From positions 1 through 64,000 of the forward strand of contig CAJQUW010005770.1 of NCBI GenBank assembly GCA_907163375.1: a DNA stretch of 64,000 nucleotides. Reading direction: 5' to 3'. A model generated the notes under the pieces. It made no database searches and was not told the origin of the DNA. It saw nothing but the letters and a program-made list of their open reading frames with translations. The first letter of the stretch is position 1. Every line of letters starts with the position of its first letter. The stretch comes from Prostheceraeus crozeri. Lineage: Eukaryota > Platyhelminthes > Polycladida > Euryleptidae. The translations under genes were made by a program, and so were the position numbers. Shown in pieces: positions 1 to 64,000 of this stretch.

Positions 1-253
1 GTGTTGGTATATTTGGAGGTTGAGCAAGAGAGTCAAAAAGTTCACCACGTCGGTCTTCTCCAATAAAGATCGCTTTCCAATGCTCACCACCTAAATTCTG
101 CGAATGAGTGTTTAGCACAATAAAGATGGGATAGTGATTTACTGCAGGTGGTAAGGTATCGAGTGAATAGACATTATCGAAAGCTTTCAACGTCGCTTCG
201 TCTGCATTACGCTGCACTTTAGTCTTAATATCGTCAGCAGTCAACCAACTCAT
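1..253 (-). CDS. PRO: Adenain-like cysteine protease, N-terminal part (copy A)
   Basis: This is the first 84 codons of the maturation protease, cut by the window edge. It carries the catalytic His in GGEHW (His58) and the FDS segment that supplies the acidic residue. Codon 78 is CAA (Gln) here, whereas copy B has TAA at the same place. Copy A therefore shows the ancestral sense codon. The catalytic Cys region is off-window. The start ATG overlaps the capsid stop as TAATG, as in copy B. Confidence 0.8.
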   Translation of the reverse strand, partial: MSWLTADDIKTKVQRNADEATLKAFDNVYSLDTLPPAVNHYPIFIVLNTHSQNLGGEHWKAIFIGEDRRGELFDSLAQPPNIPT

Positions 254-1136
254 TAACGATTATACTGAAGAATCACGTCACGATACTTTATAATTTCAAT
301 ATTTGAATCGAAGACTGCATAAATTAATACATTGATCGTCTCAGGTAGTGTTCTTTGAACGTCAAATCCAAACGAATATTATGAGGCACGTTCGCTTGAC
401 GATAGGGTGCACTAATATCGCTGTCAGCAGTCAAATCAAATGCATAAATAGTATATCCACTCTTAAACTCTTTCATAGTCAGTCCGTTGGTGTCATCCGT
501 ATTGTAAAAGCCAAAGACATCCATAAAATCAACATAACTGTGCATAAATTGATCCGCAGCAAAATCTGGTTTGTAGGGTGGACCAGGATGACTCACACCA
601 TTTACACGTAAAGCAATTTCACTTAACTGATTGTGTTTAAAATTGAAGGGATTCTTCTTTATATTACCATTAAATGCATCATTTTCAACCATTGCCACCA
701 TGAGGAGCTTCGGTGCTTCCGATGGAAAGAGGCCATCTTTCATGAAACTCTTTTGATCTTTCGGAATTGTAAAGGTGAGAAGCTTTGTATGCTGAATGGG
801 GTAAATGGCATTTTGGCGGTTAAGACCTTCAGCATGCCCTCTAATGACACTTGGATTCGGTACTACTCGACGAATGTAAAGTGCAATATCTTCCACATGA
901 ACTCTAAAATTGTCAACTTTAGCAAATGCATTAAGCGCAAATTCAGGCTTATTCAATGTCAGCTTGAGTCGCATGCTGGTATTACAGAGTAAAAACTTTG
1001 ACTGTCTAAAGAAGTCTAAATTCAGCGGACCATATAGCTGACATACTTTACTATCTTTAATCATAGCAGATCGCTTTACAAAGCCACTGTTTGTTTCAAC
1101 ATCAAATTTTCCTGCTTCATCTCTGTACCATCCCAT
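253..1136 (-). pseudogene. MCP: Major capsid protein fragment (copy A)
   Basis: This is the C-terminal two thirds of the double-jelly-roll capsid protein described at 22110-23387. It starts at the MGWYRDE segment because the N-terminal part is deleted. Near 350 copy A has one T fewer in a T run than copy B. That shifts the last ~24 codons out of frame and stops the ORF at 324. Both ends are damaged, so no functional capsid subunit is expected. Confidence 0.9.
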
Positions 1137-1189
1137 CGTTTAGAGATCCTTTAATCATTCGTTTAGGCATGGAGTGTAGGCATGGAGTG
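1137..1189. other. Deletion junction with filler and 13-bp tandem duplication
   Basis: Identity to the capsid gene ends at about 1136, and identity to the integrase gene resumes at about 1175. Between them lie ~38 bases not found at either breakpoint in copy B. The 13-mer TAGGCATGGAGTG occurs twice in tandem (1164-1176 and 1177-1189), but once in copy B. The structure fits a deletion repaired by end joining with templated filler. Confidence 0.75.
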
Positions 1190-1937
1190 TATCTTGTAGA
1201 ACCTTTGTCCAATTTTGTGTCAAGTTCGCAGTAAAATGTCGCCACAAGCGATTTTTTAATGTGCGATTAAAACGTTCAACGAGTGCAGCTTTATAGGCAC
1301 TCTTTACACTAAACAACTCAATGTCATGCCTCTCAAATAATCTTCTCACATGCTGATTTTCAAACTCTTTTCCTTGATCACTCTGAATTCTTTTTGGAAT
1401 GCGACCTTCTCGAAAAATTGTTTGGAATGCTTTTGCTACTCCTTTCCCTTCTTTAGTTTTTAAAGGTTGAGCCCACGCATAACACGAGAAAATATCAATG
1501 ACGGTTAAAATAAAATTATTGCCCGAGTTATGTTTTGAAATGGAGGCAACATCACACAAATCTGCTTGCCACTGTTCATCGATGTCATGAACAATATAAT
1601 GGCGGGTGCGGTACTTCTTTTTCGCTTGTTTATGGAGTGTATAGGTAGCCTGACCCTTTAACCATCGTTTCACTTGTGATTGTGGAAGACCACTCGCTTT
1701 TGATAATTTCTTGATCGATGCAAATCCTTCCGGATGTTTTACATCATAATAGATTGACTTCAAACGTTCAGTCGATGACGACTGACTCTTTTTCCTCCTT
1801 CTCATCTTTTTGTTTTCTTGCCTTTCTACATTTACAACAACTGCAGGATTTAGCTTTAGCGGTTTTGCTATCGTGTTCACATTACTTAGGGGTTTCATTG
1901 TGAGAGCTGGCGCAGCAAGTGCAAGTGACAACGACAT
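1155..1937 (-). pseudogene. INT: Polinton integrase, C-terminally truncated (copy A)
   Basis: Same protein as 23887-25107, with the N-terminal region and the DDE catalytic core intact. It is cut by the copy A deletion after the HAY segment that follows the last catalytic residue. The C-terminal SH3-like region and chromodomain are missing, and the last few codons come from the filler. One core residue differs from copy B (SCYAW against SRYAW). Confidence 0.88.
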
Positions 1938-1984
1938 TCACCTCTGGCGGTTCATTACATGGCAAGCAACACATCTGCTTCATA

Positions 1985-2677
1985 TTAGTAGTCCGAGAAC
2001 ATGTATTTCTTGGGAGGAGCTGCTTTACGTTTTCCTTTTACTAGTTTTAGTGGTGGCGTAGATCTACGTCGAGTTCTTCCTCTTGTTTGCTTAGTGAGTG
2101 TGGGAGGGGATGTAGCAGGTGACGTCTGAAACCAATTTGTTGGCATTTTCATCGTCTGAAGCATTGGAGTAGCAGCCACTGTTGAATCAAGTTCTTTCAA
2201 TGTCTCATTATTCAAAGCAAATTTTGGTACATTATGCTTTTTCAATAGTTTAAGAAAGTATGACCAACCAGGTGGAACATAGCCCTGACGGCGCTTTCTA
2301 CGTGTCGCATACTGAATCAAGTCTTCATAACGTGAAACATCAATCACGTTATTTTCATCTGTAATGATTTCTTCTCTATCATTTACATTGAGATGGGGTT
2401 CAATACTATTGAAAAGAGATATGGCATGTGGGCGAGATGCTAAAGGTGTTGCAGTCGATACAGAGTCACGCATCTTATTCTTCAAGCTTTTCAATTGCTC
2501 AACAGTTTCGGATTGTAATAATACAGCACGATGTGGATCTTTGATGTGAACATTTTGCTGATAATCTATTTCTTTCCTATACATTTGATTTGCAAGAGGT
2601 TGCTTTACTTGCTGCATGGCAGTCAATTGTACATATTCATCCTGAGGAATGACAATCATGCGAGAATAAGAACTCAT
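1985..2677 (-). CDS. Conserved Polinton protein, 230 aa (copy A)
   Basis: Ortholog of 25155-25847 with a handful of substitutions. It keeps the central PPGWSYFLKLL block followed by NVP and the Lys/Arg-rich C-terminus. The start codon overlaps the stop of the upstream ATPase gene as CTATGA, an overlap lost in copy B. The family recurs between ATPase and integrase in Polintons. I do not know its function. Confidence 0.7.
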   Translation of the reverse strand: MSSYSRMIVIPQDEYVQLTAMQQVKQPLANQMYRKEIDYQQNVHIKDPHRAVLLQSETVEQLKSLKNKMRDSVSTATPLASRPHAISLFNSIEPHLNVNDREEIITDENNVIDVSRYEDLIQYATRRKRRQGYVPPGWSYFLKLLKKHNVPKFALNNETLKELDSTVAATPMLQTMKMPTNWFQTSPATSPPTLTKQTRGRTRRRSTPPLKLVKGKRKAAPPKKYMFSDY

Positions 2678-3291
2678 AGTTTGTAGATAATCATGGGAGT
2701 TTTCAAAATATCACTTCGAAATCTAAATTCTTCCGGACACTCTTGCGTAAAGTCAATGAATAAGTAACCGTGATGTTTTTCAGTAGCTGCTTGAAAAATT
2801 TCAATTAAGGCTTTTGATCCTCTTGGTGCAACTTGTCGCGCTAAAATTTCAAATTGACTTTTATCTCGCGGATTCTTGAAAATAGCATAATAGTGTGTAT
2901 TCAGGTTTCGTGTACGAGCTTCTTTTCCATCAGGAAACAAATTTTGTGTGATATAGATGATAAAGCACCTTTTATGGTGTGCTGCGCGAGTGAACATATC
3001 TGTAACATCTTTTGAATTCTTACTTTCTTTTAATAAATCATCCAATACAACAACATCATTAGACTGAAGTTTATCCACTGGAATAATTCCTTCATGTCGA
3101 ATAAAGTTGCGACTTTGCAATTCCTGAAACAGCGACGGTTGATAAATACCATAACACCAAATCACTCGATTGATAGGTTCCTTAAACAACTCCCTTCTTT
3201 TATCCAATAAATTCAGCGTGAAAACAGTTTTACCTGCATGAGATGGACCTGATACAGTCAGAACTTTATCACATTGAAGTCTGAAATCCAT
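2674..3291 (-). CDS. ATP: FtsK/HerA-type DNA packaging ATPase (copy A)
   Basis: Ortholog of 25853-26461, with Walker A (GPSHAGKT), Walker B (VVVLDD) and ITQN sensor motifs. The reading frame is open upstream to 3339 without an ATG, so the first in-frame ATG at 3291 is used. It is three residues longer at the C-terminus than copy B (ends IIYKL). It would power genome packaging into capsids. Confidence 0.85.
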   Translation of the reverse strand: MDFRLQCDKVLTVSGPSHAGKTVFTLNLLDKRRELFKEPINRVIWCYGIYQPSLFQELQSRNFIRHEGIIPVDKLQSNDVVVLDDLLKESKNSKDVTDMFTRAAHHKRCFIIYITQNLFPDGKEARTRNLNTHYYAIFKNPRDKSQFEILARQVAPRGSKALIEIFQAATEKHHGYLFIDFTQECPEEFRFRSDILKTPMIIYKL

Positions 3292-3322
3292 TATAATACT
3301 TTGAGATTCAATATTTGCATAA

Positions 3323-3610
3323 TTAACGTCTAGAGACAAAGATATTACCCAATACGTTGCCCACGATAGGAGCTAGCATCAGTAGTAACGCTGGAAGGAA
3401 ACCGCCCTTTTGTGTTAGAGTTTCCCTCTTCCTTTGAAGGGTGACTTTAGGATTGGAGATGAAACGCAATTTCGCAGCATATCGCTTAAGTAACTTTCGT
3501 TGTTTTGGTGCTAATTTCTTCGTCCTCAACTTCCTCACATGAGAAATAATTTCACGAATGAATTTATCGTTAGCATGTCGTATAGCATTGTATCGCTGAT
3601 TTGCTTTCAT
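3323..3610 (-). CDS. 95-aa basic protein with hydrophobic C-terminus (copy A)
   Basis: Ortholog of 26493-26780. It has a strongly basic N-terminal two thirds, then GGFLPALLLMLAPIVGN, a hydrophobic stretch typical of small Polinton proteins in this position. Role unknown; a virion or membrane-active role is inference. Confidence 0.65.
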   Translation of the reverse strand: MKANQRYNAIRHANDKFIREIISHVRKLRTKKLAPKQRKLLKRYAAKLRFISNPKVTLQRKRETLTQKGGFLPALLLMLAPIVGNVLGNIFVSRR

Positions 3611-3724
3611 TCGTCAGAGAGCTTGAATGGCTGAAGAAAACTTTGAAGACTTTTGACTTTTACGTTTCGCCATTTTTCGTGTTAGTCTTTGCTAAAACCT
3701 ATCTTTACCACATTTGCATAGGTA

Positions 3725-4048
3725 CTAACTATTGCGGCATAAGTGACACTCAAAATGAGCAATATCACAGTGGTTACATTGCCAAAGTTGAATGCGATTA
3801 CGTATGAAACAGCGTTGACAAAAAGCATGCTTACATCTCTTGAAGATGCGCTTTTCATTTCCATCCTTTCGCCTACATACATCGCAACACATAGTTTCAC
3901 CGTTACTGATGTCTATAGCAAGTCTTTTTGAAGATATGAATTTGCTAGCCTTTTCTAAATAATAGACGCATGTACAGAAGGAATATACTTCGAGAGTGAG
4001 CAGACATAGCTCGAAAACCAGTTGTGCTACAATCAAGTACCACTGCAT
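3725..4048 (-). CDS. Membrane-anchored RING-finger protein (copy A)
   Basis: Ortholog of 26895-27218. All eight C3HC4 zinc ligands are kept. Two cysteines that are not ligands differ from copy B: residue 85 is Arg and residue 89 is Trp. That pattern supports the RING assignment. The N-terminal hydrophobic segment is also kept. The ATG at 4048 is chosen because the upstream in-frame start is TTG. Confidence 0.65.
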   Translation of the reverse strand: MQWYLIVAQLVFELCLLTLEVYSFCTCVYYLEKASKFISSKRLAIDISNGETMCCDVCRRKDGNEKRIFKRCKHAFCQRCFIRNRIQLWQCNHCDIAHFECHLCRNS

Positions 4049-4050
4049 TT

Positions 4051-4461
4051 TCAATTTTTCTTTATGGAAAGTTGAATGTGAATATCTGAAATCGCTTCAA
4101 TCACTAGACTGCTACCATGATGGTTAAATGCGTTAAGACGTTCAGCAATTTTTATCATATGTCTTTTAAAAAATTCTTGGGGGTGATCTACCACTTCCAT
4201 TGAATAAGAAGCAAAATGAAAAGAGCGACTTTCCACCTCTTCCTTTCCAAAATGACTAAACTTAATTTTCGCAACTAATCGCGCCATGATAATGCTATCA
4301 GAGAATGTATTCATTAACTCTAGAAATAGAGTGCTAGCATCATCGACCACTGCTTCGATGTCGGTCTCATCTTTATGAAAATTTATCACATAATGTTGAA
4401 CAGCTCCTTTTAAACTTTGCCTATGAAAATGTAATGTTCCGCAGTCGTTTGAGAAAGACAT
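4051..4461 (-). CDS. Conserved Polinton protein, 136 aa (copy A)
   Basis: Ortholog of 27221-27631, differing at a few residues and intact. It resembles a family often seen next to Polinton genes, with an N-terminal beta-rich half and a C-terminal part ending in an EAISDI segment. No catalytic motif is visible and the function is unknown. Confidence 0.55.
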   Translation of the reverse strand: MSFSNDCGTLHFHRQSLKGAVQHYVINFHKDETDIEAVVDDASTLFLELMNTFSDSIIMARLVAKIKFSHFGKEEVESRSFHFASYSMEVVDHPQEFFKRHMIKIAERLNAFNHHGSSLVIEAISDIHIQLSIKKN

Positions 4462-4548
4462 GATCGCCCTTTATCTAACCCATCCATTGCATGAAAACAA
4501 CAACTCTTCTCATAGTAACATTTATGGAATAACGGTAACAAGCATGCA

Positions 4549-5079
4549 TTATAAATCAATGGTTTGAAAGAGATAAAATAGATACAGCTGGTAACTATCA
4601 TACAGCGAGCAATGATAACCATACAGGACTTTGGCAGTGTTGAGGTAAGGAGGAAAGAAGCATTGGTTATGAACGTAGCTACTACAACGAACAGACAAAA
4701 TAGGAACAGACAAATCCTTAAAACGTTTCGTGACTTCACGGTAGTGTTGATTCACTCTACTATCCCAAGGCGGGAGCAAAATATCATCAATGATTAGATT
4801 GGGAAATACTTTCCTCTCCTTACCAGGATTATTACAAAAGATGCGTATAACATTGTAAGCAGCTTACCATCGTTTAAAGTCAATAAGAAGAGCAGTCTCA
4901 CAAGAAAAGCCATAGTCTTGCAAATATTTCAGATTAAGTCCATGAATGTGTTTTCTCGCCCATTGATCAACATTGGGATCGCAGTTGGCATGTTGATGAT
5001 AGACACTAACAATCTGATATGTTCAATTGTTCATAGCAATAGCACTGAGCTCCTGTACAGGTTCACCCTCACAATCCAT
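4549..5079 (-). pseudogene. DEDD (DnaQ-like) exonuclease-like pseudogene (copy A)
   Basis: Same gene remnant as 27719-28249. One frame carries MDCEG (D-x-E, exonuclease motif I), then WARKHIHGLN, then a PPWDSR block. It is interrupted by TGA at 5023-5025 and TAA at 4864-4866, the same two stops as in copy B. Copy A keeps LPPW where copy B reads LLPW, so copy A is closer to the ancestral form there. Confidence 0.65.
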
Positions 5080-5131
5080 AAAAATGATGATAGAAGCCTA
5101 AAACGGAAATTTACACATCTAAGGAAACGTT

Positions 5132-5257
5132 CTATAACATATTACAAAATGAAGAATTACATCGATGCTTTTCACGACAAAATACACAAATGATATGATG
5201 GCAACGAAGAAGTAAAATGTATCTAATAAGACCACGTCTACGCCACTCAAAGCACAT
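5132..5257 (-). CDS. Small zinc-finger-like ORF, 41 aa (copy A)
   Basis: Ortholog of 28302-28427. One putative zinc ligand is lost here: the first pair reads CFEW instead of CFEC. If the motif is functional in copy B, it is probably broken in copy A. Confidence 0.3.
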   Translation of the reverse strand: MCFEWRRRGLIRYILLLRCHHIICVFCREKHRCNSSFCNML

Positions 5258-5291
5258 AAGCGAATTGTCATAGGGTAGAGTTAGGAAAGGA

Positions 5292-6066
5292 CTAGTAATT
5301 CTCCTTCTTTGATTTGCGTTTTGATGCAGCATTCTTCTCCGACTTGCGCTTCGTACCACTGCTGTTAAGGATTTGATCAATTATGTCGTCCACGTTGGGT
5401 GGTTTTGGAATATATAGGATGGATTCCATATGCATGGAGAGAGAGGCTATTTTATTATCCTTGTGCCGACCATAATATAGCCTATTCACTTTGAAAAGGA
5501 TATTCCAAGTACCTTCTCCGAGCTCATCACATCTGATGGGTGTTGAATGATCTCCCTCCTTCTTATAGTAAGTGCACCAATGTGATACCGGTAGGCAAAT
5601 TTGATTACCATCCCAAATCTTTCTATAGGGAGTATCCTTGTCATCTCTCGCCTTCCACTCTTGAGCAAGAGAAGTAGGAATGTCCATATTTAATGTCACG
5701 TACTCCTCAATAATATCAAGTTGGTGGCGAATGTACGGACTCACGGGGATCAGTATGTAGTCCCCATACTGATTGTGCATTATCTTGACATCCGTGGAAG
5801 GGAGCATTCCCGTTTGGAGTACTACGCTATGATCGTCATAACGCAAGACTTGTTTAAATTTACGCTGTAGCGGTGTAGGATTATGTACCTTGGTTGTTTC
5901 TTCCACTGGCCTCAGTTGTAGATGATCTGATCGTAGCGAACCTTGTAACGTTTGACCGCCATTTTGTCCTACTAGTGCAGCAGATGGAGTAGGTGCCTGA
6001 AAATGAAAAAGATTGTATTAAGTTTACGTTCAAGGGAGGAGAGGGAGGAAAGTAGCGACTTACCAT
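5292..6066 (-). CDS. Spliced right-end Polinton protein, 242 aa (copy A)
   Basis: Same two-exon gene as 28462-29236. Exon 1 is only the ATG (6064-6066), followed at once by GTAAGT. The intron is 5997-6063 (67 bp, ending TTTTCAG). Exon 2 is 5292-5996. The protein has the same SLSMHMESILYIP block and lysine-rich tail. See the copy B entry for the family. Confidence 0.7.
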
Positions 6067-6202
6067 TTTAGTTGGATAATAGAATAGAGAGAGAGAAAAT
6101 GTGCGTCCGTCACTCGTGTGATTCAACGATGGAATGATTCTCACTGTGGAAGGGTCGCTATTTATATAGAAATGCTTCATTCTCATTGGATGATGATCCT
6201 CA

Positions 6203-7210
6203 TTGGACAATAACATCAAGCTGATTCCAAATCTGGCCTCCGTTTACCAATCCCAGCCTTCATTCGCCCGCTGGAGCTGTTTCTTGGGAAATTCTAACTC
6301 TGTCGTTTTTCGTCAATCTCCCAAGATCTTAAATGGCGTCTCACATCTAAACGAAGACAGATATGAACAAGCCGATTCTTTCAGTGAATTTGTCTCACTC
6401 GTAGCTTTCAAACGAGCTATTGCACGACAAAATCCGTCCACTAGAAGCAAAGTTGGAAGGTCGGTGCCGAGGGGGGGGACGTCAGCGAAACTTTTTCTCT
6501 CCGATTGACTTGAAACTCACCACACAGATGCAGAATTTCATGCTGATTACAAATCTGAAATCCGTTTTCCCATCCGATGCTTCGTTTTGAAGCTGCAGCC
6601 CAAAACGTCCAAAATTCTAACTCTGTCGTTTTTCGACAATCTCCCAAAATCTTAAATGGTGTCTCACATCTAAAAGAAGACAGATATGAACAAGCCGATT
6701 CTTTCAGTGAATTTGTCTCACTCTTAGCTTTCAAACGAGCTATTGCACGACAAAATCCGACCGCTAGAAGCAAAGTTGGAAGGTCGGTGCCGAGGGGGGG
6801 GGGGCGTCAGCGAAACTTTTTCTCTCCGATTGACTTGAAACTCACCATACCGATGCAGAATTTCACGCTGAATCCGAATCTGGCCTCCGTTTTCCCATCC
6901 GATGCTTCGTTTTGGCGCTACAGCCCAAAACGACCAAAATTCTAACTCTGTCGTTTTTTCGAAAATCATCAGACACTATAGCCTCAAGTCAAAACCTGGC
7001 GGTCGCCCAAGTCCACCACGACACTCTGTCGTTCCAGAGGGGGGGGACGTCAGCGAACCTTTCGGACGCACTTGGCCGGCACACCACGACACTCTGTCGT
7101 TCCAGAGGGGGGGGGAGTCAGACTCAAAGCACCACGGTGGCCGACCACGACACTCTGTCGTTCCAGAGGGGGGGGCGCGCCGGTCGAGTGTTCGCCGTTT
7201 TCTTACTACT
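6203..7210. repeat. Right terminal repeat of Polinton A
   Basis: This region holds about two and a half diverged copies of a ~330-bp unit, each with a G run of 7-10 bases followed by GTCAGCGAA. They run into a terminal module (about 6975-7210) with three copies of ACGACACTCTGTCGT each followed by a G run, and end TTCTTACTACT. It matches 29389-30053 and, inverted, 9633-11330. I see no gene here; short ORFs are translations of repeat DNA. Confidence 0.88.
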
Positions 7211-7216
7211 AAGGTC

Positions 7217-7820
7217 AATGTCCAAATCGTATTTTCGGTTTGTATTCTATATTTCATGATCAGCTTCTCCACTTGTGTAATTGATAGAAATTGTATTAAT
7301 AAGTCTATGATTTTGTAAAGAATAGGAAATTAAAGTTTCTTCTCAATTTTCGATTTTTCGGTCAAATGAAAGAATATAATTAATATAATTCCACAGTCAT
7401 CAATAATTTTTCAATCAATAAAAAAACTATTACCCATAATTCCACAGCCGGTACTTCGGCACCAATATCTTCGACGAATGATGTTAAATTATCTATGTAG
7501 CCTAGATATTTTAGCAGTCCCTGGGTCATCGCAAGAAATTATTAGTTTTGATTGCAGAAAAAATGTCTATGATTTGCTAACCTGCCGCGTATTTCCAGGG
7601 ATAGGATGGCTATAAAAGTTAGCCAAAAGTTTAGATAGCAGAAATACATTACCAGATAATCTGGCATAGTTTAACATAGAAAAATGACAGAGCTATTAAT
7701 GCTTACTGGGCAAGTAACTGGAGGTCCTTTGAATTTTGAGATGTTTTCAAAAATTGAAATGAATTTGTGAGGAACATTCTGTCTGTCAGGACAGCAACTT
7801 GACGTTCCTTTATTAGCATA
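7217..7820. other. Host intergenic DNA, nothing recognised
   Basis: AT-rich sequence between Polinton A and the ORF at 7821. No coding region, RNA gene or repeat could be supported. Confidence 0.6.
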
Positions 7821-8366
7821 ATGGTTTTTCCATTTCTTTTAAAACTGCTTATTTTGGTTGAAATCGAGCGCACCTTGAATCCAACAAACCCCGACAGACA
7901 AGTACTTTTGGATATCCGCTTTAATTCAAGTCTTTACCAAAAACTAAATCCTGACCCAACTTTCATTCTTGATTCTCTAGAATGCCGCACGGATTGTAGG
8001 AAAAGATGGTGCCATCCAAAAAAAAAGTGCCCTTATGTACATCTATTATGTGAAACAAATTTAAAACCGGGATGGCGGAGTTTTTCAGAAATTAGATCAT
8101 ATATGGAGTCAATATGCATATATTCGAAAAATGATAAGTTGATCGGTAAAATATTTCAGTTCCGTGGCCGAAAAAACGGCGAAGACTTTGCACTTGTTTA
8201 TACTGATTCTAATTCTAGGAAAGGAGTGATGCGAAGTGTCAAAGGAACCGAGGAAAAAGTCGACCTCCATTCGTATGGCACCAAACTCGTTCAATATACG
8301 GTAAACGTTCCAGGAAGTCGTATATTGCTGGTACCGGGCAAAACTGTTACTGTGTTATGGATCTAG
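7821..8366 (+). CDS. Hypothetical protein, 181 aa, possibly secreted
   Basis: An open frame in the host segment between Polintons A and B. I do not recognise it. The N-terminus (MVFPFLLKLLILVEI) is hydrophobic and could be a short signal peptide. It is followed by a cluster of six cysteines (about residues 53-78) with many Lys/Arg residues, then a mixed C-terminal half. No intron, polyadenylation signal or TATA box is obvious. It may be a single-exon gene, an exon of a longer gene, a decayed gene, or a chance ORF. It is the only credible host-type coding candidate in the window. Confidence 0.35.
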   Translation: MVFPFLLKLLILVEIERTLNPTNPDRQVLLDIRFNSSLYQKLNPDPTFILDSLECRTDCRKRWCHPKKKCPYVHLLCETNLKPGWRSFSEIRSYMESICIYSKNDKLIGKIFQFRGRKNGEDFALVYTDSNSRKGVMRSVKGTEEKVDLHSYGTKLVQYTVNVPGSRILLVPGKTVTVLWI

Positions 8367-8813
8367 TATTTTCCGATGACAACATTCCAGGATAATTCCT
8401 TTTAATCAAAACACTAATTGCAAGATAATCATTGACGTAATGTAATGCAAGGCAACTTAGGAAATTTATTTTTCATCTCAACTTTTAAAAATGTTCGATT
8501 TTAGTTCTTTTTCGTTGACATCATAGATGCATTAAAAATTGTTTTTCTTTGCAATCAAAATTTTTGCCATTATGAGAAGGAAAGGAAATTTGTGATTTAC
8601 AATGTACTGATAGCAGTCACAAAAAATGACCGATCAAAACTTCTTTACAAACATTGATTTTCAGCGATCAAATGTCGGGCATCTGATCGTAGTCCATCTA
8701 TTAGTGTCAATATAAATGCAAAATTTACAAAAGAAACTACTCCGGGAGAAACTATCATATTCACAAAATTCCAAAATTTCATAAGCATATCCTGCCAATT
8801 GACAGTCGTGTAA
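8367..8813. other. Host intergenic DNA, nothing recognised
   Basis: AT-rich sequence with no supported feature. Confidence 0.55.
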
Positions 8814-8887
8814 GTGGCTCGCAGCTCAGTTGGTTAGAGCACAGGTCTAGTTAAACTTGGTCGCAGGTTCGAATCCTACCAGCCGCA
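8814..8887 (+). tRNA. tRNA-like sequence, probably a tRNA pseudogene
   Basis: There is a clear D-arm (GCTC AGTTGGTTA GAGC) and a T-arm with GGTTCGAATCC. The acceptor halves GTGGCTC and CAGCCGC pair at six of seven positions, followed by A. Problems: three bases instead of two precede the D-stem, the anticodon arm only closes well around an eight-base loop, and the T-stem has a C-A mismatch. I therefore cannot assign an amino acid. It may be a tRNA pseudogene or a tRNA-derived SINE head; no SINE tail is obvious. Confidence 0.5.
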
Positions 8888-9626
8888 CATCTTTTGCGTG
8901 GCAATTTGATCTATCGCTTATTTAATTTCGTTGTTGGTAATAAGATTGGCTTAAAAATGTGTGAATTGTTCAATTCAAGTCATGCATGGGCGTGAAAGTT
9001 TGGACACGAAAATTGAAATGAGGAGTGTTAATTGGCATGCTGCCCACATAGTCAGTCGATATAACGTCCGCTTTTAAGTTACCCACGACTAATCGTCAGA
9101 GATGCTCTTAGGTATATGGTTGAGAAGATTCGACCTAATTGGCGACTTCCAAATTTATTGTGACCATCAGTTTCATTAACCTCCGGTAGTAAAAGAGTAT
9201 AAGCATATTTGCATTTATTGTTTATTACTGAATAAATCAACGGCGATGATTTACTAATTGCACTGAAAAAGCAAACAATCGCTTATCAATTATTTCACTT
9301 CTTATCGAAGCTTGTAAATTTGTCACCTCAAATTTGAAGATGTCAAATATGTATTCCGGTCAGAGTTACTCCTTAGGTTTAGTTCGAAATCAGCTATAAA
9401 ACTCAACAGTAGCGTTCAAGACATCACACTTTCACACAAAGGCATTGTCGACACACTACAGTCAGTGCTACGAGCACCTTCCCTGTTCCAGCGCCACCAC
9501 GCGACGCAATAATCAAGCTTTGATTTGTGCACTGTACAGACGGTGTGAGTAAAATGACAGAATTCTTTCAAGTGCTTGCTCCCTCTTTCCCAAGAACTCG
9601 TAAAATACTAGAAAATTTTCAGAGAA
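8888..9626. other. Host intergenic DNA left of Polinton B
   Basis: AT-rich sequence with no supported gene. It would have been continuous with 30060 onward before Polinton B inserted. Confidence 0.6.
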
Positions 9627-9632
9627 TGGGTT
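9627..9632. repeat. Target-site duplication, left (TGGGTT)
   Basis: The six bases before the left terminus AGTAGTAAG are TGGGTT, identical to the six bases after the right terminus (30054-30059). Six-base duplications are the Polinton hallmark. Confidence 0.93.
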
Positions 9633-11330
9633 AGTAGTAAGAAAACGGCGAACACTCGACCGGCGCCCCCCCCTCTGGAACGACAGAGTGTCGTGGTCGG
9701 CCGCCGTGATGCTTCGAGTCTGACTCCCCCCCCCTCTGGAACGACAGAGTGTCGTGGTGTGCCGGCCAAGTGGGTCCGAAAGGTTCGCTGACGTCCCCCC
9801 TCTGGAACGACAAAGTGTCGTGGTGGACTTGGGCGACCGCCAAGTTTTGACTTGAGGCTATAGCCCTGTGGGAACGCATCTTGCTAATATCAACAGATTA
9901 TCTGGCGAGGTAGCGATTTTGTGGATAATTTTTTAAAGGTTCATTTTCGTGTAAAAACTATCTCCGCATGTGAAAATGGTCATCATTTATCCAAAAACAT
10001 GTGTAAAATTAAAAAACGACAGGTGGCGAAAAAGTTGCTATAATTAGTTGGTAGATATTTGTTTACTAATGCGAGCTGATTTTTCGCCAACCGGCAAAAT
10101 CGTGGATATTGTAGCAACTAATTAGTGGTAAGTAGTAATGTTCGTATATTACCTTCACATGAAAATATATTGTATACTCAGTCTGATCTGATAAAAAGGG
10201 ATATTTTTTAATTCACGAAGGCTTAAACTAAAAAAAGTATTTATCTTCCATAAATGTCGCAGTAAATACTATGATATTATTCAAATATTTGTCATTGTTG
10301 TAAATTATTGAATGTCAAGAGATGTTATGAAAATTGATATATGCGGATTCTCTATATTCTTATCATTATCAAAGAATGATAGTCTGCACTTATTTCCTAG
10401 ATAGATTAGCCATATGTGAGGGATAGTGAGGAGGTGAGGGAGAGAATACAGCCTCGGCTGTAGAGGCGGATTACTAAAGATAATAAGAGAGGAAGTCAAA
10501 AGTAAAAGGTGACATATAGAGCGCGAATTGTCGCCGGCGACCTTCGCCAGCGAATATCCCGCAAATATGACTGAACTTTAGCATGATATTCTGCAGCTGA
10601 CATTCGCCAATTTTTCGCAAGATTCGTTCCCACAGGGAGTGTGTGATGATTTTCGAAAAAACGACAGAGTTAGAATTTTGGTCGTTTTGGGCTGTAGCGC
10701 CAAAACGAAGCATCGGATGGGAAAACGGAGGCCAGATTCGGATTCAGCGTGAAATTCTGCATCGGTATGGTGAGTTTCAAGTCAATCGGAGAGAAAAAGT
10801 TTCGCTGACCTCCCCCCCCTCGGCACCGACCTTCCAACTTTGCTTCTAGTGGACGGATTTTGTCGTGCCATAGCTCGTTTGAAAGCTAAGAGTGAGACAA
10901 ATTCAGTGAAAGAAACGGCTTGTTCATATCTGTCTTCGTTTAGATGTGAGACGCCATTTAAGATTTTGGGAGATTGTTGAAAAACGACAGAGTTAGAATT
11001 TTGGACGTTTTGGGCTGTAGCGTCAAAACGAAGCATCGGATGGGAAAACGGATTTCAGATTTGGAATCAGCATGAAATTCTGCATCTGTGTGGTGAGTTT
11101 CAAGTCAATCGGAGAGAAAAAGTTTCGCTGACGTCCCCCCCCCAGCACCGACCTTCCAACTTTGCTTCTAGTGGACGGATTTTGTCGTGCCATAGCTCGT
11201 TTGAAAGCTAAGAGTGAGACAAATGCGATGGCTGTGGGCTGTAGAGCCAAAACGAAGCATCGAATGGGAAAACGGAGGCCAGATTCGGATTCAGCGTCCA
11301 ATTCTACATAGAAATAGTGTATTTTCAGCT
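9633..11330. repeat. Left terminal inverted repeat of Polinton B
   Basis: This is inverted relative to 29389-30053. The outer module (9633-9863) has three ACGACA-CTC-TGTCGT hairpins, each preceded by a C run. After the 774-bp insertion (9864-10637) come about two full and one partial copies of the ~330-bp inner unit (C run, then TTCTAGTGGACGG). The left repeat holds more inner units than the right one, so the arms differ in length. I see no gene. Confidence 0.88.
9864..10637. mobile_element. Non-autonomous DNA transposon inserted in the Polinton left terminal repeat
   Basis: The right arm of Polinton B shows the empty site as GAGGCTATAGTGTGTGATG (reverse complement). The left arm has the same sequence split by 774 bp that begin CCCTGTGGGAACG and end CGTTCCCACAGGG, perfect 13-bp inverted repeats. 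The site is duplicated as AG (9862-9863 and 10638-10639). No transposase ORF is present. I cannot assign the superfamily; a 2-bp duplication narrows it but is not diagnostic. Confidence 0.82.
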
Positions 11331-12160
11331 CAATCGGACCTCTGGAATCGGTGATAGAAGCGTTTTAAGTTTTTGGATGATGGGTATTACGTCATCAGCT
11401 GATCGCCACAAACTATATGAGCTGGGAACCGACAGAGACTTGACATTAATACGAGAGATTGTCAACGGTAAGTCGTCTCTCTGAGCTCCGATGATAGCTT
11501 CGGACATTCCAAATTCCGGGTTGCTGTAGGAAACCGACTTAGAAAATTTCATTGCTGATATCAGCTAAGGCGTCAGACTTAGAGGTTAGCCAGGAGATGG
11601 CCTTCGTCTCCAGGCCATAAAAGACTCCAAAACTTTAAAGGCTTGTAACTTTGCTTCTACAAGTCCGTTCGACTTGATTCAAAAAAGGTTCGGTCGCTAT
11701 TGACCTGCCCTAAGTGAAAAACTACTTATAAATTTTCATAAATAGTGCTAAAAAGTTGAAAAATTTAAATTCACTAGTTTTGGAGGTTTTCTGGGGTTTT
11801 CGACTCTGCTGAATTCAACTAAGACATTTATAAAGTTGTGGGAGGCGAGCTTCGGCTTGGAATTTGCAACCTTTGTAAACAATCCACTGGTTTTCATGTC
11901 AAAATCGGGGTCCGGATACCAACACAGTGATATGACGCACGCTCTGTCCGCGGGAGGTTGGATTTGTGGGCCGAGGCCTTGGAGTTGGGATAAGATCCCC
12001 TCTGAGTAATGGTAACTGTCGAAGGTTGCCTAAAACATTCCATTGCATACGTTATGAGAACCATGAGTTCTACCTGTCTCTATCAATGAGACGAAATGAT
12101 GAATGGAATGAAATGGGATGACACTCACGCGCCACACGCAACATAGCACACTTCTCTCTT
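11331..12160. other. Left inner non-coding region of Polinton B
   Basis: No gene is supported. Around 11640-11700 the sequence AACTTTGCTTCTA with following bases resembles the terminal-repeat unit, so part of this may be older, diverged terminal-repeat DNA. Confidence 0.55.
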
Positions 12161-12571
12161 CCGTAGTCTAACAAGCTCTTTACACATGGATCGCAGTCGA
12201 TTGCTATCCCTGTATCAGAAGTCTAAGCTATCTTAATTTTATTTAACACTATTTCATCTACCATCATCGCCCATATGAAATGTTATAAGATTTACAAGTT
12301 AGACTAAGCGTGCTACTATTTCCAAATGAAAAAGTATACATGGTTAAATCATCCACTTAAGCCCATCCGTAGTCTAACAAGCTCTTTACACATGGATCGC
12401 AGTCGATTGCTATCCCTGTATCAGAAGTGTAAGCCATCTTAACTTTATTTAACACTATTTCATCTACCATCATCGCCTATATGAAATGTTATAAGATTTA
12501 CAAGTTAGACTAAGCGTGCTACTATTTCCAAATGAAAAGTATACATGGTTAAATCATCCACTGAAGCCCCA
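12161..12571. repeat. 206-bp tandem direct repeat, two copies
   Basis: Two copies starting CCGTAGTCTAACAAGC at 12161 and 12367 differ at only a few positions. They lie just downstream of the 149-aa gene. No coding content is seen. They probably arose by a local duplication. Confidence 0.85.
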
Positions 12572-12615
12572 TTCAAGTAAGTCAGTATGAAAGCAAAGAT
12601 AATACGAAATAAAAA

Positions 12616-12621
12616 TTTATT
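12616..12621 (-). promoter_or_regulatory. AATAAA signal overlapping the stop of the 149-aa gene
   Basis: On the minus strand the gene ends CCATAATAAATTT. The polyadenylation hexamer starts inside the stop region, the same economy seen at two other genes of this element. Confidence 0.6.
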
Positions 12622-13069
12622 ATGGCATGTATTTCAAAAGTTCTTCATCGTCAATATCGTCCCAGAGTCTGGCTTCACATAGATCACAAAAACAGTTCAC
12701 TTGCTTTAATCGTTCTTCCACTGCAAGCCTCACTTTGTCGATATACTCCCACTCCGCCATAGTTCGTGGCTGGGAGTTAGGGGTGTACCACTCCCATAAT
12801 TGGTGGAGGAATTTGGTGCTGGTGATCTCCATCACATCGTCAGTATCGTACTGGAGATACTTCCACCTCACGCCTGTTAAGTCGGGACACTCCTTCTCAC
12901 ATACACTCTCCTCTTCGTCATCCGCTGCTAATGACAACTTTCTGATATTGTCCAGTCGGTACACCTTCTCTACCATCCCCTTCGTTGGAGCGTTTGGTGC
13001 AACGAGCGCCTTTGGTGTTGAGCATGGAGAAGGGAATTGTGTGTTTGGTGTTGTCGGAGGGCTTGTCAT
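12620..13069 (-). CDS. Acidic protein of the Polinton left end, 149 aa
   Basis: I do not recognise this protein. The N-terminus is rich in Pro, Thr and Ser. The middle has an acidic run (DDEEES), and the C-terminus has a CFCDLC pair followed by DDIDDEE. It is the outermost left gene and points outward, divergent from the polymerase gene with about 240 bp between. It probably shares a promoter region with the polymerase. The ATG at 13069 is the first in frame. The minus-strand sequence TTATTCACAG just upstream resembles a splice acceptor, so an upstream exon is possible. Confidence 0.6.
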   Translation of the reverse strand: MTSPPTTPNTQFPSPCSTPKALVAPNAPTKGMVEKVYRLDNIRKLSLAADDEEESVCEKECPDLTGVRWKYLQYDTDDVMEITSTKFLHQLWEWYTPNSQPRTMAEWEYIDKVRLAVEERLKQVNCFCDLCEARLWDDIDDEELLKYMP

Positions 13070-13173
13070 GTTGACTGTGAATAATAACTTTGAAATGTTT
13101 TCTAATTCTTAAGTATCAACAAGCAACCAATCAGAATGAACAGCCGTGACAGTCGTGTCATTTCACTCTGTCT

Positions 13174-13255
13174 TTGAGACGTATAAGTGAAGTGTTCTCT
13201 GGCGAATTCTATATTTGAGGCGTACAAGTGAACTGCTCTCTCGTGAATTCCAAAT
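13174..13255 (+). promoter_or_regulatory. Duplicated promoter-like segment upstream of the polymerase
   Basis: Two ~41-bp direct repeats each read TTGAG-CGTA-AAGTGAA. The first contains TATAAG (13182-13187), a TATA-like box; the second has TACAAG at the same place. They lie 56-137 bp before the polymerase ATG. Promoter function is inference. Confidence 0.45.
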
Positions 13256-13310
13256 TTGAGTGAAGTCTCTATCTTGTTGAAGTATCAACCTTAAACTTGA
13301 TTTCGTTGAA

Positions 13311-16300
13311 ATGGTAAGTTAAGGAATTCATCAGTCATCTCCCTCAAACGTGTGGCTAATAGCATCTTCCTCAATTTCAGGCATCAACTTCATCACCAAC
13401 GCCCTCCCTTCTCGAGGAAAGTTTAGAGTTGTTGAGTCAAGGTAGGTTGTAACAATACACTGAGACTTGAACAGAGATGATAGAATGATTTCTCTTTCAG
13501 GTGATACCAGTCCCATCTCGAGCGAGTCCATGTCAACATTGTCGCGGGAATGCAACGATCGGGAATGTGCTGACTGTGGGCACATCTTCACGAGGAAGCG
13601 TGATCTCGTCCGACACATCAAGCGAGGTGTTTGTAGACCTAAGTCAGCATTAATCTCCGAAGGTGGGGATGATTCTGTTAACGATGTCTCCTTTTCTTGC
13701 GATTTATGCATTCAGTCTTTTGAGTCACATTTTGAACTATCTTCACATAGACTTCGACATACACACAGTGACGATAGCTATACTAACAGCACCTCCTCTA
13801 TCCGACTCTCTGAAGTGTCGATAAATAATTTAGTGAGGAACTACCAGATGGAATCCTCAGAAACCATTACTGACTTTGAAGAATGGTTTCATCAAAATTC
13901 ATCTTTGATTGGTGCGCTCTTCAACAATTTAGTCAATTTTAGAATGAAGGCGCTCATCTATCTCAAAATAAAATATGTAAAAATCGACCACCATACTGGT
14001 CAAATAGTAGAGAGGTTGGAGTTTCACATACCCTCCTCTCCTGCAACCGAAGTTGTAGACTACGAGTCTTGGATAAATTTCCATATCCAAGGGTTAAAAT
14101 TAAACATAGATAAATTTAACGAGCGTGATAGTGGACTCGTTTTTGATGGTATTGAGACCGCCATGATTAAAATCACTTTATCAGAGAACTACTCTGGACG
14201 AGGCTCCTTTAAACTTCCGAAAAATTTAAGAAATAAAGCAGCAGTCATTTCTGTAGATTGCGAATCGCAATGTTTTAAGTATGCCGTCCTCTCCATTCTC
14301 CACTATAATGATGTACAGAATAGCCGATACCGTCAGAGTAAGTATCAACAGTGGGAGAATGAATTAAAGTTTGATGACTGCAATAGTGAAGATATGAAAA
14401 TTAAAGATATAGAAAAATTTGAAAAATTGAACAACATCAAAATAGTTCTCCATGTTTGGGAAAAGGGATTGAAGGGTGTCCGCTACAACTCGCGTTCGAG
14501 TTGTTATGACCACGTTGTCAACCTTTTATTAGTAAGACAGGATGATAGTGAGGAATGGCACTACTGCGGTATTCCCAAAATTTCTCGCTTATACCACCAC
14601 CTAAGAAATTCTAGCTCATCAGAGATTTATTACTGTGACAGATGCATTCGGAACTTTAGGAGTAAAAACAAATTTGAAACTCGTTACGAATGGTGTAAGC
14701 GAGGTAAACTACAAATGGAGCGCATGCCCAAAGATAAGGAGTTTTCATATAGAGAGAATGGTGATGAACTAAGTCCTCTTCGTGTTATCTATGCTGACAT
14801 CGAATGCTATATCGATGATAACACCCATCGAGCAGCAGCCATTTCCTGCTATGAAGTATGGCATGACCATTTCCAAAATAGAAAAAATAAAATGCACGTC
14901 TGGCAAGGTGAGGATTGTATTTACCAATTTCTACAATTCCTCGAACAGGCTGTAAAATTTCAACAAAAGTATGATGGTGAACTCTATCGCAGATCATTGC
15001 ATATGACAGCAGATGATCAAGCAAAATTTGATAGTTGCAACGTTTGCCTCAAATGTAGGAAAACATTTGATGATGATAAGATTAAGAAAGTGCGCGACCA
15101 TGATCACATCACTGGTAAATTTAGAAACGCACTATGTTCAAAATGCAATTTTTCACTTAGGATGAAACGGCGTACATCACCCGTCATTTTCCATAATTTC
15201 AAGGGCTACGACAGCCATATGATAATAAAAGGAGGTTTAGGTCAAATGAAAGAGTGGAAGCTTGATGTAATAGCACAAACGAGAGAGAAGTTTATGACCA
15301 TGACAGCAAAAGTGCCTGTCGATAAAACTAAAGAAAATAAGACGGTCTATTTTGATATAAAATTTTTAGATTCCTACCAATTTATGACTGCATCACTGGC
15401 CTCTCTCGTACAAAATCTAAAGTCTCTTCCACTAACACAAAATCTTAAGAAACAATATCCAAATGTAACCGATGAAGTCATCACACGGAAAGGAGTCTTT
15501 CCATATGCATATTTTGATGCGATTAGTAAACTCGGCGAGACTTCTCTTCCGCCCATAGATAAATTTAAAAATGATTTGACCGGCGCAGAATGTAAGACCG
15601 AAGATTATGATCATGCACAAGATGCATGGATAAAATTTGACTGCCATACATTTGGCGAATATATGATTGCCTATCTTAAGTTAGATGTATTTTTGCTGGC
15701 TGATGTATTTCAGGAGTTTCGACGAGTGGCATTAGAAGAAGATAAGTTAGATCCCGTCCACTTTGTCAGTCTGCCAGCCATGTCATTTAAGTCTGCTTTT
15801 AAAATGACTGGTGAGACCATTCATCTCTTACAAGATCCAGAGATGTATAATTTATTTGAGCGAGGAATTCGCGGTGGTCTCACATTTGTAAATAAACATA
15901 GGTTAAACTCAAAATTAGTAGGCGATGATCAGACTCATCTTAAGTATTATGACCAAAATAATTTAAATGGTAGTTCACTATCCAAACCACTTCCTCACTC
16001 TGACTTTAGCTGGTTAGATGATAGTGAAATTCAGCATCTCTCCAACCCTTCTAACACACTAGCAATTCCAGATGAAGGTGACCAAAGATATGTTTTCCGA
16101 CTTTATGAAACAATTTTATAAAGATTTAGAATCATGCGGTCAACCCGACTATAAGCCTTGCCGCAAACTTTTACTCACCCAGTATGATAAGGAAAACTAT
16201 CTAGTCCACTTTAGCATCTTAAAATTTTATTTAGAAATGGGTATGATTTTTAAAAGAGTTCACCGCATTATTAAATTTAGACAGAAAGCCTTCCTCAAAC

Positions 16301-17205
16301 CATATATTGATAGCAACAGCCAGAAACGTGCACTAGCCCAAAATAATTTTGAAAAAGATTTTTATAAGTATAAGAATAATAGTCTATTTGGTAAGACGAT
16401 GGAGGATGTTAGAAAACGTGTAAACTATAAACTAGTCAATGATGTTCCGAAATTTAAGAAATTGGTCTCATCACCTCTATTCATCGATAGAGACATTATC
16501 GATGAGGACCTTGTAGGTGTTAAAATGATAAAATCTGAAGTTGAGTTGTGCAAGCCCATCTATATTGGCCAAGCTGTACTAGATTACTGTAAGCTTGAAA
16601 TGTACCAACTCTTTTATAAAATACTAAAACCATGTCCTCTCGTAAAAGAGGTTCGTTTGTTGGGTGGTGATACAGATAGTTTCTTCTTAGGTATTACCAC
16701 TCAAAAAGATTTAAATTTCAATGAAGTAGGAAAATCTTTAGAAAGATATTTTGATACATCAAATTATCCTACTGATCACCCACTCTACTCCATCAAAAAT
16801 AAGACAAAACTTGGCTGCTTTAAGGATGAGACAGCAGGGAAGGAAATAGATGAAATGATTCTCCTCCGACCAAAAATGTATAGTATGAAATTGAGGGATA
16901 GCAACGATAGTATTAAGCGTGCTAAAGGCATATCAAGATCATTAGTCTCTAACATGAAACATAAAAATTTCAGGAAAGCCTATAGAAATAAAAATATAAC
17001 GTTTGTCAATATGACAATCTTAAAATCTAAGTCGCATGAGATCAAAACTCATACTTTTAGGAAACGGGCGCTTTCAGCATGGGAGGATAAGAGGTGCTGG
17101 TTAGAACATAACATATCTCTTCCACATGGACATCCTGACACAAACATACCACCACCCAAAAGAATTAAACTCACACTACCACATTCAGGAGACGTCTTAG
17201 CATAA
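13311..17205 (+). pseudogene. POLB: Protein-primed family B DNA polymerase, spliced and frameshifted
   Basis: This is the replicative polymerase of the element. Exons are 13311-13313 (ATG alone), 13381-13441 and from 13501. The introns, 13314-13380 (67 bp) and 13442-13500 (59 bp), have GTAAGT/GTAGGT donors and TTTCAG acceptors, and the spliced frame is continuous. Order of domains: two C2H2 zinc fingers (CADCGHIF and CDLCIQSF), a conserved N-terminal block with SQCFKYAVLSIL, exonuclease motifs YADIECY, FHNFKGYDSH and AYLKLDVFLLADV, a DHDHITG zinc/HNH-like insert, palm motif A as YYDQNNLNG, then KNNSLFGKTMED and motif C GDTDSF. Two defects show: motif A has Asn where the family has Tyr (LYG), and the frame shifts near 16075-16090. 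There the LEVDLEYP-type segment expected after motif A is missing. Confidence 0.93.
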
Positions 17206-17354
17206 TCATCCTTAACTTAGTATTTTCATGTTGATTTCTGTAGATAAACATTGCTGTTTTATGTATCGCATGAGATCGTTTCTTCCTTGTGAATATATGC
17301 CTACAGTCAGCCCATTCCCCCTATATCTGTGAAAGACTTTTTCATACACATATT

Positions 17355-17368
17355 TTTATTTCAATAAA
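17355..17368. promoter_or_regulatory. Back-to-back polyadenylation signals for convergent genes
   Basis: AATAAA on the plus strand (17363-17368) lies 158 bp after the polymerase stop. AATAAA on the minus strand (17355-17360) lies 24 bp after the stop of the convergent two-module gene. The two signals almost touch. Confidence 0.65.
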
Positions 17369-17383
17369 CATATCACAATGACT

Positions 17384-20340
17384 TCACTTTGTTTTCCGAA
17401 ACACTAAAGTTACGAGGGATTTAGTATCTTTCACATGGATGCACTCTTGTAAACCATTGGTAATTTTGATAGTAATAGAGGGTATAGTTTGTTTGACGAC
17501 GGGATGATAGAAAATAGATTCAAACATCTTCTCGACTATTCCATATGAAGCGTCTTTATCATGAATGAAATCACGTAAAATGTATTCTTTTTTCTCACCA
17601 ACAGAAATAGGTAGAATCAAATCACTTTGAATGTAAAGGTGCTGTTCATGTTTATCAAGTGTCATTGGTGTTTCTATACCAATCGTATGCGCAGCAGTAA
17701 ACACAGTTTGTAGCATTGAAAAACCAAAGCGTTTTTCAAATTTTTACTCAATTGACATTGAATGTCATCACCCAGTTTCAGAACAACGCGTTGATTTTCA
17801 ATTGAAAACGAAATGTGGTGTGTCTTTACATCATATTTACTTTTCATCACATGCTTCAACTTCTGTTGTATATAAGGATTTAATACATGAATGAAGCTTT
17901 CAACTGTATGATATAGACGCGGCATTATATTGATAGCAACTTTAGATTCTTGATAAGACTGGTAAATTTTCTTGATGCGGTCACCATAGATGTCCACCCA
18001 CCATTCATCATTATCTGAATCAGCTTTAGTGTGATATTCAAGAGAAGCATACACCAGACCGCTTCCAATAACAGGGGTTGGATGTCTTACAAAATGGCGC
18101 AAGGTTAGAGAGAAGTAAACTGTAAGTTTGTCATTATATTTCTGAATAACCAACTTATTTTTGTCCGCCATAATTTTCGCTCCATACTTCTTACCCACAG
18201 TCTCATTCCATCGTTTTACTAACTCAATAAGTGATAAAGGTTGAACACCACGCTTTTTCAAAATGATGCGTTCTTCGCATTCTACAACATCTTCATCAAA
18301 TATTTTAAATTTATAATGAAATTTGTTGATTCGATTTGAATAAACTTTTTCAACATTTGCAGTAGCAATTGACGTTAGATGTAGTCCATGACCAAAACCG
18401 AGATGTGGATAGAATTCATTATCCAACCTCAGTGTAAGACCTTTAGTAAAAGAATGAAAGCGAAGGAACTGTCTCCCACTCCAATGATAGATAGTAAACT
18501 CATAAACTTTCTGATCCTTATTCTTCATGATGGAAGTATTACCACTGTTGAATGCCGTAATAATTTTCTCATTCCCAAATGGACCATAATAATCTGATTT
18601 TATCTGAATCCATTCATAGTTCCACTTTCCATCTGACGTTAAATTGTATGGGAACTGGAATGCATTATTCATCGTTATTCCATCATGGGTGCGAGGAGTC
18701 AATATCATTTCTTCCAAATCATTCACATTCTGAATATTGCTATCATAGCAAATACTAGAAACGCCAACCTCCCATTCACCTTCTAAATGTAGTGGGCGAT
18801 TTAATTCTACTCGATAGTCTGATGGTTTATTTTTGGGAAATTTATTCATAGAAGCATTACTGGGCAAGTAGATTAGAAACGAGTCCTTATTTTCACTTTC
18901 CATATTATTCACATTGGAAAAATATATTAGCATACTTTTGCATTTACTCTTCATTCGGAAGTGGAGTGTGATACTTGTCACAGCATCTTTATGAAAAGGA
19001 ATCAACGCACCAGCATCGTCATAAATTGCAATATCAATTTGTGGGATGTAGTTTGATTTCAGCTTTGTATAATGCACTTTCTTGAAAGTATGCTCAGATA
19101 AAATACTGCATCTTTTTGGCTGGTATGGTATCATTGCTAAAAGTGGAGCTTCAACATCTCCCACACGTACATCTTCACCAATATTGGAATATATCTGAAA
19201 ATAGTTAATACGACGCGATAGTGACATGTCTGCGCTAGCTTTGGTTACAGTACCACTTTTAAAGATATTTTGATCAAAACCCAAAATGTCCATTAGAGTT
19301 TTATCCATAATTAGTTCAATACCTTTTCCACTTATAGTGAGAGACAAAACACCTTCTTTTTCAGAAAATGAAATTTGTTGGTCATTAATCACTTCATTTA
19401 AATAATCTACAACCAATTTAACTGAAGTAATAATGCGAGGCATCAACACTCTTGTTTCATGTAAGACACCACCGAAAGGCTCTACACACTTTCTGTATAA
19501 AGATACGGTCCATTCTGTATCAAATTGATTTGACCTTTCACATGGTAAATGTTGCATATCAAATTTTCCATGAACAGCTGCAGAACGATGTCGTAAGAAC
19601 TGATGAAAATCTTTTGAACAAACTAATACTAGATCATCATCATTTAATTTACTTATTGCAATATGATTAGATGATTTGATATAAGTCAATGTTGCCACTT
19701 GTTTACCATCAACTCGAAGGAGATAATTAAATTTCTTCAATAATGTTTCTGGAGTCATGTTTGTCTTTCTTGGCTTATTCACAATCTTCTTCACCAACGT
19801 CTTCTCATGTTTTGGAATAAGATCTACATAATAAGCTTCCTCTCGATATATTAACTGTTTATGACCACTTGGGTGGTAATTAACGTTATAATTATCATAG
19901 CTTGTTAAGGCGCTAGCGAGGTAACCTAAATCATTTCTTAAACTTAGACTTAAACCAACAATCCAATCTTTCTCAACTACATGATGTACATAATTATGAT
20001 CATCATTGTGCGGAGTAAATTGGACAATATGTTTACACGCTTTATTCAGGAAATCATATATAAACTTTTTACATGATAAGAGATCTTTCTTTGGCCACTG
20101 TGGAATGTATACTCGGCAGCCCTTTTCACATTGGTAAGCAGCTGTACGTCTCATATTAATAGTCATCACCTCATGATCAAAAGTATAGACACAGTTGCTA
20201 TGAACAAGTTGAGTGACACCCACTTCCCACTTTCCATTTAGCTGTTGTGTATGATCAATGGACTTAGAAAAGAGTGCGGCTCGATTACTAGCAAATCTCT
20301 TTGTAGCCGCATTGCTAAGCAAAATATGATAAAACGACAT
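17384..20340 (-). pseudogene. Two-module Polinton virion-type protein, frameshifted
   Basis: Two tandem copies of one ~450-residue module. Module 1 opens FYHILLSNAA and has NGKWEVGVTQL. Module 2 (from about residue 480) opens LIYLPSNAS and has EGEWEVGVSSI. Module 1 ends in a DDAGALIPF...TLHFR segment. Module 2 ends in a VTLVFR segment, but only after a single-base frameshift near 17700-17720. Upstream of it 888 codons are open; downstream 110 codons continue the homology. The LPSN...GEWEVG family is common beside Polinton genes in invertebrates. I infer a virion role (minor capsid or fibre-like), not proven. Its start lies only 35 bp from the divergent PC4-like gene. Confidence 0.75.
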
Positions 20341-20375
20341 TTTGATATTGCTGATCTGCGGCTTTGCATAACATC

Positions 20376-20732
20376 ATGAAGACTTGGATTTTGGACTCTC
20401 TACAATATATCAGAGTTGATCGTGATGGAAACGTGCATTTCAAAAATTCTCATGGTCATACATCAAGAGGTATTACATTAACATGGCGACAATTTGTCAA
20501 CCTCAATGATATCATGAGGGATTTGGAATATTTTGAAACATTAAGATTCATCTCCTTGGGTGATCAAGTTTGGCTTCAACATTACAGAAATGAAATTCAA
20601 ATTTACCATTCTCATTCCGCAAACTGTTTCTCATTTCGCAAATACAATTGGGAGAATTATAGAAGATACATACATCGCTCCATCATGACATTTATTCGTC
20701 GTGAGTTCATCGCCCTACTATGCAAATCTTAA
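20376..20732 (+). CDS. PC4-like putative transcription coactivator 1, 118 aa
   Basis: The protein reads as two short repeats of a beta-strand region followed by a helix. The first has YIRVDRDGNVHF then RGITLTWRQFVNLNDIM. The second has VWLQHYRNEIQIYH then FSFRKYNWENYRRYIH. This spacing resembles the PC4/SUB1 single-stranded DNA-binding fold (strand block, KGISL, QW..L helix), a coactivator that works with TBP in eukaryotes. Similarity is by eye and modest. The ATG at 20376 is the first true ATG and matches the start of its paralog at 20755. It is divergent from the two-module gene. Confidence 0.5.
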   Translation: MKTWILDSLQYIRVDRDGNVHFKNSHGHTSRGITLTWRQFVNLNDIMRDLEYFETLRFISLGDQVWLQHYRNEIQIYHSHSANCFSFRKYNWENYRRYIHRSIMTFIRREFIALLCKS

Positions 20733-20754
20733 TCAGACATGACTACCACGCACC

Positions 20755-21405
20755 ATGAGTTGGAAATTAGATTCCCTACAACGTATTGAAACGGATCATG
20801 ATCGAAACGTCTATTTCATAGATTCAACTGGAAATGTGAGAAGAGAGTTTGCTTTATCTTATCGTCATTTTCAATCTCTACATCATATCATGAAGGATTT
20901 GAAATACTTCTATATGAAAAGACATTCACGTATTGGAAATCGCATCTGGTTGCGCGTCAACAATCGGCGAATTCAACTCTATCATTCCCAACTTCATACT
21001 AACTTCACATTTCATCAAGGTAGTTGGGAAAAGTATAAAAGGAAGGTACATCGCTCAATTTACTCATTCTTTCATCATGAAGCGCCATCGCTACACCATC
21101 GTCAACATTCTCCGTCGCTTCAGACTCTACACCAAAATCGATCTCACAACATTACACCAACACCTTCCAAACAGCAAGTATTACCCGGGCCGACCTCAAA
21201 TGTTAGTGGTGAAGATGAACAATTCACGGAATCTTCAACTCTTCCAAAATGGGACTGTACAGATTTTCGGCGCCCTTTCTCATTCATCGGCGCAGTCAAT
21301 GCGCTTAGAGCTACAAAGACTACTACGTCGGATATGGAAGAGGGAGAGGTGTGTGATGTCGAATCTGACTGTGGACAATATGGTGATCTCTACTCAATTG
21401 AGTGA
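20755..21405 (+). CDS. PC4-like putative transcription coactivator 2
   Basis: Paralog of 20376-20732. WKLDSLQRIETD matches WILDSLQYIRVD, and IWLRVNNRRIQLYHS matches VWLQHYRNEIQIYHS. Homology covers about the first 105 residues, so the pair arose by tandem duplication 22 bp apart. The remaining ~110 codons are low-complexity and overlap the TBP-like gene in another frame. The true functional end may therefore be earlier, or a frameshift removed the original stop. Role as for its paralog: possibly ssDNA binding or coactivation, inferred. Confidence 0.5.
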   Translation: MSWKLDSLQRIETDHDRNVYFIDSTGNVRREFALSYRHFQSLHHIMKDLKYFYMKRHSRIGNRIWLRVNNRRIQLYHSQLHTNFTFHQGSWEKYKRKVHRSIYSFFHHEAPSLHHRQHSPSLQTLHQNRSHNITPTPSKQQVLPGPTSNVSGEDEQFTESSTLPKWDCTDFRRPFSFIGAVNALRATKTTTSDMEEGEVCDVESDCGQYGDLYSIE

Positions 21406-21622
21406 AAGGGTATCATTTTTGAAGATTCATACCAGCAGTTACAATTTGTGTTATGAACCCGAACTTTTTCCTGCAGCTCTCATTAGTTGTTGGTTACCTG
21501 TGCATGTGGCAATCTTTCATAATAGTAAAGTGATCATTACTGGACTAAAATCTCATGTACAAGCAAATGTGATCCTAGACTATCTCATCGAGTATGTACG
21601 TACCCAGCGGATTGTAAAATAA
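21077..21622 (+). CDS. TATA-binding-protein-like protein, 181 aa
   Basis: The length equals a TBP core domain and the two pseudo-repeats are visible. Repeat 1: IVN, KIDLTTLHQHLPNSKYYPGR, then LFQNGTVQIFGALS with SAQS. Repeat 2: NMV, CYEPELFPAALI, then VAIFHNSKVIITGLKS. TBP family equivalents are the NAEYNPKRF, LIFSSGKMVCTGAKS, YEPELFPGLIYRM and LIFVSGKVVLTGAK blocks. Of the four Phe that kink TATA DNA in TBP, three appear retained (LFQN, ELFP, AIFH) and the first is replaced. I chose the ATG at 21077 because it begins just before the fold. An upstream in-frame ATG (20933) only adds sequence overlapping the PC4-like gene. The stop lies inside AATAAA. It would bind promoter DNA in the nucleus or a viral factory. 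Confidence 0.85.
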   Translation: MKRHRYTIVNILRRFRLYTKIDLTTLHQHLPNSKYYPGRPQMLVVKMNNSRNLQLFQNGTVQIFGALSHSSAQSMRLELQRLLRRIWKRERCVMSNLTVDNMVISTQLSERVSFLKIHTSSYNLCYEPELFPAALISCWLPVHVAIFHNSKVIITGLKSHVQANVILDYLIEYVRTQRIVK

Positions 21623-21653
21623 AAAACAATTTTTCCAACATGATGTTTTTATT
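21618..21653. promoter_or_regulatory. Convergent polyadenylation signals embedded in stop codons
   Basis: On the plus strand AAAATAAAA contains both the TBP-like stop TAA (21620-21622) and AATAAA (21618-21623). On the minus strand AAATAAAAA contains both the protease stop and AATAAA (21648-21653). Confidence 0.65.
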
Positions 21654-22110
21654 TCAAATCATGATAGAACTTACAAATCATTTTTTCATTAGAGGAAGGA
21701 TTACATGAAAAGTTTTGAATAACAGATACAAATCGAGATACATGTAAACGTTTTAAGATGAAGTACAGTACAAAAGCACCACACGTTGATGAAAGTGGAT
21801 GTTGTAGTATGCGTTCATTTCGCTGATATTGACGCGTATGTTTTCTCAACCACTGCTGTGTTGGTATATTTGGAGGTTAAGCAAGAGAGTCAAATAGTTC
21901 ACCACGTCGGTCTTCTCCAATAAAGATCGCTTTCCAATGCTCACCACCTAAATTCTGCGAATGAGTGTTTAGCACAATAAAGATGGGATAGTGATTTACT
22001 GCAGGTGGTAAGGTATCGAGTGAATAGACATTATCGAAAGCTTTCAACGTCGCTTCGTCTGCATTACGCTGCACTTTAGTCTTAATATCGTCAGCAGTCA
22101 ACCAACTCAT
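21649..22110 (-). pseudogene. PRO: Adenain-like cysteine protease with one nonsense codon
   Basis: This is the maturation protease that would process capsid precursors. The catalytic His is in GGEHW (His58), the acid in ELFDS, and the nucleophile Cys in SSTCGAF. All 153 codons are in one frame except codon 78, TAA at 21877-21879. Copy A has CAA there, so this is a recent C-to-T type change inactivating copy B. The ATG overlaps the capsid stop (TAATG). Its length and motif spacing match the adenovirus protease family. Confidence 0.88.
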
Positions 22111-23387
22111 TAACGATTATACTGAAGAATCACGTCACGATACTTTATAATTTCAATATTTGAATCGAAGACTGCATAAATTAATACATTGATCGTCTCA
22201 GGTAGTGTTCTTTTGAACGTCAAATCCAAACGAATATTATGAGGCACGTTCGCTTGACGATAGGGTGCACTAATATCGCTGTCAGCAGTCAAATCAAATG
22301 CATAAATAGTATATCCACTCTTAAACTCTTTCATAGTAAGTCCGTTGGTGTCATCCGTATTGTAAAAGCCAAAGACATCCATAAAATCAACATAACTGTG
22401 CATAAATTGATCCGCAGCAAAATCTGGTTTGTAGGGTGGACCACGATGACTCACACCATTTACACGTAAAGCAATTTCACTTAACTGATTGTGTTTAAAA
22501 TTGAAAGGATTCTTCTTTATATTACCATTAAATGCATCATTTTCAACCATTGCCACCATGAGGAGCTTCGGTGCTTCCGATGGAAAGAGGCCATCTTTCA
22601 TGAAACTCTTTTGATCTTTCGGAATTGTAAAGGTGAGAAGCTTTGTATGCTGAATGGGGTAAATGGCATTTTGGCGGTTAAGACCTTCAGCATGCCCTCT
22701 AAAGACACTTGGATTTGGTACTACTCGACGAATGTAAAGTGCAATATCTTCCACATGAACTCTAAAATTGTCAACTTTAGCAAATGCATTAAGCGCAAAT
22801 TCAGGCTTATTCAATGTCAGCTTGAGTCGCATGCTGGTATTACAGAGTAAAAACTTTGACTGTCTAAAGAAGTCTAAATTCAGCGGACCATATAGCTGAC
22901 ATACTCTACTATCTTTAATCATAGCAGATCGCTTTACAAAGCCACTGTTTGTTTCAGCATCAAATTTTCCTGCTTCATCTCTGTACCATCCCATGGCTTC
23001 CATATGACTTTTTTGTGCTGCCGGATGAAACTGTGATACATGATTGAAATATGATTTATAGGGATAATCGCTTTGACCACCTTCCACCTGCTGCTCTCCA
23101 ATCGTTAGAGAAACATCGCGAAGTAATGTAGTCAATGGTAAATTGTTCAGTCCAACTTTATGTGCATTGTCAATAGCAGTTCCATCTGCTTGCTGAATTC
23201 TAAACCTCAAATCAACCATCGCATAACTCAAATCTATGTAGTCAGCACTACCACCAGGAATAACAAATTCAATGGGACCAGCATTCTCAGCTGTTCGAGG
23301 ATGATAATCTACAATACTTGAACTAAGAATATCTGTCTGTATGGCTTGTTGATCAAACAAACAAAACCCGGAAGTTTTACACTCCAT
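22110..23387 (-). CDS. MCP: Major capsid protein, double jelly-roll, 425 aa
   Basis: This is an intact homolog of the Polinton hexon-like capsid protein, annotated in many invertebrate genomes as F54H12.2-like. Visible landmarks: an N-terminal IDLSYAMVDLRFRI strand pair, LTTLLRDVSLTIGEQQV, the PYKSYFNHV block, and ALYIRRVVPNP between the two halves. A C-terminal half follows, ending with YTIYAFDLTAD and LDLTF strands. Length fits the family. It would assemble the icosahedral shell. It sits between the mu-like gene (2-bp gap) and the protease (1-bp overlap), the same neighbours as adenovirus hexon. No break is seen. Confidence 0.9.
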   Translation of the reverse strand: MECKTSGFCLFDQQAIQTDILSSSIVDYHPRTAENAGPIEFVIPGGSADYIDLSYAMVDLRFRIQQADGTAIDNAHKVGLNNLPLTTLLRDVSLTIGEQQVEGGQSDYPYKSYFNHVSQFHPAAQKSHMEAMGWYRDEAGKFDAETNSGFVKRSAMIKDSRVCQLYGPLNLDFFRQSKFLLCNTSMRLKLTLNKPEFALNAFAKVDNFRVHVEDIALYIRRVVPNPSVFRGHAEGLNRQNAIYPIQHTKLLTFTIPKDQKSFMKDGLFPSEAPKLLMVAMVENDAFNGNIKKNPFNFKHNQLSEIALRVNGVSHRGPPYKPDFAADQFMHSYVDFMDVFGFYNTDDTNGLTMKEFKSGYTIYAFDLTADSDISAPYRQANVPHNIRLDLTFKRTLPETINVLIYAVFDSNIEIIKYRDVILQYNR

Positions 23388-23389
23388 GA

Positions 23390-23521
23390 TTAGAAGTTAT
23401 AGCAGCGTCGTCGTTTAGCGCCTGATGAATGATTAGAGCTTCTGCGACGTTTGCGTGAATGCCTTTTGACTGAAGATCGCACCTTACCAGCTCCGCGATG
23501 TTTCCTCCTTCCTTTATTCAT
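23390..23521 (-). CDS. Mu/pX-like very basic core protein, 43 aa
   Basis: This small ORF begins MNKGRRKHRGAGKVRSS and ends KRRRCYNF, with about 18 Lys/Arg in 43 residues. Its ATG directly follows the stop of the pVI-like gene and its stop lies 2 bp before the capsid ATG. Such spacing leaves no room for anything else and supports a real gene. Size, charge and position recall the adenoviral DNA-condensing peptide mu (pX), but similarity is compositional. DNA condensation in the virion is inferred. Confidence 0.6.
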   Translation of the reverse strand: MNKGRRKHRGAGKVRSSVKRHSRKRRRSSNHSSGAKRRRCYNF

Positions 23522-23845
23522 TCACTTCGGTGATTTCTTTCCTTGAGTAACACCAGCAAAGGTCTGCTTCAATGTTTTTAAACCGCGTTCCTTCCCACGA
23601 TTCAACAAACTGCTCTTAAAACTTCTACCTCTGGAAAGATCACTAGTGACATCACCAGCAAAGCCAACGGCATTACTTAAAACATTTCGTTTTAAAGATC
23701 CACCGACTTCGGATATGAGAGGTGCTACAACAGATTTCAGTGCACCAAGTATGCTACCTCCACGTTGGCGGCGAGCGCCGATGTAAATTTGTCCTCCACT
23801 ACTTACATAGGAGGGTCGTGAATAAAATGAGGCAGTTGGATTCAT
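23522..23845 (-). CDS. pVI-like minor virion protein, 107 aa
   Basis: It has an N-terminal aromatic/polar stretch, then RRQRGGSILGALKSVVAPLI, a potential amphipathic helix. After that come VGGSLKRNVLSNAVGFAGDV and a basic tail. Polintons commonly carry a protein of this shape (GG-SIL-hydrophobic helix, then a G-rich region with basic tail) next to the capsid gene, compared with adenovirus pVI, a membrane-lytic protease substrate. Gene order (pVI-like, mu-like, capsid, protease) supports the call. A GG site near residue 29 could be a protease cleavage site. Confidence 0.6.
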   Translation of the reverse strand: MNPTASFYSRPSYVSSGGQIYIGARRQRGGSILGALKSVVAPLISEVGGSLKRNVLSNAVGFAGDVTSDLSRGRSFKSSLLNRGKERGLKTLKQTFAGVTQGKKSPK

Positions 23846-23886
23846 AGCTCAAACCCTAAACATTGTTAGTTACAACTTTGCATGAA

Positions 23887-25107
23887 TCACTGTCGATCAC
23901 TTAGATGAAAGATGTCGGCACGACGCATCCAAGAGCTCATACTTGAAGGATAACCAGTCCATTTAACAAGACACCATTCTTCACCTTGTCGTTTTTTACA
24001 CCGAATGATTTTCTCTACCAAATATGTTTCACTTTCAGTGACTATCTCAATCTCATCGCGGTAAAAGCTACCCTCAATTTCTTCATTATCGTAATCTTTC
24101 AACTTGCAGGTGGTGGGAGAGTCTTTTTGATTAATCCTTGATACTGTAAATACCTCCTCTGTCCAATTCGGAAGGTACCCTTTAGCAAAAACACTCTTCA
24201 CTTTTGAGATACGAACTTTATCACCAATTTTCACATCACTTTTCACATGAGTGCGTTTACGTTGGAATGATTCGCGCACTTTATCTACATTGTCAGCATT
24301 TACATCTACTGGTCTGAGTCCAATAGAACGATGGATAGAGTGATTGTAGGCATGGAGTGTATCTTGTAGAACCTTTGTCCAATTTTGTGTCAAGTTCGCA
24401 GTAAAATGTCGCCACAAGCGATTTTTTAATGTGCGATTAAAACGTTCAACGAGTGCAGCTTTATAAGCACTCTTTACACTAAACAACTCAATGTCATGCC
24501 TCTCAAATAATCTTCTCACATGCTGATTTTCAAACTCTTTTCCTTGATCACTCTGAATTCTTTTTGGAATGCGACCTTCTCGAAAAATTGTTTGGAATGC
24601 TTTTGCTACTCCTTTCCCTTCTTTAGTTTTTAAAGGTTGAGCCCACGCATAACGCGAGAAAATATCAATGACGGTTAAAATAAAATTATTGCCCGAGTTA
24701 TGTTTTGAAATGGAGGCGACATCGCACAAATCTGCTTGCCACTGTTCATCGATGTCATGAACAATATAATGGCGGGTGCGGTACTTCTTTTTCGCTTGTT
24801 TATGGAGTGTATAGGTAGCCTGACCCTTTAACCATCGTTTCACTTGTGATTGTGGAAGACCACTCGCTTTTGATAATTTCTTGATAGATGCAAATCCTGC
24901 CGGATGTTTTACATCATAATAGATTGACTTCAAACGTTCAGTCGATGACGACTGACTCTTTTTCCTCCTTCTCATCTTTTTGCTTTCTTGCCTTTCTACA
25001 TTTACAACAACTGCAGGATTTAGCTTTAGCGGTTTTGCTATCGTGTTCACATTGCTTAGGGGTTTCATTGTGAGAGCTGGCGCAGCAAGTGCAAGTGACA
25101 ACGACAT
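23887..25107 (-). CDS. INT: Retroviral-type integrase with chromodomain, 406 aa
   Basis: This enzyme would insert the element and create the 6-bp duplications. Order: basic N-terminal extension (residues 41-50, KKMRRRKK), the Polinton-specific KSIYYDVKHPAGF and VKRWLKGQATYTLHK block, then the RNase H-like core with D126 (WQAD), D187 (QSDQGKEF) and E221 (LVERFNRTLKNRLW). A C-terminal chromodomain follows (YLVEKIIRCKK, LVKWTGYP, about residues 355-400), which may read histone marks. Full-length and undamaged here. Start at 25107 is the first ATG in this frame. Confidence 0.95.
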   Translation of the reverse strand: MSLSLALAAPALTMKPLSNVNTIAKPLKLNPAVVVNVERQESKKMRRRKKSQSSSTERLKSIYYDVKHPAGFASIKKLSKASGLPQSQVKRWLKGQATYTLHKQAKKKYRTRHYIVHDIDEQWQADLCDVASISKHNSGNNFILTVIDIFSRYAWAQPLKTKEGKGVAKAFQTIFREGRIPKRIQSDQGKEFENQHVRRLFERHDIELFSVKSAYKAALVERFNRTLKNRLWRHFTANLTQNWTKVLQDTLHAYNHSIHRSIGLRPVDVNADNVDKVRESFQRKRTHVKSDVKIGDKVRISKVKSVFAKGYLPNWTEEVFTVSRINQKDSPTTCKLKDYDNEEIEGSFYRDEIEIVTESETYLVEKIIRCKKRQGEEWCLVKWTGYPSSMSSWMRRADIFHLSDRQ

Positions 25108-25154
25108 TCACCTCTGGCGGTTCATTACATGGCAAGCAACACATCTGCTTCATA

Positions 25155-25847
25155 TTAGTAGTCCGAGAACATGTATTTCTTGGGAGGAGCTGCTTTACGT
25201 TTTCCTTTTACTAGTTTTAGTGGTGGCGTAGATCTACGTCGAGTTCTTCCTCTTGTTTGCTTAGTGAGTGTGGGAGGGGATGTAGCAGGTGACGTCTGAA
25301 ACCAATTTGTTGGCATTTTCATCGTCTGAAGCATTGGAGCAGTAGCCACTGTTGAATCAAGTTCTTTCAATGTCTCATTATTCAAAGCAAATTTTGGTAC
25401 ATTATGCTTTTTCAATAGTTTAAGAAAGTATGACCAACCAGGTGGAACATAGCCCTGACGGCGCTTTCTACGTGTCGCATACTGAATCAAGTCTTCATAA
25501 CGTGAAGCATCAATCACTTTATTTTCATCTGTAATGATTTCTTCTCTATCATTTACATTGAGATGGGGTTCAATACTATTGAAAAGAGATATGGCATGTG
25601 CGCGAGATGCTAAAGGTGTAGCAGTCGATACAGAGTCACGCATCTTATTCTTCAAGTTTTTCAATTGCTCAACAGTTTCGGATTGTAATAATACAGCACG
25701 ATGTGGATCTTTGATGTGAACATTTTGCTGATAATCTATTTCTTTCCTATACATTTGATTTGCAAGAGGTTGCTTTACTTGCTGCATGGCAGTCAATTGT
25801 ACATATTCATCCTGAGGAATAACAATCATGTGAGAATAAGAACTCAT
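25155..25847 (-). CDS. Conserved Polinton protein between ATPase and integrase, 230 aa
   Basis: The protein has an N-terminal polar region, then an acidic helix region (DREEIITDENK), then RRKRRQGYVPPGWSYFLKLL followed by a NVP segment, and ends in a Lys/Arg/Pro-rich tail (KRKAAPPKK). A family with a PPGW..FL..L...N+P core is recurrent in Polintons and related elements. I know no demonstrated function. The basic tail suggests nucleic acid contact (inference). It lies 5 bp after the ATPase stop and 1 bp before the cysteine-rich alternative frame of the integrase. Confidence 0.68.
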   Translation of the reverse strand: MSSYSHMIVIPQDEYVQLTAMQQVKQPLANQMYRKEIDYQQNVHIKDPHRAVLLQSETVEQLKNLKNKMRDSVSTATPLASRAHAISLFNSIEPHLNVNDREEIITDENKVIDASRYEDLIQYATRRKRRQGYVPPGWSYFLKLLKKHNVPKFALNNETLKELDSTVATAPMLQTMKMPTNWFQTSPATSPPTLTKQTRGRTRRRSTPPLKLVKGKRKAAPPKKYMFSDY

Positions 25848-25852
25848 AGTTT

Positions 25853-26461
25853 CTAGATAATCATGGGAGTTTTCAAAATATCACTTCGAAATCTAAATTC
25901 TTCCGGACACTCTTGCGTAAAGTCAATGAATAAGTAACCGTGTGGTTTTTCAGTAGCTGCTTGAAAAATTTCAATTAAGGCTTTTGATCCTCTGGGTGCA
26001 ACTTGTCGCGCTAAAATTTCAAATTGACTTTTATCTCGCGGATTCTTGAAAATAGCATAATAGTGTGTATTCAGGTTTCGTGTACGAGCTTCTTTTCCAT
26101 CAGGAAACAAATTTTGTGTGATATAGATGATAAAGCACCTTTTATGGTGTGCTACGCGAGTGAACATATCTGTAACATCTTTTGAATTCTTACTTTCTTT
26201 TAATAAATCATCCAATACAACAACATCATTAGACTGAAGTTTATCCACTGGAATAATTCCTTCATGTCGAATAAAGTTGCGACTTTGCAATTCCTGAAAC
26301 AGCGACGGTTGATAAATACCATAACACCAAATCACTCGATTGATAGGTTCCTTAAACAACTCCCTTCTTTTATCCAATAAATTCAGCGTGAAAACAGTTT
26401 TACCTGCATGAGATGGACCTGATACAGTCAGAACTTTATCACATTGAAGTCTGAAATCCAT
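25853..26461 (-). CDS. ATP: FtsK/HerA-superfamily genome-packaging ATPase, 202 aa
   Basis: Walker A is GPSHAGKT (residues 15-22), Walker B VVVLDDLL (80-87), and a sensor-like ITQN (114-117) follows. This is the A32-type packaging ATPase of Polintons, which drives DNA into capsids. The frame is open upstream to 26509 but only with a TTG, so the ATG at 26461 is chosen. Walker A near the N-terminus is usual. Copy A has three extra C-terminal residues; a TAC-to-TAG change shortens copy B, probably harmlessly. Confidence 0.88.
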   Translation of the reverse strand: MDFRLQCDKVLTVSGPSHAGKTVFTLNLLDKRRELFKEPINRVIWCYGIYQPSLFQELQSRNFIRHEGIIPVDKLQSNDVVVLDDLLKESKNSKDVTDMFTRVAHHKRCFIIYITQNLFPDGKEARTRNLNTHYYAIFKNPRDKSQFEILARQVAPRGSKALIEIFQAATEKPHGYLFIDFTQECPEEFRFRSDILKTPMII

Positions 26462-26492
26462 TATAATACTTTGAGATTCAATATTTGCATAA

Positions 26493-26780
26493 TTAACGTC
26501 TAGAGCCAAAGATATTACCCAATACGTTGCTCACGATAGGAGCTAGCATCAGTAGTAACGCTGGAAGGAAACCGCCCTTTTGTGTTAGAGTTTCCCTCTT
26601 CCTTTGAAGGGTGACTTTAGGATTGGAGATGAAACGCAATTTCGCAGCATATCGCTTAAGTAACTTTCGTTGTTTTGGTGCTAATTTCTTCGTCCTCAAC
26701 CTCCTCACATGAGAAATAATTTCACGAATGAATTTATCGTTAGCATGTCGTATAGCATTGTATCGCTGATTTGCTTTCAT
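26493..26780 (-). CDS. 95-aa basic protein with hydrophobic C-terminus
   Basis: Residues 1-65 are rich in Lys/Arg (RRLRTKKLAPKQRKLLKRY). Residues 69-90 are GGFLPALLLMLAPIVSN, a hydrophobic or amphipathic segment after a GG pair. Polintons often encode a protein of this design near the ATPase. A virion or membrane-penetration role is possible, and GG may be a protease site. Its end overlaps the open frame leading into the ATPase gene by 17 bp. Confidence 0.62.
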   Translation of the reverse strand: MKANQRYNAIRHANDKFIREIISHVRRLRTKKLAPKQRKLLKRYAAKLRFISNPKVTLQRKRETLTQKGGFLPALLLMLAPIVSNVLGNIFGSRR

Positions 26781-26894
26781 TCGTCAGAGAGCTTGAATGG
26801 CTGAAGAAAACTTTGAAGACTTTTGACTTTTACGTTTCGCCATTTTCCGTGTTAGTCTTTGCTAAAACCTATCTTTACCACATTTGCATAGGTA

Positions 26895-27218
26895 CTAACT
26901 ATTGCGACATAAGTGACACTCGAAATGAGCAATATCACAGTGGTTACATTGGCAAAGTTGAATGCAATTACGTATGAAACAGCGTTGACAAAAAGCATGC
27001 TTACATCTCTTGAAGATGCGCTTTTCATTTCCATCCTTTCGCTTACATACATCGCAACACATAGTTTCACCGTTACTGATGTCTATAGCAAGTCTTTTTG
27101 AAGATATGAATTTGCTAGCCTTTTCTAAATAATAGGCGCATGTACAGAAGGAATATACTTCGAGAGTGAGCAGACATAGCTCGAAAACCAGTTGTGCTAC
27201 AATCAAGTACCACTGCAT
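26895..27218 (-). CDS. Membrane-anchored C3HC4 RING-finger protein, 107 aa
   Basis: Residues about 5-31 are a hydrophobic segment (LIVAQLVFELCLLTLEVY), likely a transmembrane anchor. Residues 55-94 form a RING: C55-x2-C58-x13-C72-x-H74-x2-C77-x2-C80-x10-C91-x2-C94, exact C3HC4 spacing. RING domains recruit ubiquitin-conjugating enzymes, so an E3 ligase acting at a membrane is the natural inference, perhaps on host proteins. Copy A keeps every ligand but changes two non-ligand cysteines. The ATG at 27218 is used (the upstream start is TTG), 2 bp after the previous gene's stop. Confidence 0.7.
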   Translation of the reverse strand: MQWYLIVAQLVFELCLLTLEVYSFCTCAYYLEKASKFISSKRLAIDISNGETMCCDVCKRKDGNEKRIFKRCKHAFCQRCFIRNCIQLCQCNHCDIAHFECHLCRNS

Positions 27219-27220
27219 TT

Positions 27221-27631
27221 TCAATTTTTCTTTATGGAAAGTTGAAGGTGAATATCTGAAATCGCTTCAATCACTAGACTGCTACCATGATGGTTAAATG
27301 CGTTAAGACGTTCAGCAATTTTTATCATATGTCTTTTAAAAAATTCTTGGGGGTGATCTACCACTTCCATTGAATAAGAAGCAAAATGAAAAGAGCGACT
27401 TTCCACCTCTTCCTTTCCAAAATGACTAAACTTAATTTTCGCAACTAATCGCGCCATGATAATGCTATCAGAGAATGTATTCATTAACTCTAGAAATAGA
27501 GTGCTAGCATCATCGACCACTGCTTCGATGTCGGTCTCATCTTTATGAAAATTTATCACATAATCTTGAACAGCTCCTTTTAAACTTTGCCTATGAAAAT
27601 GTAATGTTCCGCAGTCGTTTGAGAAAGACAT
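27221..27631 (-). CDS. Conserved Polinton protein, 136 aa
   Basis: Intact in both copies. It resembles a family seen in many Polinton-rich genomes: N-terminal DDASTLFLELMNTF, a middle of alternating hydrophobic and polar strands with SRSFHF, then helical ERLNAFNHHGSSLVIEAI. No catalytic residues are evident. Situated between the exonuclease-like remnant and the RING gene. Function unknown. Confidence 0.58.
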   Translation of the reverse strand: MSFSNDCGTLHFHRQSLKGAVQDYVINFHKDETDIEAVVDDASTLFLELMNTFSDSIIMARLVAKIKFSHFGKEEVESRSFHFASYSMEVVDHPQEFFKRHMIKIAERLNAFNHHGSSLVIEAISDIHLQLSIKKN

Positions 27632-27718
27632 GATCGCCCTTTATCTAACCCATCCATTGCATGAAAACAACAACTCTTCTCATAGTAACATTTATTGAAT
27701 AACGGTAACAAGCATGCA

Positions 27719-28249
27719 TTATAAATCAATGGTTTGAAAGAGATAAAATAGATACAGCTGGTAACTATCATACAGCGAGCAATGATAACCATACAGGACT
27801 TTGGCAGTGTTGAGGTAAGGAGGAAAGAAGCATTGGTTATGAACGTAGCTACTACAACGAACAGACAAAATAGGAACAGACAAATCCTTAAAACGTTTCG
27901 TGACTTCATGGTAGTGTTGATTCACTCTACTATCCCAAGGAAGGAGCAAAATATCATCAATGATTAGATTGGGAAATACTTTCCTCTCCTTACCAGGATT
28001 ATTACAAAAGATGCGTATAACATTGTAAGCAGCTTACCATCGTTTAAAGTCAATAAGAAGAACAGTCTCACAAGAAAAGCCATAGTCTTGCAAATATTTC
28101 AGATTAAGTCCATGAATGTGTTTTCTCGCCCATTGATCAACATTGGGATCGCAGTTGGCATGTTGATGATAGACACTAACAATCTGATATGTTCAATTGT
28201 TCATAGCAATAGCACTGAGCTCCTGTACAGGTTCACCCTCACAATCCAT
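27719..28249 (-). pseudogene. DEDD (DnaQ-like) exonuclease-like pseudogene
   Basis: A single 177-codon frame shows MDCEGEPVQELSAI (D-x-E of motif I, with the P-x-Q-E pattern of this family), DQWARKHIHGLN (the HG(I/L) element of DnaQ-type nucleases), FCNNPGKE, and a C-terminal LPWDSR...VLYGYHCSLYD block. It is broken by TGA (28193-28195) and TAA (28034-28036). Both stops are also in copy A. The family occurs in Polinton-rich animal genomes. A 3'-5' exonuclease role is inferred. The real N-terminus was probably further upstream. Confidence 0.68.
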
Positions 28250-28301
28250 AAAAATGATGATAGAAGCCTAAAACGGAAATTTACACATCTAAGGAAACGT
28301 T

Positions 28302-28427
28302 CTATAACATATTACAAAATGAAGAATTACATCGATGCTTTTCACGACAAAATACACAAATGATATGATGGCAACGAAGAAGTAAAATGTATCTAATAAG
28401 ACCACGTCTACGACACTCAAAGCACAT
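28302..28427 (-). CDS. Small zinc-finger-like ORF, 41 aa
   Basis: It begins MCFEC and continues RCHHIICVFC then C-x4-C. The ligand pattern C-x2-C-x15-C-x-H-x2-C-x2-C resembles a RING or related zinc finger, but the last pair is spaced x4, not x2. It lies just upstream of the exonuclease-like frame and could be its former N-terminal zinc domain rather than a separate gene. Copy A has lost one ligand (C to W). An alternative overlapping frame is a hydrophobic 50-mer. Confidence 0.33.
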   Translation of the reverse strand: MCFECRRRGLIRYILLLRCHHIICVFCREKHRCNSSFCNML

Positions 28428-28461
28428 AAGCGAATTGTCATAGGGTAGAGTTAGGAAAGGA

Positions 28462-29236
28462 CTAGTAATTCTCCTTCTTTGATTTGCGTTTTGATGCAGC
28501 ATTCTTCTCCGACTTGCGCTTCGTACCACTGCTGTTAAGGATTTGATCAATTATGTCATCTACGTTGGGTGGTTTTGGAATATATAGGATGGATTCCATA
28601 TGCATGGAGAGAGAGACTATTTTATTATCCTTGTGTCGACCATAATATAGCCCATTCACTTTGAAAAAGATATCCCAAGTACCTTCTCCGAGCTCATCAC
28701 ATCTGATGGGTATTGATTGATCTCCCTCCTTCTTATAGTAAGTGCACCAATGTGATACCGGTAGGCAAATGTGATTACCATCCCAAATCTTTCTATAGGG
28801 AGTATCCTTGTCATCTCTCGCCTTCCACTCTTGAGCAAGAGGAGTAGGAATGTCCATATTTAATGTCACGTACTCCTCAATAATATCAAGTTGGCGGCGA
28901 ATGTACGGACTCACGGGGATCAGTATGTAGTCCCCATACTGATTGCGCATTATCTTGACATCCGTGGAAGGGAGCATTCCCGTTTGGAGTACTACGCTAT
29001 GATCGTCATAACGCAAGACTTGTTTAAATTTACGCTGTAGCGGTGTAGGATTATGTACCTTGGTTGTTTCTTCCACTGGCCTCAGTTGTAGATGATCTGA
29101 TCGTAGCGAACCTTGTAACGTTTGACCGCCATTTTGTCCTACTAGTGCAGCAGATGGAGTAGATGCCTGAAAATGAAAAAGATTGTATTAAGTTTACGTT
29201 CAAGGGAGATGAGGGAGGAAAGTAGCGACTTACCAT
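28462..29236 (-). CDS. Spliced right-end Polinton protein, 242 aa
   Basis: Exon 1 is only the ATG (29234-29236). The intron 29167-29233 (67 bp) starts GTAAGT and ends TTTTCAG. Exon 2 (28462-29166) opens ASTPSAALVGQNGG. The middle has VVLQTGMLPSTDV and YGDYILIPVSPYI. A later block is VNGLYYGRHKDNK then SLSMHMESILYIP, typical of a Polinton-linked family (V-x-G-x-Y-x-G-x-H-K, then SL-x-hydrophobic). The tail is Lys/Ser-rich (KRKSEKNAASKRKSKK), like a nuclear localisation or nucleic-acid-binding tail. An OB-fold ssDNA-binding role is a guess. It is the rightmost gene and points inward. Confidence 0.72.
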
Positions 29237-29327
29237 TTTAGTTGGATAATAGAATAGAGAGAGAGAAAATGTGCGTCCGTCACTCGTGTGATTCAACGAT
29301 GGAATGATTCTCACTGTGGAAGGCTCG

Positions 29328-29338
29328 CTATTTATATA
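29328..29338 (-). promoter_or_regulatory. TATA box of the right-end gene
   Basis: The minus strand reads TATATAAATAG about 92-102 bp before the ATG, leaving room for a start site ~30 bp downstream and a short leader. It is the strongest TATA box in the element, and the element also encodes a TBP-like protein. Confidence 0.6.
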
Positions 29339-29388
29339 GAAATGCTTGATTCTCATTGGATGATGATCCTCATTGGACAATAACATCA

Positions 29389-30053
29389 AGCTGATTCCAA
29401 ATCTGAAATCCGTTTTCCCATCCGATGCTTCGTTTTGGCGCTACAGTCCAAAACGTCCAAAATTCTAACTCTGTCGTTTTTCGCCAATGTCCCAAAATCT
29501 TAAATGGCGTCTCACATCTAAACGAAGACAGATATGAACAAGCCGATTCTATCAGTGAATTTGTCTCACTCTTAGCTTTCAAACGAGATATTGCACGACA
29601 AAATCCGTCCACTAGAAGCAAAGTTGGAAGGTCGGTGCCGAGGGGGGGGGACGTCAGCGAAACTTTTTCTCTCCGATTGACTTGAAACTCACCATACCGA
29701 TGCAGAATTTCACGCTGAATCCGAATCTGGCCTCCGTTTTCCCATCCGATGCTTCGTTTTGGCGCTACAGCCCAAAACGACCAAAATTCTAACTCTGTCG
29801 TTTTTTCGAAAATCATCACACACTATAGCCTCAAGTCAAAACCTGGCGGTCGCCCAAGTCCACCACGACACTCTGTCGTTCCAGAGGGGGGGGACGTCAG
29901 CGAACCTTTCGCACCCACTTGGCCGGCACACCACGACACTCTGTCGTTCCAGAGGGGGGGAGTCAGACTCGAAGCACCACGGCGGCCGACCACGACACTC
30001 TGTCGTTCCAGAGGGGGGGGCGCCGGTCGAGTGTTCGCCGTTTTCTTACTACT
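29389..30053. repeat. Right terminal inverted repeat of Polinton B
   Basis: One full ~330-bp inner unit and a partial one (G run at 29641-29650), then the terminal module 29825-30053 with three ACGACACTCTGTCGT hairpins each followed by a G run, ending TTCTTACTACT. It is the reverse complement of the left repeat without the 774-bp insertion. Confidence 0.9.
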
Positions 30054-30059
30054 TGGGTT
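30054..30059. repeat. Target-site duplication, right (TGGGTT)
   Basis: Identical to 9627-9632; see the left partner. Confidence 0.93.
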
Positions 30060-31037
30060 CTCCTCACTTTGTGACCAGATACCACAAGCCCCAAACACTT
30101 CTATTGTTCTGACTCATCTCAATGACTTCCATCGAATAGGACAACAGAAATTTTCATATAGGAACCTGTGAAAAATGGGAAATCATTTAGTTCGGAATGT
30201 TTTCCCGTGTTTGACTGTGAAGGAGATCTTATAGCCCCAAGCACTACATGCATTCTTACTCGCCTCGCCGAGATCTGCAATGTAAAATTCAATCTCTAAT
30301 AAAATTGAGGCAATCGTGTGTAGACGAACACGTGCACCGATACATGCATAAACAGATCAAACTTTCTGCTTTCTCATTAAATTTATTTGACTTAGACCTT
30401 ATTCAACAATTACTCAATAACTAAGCTGAAAGAAAATGTTTCAACCAACAACCAGAATAATATTTTCTGAAATATGAAGTATGAAAATCAATGGTATTTT
30501 TGGCACTCTTCTACAATTATTAAGTGCATGGACATTGCCTTATGAATATTGGAAGGGCTACTGTGTTAACACACTGCCGGTTGACCACTTTGAAAAGACG
30601 CAGCGTCAGTTTCAGTTTTCAGGTTGTAGGCCGCGGATTGACCATGACTGCTCTAGATGATGCATGTACACAGACCAGAGATGAAGGACCGATTATTTTA
30701 GTCCACGCATAACCCGGTCCTAGTTAATACATGTAGCGAAAGAGGTGACCACTATCATATGCGTGCTACATTGTCAATGTTAAGAGAAAGCCTTTACTTC
30801 AATCAGGTGTGATAATAGAAATTGATACCAATAATGCTTCCAGAATGGAAGTTTAACTTCGCACAATGATGACACAAAAATTGCGCGCATTTTCACTTAC
30901 GTATACACTCTTCAGCAACTGCATCACTGGGGTTGGAATCAGTTGTGTGACTTTTCTGTGGTCATTCTTACCTCAACTTAGTTCAGATTAATTTCCATTC
31001 TTGTCAACTGCAGATAAACAATAGGCCTAGTGTATAT
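30060..31037. other. Host intergenic DNA right of Polinton B
   Basis: AT-rich; no gene, RNA or repeat that I can support. Confidence 0.55.
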
Positions 31038-31893
31038 CAGTGTTTCTCAACCTTTACTTCTCACGGACTAAGTTCTCACCCAAGGTGAACTACGTGGGTG
31101 ACTTACAAAAATTATATGCGGATCTATCATACCCAACGGCGTCTACTAATCGTGTTAAAATATAATTTCGCATTTTTGTCTCAAATTCAGTTTCTACAGA
31201 TGATGTCTTGTAAGTGTTGTATTAAAGAATGATCGCGAGTCAGATGTTCCTAGCAATTACGAAATTTCTAGAAAAGCAAGAAAAAATATTATTTATGTAG
31301 CCTATACAAGAACCGTATACAATACAGTAGAAAGTCAACTGAGCGAGCCAATTCTTTAGGCAACCGTGAAAAATCGATGAACACTGTGCATTACCCTGGT
31401 GGTGGATGACTGATGCTGAATGAATCGTACTCTCGCAATTTGTAGTAAAGTATCGTAATCATTAACACACATACCATTAATCATTAGCAATATAAACATA
31501 TTTTGATAAATTACCATGTTCCTTGTTATCAGCGCACCTTAATTCTGCGAAAAGAATTGTATTTATACCGAATGTACCACTTCCGCTATGCCTGATTTTC
31601 ATTACAAATGTAAAGCATACTACTACTACCTCTGTCACCGCAGTCTCATATGAAGATGCATCATCTATGCTTTCTATGCTAATCACATCGAAGAAATGTT
31701 TCTTCGACTCTCAGAAGGCGTCATCGCAATAATAAACTAAATCAAAGACAGTGAAGACGTCTTTGGACCAAATCTACCACTAATTAGGCGATTTGTACCA
31801 AAAGGGATCTATAATTTTCACATTAACTTCGCGGACTAAACTGACCTGTCCTGCTGAAAATTTAGTCATCGAACCGGAGGTTGAGAAGCACTG
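31038..31893. mobile_element. Non-autonomous hAT-like element (856 bp)
   Basis: It starts CAGTGTTTCTCAACC and ends GGTTGAGAAGCACTG, 15-bp inverted repeats matching at 14 positions. CAGTG-TTCTCAACC is a classic hAT terminus. Flanking 8-mers (GTGTATAT and GCCTATGT) agree at only five positions, so the duplication is eroded or the boundary is off. There is no transposase ORF. Confidence 0.7.
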
Positions 31894-32695
31894 GCCTATG
31901 TGCATCAATGTGCTTGTGGTGTATACATGCAACTTCACCTCTGTCTATGAACTTATTCGCATTCATTTGCAGTTCTATTGGCTCGAGAAAGATGACATCC
32001 AATTCTAATTCACTAACTGAATGCATTTGTGCCGTTGACTGAATCTCCAGAGTTGGCTGATTCTTCAACTCAACATCAAAATATCAAGAAGGACCGAAAA
32101 ATAATTTATTGATTGCAATTGTGCTCCAATAGAAGATAGATCAATTTGATTTTCATTTCTTTCGATAAGGAATTATGTCGGAGATAACAAAACTTACATC
32201 ATGTCATTTTGGTAAGATACCAGTACTTAGATCGGATTCGATTATACCGGTAGGCCTAATTTCATTTTTGGTTAAAGGGTTACCTAGAGACGAAGTGTGT
32301 GCCCTTAATCTAGATAATGCATACAAAGGAAAGAGCTGAGCTGACGATGTCATTAGTCGCTGTGCTCATCAGTATAACAATGTTGCTATACCGAAAAAAT
32401 CGAGGAGGATACCAAAAACGCTATTTCATGACATAAAAAATATCGCATCTTCATAAAGTCAGAGTGTTTGACAAAAATTGTCAATACGCAGTTGTAAATT
32501 GTTCTGGTGTAGTAGGCCTATTTGTTGTCATTACATATTGAATGAGATTTATAGACACCGTCAATTGAATGACATGATAAAATTTTCTTTCAAAATTCAT
32601 TCCACGACAACAGAAGTTCTGCATCAAAGTGACTGTCTATAGATGGATCGATAGCGAAATAATTTTGCTTCAATTAGATGCTTGTGCGGTCCACC
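31894..32695. other. Host intergenic DNA, nothing recognised
   Basis: AT-rich sequence with no supported feature. Confidence 0.55.
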
Positions 32696-32704
32696 AAAAT
32701 CTTT
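32696..32704. repeat. Target-site duplication of the Penelope array, left
   Basis: AAAATCTTT, identical to 41521-41529 at the other end of the array. Confidence 0.75.
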
Positions 32705-32994
32705 ATTGCCAGTAGGAGGACACTCCATATTTGATGGAAATATCAGAAAGTAAAATCACTTTATCGCAAGCGCTTTCGACCGACACCGCAAGTCATTATC
32801 AAGCGACTGTTCGTTTATTGTTGGATCAATCAGATATAAACAGTTATGATAGGGAACATTCTAGACCAGATTCATTTACATTAAGACACATTACGAAATC
32901 CTAAGCTAACAACAAAAATACGCCAATGAGCATGTTACTCCTAAAATTCTGCAAGTAATGCACATCAAGGTAAAAACAAGGATAAAGACGTTAG

Positions 32995-35406
32995 CTAAAG
33001 AATAGAGTCATAAAAAGACCCCAGATCTATCTTGATTCGGTTGTTGGAACGGAAATGTTTAGTCCAAAGAGATTCCTTCACTATTCTCCTCTTCCAGGAG
33101 CGTTCCCTGTCCACCACAGTCATGGAATCAATGTCGATCCTATGACCACTGTCCATCACATGCTTTGCTAGCTCGGATCGGTCGACGTCAAGCTCACGTA
33201 TCATCCGCAAGTGTTCGGATTTTCTCTTGTCGATAGGCCTGGAAGATTCACCGACGTAGGAAAATCCACAATCGCGGTGTCCACACTCAATGCGATACAC
33301 CGAGCCCAAACACAGGGAAGGAGAAGGTCGCTTGCGGATAAGGAGGCTACTGAGAGTCGAGGCAGGCTTGAGGGCGATGTTAATACCGAAACCAATCAAC
33401 TTAGACTTGATGGCGTTACTGATCCCCGGAATAAAAGGAATGGAACCAGAAACGTTTGTTGGCTCATCACGTCTAGCTCGGCCTATCGTCAAGGAAGAAA
33501 GGATCCCGTTCACCTTCGATTCTCCATACCCATTCGAGGCCAGGGCACTTTTGACATTGACCAACTCTCCATCAAGTGTGGAATCCGAACAAACACGAGC
33601 AGCACGTAGACCCAAAGACCTGATTACTCCTGGGAAAACAGATCTTGGATGGCATGAAGAACGGTGGAGATATAGGTTGGAATGTGTGGCTTTCCTATAA
33701 ACAGAGAAAATAGGTCGTTCACCATTCCGACTTACGAGAACATCTAAGAACGGAATTTTACCATCTTCCTCAATCTCCATTGTGAAATTAATAGAATCCT
33801 CTTGACCATTCAGGAACTCAAGGAAAGCAGGAAGTTGATTAACAGGATGCGTCCAACATGCGAAAACATCATCAACGTATCTGTACCAAATGAAAGGTGT
33901 GGCAATATCCAGTTCCGACGCTAAAGAAAACGTCTTGAATTCATAAAAATTCATGAAAATATTAGCAGACGCCGGTCCGAGGCTGCTTCCCATACTGACT
34001 CCGTCCGTTTGTATAAAGAAACGGTTGTCAAACTCAAAGTAACAGTTCCGCAACAGGAACTCCGTCAGCCAAAGAAGTTCATCAACGGTGAACACACATT
34101 CGTTCGGGAAGTCATCATTCTTTTCAATATACCATTTGAGCGCATCCAGGACACCATCAATTGGGACATTAGTAAAAAGCGACTCAACGTCGAAACTCAC
34201 AAATACACTAGAGTTGACAACTGGGATAGAGAGAAGCTTGGATTTCAGATCATCCGAATTCTTGATGTAAGACGGGCTATCACAAGCAAAACATTTCACC
34301 AAATCAGCGATGAATTTAGACAAGCCCGAAAACACTGAATCAACCTGACTGACAACAGGTCTTAGAGGACAGTTTTCTTTATGGATCTTGGGTAAACCAA
34401 AAAGAAAGGGAGTCTGGAAGAACGTAGGACACCATTCCAAGGCTTGTTGTCGACTTATACGACCATCCAACTCAATCTGTCGAATCTTACCATGTAGCGT
34501 ACGGCGTACGCCGGCACCCGGGTTCTTGGTGGACACTTTATAAGGCCCATCTTCAATGATAGACCGTAATTTGTCAACATAGTCCCGTCTGTTCATGACA
34601 ACCACACGACTTCCTTTATCCGACGGAAGAATAATAATATCTCTGTTGGCTTGTAGAGAAGAAATAGCCTCTTTCTCCAAACAAGAAATATTGGAACGGG
34701 GTCGATATTTCCTCTTAAGGATTCTGGAAATTTCATTCCTGATACAAGTCTTGTAATCCGAACCCAAGGCTGAAATAGCCTGCTCAACCCCAGCGATAAT
34801 CTCCTTCTTGGGAATAGATGAGGGAGTAACGGCAAAATTAAGGCCTTTGCTCAGGATAGAGTGTTGCCCACTCGTCAGCTTCAGCGTACTCAAATTGATA
34901 ACCGGGTCAATCACCTTACCGACGATCGGTTCATCATTCCTGCCATGTAAAACGCGAAGACGATGTAAACGCTTAGTAATCTTCTCCAGAGACGAGTGTC
35001 TGTAGGAACCAACAGAAGAATCAACAAAATCCACAATCCTTGACAGTAAATGTACAACTTTCACCATGTCGAAAAGACATTCCCGACGAATGCGGATAGC
35101 TTCTTCCAGTTTAATAGTGGATTGACGAATATCACGAATCTCAAAATATAACATTTTCCTACCAACCATCCATTTCAAACCTTCCTTATGATCAAACTTT
35201 CCAGGCAACCGAAACCACAAAGAACGAGGTAACAATTTCTCACTAACACAATCACTAAGAAAAGACAATCTATGGTCTTGATCCACCAGTCTCTTTGCAT
35301 CTTTTGCCCATGTACGAAGAATAACCACACACCTTCCTCCACTAGTGCGATTCAATTGACGGAAAAGGGAGTGTATTTCAATATTGTCAGTAGGAGGACA
35401 CTCCAT
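32995..35406 (-). CDS. Penelope-like RT / GIY-YIG endonuclease, unit 1 (803 aa)
   Basis: An intact single ORF. The N-terminal region is followed by PLRPVVSQVDSVFSG, then RT motif A FVSFDVESLFTNVP, motif B QTDGVSMGSSLGPASANIF, and motif C WYRYVDDVFACW with catalytic DD. Then come FLDVLVSR and the C-terminal GIY-YIG nuclease: GSVYRIECG, FSYVGESSRPIDKRKSEH, holding the conserved Arg and the EH pair. The enzyme would nick the target and copy the element RNA. The ATG lies in the next unit's start, as expected for tandem pseudo-LTR arrangement. Confidence 0.93.
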   Translation of the reverse strand: MECPPTDNIEIHSLFRQLNRTSGGRCVVILRTWAKDAKRLVDQDHRLSFLSDCVSEKLLPRSLWFRLPGKFDHKEGLKWMVGRKMLYFEIRDIRQSTIKLEEAIRIRRECLFDMVKVVHLLSRIVDFVDSSVGSYRHSSLEKITKRLHRLRVLHGRNDEPIVGKVIDPVINLSTLKLTSGQHSILSKGLNFAVTPSSIPKKEIIAGVEQAISALGSDYKTCIRNEISRILKRKYRPRSNISCLEKEAISSLQANRDIIILPSDKGSRVVVMNRRDYVDKLRSIIEDGPYKVSTKNPGAGVRRTLHGKIRQIELDGRISRQQALEWCPTFFQTPFLFGLPKIHKENCPLRPVVSQVDSVFSGLSKFIADLVKCFACDSPSYIKNSDDLKSKLLSIPVVNSSVFVSFDVESLFTNVPIDGVLDALKWYIEKNDDFPNECVFTVDELLWLTEFLLRNCYFEFDNRFFIQTDGVSMGSSLGPASANIFMNFYEFKTFSLASELDIATPFIWYRYVDDVFACWTHPVNQLPAFLEFLNGQEDSINFTMEIEEDGKIPFLDVLVSRNGERPIFSVYRKATHSNLYLHRSSCHPRSVFPGVIRSLGLRAARVCSDSTLDGELVNVKSALASNGYGESKVNGILSSLTIGRARRDEPTNVSGSIPFIPGISNAIKSKLIGFGINIALKPASTLSSLLIRKRPSPSLCLGSVYRIECGHRDCGFSYVGESSRPIDKRKSEHLRMIRELDVDRSELAKHVMDSGHRIDIDSMTVVDRERSWKRRIVKESLWTKHFRSNNRIKIDLGSFYDSIL

Positions 35407-35672
35407 ATTTGATGGAAATATCAGAAAGTAAAATCACTTTATCGCAAGCGCTTTCGACCGACACCGCAAGTCATTATCAAGCGACTGTTCGTTTATTGTT
35501 GGATCAATCAGATATAAACAGTTATGATAGGGAACATTCTAGACCAGATTCATTTACATTAAGACACATTACGAAATCCTAAGCTAACAACAAAAATACG
35601 CCAATGAGCATGCTACTCCTAAAATTCTGCAAGTAATGCACATCAAGGTAAAAACAAGGATAAAGACGTTAG

Positions 35673-38084
35673 CTAAAGAATAGAGTCATAAAAAGACCCC
35701 AGATCTATCTTGATTCGGTTGTTGGAACGGAAATGTTTAGTCCAAAGAGATTCCTTCACTATTCTCCTCTTCCAGGATCGTTCCCTGTCCACCACAGTCA
35801 TGGAATCAATGTCGATCCTATGACCACTGTCCATCACATGCTTTGCTAGCTCGGATCGGTCGACGTCAAGCTCACGTATCATCCGCAAGTGTTCGGATTT
35901 TCTCTTGTCGATAGGCCTGGAAGATTCACCGACGTAGGAAAATCCACAATCGCGGTGTCCACACTCAATGCGATACACCGAGCCCAAACACAGGGAAGGA
36001 GAAGGTCGCTTGCGGATAAGGAGGCTACTGAGAGTCGAGGCAGGCTTGAGGGCGATGTTAATACCGAAACCAATCAACTTAGACTTGATGGCGTTACTGA
36101 TCCCCGGAATAAAAGGAATGGAACCAGAAACGTTTGTTGGCTCATCACGTCTAGCTCGGCCTATCGTCAAGGAAGAAAGGATCCCGTTCACCTTCGATTC
36201 TCCATACCCATTCGAGGCCAGGGCACTTTTGACATTGACCAACTCTCCATCAAGTGTGGAATCCGAACAAACACGAGCAGCACGTAGACCCAAAGACCTG
36301 ATTACTCCTGGGAAAACAGATCTTGGATGGCATGAAGAACGGTGGAGATATAGGTTGGAATGTGTGGCTTTCCTATAAACAGAGAAAATAGGTCGTTCAC
36401 CATTCCGACTTACGAGAACATCTAAGAACGGAATTTTACCATCTTCCTCAATCTCCATTGTGAAATTAATAGAATCCTCTTGACCATTCAGGAACTCAAG
36501 GAAAGCAGGAAGTTGATTAACAGGATGCGTCCAACATGCGAAAACATCATCAACGTATCTGTACCAAATGAAAGGTGTGGCAATATCCAGTTCCGACGCT
36601 AAAGAAAACGTCTTGAATTCATAAAAATTCATGAAAATATTAGCAGACGCCGGTCCGAGGCTGCTTCCCATACTGACTCCGTCCGTTTGTATAAAGAAAC
36701 GGTTGTCAAACTCAAAGTAACAGTTCCGCAACAGGAACTCCGTCAGCCAAAGAAGTTCATCAACGGTGAACACACATTCGTTCGGGAAGTCATCATTCTT
36801 TTCAATATACCATTTGAGCGCATCCAGGACACCATCAATTGGGACATTAGTAAAAAGCGACTCAACGTCGAAACTCACAAATGCACTAGAGTTGACAACT
36901 GGGATAGAGAGAAGCTTGGATTTCAGATCATCCGAATTCTTGATGTGAGACGGGCTATCACAAGCAAAACATTTCACCAAATCAGCGATGAATTTAGACA
37001 GGCCCGAAAACACTGAATCAACCTGACTGACAACAGGTCTTAGAGGACAGTTTTCTTTATGGATCTTGGGTAAACCAAAAAGAAAGGGAGTCTGGAAGAA
37101 CGTAGGACACCATTCCAAGGCTTGTTGTCGACTTATACGACCATCCAACTCAATCTGTCGAATCTTACCATGTAGCGTACGGCGTACGCCGGCACCCGGG
37201 TTCTTGGTGGACACTTTATAAGGCCCATCTTCAATGATAGACCGTAATTTGTCAACATAGTCCCGTCTGTTCATGACAACCACACGACTTCCTTTATCCG
37301 ACGGAAGAATAATAATATCTCTGTTGGCTTGTAGAGAAGAAATAGCCTCTTTCTCCAAACAAGAAATATTGGAACGGGGTCGATATTTCCTCTTAAGGAT
37401 TCTGGAAATTTCATTCCTGATACAAGTCTTGTAATCCGAACCCAAGGCTGAAATAGCCTGCTCAACCCCAGCGATAATCTCCTTCTTGGGAATAGATGAG
37501 GGAGTAACGGCAAAATTAAGGCCTTTGCTCAGGATAGAGTGTTGCCCACTCGTCAGCTTCAGCGTACTCAAATTGATAACCGGGTCAATCACCTTACCGA
37601 CGATCGGTTCATCATTCCTGCCATGTAAAACGCGAAGACGATGTAAACGCTTAGTAATCTTCTCCAGAGACGAGTGTCTGTAGGAACCAACAGAAGAATC
37701 AACAAAATCCACAATCCTTGACAGTAAATGTACAACTTTCACCATGTCGAAAAGACATTTCCGACGAATGCGGATAGCTTCTTCCAGTTTAATAGTGGAT
37801 TGACGAATATCACGAATCTCAAAATATAACATTTTCCTACCAACCATCCATTTCAAACCTTCCTTATGATCAAACTTTCCAGGCAACCGAAACCACAAAG
37901 AACGAGGTAACAATTTCTCACTAACACAATCACTAAGAAAAGACAATCTATGCTCTTGATCCACCAGTCTCTTTGCATCTTTTGCCCATGTACGAAGAAT
38001 AACCACACACCTTCCTCCACTAGTGCGATTCAATTGACGGAAAAGGGAGTGTATTTCAATATTGTCAGTAGGAGGACACTCCAT
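35673..38084 (-). CDS. Penelope-like RT / GIY-YIG endonuclease, unit 2 (803 aa)
   Basis: Intact and nearly identical to unit 1; visible differences are a few residues (for example QEHRLSF for QDHRLSF, and SPSHIK for SPSYIK). All RT motifs and the GIY-YIG motif are preserved. Together with unit 1 it is a candidate active source copy. Confidence 0.93.
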   Translation of the reverse strand: MECPPTDNIEIHSLFRQLNRTSGGRCVVILRTWAKDAKRLVDQEHRLSFLSDCVSEKLLPRSLWFRLPGKFDHKEGLKWMVGRKMLYFEIRDIRQSTIKLEEAIRIRRKCLFDMVKVVHLLSRIVDFVDSSVGSYRHSSLEKITKRLHRLRVLHGRNDEPIVGKVIDPVINLSTLKLTSGQHSILSKGLNFAVTPSSIPKKEIIAGVEQAISALGSDYKTCIRNEISRILKRKYRPRSNISCLEKEAISSLQANRDIIILPSDKGSRVVVMNRRDYVDKLRSIIEDGPYKVSTKNPGAGVRRTLHGKIRQIELDGRISRQQALEWCPTFFQTPFLFGLPKIHKENCPLRPVVSQVDSVFSGLSKFIADLVKCFACDSPSHIKNSDDLKSKLLSIPVVNSSAFVSFDVESLFTNVPIDGVLDALKWYIEKNDDFPNECVFTVDELLWLTEFLLRNCYFEFDNRFFIQTDGVSMGSSLGPASANIFMNFYEFKTFSLASELDIATPFIWYRYVDDVFACWTHPVNQLPAFLEFLNGQEDSINFTMEIEEDGKIPFLDVLVSRNGERPIFSVYRKATHSNLYLHRSSCHPRSVFPGVIRSLGLRAARVCSDSTLDGELVNVKSALASNGYGESKVNGILSSLTIGRARRDEPTNVSGSIPFIPGISNAIKSKLIGFGINIALKPASTLSSLLIRKRPSPSLCLGSVYRIECGHRDCGFSYVGESSRPIDKRKSEHLRMIRELDVDRSELAKHVMDSGHRIDIDSMTVVDRERSWKRRIVKESLWTKHFRSNNRIKIDLGSFYDSIL

Positions 38085-38350
38085 ATTTGATGGAAATATC
38101 AGAAAGTAAAATCACTTTATCGCAAGCGCTTTCGACCGACACCGCAAGTCATTATCAAGCGACTGTTCGTTTATTGTTGGATCAATCAGATATAAACAGT
38201 TATGATAGGGAACATTCTAGACCAGATTCATTTACATTAAGACACATTACGAAATCCTAAGCTAACAACAAAAATACGCCAATGAGCATGTTACTCCTAA
38301 AATTCTGCAAGTAATGCACATCAAGGTAAAAACAAGGATAAAGACGTTAG

Positions 38351-39148
38351 CTAAAGAATAGAGTCATAAAAAGACCCCAGATCTATCTTGATTCGGTTGT
38401 TGGAACGGAAATGTTTAGTCCAAAGAGATTCCTTCACTATTCTCCTCTTCCAGGAGCGTTCCCTGTCCACCACAGTCATGGAATCAATGTCGATCCTATG
38501 ACCACTGTCCATCACATGCTTTGCTAGCTCGGATCGGTCGACGTCAAGCTCACGTATCATCCGCAAGTGTTCGGATTTTCTCTTGTCGATAGGCCTGGAA
38601 GATTCACCGACGTAGGAAAATCCACAATCGCGGTGTCCACACTCAATGCGATACACCGAGCCCAAACACAGGGAAGGAGAAGGTCGCTTGCGGATAAGGA
38701 GGCTACTGAGAGTCGAGGCAGGCTTGAGGGCGATGTTAATACCGAAACCAATCAACTTAGACTTGATGGCGTTACTGATCCCCGGAATAAAAGGAATGGA
38801 ACCAGAAACGTTTGTTGGCTCATCACGTCTAGCTCGGCCTATCGTCAAGGAAGAAAGGATCCCGTTCACCTTCGATTCTCCATACCCATTCGAGGCCAGG
38901 GCACTTTTGACATTGACCAACTCTCCATCAAGTGTGGAATCCGAACAAACACGAGCAGCACGTAGACCCAAAGACCTGATTACTCCTGGGAAAACAGATC
39001 TTGGATGGCATGAAGAACGGTGGAGATATAGGTTGGAATGTGTGGCTTTCCTATAAACAGAGAAAATAGGTCGTTCACCATTCCGACTTACGAGAACATC
39101 TAAGAACGGAATTTTACCATCTTCCTCAATCTCCATTGTGAAATTAAT
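38351..39148 (-). pseudogene. Penelope-like unit 3, truncated to the C-terminal half
   Basis: It encodes from INFTMEIEEDG through the GIY-YIG domain to the normal stop. Homology ends at about 39148 at the inverted junction. The ORF continues ~26 codons further only by reading filler and the antisense of unit 4. It lacks the RT catalytic motifs. Confidence 0.88.
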
Positions 39149-39164
39149 TTGTTGATGTGAAATG

Positions 39165-41122
39165 ATTTTGTTGATTCTTCTGTTGGTTCCTACAGACACT
39201 CGTCTCTGGAGAAGATTACTAAGCATTTACATCGTCTTCGCGTTTTACATGGCAGGAATGATGAACCGATCGTCGGTAAGGTGATTGACCCGGTTATCAA
39301 TTTGAGTACGCTGAAGCTGACGAGTGGGCAACACTCTATCCTCAGCAAAGGCCTTAATTTTGCCGTTACCCCCTCATCTATTCCCAAGAAGGAGATTATC
39401 GCTGGGGTTGAGCAGGCTATTTCAGCCTTGGGTTCGGATTACAAGACTTGTATCAGGAATGAAATTTCCAGAATCCTTAAGAGGAAATATCGACCCCGTT
39501 CCAATATTTCTTGTTTGGAGAAAGAGGCTATTTCTTCTCTACAAGCCAACAGAGATATTATTATTCTTCCGTCGGATAAAGGAAGTCGTGTGGTTGTCAT
39601 GAACAGACGGGACTATGTTGACAAATTACGGTCTATCATTGAAGATGGGCCTTATAAAGTGTCCACCAAGAACCCGGGTGCCGGCGTACGCCGTACGCTA
39701 CATGGTAAGATTCGACAGATTGAGTTGGATGGTCGTATAAGTCGACAACAGGCCTTGGAATGGTGTCCTACGTTCTTCCAGACTCCCTTTCTTTTTGGTT
39801 TACCCAAGATCCATAAAGAAAACTGTCCTCTAAGACCTGTTGTCAGTCAGGTTGATTCAGTGTTTTCGGGCTTGTCTAAATTCATCGCTGATTTGGTGAA
39901 ATGTTTTGCTTGTGATAGCCCGTCTTACATCAAGAATTCGGATGATCTGAAATCCAAGCTTCTCTCTATCCCAGTTGTCAACTCTAGTGTATTTGTGAGT
40001 TTCGACGTTGAGTCGCTTTTTACTAATGTCCCAATTGATGGTGTCCTGGATGCGCTCAAATGGTATATTGAAAAGAATGATGACTTCCCGAACGAATGTG
40101 TGTTCACCGTTGATGAACTTCTTTGGCTGACGGAGTTCCTGTTGCGGAACTGTTACTTTGAGTTTGACAACCGTTTCTTTATACAAACGGACGGAGTCAG
40201 TATGGGAAGCAGCCTCGGACCGGCGTCTGCTAATATTTTCATGAATTTTTATGAATTCAAGACGTTTTCTTTAGCGTCGGAACTGGATATTGCCACACCT
40301 TTCATTTGGTACAGATACGTTGATGATGTTTTCGCATGTTGGACGCATCCTGTTAATCAACTTCCTGCTTTCCTTGAGTTCCTGAATGGTCAAGAGGATT
40401 CTATTAATTTCACAATGGAGATTGAGGAAGATGGTAAAATTCCGTTCTTAGATGTTCTCGTAAGTCGGAATGGTGAACGACCTATTTTCTCTGTTTATAG
40501 GAAAGCCACACATTCCAACCTATATCTCCACCGTTCTTCATGCCATCCAAGATCTGTTTTCCCAGGAGTAATCAGGTCTTTGGGTCTACGTGCTGCTCGT
40601 GTTTGTTCGGATTCCACACTTGATGGAGAGTTGGTCAATGTCAAAAGTGCCCTGGCCTCGAATGGGTATGGAGAATCGAAGGTGAACGGGATCCTTTCTT
40701 CCTTGACGATAGGCCGAGCTAGACGTGATGAGCCAACAAACGTTTCTGGTTCCATTCCTTTTATTCCGGGGATCAGTAACGCCATCAAGTCTAAGTTGAT
40801 TGGTTTCGGTATTAACATCGCCCTCAAGCCTGCCTCGACTCTCAGTAGCCTCCTTATCCGCAAGCGACCTTCTCCTTCCGTGTGTTTGGGCTCGGTGTAT
40901 CGCATTGAGTGTGGACACCGCGATTGTGGATTTTCCTACGTCGGTGAATCTTCCACGCCTATCGACAAGAGAAAATCCGAACACTTGCGGATGATACGTG
41001 AGCATGACGTCGACCGATCCGAGCTAGCAAAGCATGTGATGGACAGTGGTCATAGGATCGACATTGATTCCATGACTGGGGTGGACAGGGAACGCTCCTG
41101 GAAGAGGAGAATAGTGAAGTAA
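39165..41122 (+). pseudogene. Penelope-like unit 4, inverted, truncated and mutated
   Basis: Plus-strand copy starting at the DFVDSSVGSYRH segment (the N-terminal ~118 codons are lost). The RT domain is complete with YVDD. The C-terminus stops early after KRRIVK because GAA became TAA near 41120. The GIY-YIG motif reads ESSTPIDKR, losing the conserved Arg. It sits head-to-head with unit 3. Confidence 0.88.
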
Positions 41123-41520
41123 TCTCTTTGGACTAAACATTTCCGTTCCAACAACCGAATCAAGATAGATCTGAGGTCTTTTTATGACTCTATTCTTTAG
41201 CTAACGTCTTTATCCTTGTTTTTACCTTGATGTGCATTACTTGCAGAATTTTAGGAGTAACATGCTCATTGGCGTATTTTTGTTGTTAGCTTAGGATTTC
41301 GTAATGTGTCTTAATGTAAATGAATCTGGTCTAGAATGTTCCCTATCATAACTGTTTATATCTGATTGATCCAACAATAAACGAACAGTCGCTTGATAAT
41401 GACTTGCGGTGTCGGTCGAAAGCGCTTGCGATAAAGTGTTTTTACTTTCTGATATTTCCATCAAATATGGAGTGTCCTCCTACTGACAATATTGAAATAC
41501 ACTCCCTATTCCGTCAAACG

Positions 41521-41529
41521 AAAATCTTT
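41521..41529. repeat. Target-site duplication of the Penelope array, right
   Basis: AAAATCTTT directly after the unit 4 tail (CCGTCAAACG); matches 32696-32704. Confidence 0.75.
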
Positions 41530-43655
41530 GCGAACAAATTTTAATGGCATTGGGAGATACTATTTCTGCGTCAAATTGTGGAAAATACGAAAATCAAATC
41601 GTCATTCCATGACAGTAAAAATGCACAAAAGTTCATTTTCAGGGAATAGAAGGGGACGTTGAATTTTGGCGATGAATTTTAATGCTCTCGTAATTCGTGA
41701 AAGTTGGAATAATGCATAGGTTTACTACATAGGCGGGTCCATCATAGGTGGACCCAAAAATCATTGGATGCCGCTAATGGACAGAATGTCAACTATGCAA
41801 TAAATATGCCAAATGCCAACAAAGTGCAAATGTGGAGTTGGGGTGGCGGAGTGTTATCAAGGTGACGGTGGACTCGAACTAGACTAGGGATGTATAAATT
41901 ACCGTAACATTCCCAAGGCGGTAACTTACCGAAAATTACCGTAATTTATGCGGTAAGTTGCGGTAATTTATGAAAAATATAGCAGCAGCGCGCCCGGCTC
42001 ACCCAAGCAATTCAAGTATGTATTATTAGAAGACTATTTGACACTATAAGACTATCTAGAATCATAACGCCCCATTTGAGTCTTTATTTGTCAACTTCGT
42101 CCCCTGAGGTTAGTTGGCCCAATTTTGCAATTGCTCTTTACAGCCAATAGCCATAGATATAGTGAAATTTGGTCCTGAAGTTGGAAGTTGGAATAAATTC
42201 GATTCTAGGCCTATTTCATTATTTTATTAAATCCATTGTAAACCTGCTCTCTTATTCGCGTGTCTTAATTTCTTAATAAAACAGCTATATGTAGACACAG
42301 GGCTACAGGGCCTAAGACTTTCACCAAAATTGACTTATGAATAAAAGACTTATTTTGATAAAAACATACTTTTAATATACTGCTGCAAATTGAAAAAGAC
42401 AAAAATGTTGTGTAAAAAATATTTCTCTTTCAGCAAACAAATTGTTGTGAAACTCGATATAATCTCAATGAATATACTGTTAAGAGACCGCTAAATGATT
42501 GTATACCGTACATAAAATGTAATCTTCATCTATTCGGACTTGCATGCATCGGTGTTTATAAAAGTAAAAATTGCATACAAAATATGATTATACCAGTAAA
42601 TCAATACGATTGGAGATAGATGGTACAAAACATGCGAAGATGCGCACACAAGAAGACTACAAAAAATTCGATTAATCAGCACGGACAGCGCCGATAACAA
42701 AGATGTTAACAAAATGTATATATATAACAGAAATGTTGGGTAACAAAATAATTCATTTTTTAGCAAGGTAATCGTAGCAAAAATTAGTATGGATCTCATG
42801 AATATAGGTGGGATATATTTACTTACAATGTAAGCTACAGGATTATGCACTGTTCAAAAGTGAAGAAATGTTCATATATGAATCAATCTGATTGGATATA
42901 CGAATATATCATAAACATTTCTTCATCGACATTGTAGATAAATTCAATTTCATGTTAACTAATGCTTTCTAAAGCATGAACAGATATAAAACAATTGAGG
43001 ACTAACAGGCCTACTCCAATGGAAGCTGTGATCATGTTAAGCCGAACACAATGCAAAACTACGCAAGAATTTCATAAGTAATCAATCTGTACTTCATATC
43101 AAGATGTTGCATTAGGATTATTATTGCATCAATTATTACCACTTACAATATTTCGTTCCGTGTGTTTAAACTGAACACGCTAATCGAAAAACAGATAGGG
43201 CCTAAAACTGACAGAAGAATGATAGGAACAGATATTTGACTGATCAGACTAAGAGAATTTAGAACGCTTTAAGAAGATGCTCAAGAATTTTTATGTTTTG
43301 AGTTTTGATTCCCAATATATACGAAAGTGTGCAACCTTGCTTGGTGATAAGTCTTTCTTCCCTATTATTTCATGTTCAGGATATTTTGTAAATGAATAAT
43401 ATAGTAAATATTTATCAGGTACACACAATATTTTCTTCATCTACTCGTTAATAGATGACAATAACTAATGAATTTGAGTATGTGCATATTACAGAAAATT
43501 GAACTTTTGCGGTGAAGCTGACTATGAACAATTACGGAAATTACATGTACCGGTACTGAGAAAATTTAAGGAGGACAAAATACTAAAAAATAAGACTAAA
43601 CATGATCAGTTGCCACAAATACCCAGTGAATCGAAACTTATAAATCTTCCAAGAA
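41530..43655. other. Host intergenic DNA with an ACCGTAA-rich patch
   Basis: No gene is supported. At 41886-41975 the motif ATTACCG/CGGTAA recurs about seven times in both orientations after CTAGGGATGTATAA. This may be one end of a DNA transposon; I found no matching inverted end nearby. Confidence 0.45.
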
Positions 43656-43659
43656 ACTT

Positions 43660-43945
43660 ACAAGATCTTAGAAGATTTGCAAGATTGGACTGTTATCTTG
43701 GAAGATTTGTAAGATATGTCTGTTGTCTTGGAAGATTAGCCTGAAAGATCTTAGAAGATATGTCTGGGAACTGAAACTTGGAAGATTTGTAAGATTGGTC
43801 TGTTGTCTTGGAAGATTGGCCTGAAAGATCTTAGAAGATATGTCTGGGAACTGAAACTTGGAAGATTGGCAAGATAGAACTGTTATCTTGGAAGATTTAC
43901 CTGTAATATCTTATGAGATATGTTTGGGAACTGAAACTTGGAAAT
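43660..43945. repeat. 80-bp minisatellite, about 3.5 copies
   Basis: The unit contains CTGAAAGATCTTAGAAG, TGGGAACTGAAACTTGG and GTTGTCTTGGAAGATT. Copies start near 43741 and 43821, with a diverged one near 43901. It is built from a shorter TTGGAAGAT sub-motif. No coding role. Confidence 0.8.
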
Positions 43946-45546
43946 TTGGTAATACCACAGCGCCAGAGGAAGGACCCCGCAGCACCCGCAGTTGCGGGAA
44001 GCGCAAAATAATTTCATTAAGTTGAAGTTTATGAATTACTTATAATAAAATTATGGAGAACTTTCAATGTGATCTGTGAACTTGTATAGTGATCATCAGG
44101 GGCAACAACCGGCCCCACTGACTCAAGTTGCGAACTACTATAAGAATGCTTGCATGCATAGAATTGAGATCAGTTTTTAGTCAATTGGTGCTGCTTCTTC
44201 TTGCTATATCGGCTAAGACGTTGGTTATTTTTTTATTGGATAATACTCAATCCTACCTATTTAAAAACGATGTTCTTGGTCACTTTTGTAGCTAGTAAAA
44301 TCGAGAATACGAAGTCAATGATCAAATCAGGAAATGGGAGCAATGTAAGTACTACGTACTATACAAGTCTCATTATAGGACAAGTCAAACATTCAGAGCA
44401 GAAGCTATTCGGTTTGACAAAGACAAAACCCCATTATTATTGTGTTCATGGGTTTGCAGGAAGCAGTCCAGGCGCATTAAAAATAAGTATGACGCATTCT
44501 ATTCAGGTCACGTATGTTGCTACACTACCGTCATCGATCAACCAGTTCTCCGCACTGCTGTTAACACGTTAACAGTGACAGCTTATGAGCAACGCATAAA
44601 GGAGCAGCGTGCATGATTCGGTTGTCGGTAACATCACCAGTGCTGTGACTGAGAAGTTTCTATTGCGTTGTCTACATTGCGGATTGTTTCAATTACTGTA
44701 CAGAAATCAATTCATGCTACCGGTATTCGATGTTTATACTGCTTTATCAGGAACATTGATACAGACTTTGGTTGATGTTGTCCTGAGTTTCTTCAAATTT
44801 CTCATCGTCGCTGAAGGAATTTAAGGACGCAAGGAACTGATGAAATTGCCACTCACATGATTCCTTGCAATAGAAATGTGGAGTCAAAGCTGAATTTCAT
44901 CTACCGTGGTAAATTGAATGATCAAATTCCAGATCGAAGGTAAGAACATTTCACTGTGTCATAATTTACGCGTCCAACTAGGCCCTATGACAGATCCATA
45001 ACTCGTGACAACTCGTGAAGTGATAATGACCAGGTCGCATCCCTTACACTAAGATAGAAATAGAAATATATTTTCGCCAATACAATCGCTGTACAAGATT
45101 CATGTACAAAAAGCGTAAACATATGTGCATGTGCATATTATATTCAAAAGAAGTACATTAGATATATTGTACCAGTGACTGTAGAGGTGAACGGTGTAGG
45201 CAGTAGAAACCTAGTCCCGCTGAGAGAAGTCCGATGTCAATCCACATTTCACACAAACGTCGGAAGAATATATCGCAATAAAAGTATGAGTCATGTATGC
45301 ATGAACCCATTGCAGGGTCTAAACTAATTTATGCATTTGTAGAGTACATGAAGATCGGTTTAGAACAGTAAAAAGTACAGTATATCGCATAATATGCAGT
45401 TGGGTATCATGCAATTAAGGTAAAATTTGTAAATATTGTTTATTGTTTATTGATAATGGAAATCATACATACTATTCAATACGCACATCGAATACAACTG
45501 AAATTTTGAAAGAACAAAGATAGTGATAATAAGTAATTCGAGAAAG
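43946..45546. other. Host intergenic DNA, no supported gene
   Basis: Two open frames (44201-44572 and 44609-44824, plus strand) exist, but I see no recognisable domain or conserved character. I do not call them genes. Confidence 0.5.
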
Positions 45547-46932
45547 TTAGTCAGACGTTTGTGAAGCAAAATACATTTTATTGAACAGTCTAGTGCAGTA
45601 AGGAAAGAAAGTTGATGATCGACGCATGGAATGAGACAAGGGTATCTCAAAATGACCGCTTACAGGTAACCTTCGGGGAGCCAAGTGATAGATGAAGTTA
45701 TTCGGTTTCAAGATATCTGAAAACGTTCGAAGAGCGATTTTATCTGCACGCTCGATGAATGAAGGTAATAATCGGCAATTGCTGTAGTCACCGCAATCAC
45801 AAATGATGTAATGGCAGCGTTTCCTTACTCTTTCAATTTTCCGAATTGACTTTTGAGTCATGTTCATGAACACAGGGCAATTGTACTCTAATATACTTGC
45901 AATATATGATTTATATACACTCAGTAGATCGTTTTTACTAACTCCGGGTATTCTTTTCAGTTTTTTCAGAAGAAATATACGCTGTGATGCTTTCTTTGTC
46001 ACGTTATCGATATGGGAATCCCATTTCAAATTTTGTTGGAATGTTAAACCAAGAATTTTAAGTTCAGATACAACTGTCAGCCCAGTCGGTAGATTCAGTG
46101 GACATCCTGACTTTCCGAACACCATAAGGCGTGTTTTATCCGTGTTGAGCACTAGGCCATGGATGGAGCACCAATCTTCAATGTTTTTGATTTCAACGTG
46201 GATGCTGTCATTTATATTTGAGTCTTTACTCGATGGAATCAATAAGCAAAAGTCGTCAGCATACTTGAAGATTTTTGTGTCGATAGATTTTGATGACAAA
46301 GAACCCATAAAAGAAGCAAAAAGAAATGGCGAGATAATGGAACCCTGAGGTACACCCGAGGAAGTAGCCTTTTCAGTTGATGACACACCGCGTAGTATTA
46401 CCTTTTGCCACCTTTCGTAGTAATAATGAGAACACCAACAAATAAAGTCAGGTGGTAATTTGTTTTCTGTCAAATATTGCAGCAATTTGTCATAAGGTAA
46501 CCGATCAAAAGCCTTGCTGAGATCAAATGCTAACAGGACAATACCGGCTTATTGTGTCGACTATAGCTATATGTGCGTATAACGTTGAGGACCCAGGACG
46601 GAAGCCATATTGGTCTCAAATAATGGTGGACAATTTGATATCCTTTCGAGTATTTTACCCAGTGAGCATATTTCTAACATTTTTAAGAATATTTTGTTCT
46701 TACTGACTTTTCTGATATATTTCGGCAATATATTCCACTCTGTGGCACCGGAAAAGTCAAAATTTTTTTGACATAGATAAGTTCTGTAACATTGTATCGG
46801 AAAATTGATAGCATTTCTTTCCGTGCATGTTCCATCAAATTTATATTTACGAATACTTTTCAAAGATAAGGACAGCCTATCATTTTCATATTTGAGCTTG
46901 TGACATATGCTGAGAACCTTATAACGATACAT
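45547..46932 (-). pseudogene. Non-LTR retrotransposon (LINE) reverse transcriptase remnants
   Basis: The 45547-46548 frame has RT motif A AFDLSKAFDRLP, motif B SSGVPQGSIISPFLF, motif C KYADDFCLL, then the post-RT region with ILGLTFQQNLKW and a normal LINE C-terminus. Just upstream, in another frame (46560-46620), is QYGFRPGSSTLYAHIAIVD, so a frameshift separates the two. Further upstream (46700-46932) FSGATEWNILPKYIR looks like the C-terminal end of a LINE ORF. The stretch is therefore a chimera of two fragments. The endonuclease domain is absent. Decayed and inactive. Confidence 0.85.
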
Positions 46933-47098
46933 GCGATTAACTCCTAGAAAACTCTCAAAAACACTTAAATGAAAATTTAGGTGAGGGTTCTATGTGATGG
47001 CGAGTTCTATTCGAGGAAATGCGGTAGTCAAGCGAAAAAAGTTAACATAGCATATGCTCATGAATAGAAATACACAAACACATTTAAATGCGTATAAT

Positions 47099-47106
47099 AT
47101 CATTGT
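47099..47106. repeat. Target-site duplication, left (ATCATTGT)
   Basis: Identical to 49966-49973; flanks the hAT-like element. Confidence 0.85.
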
Positions 47107-49965
47107 CAGAGCTGGAAAAATTCCACTGAAATTTTTTAATTCCAATTCCAATTCCGGAGCAGAAATTTCAATTCCAAATCCAATTCCAATTCCAGTCGAA
47201 ACAGTTCAATTCAATTCCAATTCCAATTCTATTCCACGTAAGATCCAATTCCGATAATTGCATGTCGAGTATAGTGTCTTATGTTAATGTATCTAACGTT
47301 TGTTCGTTTCAATCTAACCCATGTGCCCTTATCCTATCCTCGTTGTTACCAAGGTTGGGTCTTGGGTTCACTCTTGGGTTTTGGGTAGTCTTGGGGGTTA
47401 CCCAAGAATCTTGGGGTGCGGCCCCAAGAGCTTGGGTACCACCCCAAGAGTAAAAAAATTGGTCATGAATGATTATTTGCGGTTTTCTTGGAAAAATTCT
47501 GCCTATGTATATGACCACATCATGTCATAGCAAGTCATCTACATGTAAGCTTACATGTATGTGCATGTAGATATGTAACCTACTTCAACCATACGATTGG
47601 TCTTTCTATGATAAAACTGTGCTATCATCAACTTTGATATAGACCTACCATAAATGTCTATCTGATAGTTTATTTAATTATCTTTTTAAACTATGCTTAA
47701 CCTATGGCTTCCTTGTGAATTTAATCCATTAAACAAGATGTAATGCATATTGTGTTAGACAGAATTTTGTATATATCATTTTGTTTGAAATAAAACAAAT
47801 AATACATGAAAAAATGCAATGCATTAAACCAATGCCTGTATAACGCTTATGCTGTTAAGTGGTAGCCCATAACATTTCTTAGATAACTTGCTTTATATAG
47901 CCTCTTGCCTTGAAAGTTAAAAACTTCGGCCTATATTGTTTATTCCACTATTAGGCTACATGTATTAGAAATAGAAAGATATTGGTATCATTTAATGCAG
48001 TGACATTCTTTGATAATTACTTCTTACGATTAGTAAAAATATCGTCGCATATCATAATGTGCTCTTTTCATCTTATACGAGCCTATTATGTTGTAAGGAA
48101 TGTATAGCGTAGTCATGCATGTTGTTCTAATTATGTGATTATTAGGCTGTACACGTAAACAGGGTTGATGATATTAGGTCCAGAGATAACCTATGCCGAT
48201 AATTAAAACTTTTAGCTGAATATTAATATGGCTTCAATTCCGCAATAACAAATTCATGTAATAAATAGAAATTAATATGAACATTAGACATATATTAATT
48301 GGATAGCAATATGTACAATATGGCATGATTCAAAATATATTCATGCAATTTTAGATCATTTTAGAACATGTTTTGGAAATTGCTGTTCCATTTCACTAGA
48401 GAAATAGCCACTCTTGGGTCCAATCTTGGGGGGTGCCCAAGATTAGACCCAAGATTAATCTTGGGCTTGGGGATACCCAAGCCCAAGTTTGGACCCAACC
48501 TTGTTGTTCCTGTGTGCTGTTCCCTGCGTCGTTCCTATGTGAGTTTTCATGTTCATAGTTCATATTTCTTGTGTACATGTATATATGTAACCGGTCAACC
48601 TACGCCATTTTCGTTTCATAAACGAGATATTCAATATCTCACGAAAAAACGAAAAGAAATTAACAGTCAGCAAATAATCAAACACTGAGTGAGAGAGAGA
48701 GAGAGATGAGATGCGAGCGAATAAATCTATTAATAAACTGACAGAAGAAAGAAATTCAGTGTGCGAATAACGTGATTGTTGATGAAAGAAAAAACGACGA
48801 TAAAAATGATATCATGAAAACTGATTAATGGTCCATGTTAAAAAAGGAGATTAAAAATTCCGTGATGAGAACGAAATGTGGTCGGGTCGAAAGCTAACGA
48901 GCAGAGATTAAAGGAAACTCTTTCAATTTTCAAAAGAAAGTGGTTTTATCGTCAAGTCCCAAAAATTTGTATAAATTAGAAACGATGAGAAATTGACGCA
49001 ACAACAACTGCCAACAACACATACGATATCTTCAGTAGCTGTTAGAAGAACTCCGGGCTCTCGCGGTGCAACTTAACTACAGAAGTAACAACAACAACTG
49101 CCCGCCAGCGAACAACAACACAACAGCGTATACAGCAACACATCAGCGAGCGCGATTGAAGATTGACGGTATAAGTGACACTGATATTTATGATATTATT
49201 TTGGCATAAGTGAGTCCGATCGAATTGAAGTGAATTCAACATTAAGAAGTGAACTGTAAGTGTAAACTTTTTTTTTATCGTTGCGTATCGCATCTATGTA
49301 ACTATAGTCCTTAAAATTAATATTGTTAATTGTTGTGATTGGAAGTTGAATAATAGTTCCTGTAATTGAATAATTAGTTATTAGAATGATTTGTTGACAC
49401 TGTCTATATTATGATTTGAACTGACAGGGTTGCTGCCTTTTAATGCAGCGTTAATTTTCCTCTTTCCGAACTAATTGTTTTTCGTGTGTACAACAATTAA
49501 GTTAAACTCCAATTCTTGTGCTTATCCTATCAAGAACTAAATTCAACAATTGCTTTATTTTTATTAATTATATCTTACTTGATAAATAACTAAACAACAG
49601 AATGAACAAAGATGACTGTCTTTTCATTGTCTGCCTAATCGCTGAAATAACATTGTCCGGGACTGTAGGCCCATCGAAGTCACAAAAAACACCCTTTATT
49701 CAAATAGAATAAAGCTCTCCCTGTCGATCTATCTCTTTCTTATCTCTGCGTGCAGTTAACACAACGGCCGAGTACTGTGATTTCAATTTTTGTACAAATA
49801 GATTTATCACAGGTCTATCGAAAAAGTGGAATTGAGGTTTATCAAGGTCAATTCCAATTCCATTTCCAGTAGATTTAAATATTGTCGATTCCAATTCCAA
49901 TTCCGACGAAAAATGGAATTAATTCCATATCGGAATCAATTCCAATTCCGACTTTTCCAACTCTG
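47107..49965. mobile_element. Non-autonomous hAT-like element (2859 bp)
   Basis: Left end CAGAGCTGGAAAAATTCC, right end (complement) CAGAGTTGGAAAAGTCGG: hAT-type termini followed on both sides by subterminal arrays of AATTCC repeats in inverted orientation. Perfect 8-bp ATCATTGT duplications flank it, as expected for hAT. No transposase ORF is seen inside. The interior carries a nested foldback (47350-48503), a GA microsatellite (about 48690) and CAACAA-rich sequence. Confidence 0.88.
47350..48503. mobile_element. Nested foldback element with CTTGGG subterminal repeats
   Basis: It begins CAAGGTTGGGTC and ends GACCCAACCTTG, exact 12-bp inverted repeats. Both arms (~100 bp) are packed with CTTGGG/CCCAAG words. 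Flanks TTGTTAC and TTGTTCC differ at one base and may be a 7-bp duplication. No ORF of note. Confidence 0.62.
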
Positions 49966-49973
49966 ATCATTGT
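49966..49973. repeat. Target-site duplication, right (ATCATTGT)
   Basis: Pairs with 47099-47106. Confidence 0.85.
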
Positions 49974-51487
49974 ATCTCTTGGTTTTCTGTAAATATCAAC
50001 ATGGTTTGTATTATGTTCATTTTTGAGTAAATAATAATGAATGCATGCAGGTCGAGGTAACTAGGTTATTAAAATGTAATAAAGGGGCCCAAGTTGGAAT
50101 TTACAATAGATTCCTTTAGAACCTCATGCTAGAATTAAAGCATTAATTAGGTTACAAGTAACATTTACATTGTTTTCAAAATTCTAAAATACAAATGTTC
50201 AGTCCACTTTTTGCACTTTTTACAGGTGAAATGGAAAAGAAGAGAGGAACATTGCAGGGGAAGATAGATGACAACGACAACACTATTAGGAGCTTCGGCT
50301 TCCTCGATTCCTCAGGGGAACAACTATCCGAACCAGAAATAGATGCACAGTCTCTTGGAACAGATGAGGAGCCACTAAGAAATCCTGATACAGAGGTATG
50401 TCTTAGTCATAGAAAATAGATAATTAGACTATGGTGAAGGGACATCAATTCATTTTCAGCGAAATTACATCTGCTCCTGGTGCCTACTCTTTAGAAATAA
50501 AAGTTGAGAATCTTGTATGCCGGCATATTCTTGAACTGTGGAAAATCTAGGTTTATTTGTTTGCGATAGAGTAACTAGGAACATATTACAATTCCGTGCG
50601 CATTACTTTAAAGTATGGATGTCTGTTTGAGACTATATGAATACATTAATTTTCAATTATTTGTACAAGCGATGCGTTACAATTAATTGTTTCTTGATAT
50701 TGTGATGTTACTTGAAACTTGATAAATGTTAAATGCACACTCCTGCTGGCGTATTTTGCAGGCACTATGTACTAGTGTTTAAAAATTACCGGTAATTTAT
50801 TTTAAGTTACCTTACCGGTAAATTACTGGTAATTCATCGGTGAATTACCGGCAATTTATATTCAAGTCCATATAACTTCAAATCGAGTGCACCAATATGC
50901 AAGACAATATCTCAAGACATTTTGCTGTAATAATGCACTGCTGATATTCAAAGCTAGATGTATCCAAAACGTCTGAGTGGATTGAAGACAATTTGTGCAC
51001 GAAGTTTTAAAAATATTCTAGTTTTGTGAACAGCACCTGTACTATGAGACCATATGGGAACTTAAATTAATTACTGAGAGATATCTCACTTGTATGCATG
51101 CATAGTGCGTGATATCACAATATAGATACAATAATAAATTAAAGTCTTCTCATTGCCTCCTAATGTTAGATCAAATTGTCTCCAATTCAGTGTTTTTCAT
51201 TCCATCAAAAACAATCCCATGCATGCGTATAGAAGAAAAAATTCGTACCACTGTAGCCTTGGCAAATCTGAAAATGACGGTGCGATCAATACTTACATCA
51301 TCTTTCCTGCGTTTGTTAAAAAGCAATTAGTTCAACCATTTAAGAATGAAAATTTTCTTCACAATCAAAGCAAAGTCACTTTCCTTTGATACGATTCGTT
51401 ATAAATCTCACACTGTTCATCTATCCTATACGCATGGTACGACATATTTTTCACCTATAAATTATTTCCTGATCATCTTTTTCAGAG
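49974..51487. other. Host intergenic DNA with an ACCGGTAA-rich patch
   Basis: No gene is supported. At 50775-50860 TTACCGGTAA-type palindromes recur about six times after CTAGTGTTTAAAA, in the same orientation as the patch at 41886. The 50195-50419 open frame has no recognisable domain. Confidence 0.45.
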
Positions 51488-51493
51488 GCCATA

Positions 51494-54400
51494 AGTAGTA
51501 AGAAAACGGCGAACACTCGACCGGCGCGCCCCCCCCTCTGGAACGGCAGAGTGTCGTGGTCGGCCGCCGTGGTGCTTCGGGTCTGAGTCCCCCCCTCTGG
51601 AACGACAGAGGTTGTAGTCTGTCGTGGTGTGCCGACCAGGTGGGTTCACAAAATGTTCGCTGACGTCCCCCACCTCTGGAACGATAGAGTGTCGTGGTGG
51701 ACTTGGGCGACCGCCAGGATTAGTCTTGAGGCTATAGTGTGTCATGTTTTTCGTGCAATCTGCTCAATGTTGGGTTGTAAAATGGGTTGTTTCGAGTGGA
51801 AGGAGTGGTCGGATGAGAAAACGGAGGTCGGATTCGTATTCAGCGTGAAATTCTGCATCGCTATGGTGAGTTTCAAGTCAATCGGAGAGAAAAATTTTTC
51901 GCTGACGTCCCCCCCCCTCTGGACAGCTTGCTTCGATTTTGGCTTCCAGTGGACGGATTTTGTCGTGCGATAGCTCGTTTGAAAGCTAAGAGTGAGACAA
52001 ATTCAGTGAAAGAAACGGCTTGTTCCTATCTGTCTTCGTTCAAAAGTTAGAGCGGTTACAAGATTTTAGGTCGGAGCTCGCTCACCTGAAAAAATCCTAA
52101 GTGTCAGAGTGACTTTGTATGGGTAAAATTTAAAAATTTTCCAAAGTGTGGAATTTCGACCTGGGACCGTCACCAAAACATTTTTCATCAAATTTTGAAA
52201 TTTCACTGACGCCCCCCCCCCTCTGGACAGCTTGCTTCGATTTTGGCTTCCAGTGGACGGATTTTGTCGTGCGATAGCTCGTTTGAAAGCTAAGAGTGAG
52301 ACAAATTCAGTGAAAGAATCGGCTTGTTCCTATCTGTCTTCATTCAAAAGTTAGAGCGGTTACAAGATTTTAGGTCGGAGCTCGCTCACCTGAAAAAATC
52401 CTAAGTGTCAGAGTGACTTTGTATGGGTAAAATTTTGAAAATTTTCCAAAGTGTGGAATTTCGACCTGGGACCGTCACCAAAACATTTTTCATCAAATTT
52501 TGAAATTTCACTGACGTCCCCCCCCCCTCTGGACAGCTTGCTTCGATTTTGGCTTCCAGTGGACGGATTTTGTCGTGCGATAGCTCGTTTGAAAGCTAAG
52601 AGTGAGACAAATTCAGTGAAAGAATCGGCTTGTTCCTATCTGTCTTCGTTCAAAAGTTAGAGCGGTTACAAGATTTTAGGTCGGAGCTCGCTCACCTGAA
52701 AAAATCCTAAGTGTCAGAGTGACTTTGTATGGGTAAAATTTTGAAAATTTTCCAAAGTGTGGAATTTCGACCTGGGACCGTCACCAAAACATTTTTCATC
52801 AAATTTTGAAATTTCACTGACGCCCCCCCCCTCTGGACAGCTTGCTTCGATTTTGGCTTCCAGTGGACGGATTTTGTCGTGCGATAGCTCGTTTGAAAGC
52901 TAAGAGTGAGACAAATTCAGTGAAAGAATCGGCTTGTTCCTATCTGTCTTCGTTCAAAAGTTAGAGCGGTTACAAGATTTTAGGTCGGAGCTCGCTCACC
53001 TGAAAAAATCCTAAGTGTCAGAGTGACTTTGTATGGGTAAAATTTTGAAAATTTTCCAAAGTGTGGAATTTCGACCTGGGACCGTCACCAAAACATTTTT
53101 CATCAAATTTTGAAATTTCACTGACGCCCCCCCCCTCTGGACAGCTTGCTTCGATTTTGGCTTCCAGTGGACGGATTTTGTCGTGCGATAGCTCGTTTGA
53201 AAGCTAAGAGTGAGACAAATTCAGTGAAAGAATCGGCTTGTTCCTATCTGTCTTCGTTCAAAAGTTAGAGCGGTTACAAGATTTTAGGTCGGAGCTCGCT
53301 CACCTGAAAAAATCCTAAGTGTCAGAGTGACTTTGTATGGGTAAAATTTTGAAAATTTTCCAAAGTGTGGAATTTCGACCTGGGACCGTCACCAAAACAT
53401 TTTCATCAAATTTTGAAATTTCACTGACGCCCCCCCCCCTCTGGACAGCTTGCTTCGATTTTGGCTTCCAGTGGACGGATTTTGTCGTGCGATAGCTCGT
53501 TTGAAAGCTAAGAGTGAGACAAATTCAGTGAAAGAATCGGCTTGTTCCTATCTGTCTTCGTTCAAAAGTTAGAGCGGTTACAAGATTTTAGGTCGGAGCT
53601 CGCTCACCTGAAAAAATCCTAAGTGTCAGAGTGACTTTGTATGGGTAAAATTTTGAAAATTTTCCAAAGTGTGGAATTTCGACCTGGGACCGTCACCAAA
53701 ACATTTTTCATCAAATTTTGAAATTTCACTGCCCCCCCCCCTCTGGACAGCTTGCTTCGATTTTGGCTTCCAGTGGACGGATTTTGTCGTGCGATAGCTC
53801 GTTTGAAAGCTAAGAGTGAGACAAATTCAGTGAAAGAATCGGCTTGTTCCTATCTGTCTTCGTTCAAAAGTTAGAGCGGTTACAAGATTTTAGGTCGGAG
53901 CTCGCTCACCTGAAAAAATCCTAAGTGTCAGAGTGACTTTGTATGGGTAAAATTTTGAAAATTTTCCAAAGTGTGGAATTTCGACCTTGGACCGTCACCA
54001 AAACATTTTTCATCAAATTTTGAAATTTCACTGACGCCCCCCCCCTCTGGACAGCTTGCTTCGATTTTGGCTTCCAGTGGACGGATTTTGTCGTGCGATA
54101 GCTCGTTTGAAAGCTAAGAGTGAGACAAATTCAGTGAAAGAATCGGCTTGTTCCTATCTGTCTTCGTTCAAAAGTTAGAGCGGTTACAAGATTTTAGGTC
54201 GGAGCTCGCTCACCTGAAAAAATCCTAAGTGTCAGAGTGACTTTGTATGGGTAAAATTTTGAAAATTTTCCAAAGTGTGGAATTTCGACCTGGGACCGTC
54301 ACCAAAACATTTTTCATCAATTTTTGAAATTTCACTGACGTCCCCCCCCCCTCTGGACAGCTTGCTTCGATTTTGGCTTCCAGTGGACGGATTTTGTCGT

Positions 54401-57400
54401 GCGATAGCTCGTTTGAAAGCTAAGAGTGAGACAAATTCAGTGAAAGAATCGGCTTGTTCCTATCTGTCTTCGTTCAAAAGTTAGAGCGGTTACAAGATTT
54501 TAGGTCGGAGCTCGCTCACCTGAAAAAATCCTAAGTGTCAGAGTGACTTTGTATGGGTAAAATTTTGAAAATTTTCCAAAGTGTGGAATTTCGACCTGGG
54601 ACCGTCACCAAAACATTTTTCATCAAATTTTGAAATTTCACTGACGTCCCCCCCCCTCTGGACAGCTGCTTCGATTTTGGCTTCCAGTGGACGGATTTTG
54701 TCGTGCGATAGCTCGTTTGAAAGCTAAGAGTGAGACAAATTCAGTGAAAGAATCGGCTTGTTCCTATCTGTCTTCGTTCAAAAGTTAGAGCGGTTACAAG
54801 ATTTTAGGTCGGAGCTCGCTCACCTGAAAAAATCCTAAGTGTCAGAGTGACTTTGTATGGGTAAAATTTTGAAAATTTTCCAAAGTGTGGAATTTCGACC
54901 TGGGACCGTCACCAAAACATTTTTCATCAAATTTTGAAATTTCACTGACGCCCCCCCCCTCTGGACAGCTTGCTTCGATTTTGGCTTCCAGTGGACGGAT
55001 TTTGTCGTGCGATAGCTCGTTTGAAAGCTAAGAGTGAGACAAATTCAGTGAAAGAATCGGCTTGTTCCTATCTGTCTTCGTTCAAAAGTTAGAGCGGTTA
55101 CAAGATTTTAGGTCGGAGCTCGCTCACCTGAAAAAATCCTAAGTGTCAGAGTGACTTTGTATGGTAAAATTTTGAAAATTTTCCAAAGTGTGGAATTTCG
55201 ACCTGGGACCGTCACCAAAACATTTTTCATCAAATTTTGAAATTTCACTGACGTCCCCCCCTCTGGACAGCTTGCTTCGATTTTGGCTTCCAGTGGACGG
55301 ATTTTGTCGTGCGATAGCTCGTTTGAAAGCTAAGAGTGAGACAAATTCAGTGAAAGAATCGGCTTGTTCCTATCTGTCTTCGTTCAAAAGTTAGAGCGGT
55401 TACAAGATTTTAGGTCGGAGCTCGCTCACCTGAAAAAATCCTAAGTGTCAGAGTGACTTTGTATGGGTAAAATTTTGAAAATTTTCCAAAGTGTGGAATT
55501 TCGACCTGGGACCGTCACCAAAACATTTTTCATCAAATTTTGAAATTTCACTGACGTCCCCCCCCCCTCTGGACAGCTTGCTTCGATTTTGGCTTCCAGT
55601 GGACGGATTTTGTCGTGCGATAGCTCGTTTGAAAGCTAAGAGTGAGACAAATTCAGTGAAAGAATCGGCTTGTTCCTATCTGTCTTTGTTCAAAAGTTAG
55701 AGCGGTTACAAGATTTTAGGTCGGAGCTCGCTCACCTGAAAAAATCCTAAGTGTCAGAGTGACTTTGTATGGGTAAAATTTTGAAAATTTTCCAAAGTGT
55801 GGAATTTCGACCTGGGACCGTCACCAAAACATTTTTCATCAAATTTTGAAATTTCACTGACGCCCCCCCCCTCTGGACAGCTTGCTTCGATTTGGCTTCC
55901 AGTGGACGGATTTTGTCGTGCGATAGCTCGTTTGAAAGCTAAGAGTGAGACAAATTCAGTGAAAGAAACGGCTTGTTCCTATCTGTCTTCGTTCAAAAGT
56001 TAGAGCGGTTACAAGATTTTAGGTCGGAGCTCGCTCACCTGAAAAAATCCTAAGTGTCAGAGTGACTTTGTATGGGTAAAATTTGAAAATTTTCCAAAGT
56101 GTGGAATTTCGACCTGGGACCGTCACCAAAACATTTTTCATCAAATTTTGAAATTTCACTGACGTCCCCCCCCCTCTGGACAGCTTGCTTCGATTTTGGC
56201 TTCCAGTGGACGGATTTTGTCGTGCGATAGCTCGTTTGAAAGCTAAGAGTGAGACAAATTCAGTGAAAGAATCGGCTTGTTCCTATCTGTCTTCGTTCAA
56301 AAGTTAGAGCGGTTACAAGATTTTAGGTCGGAGCTCGCTCACCTGAAAAAATCCTAAGTGTCAGAGTGACTTTGTATGGGTAAAATTTTTGAAAATTTTC
56401 CAAAGTGTGGAATTTCGACCTGGGACCGCCACCAAAACATTTTTCATCAAATTTTGAAATTTCACTGACGTCCCCCCCCCTCTGGACAGCTCGCTTTGAT
56501 CTTGGCTTCTAGTGGACGGATTTTGTCGTGCAATAGCTCGTTTGAAAGCTAAGAGTGAGACAAATTCAGTGAAAGAATCGGCTTGTTCCTATCTGTCTTC
56601 GTTCAAAAGTTAGAGCGGTTACAAGATTTTAGGTCGGAGCTCGCTCACCTGAAAAAATCCTAAGTGTCAGAGTGACTTTGTATGGGTAAAATTTTGAAAA
56701 TTTTCCAAAGTGTGGAATTTCGACCTGGGACCGTCACCAAAACATTTTTCATCAAATTTTGAAATTTCACTGACGTCCCCCCCCCTCTGGACAGCTTGCT
56801 TCGATTTTGGCTTCCAGTGGACGGATTTTGTCGTGCGATAGCTCGTTTGAAAGCTAAGAGTGAGACAAATTCAGTGAAAGAATCGGCTTGTTCCTATCTG
56901 TCTTCGTTCAAAAGTTAGAGCGGTTACAAGATTTTAGGTCGGAGCTCGCTCACCTGAAAAAATCCTAAGTGTCAGAGTGACTTTGTATGGGTAAAATTTT
57001 GAAAATTTTCCAAAGTGTGGAATTTCGACCTGGGACCGTCACCAAAACATTTTTCATCAAATTTTGAAATTTCACTGACGTCCCCCCCCCTCTGGACAGC
57101 TTGCTTCGATTTTGGCTTCCAGTGGACGGATTTTGTCGTGCGATAGCTCGTTTGAAAGCTAAGAGTGAGACAAATTCAGTGAAAGAATCGGCTTGTTCCT
57201 ATCTGTCTTCGTTCAAAAGTTAGAGCGGTTACAAGATTTTAGGTCGGAGCTCGCTCACCTGAAAAAATCCTAAGTGTCAGAGTGACTTTGTATGGGTAAA
57301 ATTTTGAAAATTTTCCAAAGTGTGGAATTTCGACCTGGGACCGTCACCAAAACATTTTTCATCAAATTTTGAAATTTCACTGACGTCCCCCCCCCTCTGG

Positions 57401-60400
57401 ACAGCTTGCTTCGATTTTGGCTTCCAGTGGACGGATTTTGTCGTGCGATAGCTCGTTTGAAAGCTAAGAGTGAGACAAATTCAGTGAAAGAATCGGCTTG
57501 TTCCTATCTGTCTTCGTTCAAAAGTTAGAGCGGTTACAAGATTTTAGGTCGGAGCTCGCTCACCTGAAAAAATCCTAAGTGTCAGAGTGACTTTGTATGG
57601 GTAAAATTTTGAAAATTTTCCAAAGTGTGGAATTTCGACCTGGGACCGTCACCAAAACATTTTTCATCAAATTTTGAAATTTCACTGACGTCCCCCCCCC
57701 TCTGGACAGCTTGCTTCGATTTTGGCTTCCAGTGGACGGATTTTGTCGTGCGATAGCTCGTTTGAAAGCTAAGAGTGAGACAAATTCAGTGAAAGAATCG
57801 GCTTGTTCCTATCTGTCTTCGTTCAAAAGTTAGAGCGGTTACAAGATTTTAGGTCGGAGCTCGCTCACCTGAAAAAATCCTAAGTGTCAGAGTGACTTTG
57901 TATGGGTAAAATTTTGAAAATTTTCCAAAGTGTGGAATTTCGACCTGGGACCGTCACCAAAACATTTTTCATCAAATTTTGAAATTTCACTGACGTCCCC
58001 CCCCCTCTGGACAGCTTGCTTCGATTTTGGCTTCCAGTGGACGGATTTTGTCGTGCGATAGCTCGTTTGAAAGCTAAGAGTGAGACAAATTCAGTGAAAG
58101 AATCGGCTTGTTCCTATCTGTCTTCGTTCAAAAGTTAGAGCGGTTACAAGATTTTAGGTCGGAGCTCGCTCACCTGAAAAAATCCTAAGTGTCAGAGTGA
58201 CTTTGTATGGGTAAAATTTTGAAAATTTTCCAAAGTGTGGAATTTCGACCTGGGACCGTCACCAAAACATTTTTCATCAAATTTTGAAATTTCACTGACG
58301 TCCCCCCCCCTCTGGACAGCTTGCTTCGATTTTGGCTTCCAGTGGACGGATTTTGTCGTGCGATAGCTCGTTTGAAAGCTAAGAGTGAGACAAATTCAGT
58401 GAAAGAATCGGCTTGTTCCTATCTGTCTTCGTTCAAAAGTTAGAGCGGTTACAAGATTTTAGGTCGGAGCTCGCTCACCTGAAAAAATCCTAAGTGTCAG
58501 AGTGACTTTGTATGGGTAAAATTTTGAAAATTTTCCAAAGTGTGGAATTTCGACCTGGGACCGTCACCAAAACATTTTTCATCAAATTTTGAAATTTCAC
58601 TGACGTCCCCCCCCTCTGGACAGCTTGCTTCGATTTTGGCTTCCAGTGGACGGATTTTGTCGTGCGATAGCTCGTTTGAAAGCTAAGAGTGAGACAAATT
58701 CAGTGAAAGAATCGGCTTGTTCCTATCTGTCTTCGTTCAAAAGTTAGAGCGGTTACAAGATTTTAGGTCGGAGCTCGCTCACCTGAAAAAATCCTAAGTG
58801 TCAGAGTGACTTTGTATGGGTAAAATTTTGAAAATTTTCCAAAGTGTGGAATTTCGACCTGGGACCGTCACCAAAACATTTTTCATCAAATTTTGAAATT
58901 TCACTGACGTCCCCCCCCCTCTGGACAGCTTGCTTCGATTTTGGCTTCCAGTGGACGGATTTTGTCGTGCGATAGCTCGTTTGAAAGCTAAGAGTGAGAC
59001 AAATTCAGTGAAAGAATCGGCTTGTTCCTATCTGTCTTCGTTCAAAAGTTAGAGCGGTTACAAGATTTTAGGTCGGAGCTCGCTCACCTGAAAAAATCCT
59101 AAGTGTCAGAGTGACTTTGTATGGGTAAAATTTTGAAAATTTTCCAAAGTGTGGAATTTCGACCTGGGACCGTCACCAAAACATTTTTCATCAAATTTTG
59201 AAATTTCACTGACGTCCCCCCCCTCTGGACAGCTTGCTTCGATTTTGGCTTCCAGTGGACGGATTTTGTCGTGCGATAGCTCGTTTGAAAGCTAAGAGTG
59301 AGACAAATTCAGTGAAAGAATCGGCTTGTTCCTATCTGTCTTCGTTCAAAAGTTAGAGCGGTTACAAGATTTTAGGTCGGAGCTCGCTCACCTGAAAAAA
59401 TCCTAAGTGTCAGAGTGACTTTGTATGGGTAAAATTTTGAAAATTTTCCAAAGTGTGGAATTTCGACCTGGGACCGTCACCAAAACATTTTTCATCAAAT
59501 TTTGAAATTTCACTGACGTCCCCCCCCCTCTGGACAGCTTGCTTCGATTTTGGCTTCCAGTGGACGGATTTTGTCGTGCGATAGCTCGTTTGAAAGCTAA
59601 GAGTGAGACAAATTCAGTGAAAGAATCGGCTTGTTCCTATCTGTCTTCGTTCAAAAGTTAGAGCGGTTACAAGATTTTAGGTCGGAGCTCGCTCACCTGA
59701 AAAAATCCTAAGTGTCAGAGTGACTTTGTATGGGTAAAATTTTGAAAATTTTCCAAAGTGTGGAATTTCGACCTGGGACCGTCACCAAAACATTTTTCAT
59801 CAAATTTTGAAATTTCACTGACGTCCCCCCCCCTCTGGACAGCTTGCTTCGATTTTGGCTTCCAGTGGACGGATTTTGTCGTGCGATAGCTCGTTTGAAA
59901 GCTAAGAGTGAGACAAATTCAGTGAAAGAATCGGCTTGTTCCTATCTGTCTTCGTTCAAAAGTTAGAGCGGTTACAAGATTTTAGGTCGGAGCTCGCTCA
60001 CCTGAAAAAATCCTAAGTGTCAGAGTGACTTTGTATGGGTAAAATTTTGAAAATTTTCCAAAGTGTGGAATTTCGACCTGGGACCGTCACCAAAACATTT
60101 TTCATCAAATTTTGAAATTTCACTGACGTCCCCCCCCCCTCTGGACAGCTTGCTTCGATTTTGGCTTCCAGTGGACGGATTTTGTCGTGCGATAGCTCGT
60201 TTGAAAGCTAAGAGTGAGACAAATTCAGTGAAAGAATCGGCTTGTTCCTATCTGTCTTCGTTCAAAAGTTAGAGCGGTTACAAGATTTTAGGTCGGAGCT
60301 CGCTCACCTGAAAAAATCCTAAGTGTCAGAGTGACTTTGTATGGGTAAAATTTTGAAAATTTTCCAAAGTGTGGAATTTCGACCTGGGACCGTCACCAAA

Positions 60401-63400
60401 ACATTTTTCATCAAATTTTGAAATTTCACTGACGTCCCCCCCCTCTGGACAGCTTGCTTCGATTTTGGCTTCCAGTGGACGGATTTTGTCGTGCGATAGC
60501 TCGTTTGAAAGCTAAGAGTGAGACAAATTCAGTGAAAGAATCGGCTTGTTCCTATCTGTCTTCGTTCAAAAGTTAGAGCGGTTACAAGATTTTAGGTCGG
60601 AGCTCGCTCACCTGAAAAAATCCTAAGTGTCAGAGTGACTTTGTATGGGTAAAATTTTGAAAATTTTCCAAAGTGTGGAATTTCGACCTGGGACCGTCAC
60701 CAAAACATTTTTCATCAAATTTTGAAATTTCACTGACGTCCCCCCCCCTCTGGACAGCTTGCTTCGATTTTGGCTTCCAGTGGACGGATTTTGTCGTGCG
60801 ATAGCTCGTTTGAAAGCTAAGAGTGAGACAAATTCAGTGAAAGAATCGGCTTGTTCCTATCTGTCTTCGTTCAAAAGTTAGAGCGGTTACAAGATTTTAG
60901 GTCGGAGCTCGCTCACCTGAAAAAATCCTAAGTGTCAGAGTGACTTTGTATGGGTAAAATTTTGAAAATTTTCCAAAGTGTGGAATTTCGACCTGGGACC
61001 GTCACCAAAACATTTTTCATCAAATTTTGAAATTTCACTGACGTCCCCCCCCTCTGGACAGCTTGCTTCGATTTTGGCTTCCAGTGGACGGATTTTGTCG
61101 TGCGATAGCTCGTTTGAAAGCTAAGAGTGAGACAAATTCAGTGAAAGAATCGGCTTGTTCCTATCTGTCTTCGTTCAAAAGTTAGAGCGGTTACAAGATT
61201 TTAGGTCGGAGCTCGCTCACCTGAAAAAATCCTAAGTGTCAGAGTGACTTTGTATGGGTAAAATTTTGAAAATTTTCCAAAGTGTGGAATTTCGACCTGG
61301 GACCGTCACCAAAACATTTTTCATCAAATTTTGAAATTTCACTGACGTCCCCCCCTCTGGACAGCTTGCTTCGATTTTGGCTTCCAGTGGACGGATTTTG
61401 TCGTGCGATAGCTCGTTTGAAAGCTAAGAGTGAGACAAATTCAGTGAAAGAAACGGCTTGTTCCTATCTGTCTTCGTTCAAAAGTTAGAGCGGTTACAAG
61501 ATTTTAGGTCGGAGCTCGCTCACCTGAAAAAATCCTAAGTGTCAGAGTGACTTTGTATGGGTAAAATTTTGAAAATTTTCCAAAGTGTGGAATTTCGACC
61601 TGGGACCGTCACCAAAACATTTTTCATCAAATTTTGAAATTTCACTGACGTCCCCCCCCTCTGGACAGCTTGCTTCGATTTTGGCTTCCAGTGGACGGAT
61701 TTTGTCGTGCGATAGCTCGTTTGAAAGCTAAGAGTGAGACAAATTCAGTGAAAGAATCGGCTTGTTCCTATCTGTCTTCGTTCAAAAGTTAGAGCGGTTA
61801 CAAGATTTTAGGTCGGAGCTCGCTCACCTGAAAAAATCCTAAGTGTCAGAGTGACTTTGTATGGGTAAAATTTTGAAAATTTTCCAAAGTGTGGAATTTC
61901 GACCTGGGACCGTCACCAAAACATTTTTCATCAAATTTTGAAATTTCACTGACGTCCCCCCCCTCTGGACAGCTTGCTTCGATTTTGGCTTCCAGTGGAC
62001 GGATTTTGTCGTGCGATAGCTCGTTTGAAAGCTAAGAGTGAGACAAATTCAGTGAAAGAATCGGCTTGTTCCTATCTGTCTTCGTTCAAAAGTTAGAGCG
62101 GTTACAAGATTTTAGGTCGGAGCTCGCTCACCTGAAAAAATCCTAAGTGTCAGAGTGACTTTGTATGGGTAAAATTTTGAAAATTTTCCAAAGTGTGGAA
62201 TTTCGACCTGGGACCGTCACCAAAACATTTTTCATCAAATTTTGAAATTTCACTGACGTCCCCCCCCCTCTGGACAGCTTGCTTCGATTTTGGCTTCCAG
62301 TGGACGGATTTTGTCGTGCGATAGCTCGTTTGAAAGCTAAGAGTGAGACAAATTCAGTGAAAGAATCGGCTTGTTCCTATCTGTCTTCGTTCAAAAGTTA
62401 GAGCGGTTACAAGATTTTAGGTCGGAGCTCGCTCACCTGAAAAAATCCTAAGTGTCAGAGTGACTTTGTATGGGTAAAATTTTGAAAATTTTCCAAAGTG
62501 TGGAATTTCGACCTGGGACCGTCACCAAAACATTTTTCATCAAATTTTGAAATTTCACTGACGCCCCCCCCTCTGGACAGCTTGCTTCGATTTTGGCTTC
62601 CAGTGGACGGATTTTGTCGTGCGATAGCTCGTTTGAAAGCTAAGAGTGAGACAAATTCAGTGAAAGAATCGGCTTGTTCCTATCTGTCTTCGTTCAAAAG
62701 TTAGAGCGGTTACAAGATTTTAGGTCGGAGCTCGCTCACCTGAAAAAATCCTAAGTGTCAGAGTGACTTTGTATGGGTAAAATTTTGAAAATTTTCCAAA
62801 GTGTGGAATTTCGACCTGGGACCGTCACCAAAACATTTTTCATCAAATTTTGAAATTTCACTGACGTCCCCCCCTCTGGACAGCTTGCTTCGATTTTGGC
62901 TTCCAGTGGACGGATTTTGTCGTGCGATAGCTCGTTTGAAAGCTAAGAGTGAGACAAATTCAGTGAAAGAATCGGCTTGTTCCTATCTGTCTTCGTTCAA
63001 AAGTTAGAGCGGTTACAAGATTTTAGGTCGGAGCTCGCTCACCTGAAAAAATCCTAAGTGTCAGAGTGACTTTGTATGGGTAAAATTTTGAAAATTTTCC
63101 AAAGTGTGGAATTTCGACCTGGGACCGTCACCAAAACATTTTTCATCAAATTTTGAAATTTCACTGACGCCCCCCCCTCTGGACAGCTTGCTTCGATTTT
63201 GGCTTCCAGTGGACGGATTTTGTCGTGCGATAGCTCGTTTGAAAGCTAAGAGTGAGACAAATTCAGTGAAAGAATCGGCTTGTTCCTATCTGTCTTCGTT
63301 CAAAAGTTAGAGCGGTTACAAGATTTTAGGTCGGAGCTCGCTCACCTGAAAAAATCCTAAGTGTCAGAGTGACTTTGTATGGGTAAAATTTTGAAAATTT

Positions 63401-64000
63401 TCCAAAGTGTGGAATTTCGACCTGGGACCGTCACCAAAACATTTTTCATCAAATTTTGAAATTTCACTGACGTCCCCCCCCCTCTGGACAGCTTGCTTCG
63501 ATTTTGGCTTCCAGTGGACGGATTTTGTCGTGCGATAGCTCGTTTGAAAGCTAAGAGTGAGACAAATTCAGTGAAAGAATCGGCTTGTTCCTATCTGTCT
63601 TCGTTCAAAAGTTAGAGCGGTTACAAGATTTTAGGTCGGAGCTCGCTCACCTGAAAAAATCCTAAGTGTCAGAGTGACTTTGTATGGGTAAAATTTTGAA
63701 AATTTTCCAAAGTGTGGAATTTCGACCTGGGACCGTCACCAAAACATTTTTCATCAAATTTTGAAATTTCACTGACGTCCCCCCCTCTGGACAGCTTGCT
63801 TCGATTTTGGCTTCCAGTGGACGGATTTTGTCGTGCGATAGCTCGTTTGAAAGCTAAGAGTGAGACAAATTCAGTGAAAGAAACGGCTTGTTCCTATCTG
63901 TCTTCGTTCAAAAGTTAGAGCGGTTACAAGATTTTAGGTCGGAGCTCGCTCACCTGAAAAAATCCTAAGTGTCAGAGTGACTTTGTATGGGTAAAATTTT
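51494..64000. mobile_element. Polinton copy C, left terminus and expanded terminal repeat
   Basis: The same 5' terminus AGTAGTAAGAAAACGGCG begins at 51494, preceded by GCCATA (51488-51493), the candidate left target duplication. The terminal module with the hairpin and C-run repeats occupies 51494-51735. A diverged inner unit follows to about 51905, then a tandem array runs to the window end. No Polinton gene is reached, so whether a full element lies to the right is unknown. Confidence 0.72.
51905..64000. repeat. ~304-bp satellite array, about 40 units
   Basis: Recurrent marker positions (for example 52451, 54275, 55188, 55491, 62498, 62801, 63104) give a period of 303-306 bp. Most of the length variation is in a C run of about 6-11 bases. 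Each unit has CTCTGGACAGCTTGC, GTGGACGGATTTTGTCGTGC, GTTTGAAAGCTAAGAGTGAG and ATCTGTCTTCGTT. The last three also occur in the terminal repeats of Polintons A and B. The other ~140 bp (AGAGCGGTTACAAG to CATCAAATTTTGAAA) are not in those repeats. Units are nearly identical, hence recently homogenised. No gene. Confidence 0.95.

Follow-up and report, generated by a model that had tools for sequence, protein, structure and literature searches.

Within the window, by which we mean the whole 64,000-nucleotide stretch of Prostheceraeus crozeri DNA that was analysed, the open reading frame (ORF) 21077-21622 encodes a genuine two-repeat protein of the TATA-binding protein (TBP) family, carried inside a complete Polinton [Table 1]. 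On the plus strand the frame runs uninterrupted from ATG to TAA through the 181 codons of its product; the minus-strand frame translated at the same locus contained many stops. The preliminary description of this DNA had read the product as TBP-like, with both pseudo-repeats, a YEPELFP block and three of the four DNA-kinking phenylalanines, and had called for a profile search and for structure prediction with comparison to TBPs; its reading was borne out on each point. The Pfam TBP profile (PF00352) was matched in two stretches corresponding to both repeats, at 74.3 bits (cut-off 22.9; E 6.8e-21), and a PDB sequence search with the 181-residue product returned 35 matches, every one of them a TBP or TBP-containing chain (best E 2.5e-12). 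The structure predicted by AF2 from a 32-sequence input (pLDDT 94.0, pTM 0.85) has the pseudo-symmetric saddle fold of the TBP family, and TBPs or TBP-containing chains filled ranks 1-44 when this model was compared with the PDB by Foldseek. The YEPELFP block spans residues 126-132, and comparison with yeast TBP placed F56, F131 and F147 at three of the intercalating positions and P40 at the fourth.

As in other Polinton/Maverick elements (Polintoviricetes), the carrier has an integrase with rve and chromo domains, inverted termini beginning 5'-AGTAGTAAG, a 6-bp target duplication and PolB-, capsid- and protease-like ORFs. For the double jelly-roll capsid, the adenain-like protease and the FtsK-like ATPase there are candidate ORFs that suit in location and length, with profiles that were weak or silent. 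The capsid- and protease-like ORFs were identified by eye only, from motifs that we take to be those of a major capsid protein and of adenain; the former had no match in Pfam, PHROG or PDB sequence searches and was open in 99 of 99 scored genome copies (the best matches listed, out of at least 99), and the latter, which had no Pfam match, adjoins the TBP gene as the preliminary description had it. An endonuclease VII domain was detected by Pfam in the PolB region, a putative protein-primed polymerase, where we also read by eye a GDTDS stretch, presumably the motif of that name; neither PolB piece matched a Pfam polymerase and the second had no PDB match. PolB is split into two ORFs here (overlap 16072-16121) and also in the second Polinton family described below (L069, ~7568-7577). 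The 888-residue ORF (ORF888) had no significant Pfam match, and the Pfam scan, which took in the element's larger ORFs and part of the small ones, revealed no RNA polymerase.

Table 1 Coordinates of the Polinton, its genes and its promoter elements in the window
Feature	Position	Strand	Basis
Complete Polinton, 20,421 bp, ends AGTAGTAAG...CTTACTACT	9633..30053	.	Terminal inverted repeats and 6-bp target duplication
Target-site duplication TGGGTT, left	9627..9632	.	Same 6 bp at 30054-30059
Target-site duplication TGGGTT, right	30054..30059	.	Matches left copy 9627-9632
Left terminal inverted repeat region, ~775-bp interruption at 9864-10637	9633..11224	.	Inverted matches to 29386-30053
Right terminal inverted repeat	29386..30053	.	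Inverted matches with left region
PolB region, two overlapping ORFs in different frames (13485-16121, 16072-17205)	13485..17205	+	L069 similarity; endonuclease VII domain; GDTDS by eye
ORF888, 888 aa, possible structural protein, divergent from PUR-like gene a	17674..20340	-	Conserved beside TBP
PUR/Whirly-fold-like gene a, 118 aa	20376..20732	+	Predicted fold
PUR/Whirly-fold-like gene b, 216 aa, last 108 codons overlapping the TBP gene in another frame	20755..21405	+	Similarity to gene a
TATA box TATAAAAG of TBP gene, first T at -32 from initiator A	21034..21041	+	Sequence reading; conservation
Initiator-like TCATTC, A at 21066	21064..21069	+	Sequence reading; conservation
TBP-family gene, 181 aa	21077..21622	+	Pfam PF00352 E 6.8e-21; AF2, Foldseek, VIA
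Adenain-like protease ORF (partial, 77 aa)	21877..22110	-	Motif by eye
Major-capsid-like ORF, 425 aa	22110..23387	-	Motif by eye; conservation
Small basic core-like ORF (pX-like)	23522..23845	-	By eye; no Pfam support
Integrase, rve and chromo domains	23887..25107	-	Pfam rve 5e-11, chromo 2.2e-6
Packaging-ATPase-like ORF	25853..26461	-	Weak: AAA_14 0.0086, Pox_A32 0.033, both below cut-off
Predicted spliced gene, promoter TATATAAATA 29338-29329, intron 29233-29167	28462..29236	-	GT...AG and in-frame continuation

Elsewhere in the window, a second Polinton copy (1-7212) is 98-99% identical over the shared parts and is deleted internally over its capsid and integrase genes; its TBP gene would fall beyond the window's start. 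An array of a ~305-bp satellite (51910-64000, 39 copies) may derive from the element, since its units match the terminal-repeat stretch 29491-29665 at ~82%, inverted. Reverse-transcriptase ORFs at 32704-41522 form ~2.7-kb tandem copies plus one inverted copy.

Conservation of the Polinton TBP gene extends to many relatives, its linkage to Polinton genes was found repeatedly, and the element carrying it is present in hundreds of copies in the source genome. All 150 copies of the gene scored in this 2.05-Gb genome (the best 150 of 11,822 first-look candidates) were uninterrupted and 97-100% identical over all 181 residues, and the ORF is therefore no chance frame. The 150 matches listed for a yeast TBP query comprised 3 host genes and 147 element-type matches at 24-26% identity, 142 of the latter uninterrupted. 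A third query, P0061, found at least 150 further places, 142 of 150 without stops; by eye none coincided with the places found with the window's TBP, two contigs being common to both searches at different coordinates. These genome counts are lower bounds that favour the best matches (at least 150, or at least 99 for the capsid). In public protein data, 31 relatives were recovered by single-sequence search, and a profile search gave 353 matches at E<=0.001, of which the best 120 were examined and the remaining 233 may include other TBPs.

The preliminary description had proposed looking for the same ORF in other Polintons, and capsid- and protease-like ORFs indeed lay near TBP in all 40 copies fetched, namely set A (20 of the 150 copies listed, chosen by TBP score and so biased towards intact TBP) and set B (20 of the 99 copies listed, chosen by capsid). 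In set A, ORF888, both PUR-like genes, TBP and the protease and capsid ORFs were matched in 20 of 20 copies, the core and integrase ORFs in 18, at mostly constant distances; a single HSP, the best, was retained for each gene, and genes other than TBP were in many cases matched in part, as often happened with ORF888. In set B, TBP was full-length in 20 of 20 copies, ungapped and stop-free in 18 and with one gap in 2. The capsid ORF of one copy (L026) lay ~1.4 kb further from TBP. Two of the P0061-query places, read as DNA (L069 and L070), represent a second Polinton family whose TBP is 44-45% identical to that of the window and has upstream of it, in both, a PUR-like gene of weak similarity (E about 1e-4). 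The gene order of L069 is different, with PolB following TBP; the two PolB ORFs of the window, searched apart, were 59% and 62% identical to the corresponding L069 region. L070 also has PolB pieces, rearranged, and the TBP start of L069 is that of P0046.

The source genome encodes a host TBP, 80% identical to yeast TBP in the larger of its two exons, and also a TLF-like gene separate from the element TBP (L068, G000:C3829:151400-152200), a fragment 40% identical to yeast TBP whose identity as TLF/TRF2 is our assumption and which would point to an animal host. TBP as such is thus not lacking in the host. The Polinton protein shares with TLF/TRF2 the loss of a phenylalanine from a TBP-family protein. 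It is 25% identical to yeast TBP, and the median identity of the element family to eight references was 19-24% (maximum 28%). In a tree that took in 9 of the 12 IMG/VR TBP loci, 11 element rows lay apart from the 15 references, which were eukaryotic, archaeal and viral; the split had 100/100 support, and its long branch leaves the root unsure. Recent capture of the host TBP is strongly contradicted by this split and by an identity to yeast TBP of 25% as against the 80% of the host's own protein, and decay or a chance frame is contradicted by the open copies (150/150 and 142/147); in favour of either there are only Q57, F64 and R111 in the window copy, positions at which most fetched copies have other states, and we consider these explanations very improbable indeed. 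Within the genome, the pN/pS of TBP was 0.30 for set A versus window, 0.94 for set B versus window and 0.41 for A versus B, the corresponding values being 0.46, 0.21 and 0.23 for the capsid and 0.06, 0 and 0.06 for the protease (rows with gaps or partial matches excluded; 19/20 and 18/20 retained for TBP). Given the value of 0.94, selection on TBP between set B and the window is not evident. Conservation of TBP is clear at the scale of the family, but not all comparisons of these close subfamilies make purifying selection evident.

Contact residues were counted in 125 family rows (P0001, the 31 single-sequence relatives and 93 new rows from the profile search) against the yeast residues that we take to touch DNA or TFIIB. 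Equivalents of yeast F116, F207, N159, V161 and T215 were found in 125 of 125 rows, that of F190 was Phe in 124, and that of N69 was kept in all 112 rows with a letter there; the C-terminal half retains most DNA contacts. The TFIIB-contact acids of canonical TBPs are likewise present, the equivalents of yeast E186 and E188 being Glu in 122 and 124 rows. The combination of four intercalating phenylalanines and hydrophobic minor-groove contacts that marks canonical TATA reading was absent: F99, the first intercalating Phe, is Pro in 120 of the 125 rows, L114 and V122 are each Gln in all 125, and T124 is Leu, Met or Phe in all 125, with T112 replaced by Asn in 117, V71 by Met in 109 and L205 by Ala in 118. 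His143, invariant in the family, pairs with yeast V203 if the strand is read ungapped; this V203-H143 and L205-A145 pairing is our own reading of a strand in which MAFFT put a gap. V203 and L205 are presumably the positions altered in the yeast altered-specificity mutant TBPm3. On what we assume to be the TFIIA face, K138 is changed to Glu in 111 of 125 rows and K97 to Gly in 123. The Polinton protein thus resembles cellular TBPs (eukaryotic and archaeal, PF00352) in its two-repeat saddle, YExELFP stirrup, three of four intercalating phenylalanines, central Asn/Thr and TFIIB acids, and differs from them in its low identity to yeast TBP, the Pro at the first Phe position, polar residues at hydrophobic minor-groove contacts, a changed TFIIA face and its encoding by a mobile element. 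Judged from the sequences, a conserved rewrite of this kind would fit changed DNA specificity better than decay.

Since KSHV ORF24 offers a precedent, and the contact surface is altered with phenylalanines and TFIIB acids kept, we infer that this is a Polinton-specific viral TBP whose DNA specificity has changed and which, by way of TFIIB, draws host RNA polymerase II (Pol II) to promoters of the element, a reading that we hold to be somewhat better than an even bet. The TBP gene would be expressed early, from a TATA/initiator promoter readable by the host; the protein would fold into the TBP saddle and bend DNA with its three phenylalanines; its rewritten surface would bind element promoter sequences rather than ordinary TATA boxes; and the retained docking acids would bring in host Pol II via TFIIB. 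Transcription of the element's own genes, most likely the late structural ones, would be directed in this way, and directing it is the best reading of the protein's role. The same TFIIB acids, together with the altered TFIIA face, would also suit an inhibitor or decoy that occupies host TFIIB or TFIID and so shifts host transcription; against such a function, which strikes us as improbable, the conserved intercalating phenylalanines and central Asn/Thr imply DNA contact.

Recruitment of Pol II by an altered TBP has its nearest parallel in the herpesviral vTBPs KSHV ORF24 and EBV BcRF1, which, in the parts of the sources available, share with the Polinton protein a viral TBP-like fold, kept phenylalanines, a polar DNA interface and reliance on host Pol II. 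In herpesvirus vTBPs the TBP domain is flanked by a Pol II-binding N-terminal domain and a C-terminal domain, whereas the Polinton protein consists of the TBP domain only; it is, moreover, recognised by the ordinary Pfam TBP profile and keeps the TFIIB acids that ORF24, in the portions consulted, lacks. ORF24 is described in the available text as retaining Phe and having a polar interface without TFIIB acids (PMC12529657) and as taking TBP's place at late promoters (PMC7498053).

A TATA/initiator pair with 32-nt spacing, missed in the preliminary description, lies directly upstream of the TBP gene. Among fetched set-A copies its TATAAAA was kept in 19 of 20 and TCATTY in 20 of 20, and both elements recur in L069 with unchanged offsets. 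Of the 27 usable in-frame N-terminal extensions among public relatives (29 sequences minus the parsing artefacts P0027 and P0108), 19 fit this spacing and 8 do not, as judged from protein letters only; one of the 19, P0067, has T-K instead of I-K. Across the element, TATAWW followed by TCAKTY was commonest at 32-37 nt (5 cases, against 0-3 in the other 6-nt bins tried), and TBP alone among the 17 listed gene starts had the pair within 200 nt. The strong TATA box noted earlier at 29328-29338 is real: it reads TATATAAATA on the minus strand, has TCATTC 31-33 nt downstream and precedes the predicted spliced gene (28462-29338), in which initiator, ATG then GTAAGT, a 67-bp intron and an in-frame second exon follow. 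A further match, at 18923, falls inside ORF888. Introns are not observed in intact vertebrate Mavericks according to the part of PMC8097293 available. ATGCAAA occurred 29-38 nt upstream of 4 of the 17 starts (20369, 20720, 23883 and 26490), a result reached in 2/1000 and 6/1000 position-aware controls; a control without position was not significant (182/1000 reached 4), and the motif was absent within 100 nt upstream of all seven starts checked in the second family. Comparison of the element's gene starts gave no clear late-promoter motif.

These promoters bear on whether the protein is instead a plain spare TBP that reads ordinary TATA boxes and either boosts the element's TATA promoters or frees them from host TFIID control. 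The TATA and initiator at canonical spacing before the TBP gene and the spliced 28.5-29.3 kb gene would suit this, as would the DNA contacts kept in the C-terminal half; we nevertheless find it unlikely, in view of the minor-groove contacts, whose changes are invariant or nearly so across the 125 family rows, and of the scarcity of TATA/initiator pairs, which precede a single one of the 17 listed gene starts and the spliced gene. The changed contact surface argues that the protein does not simply read ordinary TATA boxes, and the link from TBP to the 29.3-kb box drawn in the preliminary description is consequently conjectural, unlike the box itself.

The N-terminal half of the protein may owe its oddities to another cause. 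The PUR-like gene b, 41% identical to gene a over its first part (both have PUR/Whirly-like predicted folds, the PUR/Whirly/PC4 fold being one of two beta-beta-beta-beta-alpha repeats as in Pur-alpha I-II), overlaps the TBP gene by ~330 nt in a different frame, and the arrangement is repeated in L069 (PUR-like 3783-4412, TBP 4072-4611), the PUR-like ORF entering the TBP gene by 108 codons in the window and 112 in L069, in the same alternative frame. Overlaps of such length were reached in 0/5000 (window) and 1/5000 (L069) trials of a recoding control and in 1/5000 of each in a permutation control, and the long PUR-like frame was intact in 27 of 31 gap-free aligned copies (of 40); raised synonymous conservation was not found in the PUR/TBP overlap. 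Because the overlap covers the N-terminal repeat, it offers a second explanation for the unusual residues there, which the PUR-like frame rather than DNA reading could have shaped. The PUR-like neighbours, and the closeness of PUR-like, TBP and PolB genes in the second family, would also accord with a factor that shapes DNA at the terminal repeats during replication, integration or packaging and that has the PUR-like proteins, as binders of single strands, for partners; such a factor would not need conserved TFIIB-contact acids, and we give it only a slim chance beside recruitment of Pol II to element promoters.

Giant viruses and mirusviruses often encode their own RNA polymerase. They also encode TBP folds (BFVD matches), whose sequences are separate from the Polinton TBP in the tree with 9 of 12 IMG/VR loci; the accessible parts of the respective papers describe giant and algal virus TBPs (PMC11464507, PMC4602308), a mirusvirus TBP (PMC10132985), TBPs in elements of putative mirusvirus origin (PMC10675990) and a Megavirus-encoded RNA polymerase (PMC11464507). 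In the available text of PMC8097293, the TBP and PUR-like genes are outside the eight core genes of vertebrate Mavericks. In line with the preliminary description, which did not know TBP as a standard Polinton gene, no report of a Polinton TBP was found in the accessible portions of the literature on Polintons, adintoviruses and Mavericks with TBP, mostly non-subscription papers; nor was the term TATA found in those of PMC8097293, PMC4028283 and PMC10120064. Taken as a whole, we tentatively suggest, as a possibility falling short of even chances, a large, apparently unreported Polinton lineage with an altered-specificity TBP that redirects host Pol II to the element's own non-TATA promoters. 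Its gene and that of a PUR-like protein binding single-stranded DNA would form a conserved overlapping pair, and this TBP would have arisen independently of the herpesvirus mimic.

Nearly all archaea and eukaryotes have TBPs, and Polintons are often taken to be ancestors of many DNA viruses of eukaryotes. To our knowledge, few viruses dependent on host Pol II bring their own TBP. The Polinton TBP adds a possible transcription module to these elements and, because contact residues changed together and three kinking phenylalanines stayed, amounts to a natural experiment in TBP sequence specificity. Compact, single-domain and highly conserved, it offers a directly testable case of a mobile element possibly reprogramming host promoter choice and, if the proposal is true, would be a compact viral transcription switch, separate in evolution from the herpesvirus TBP mimic.
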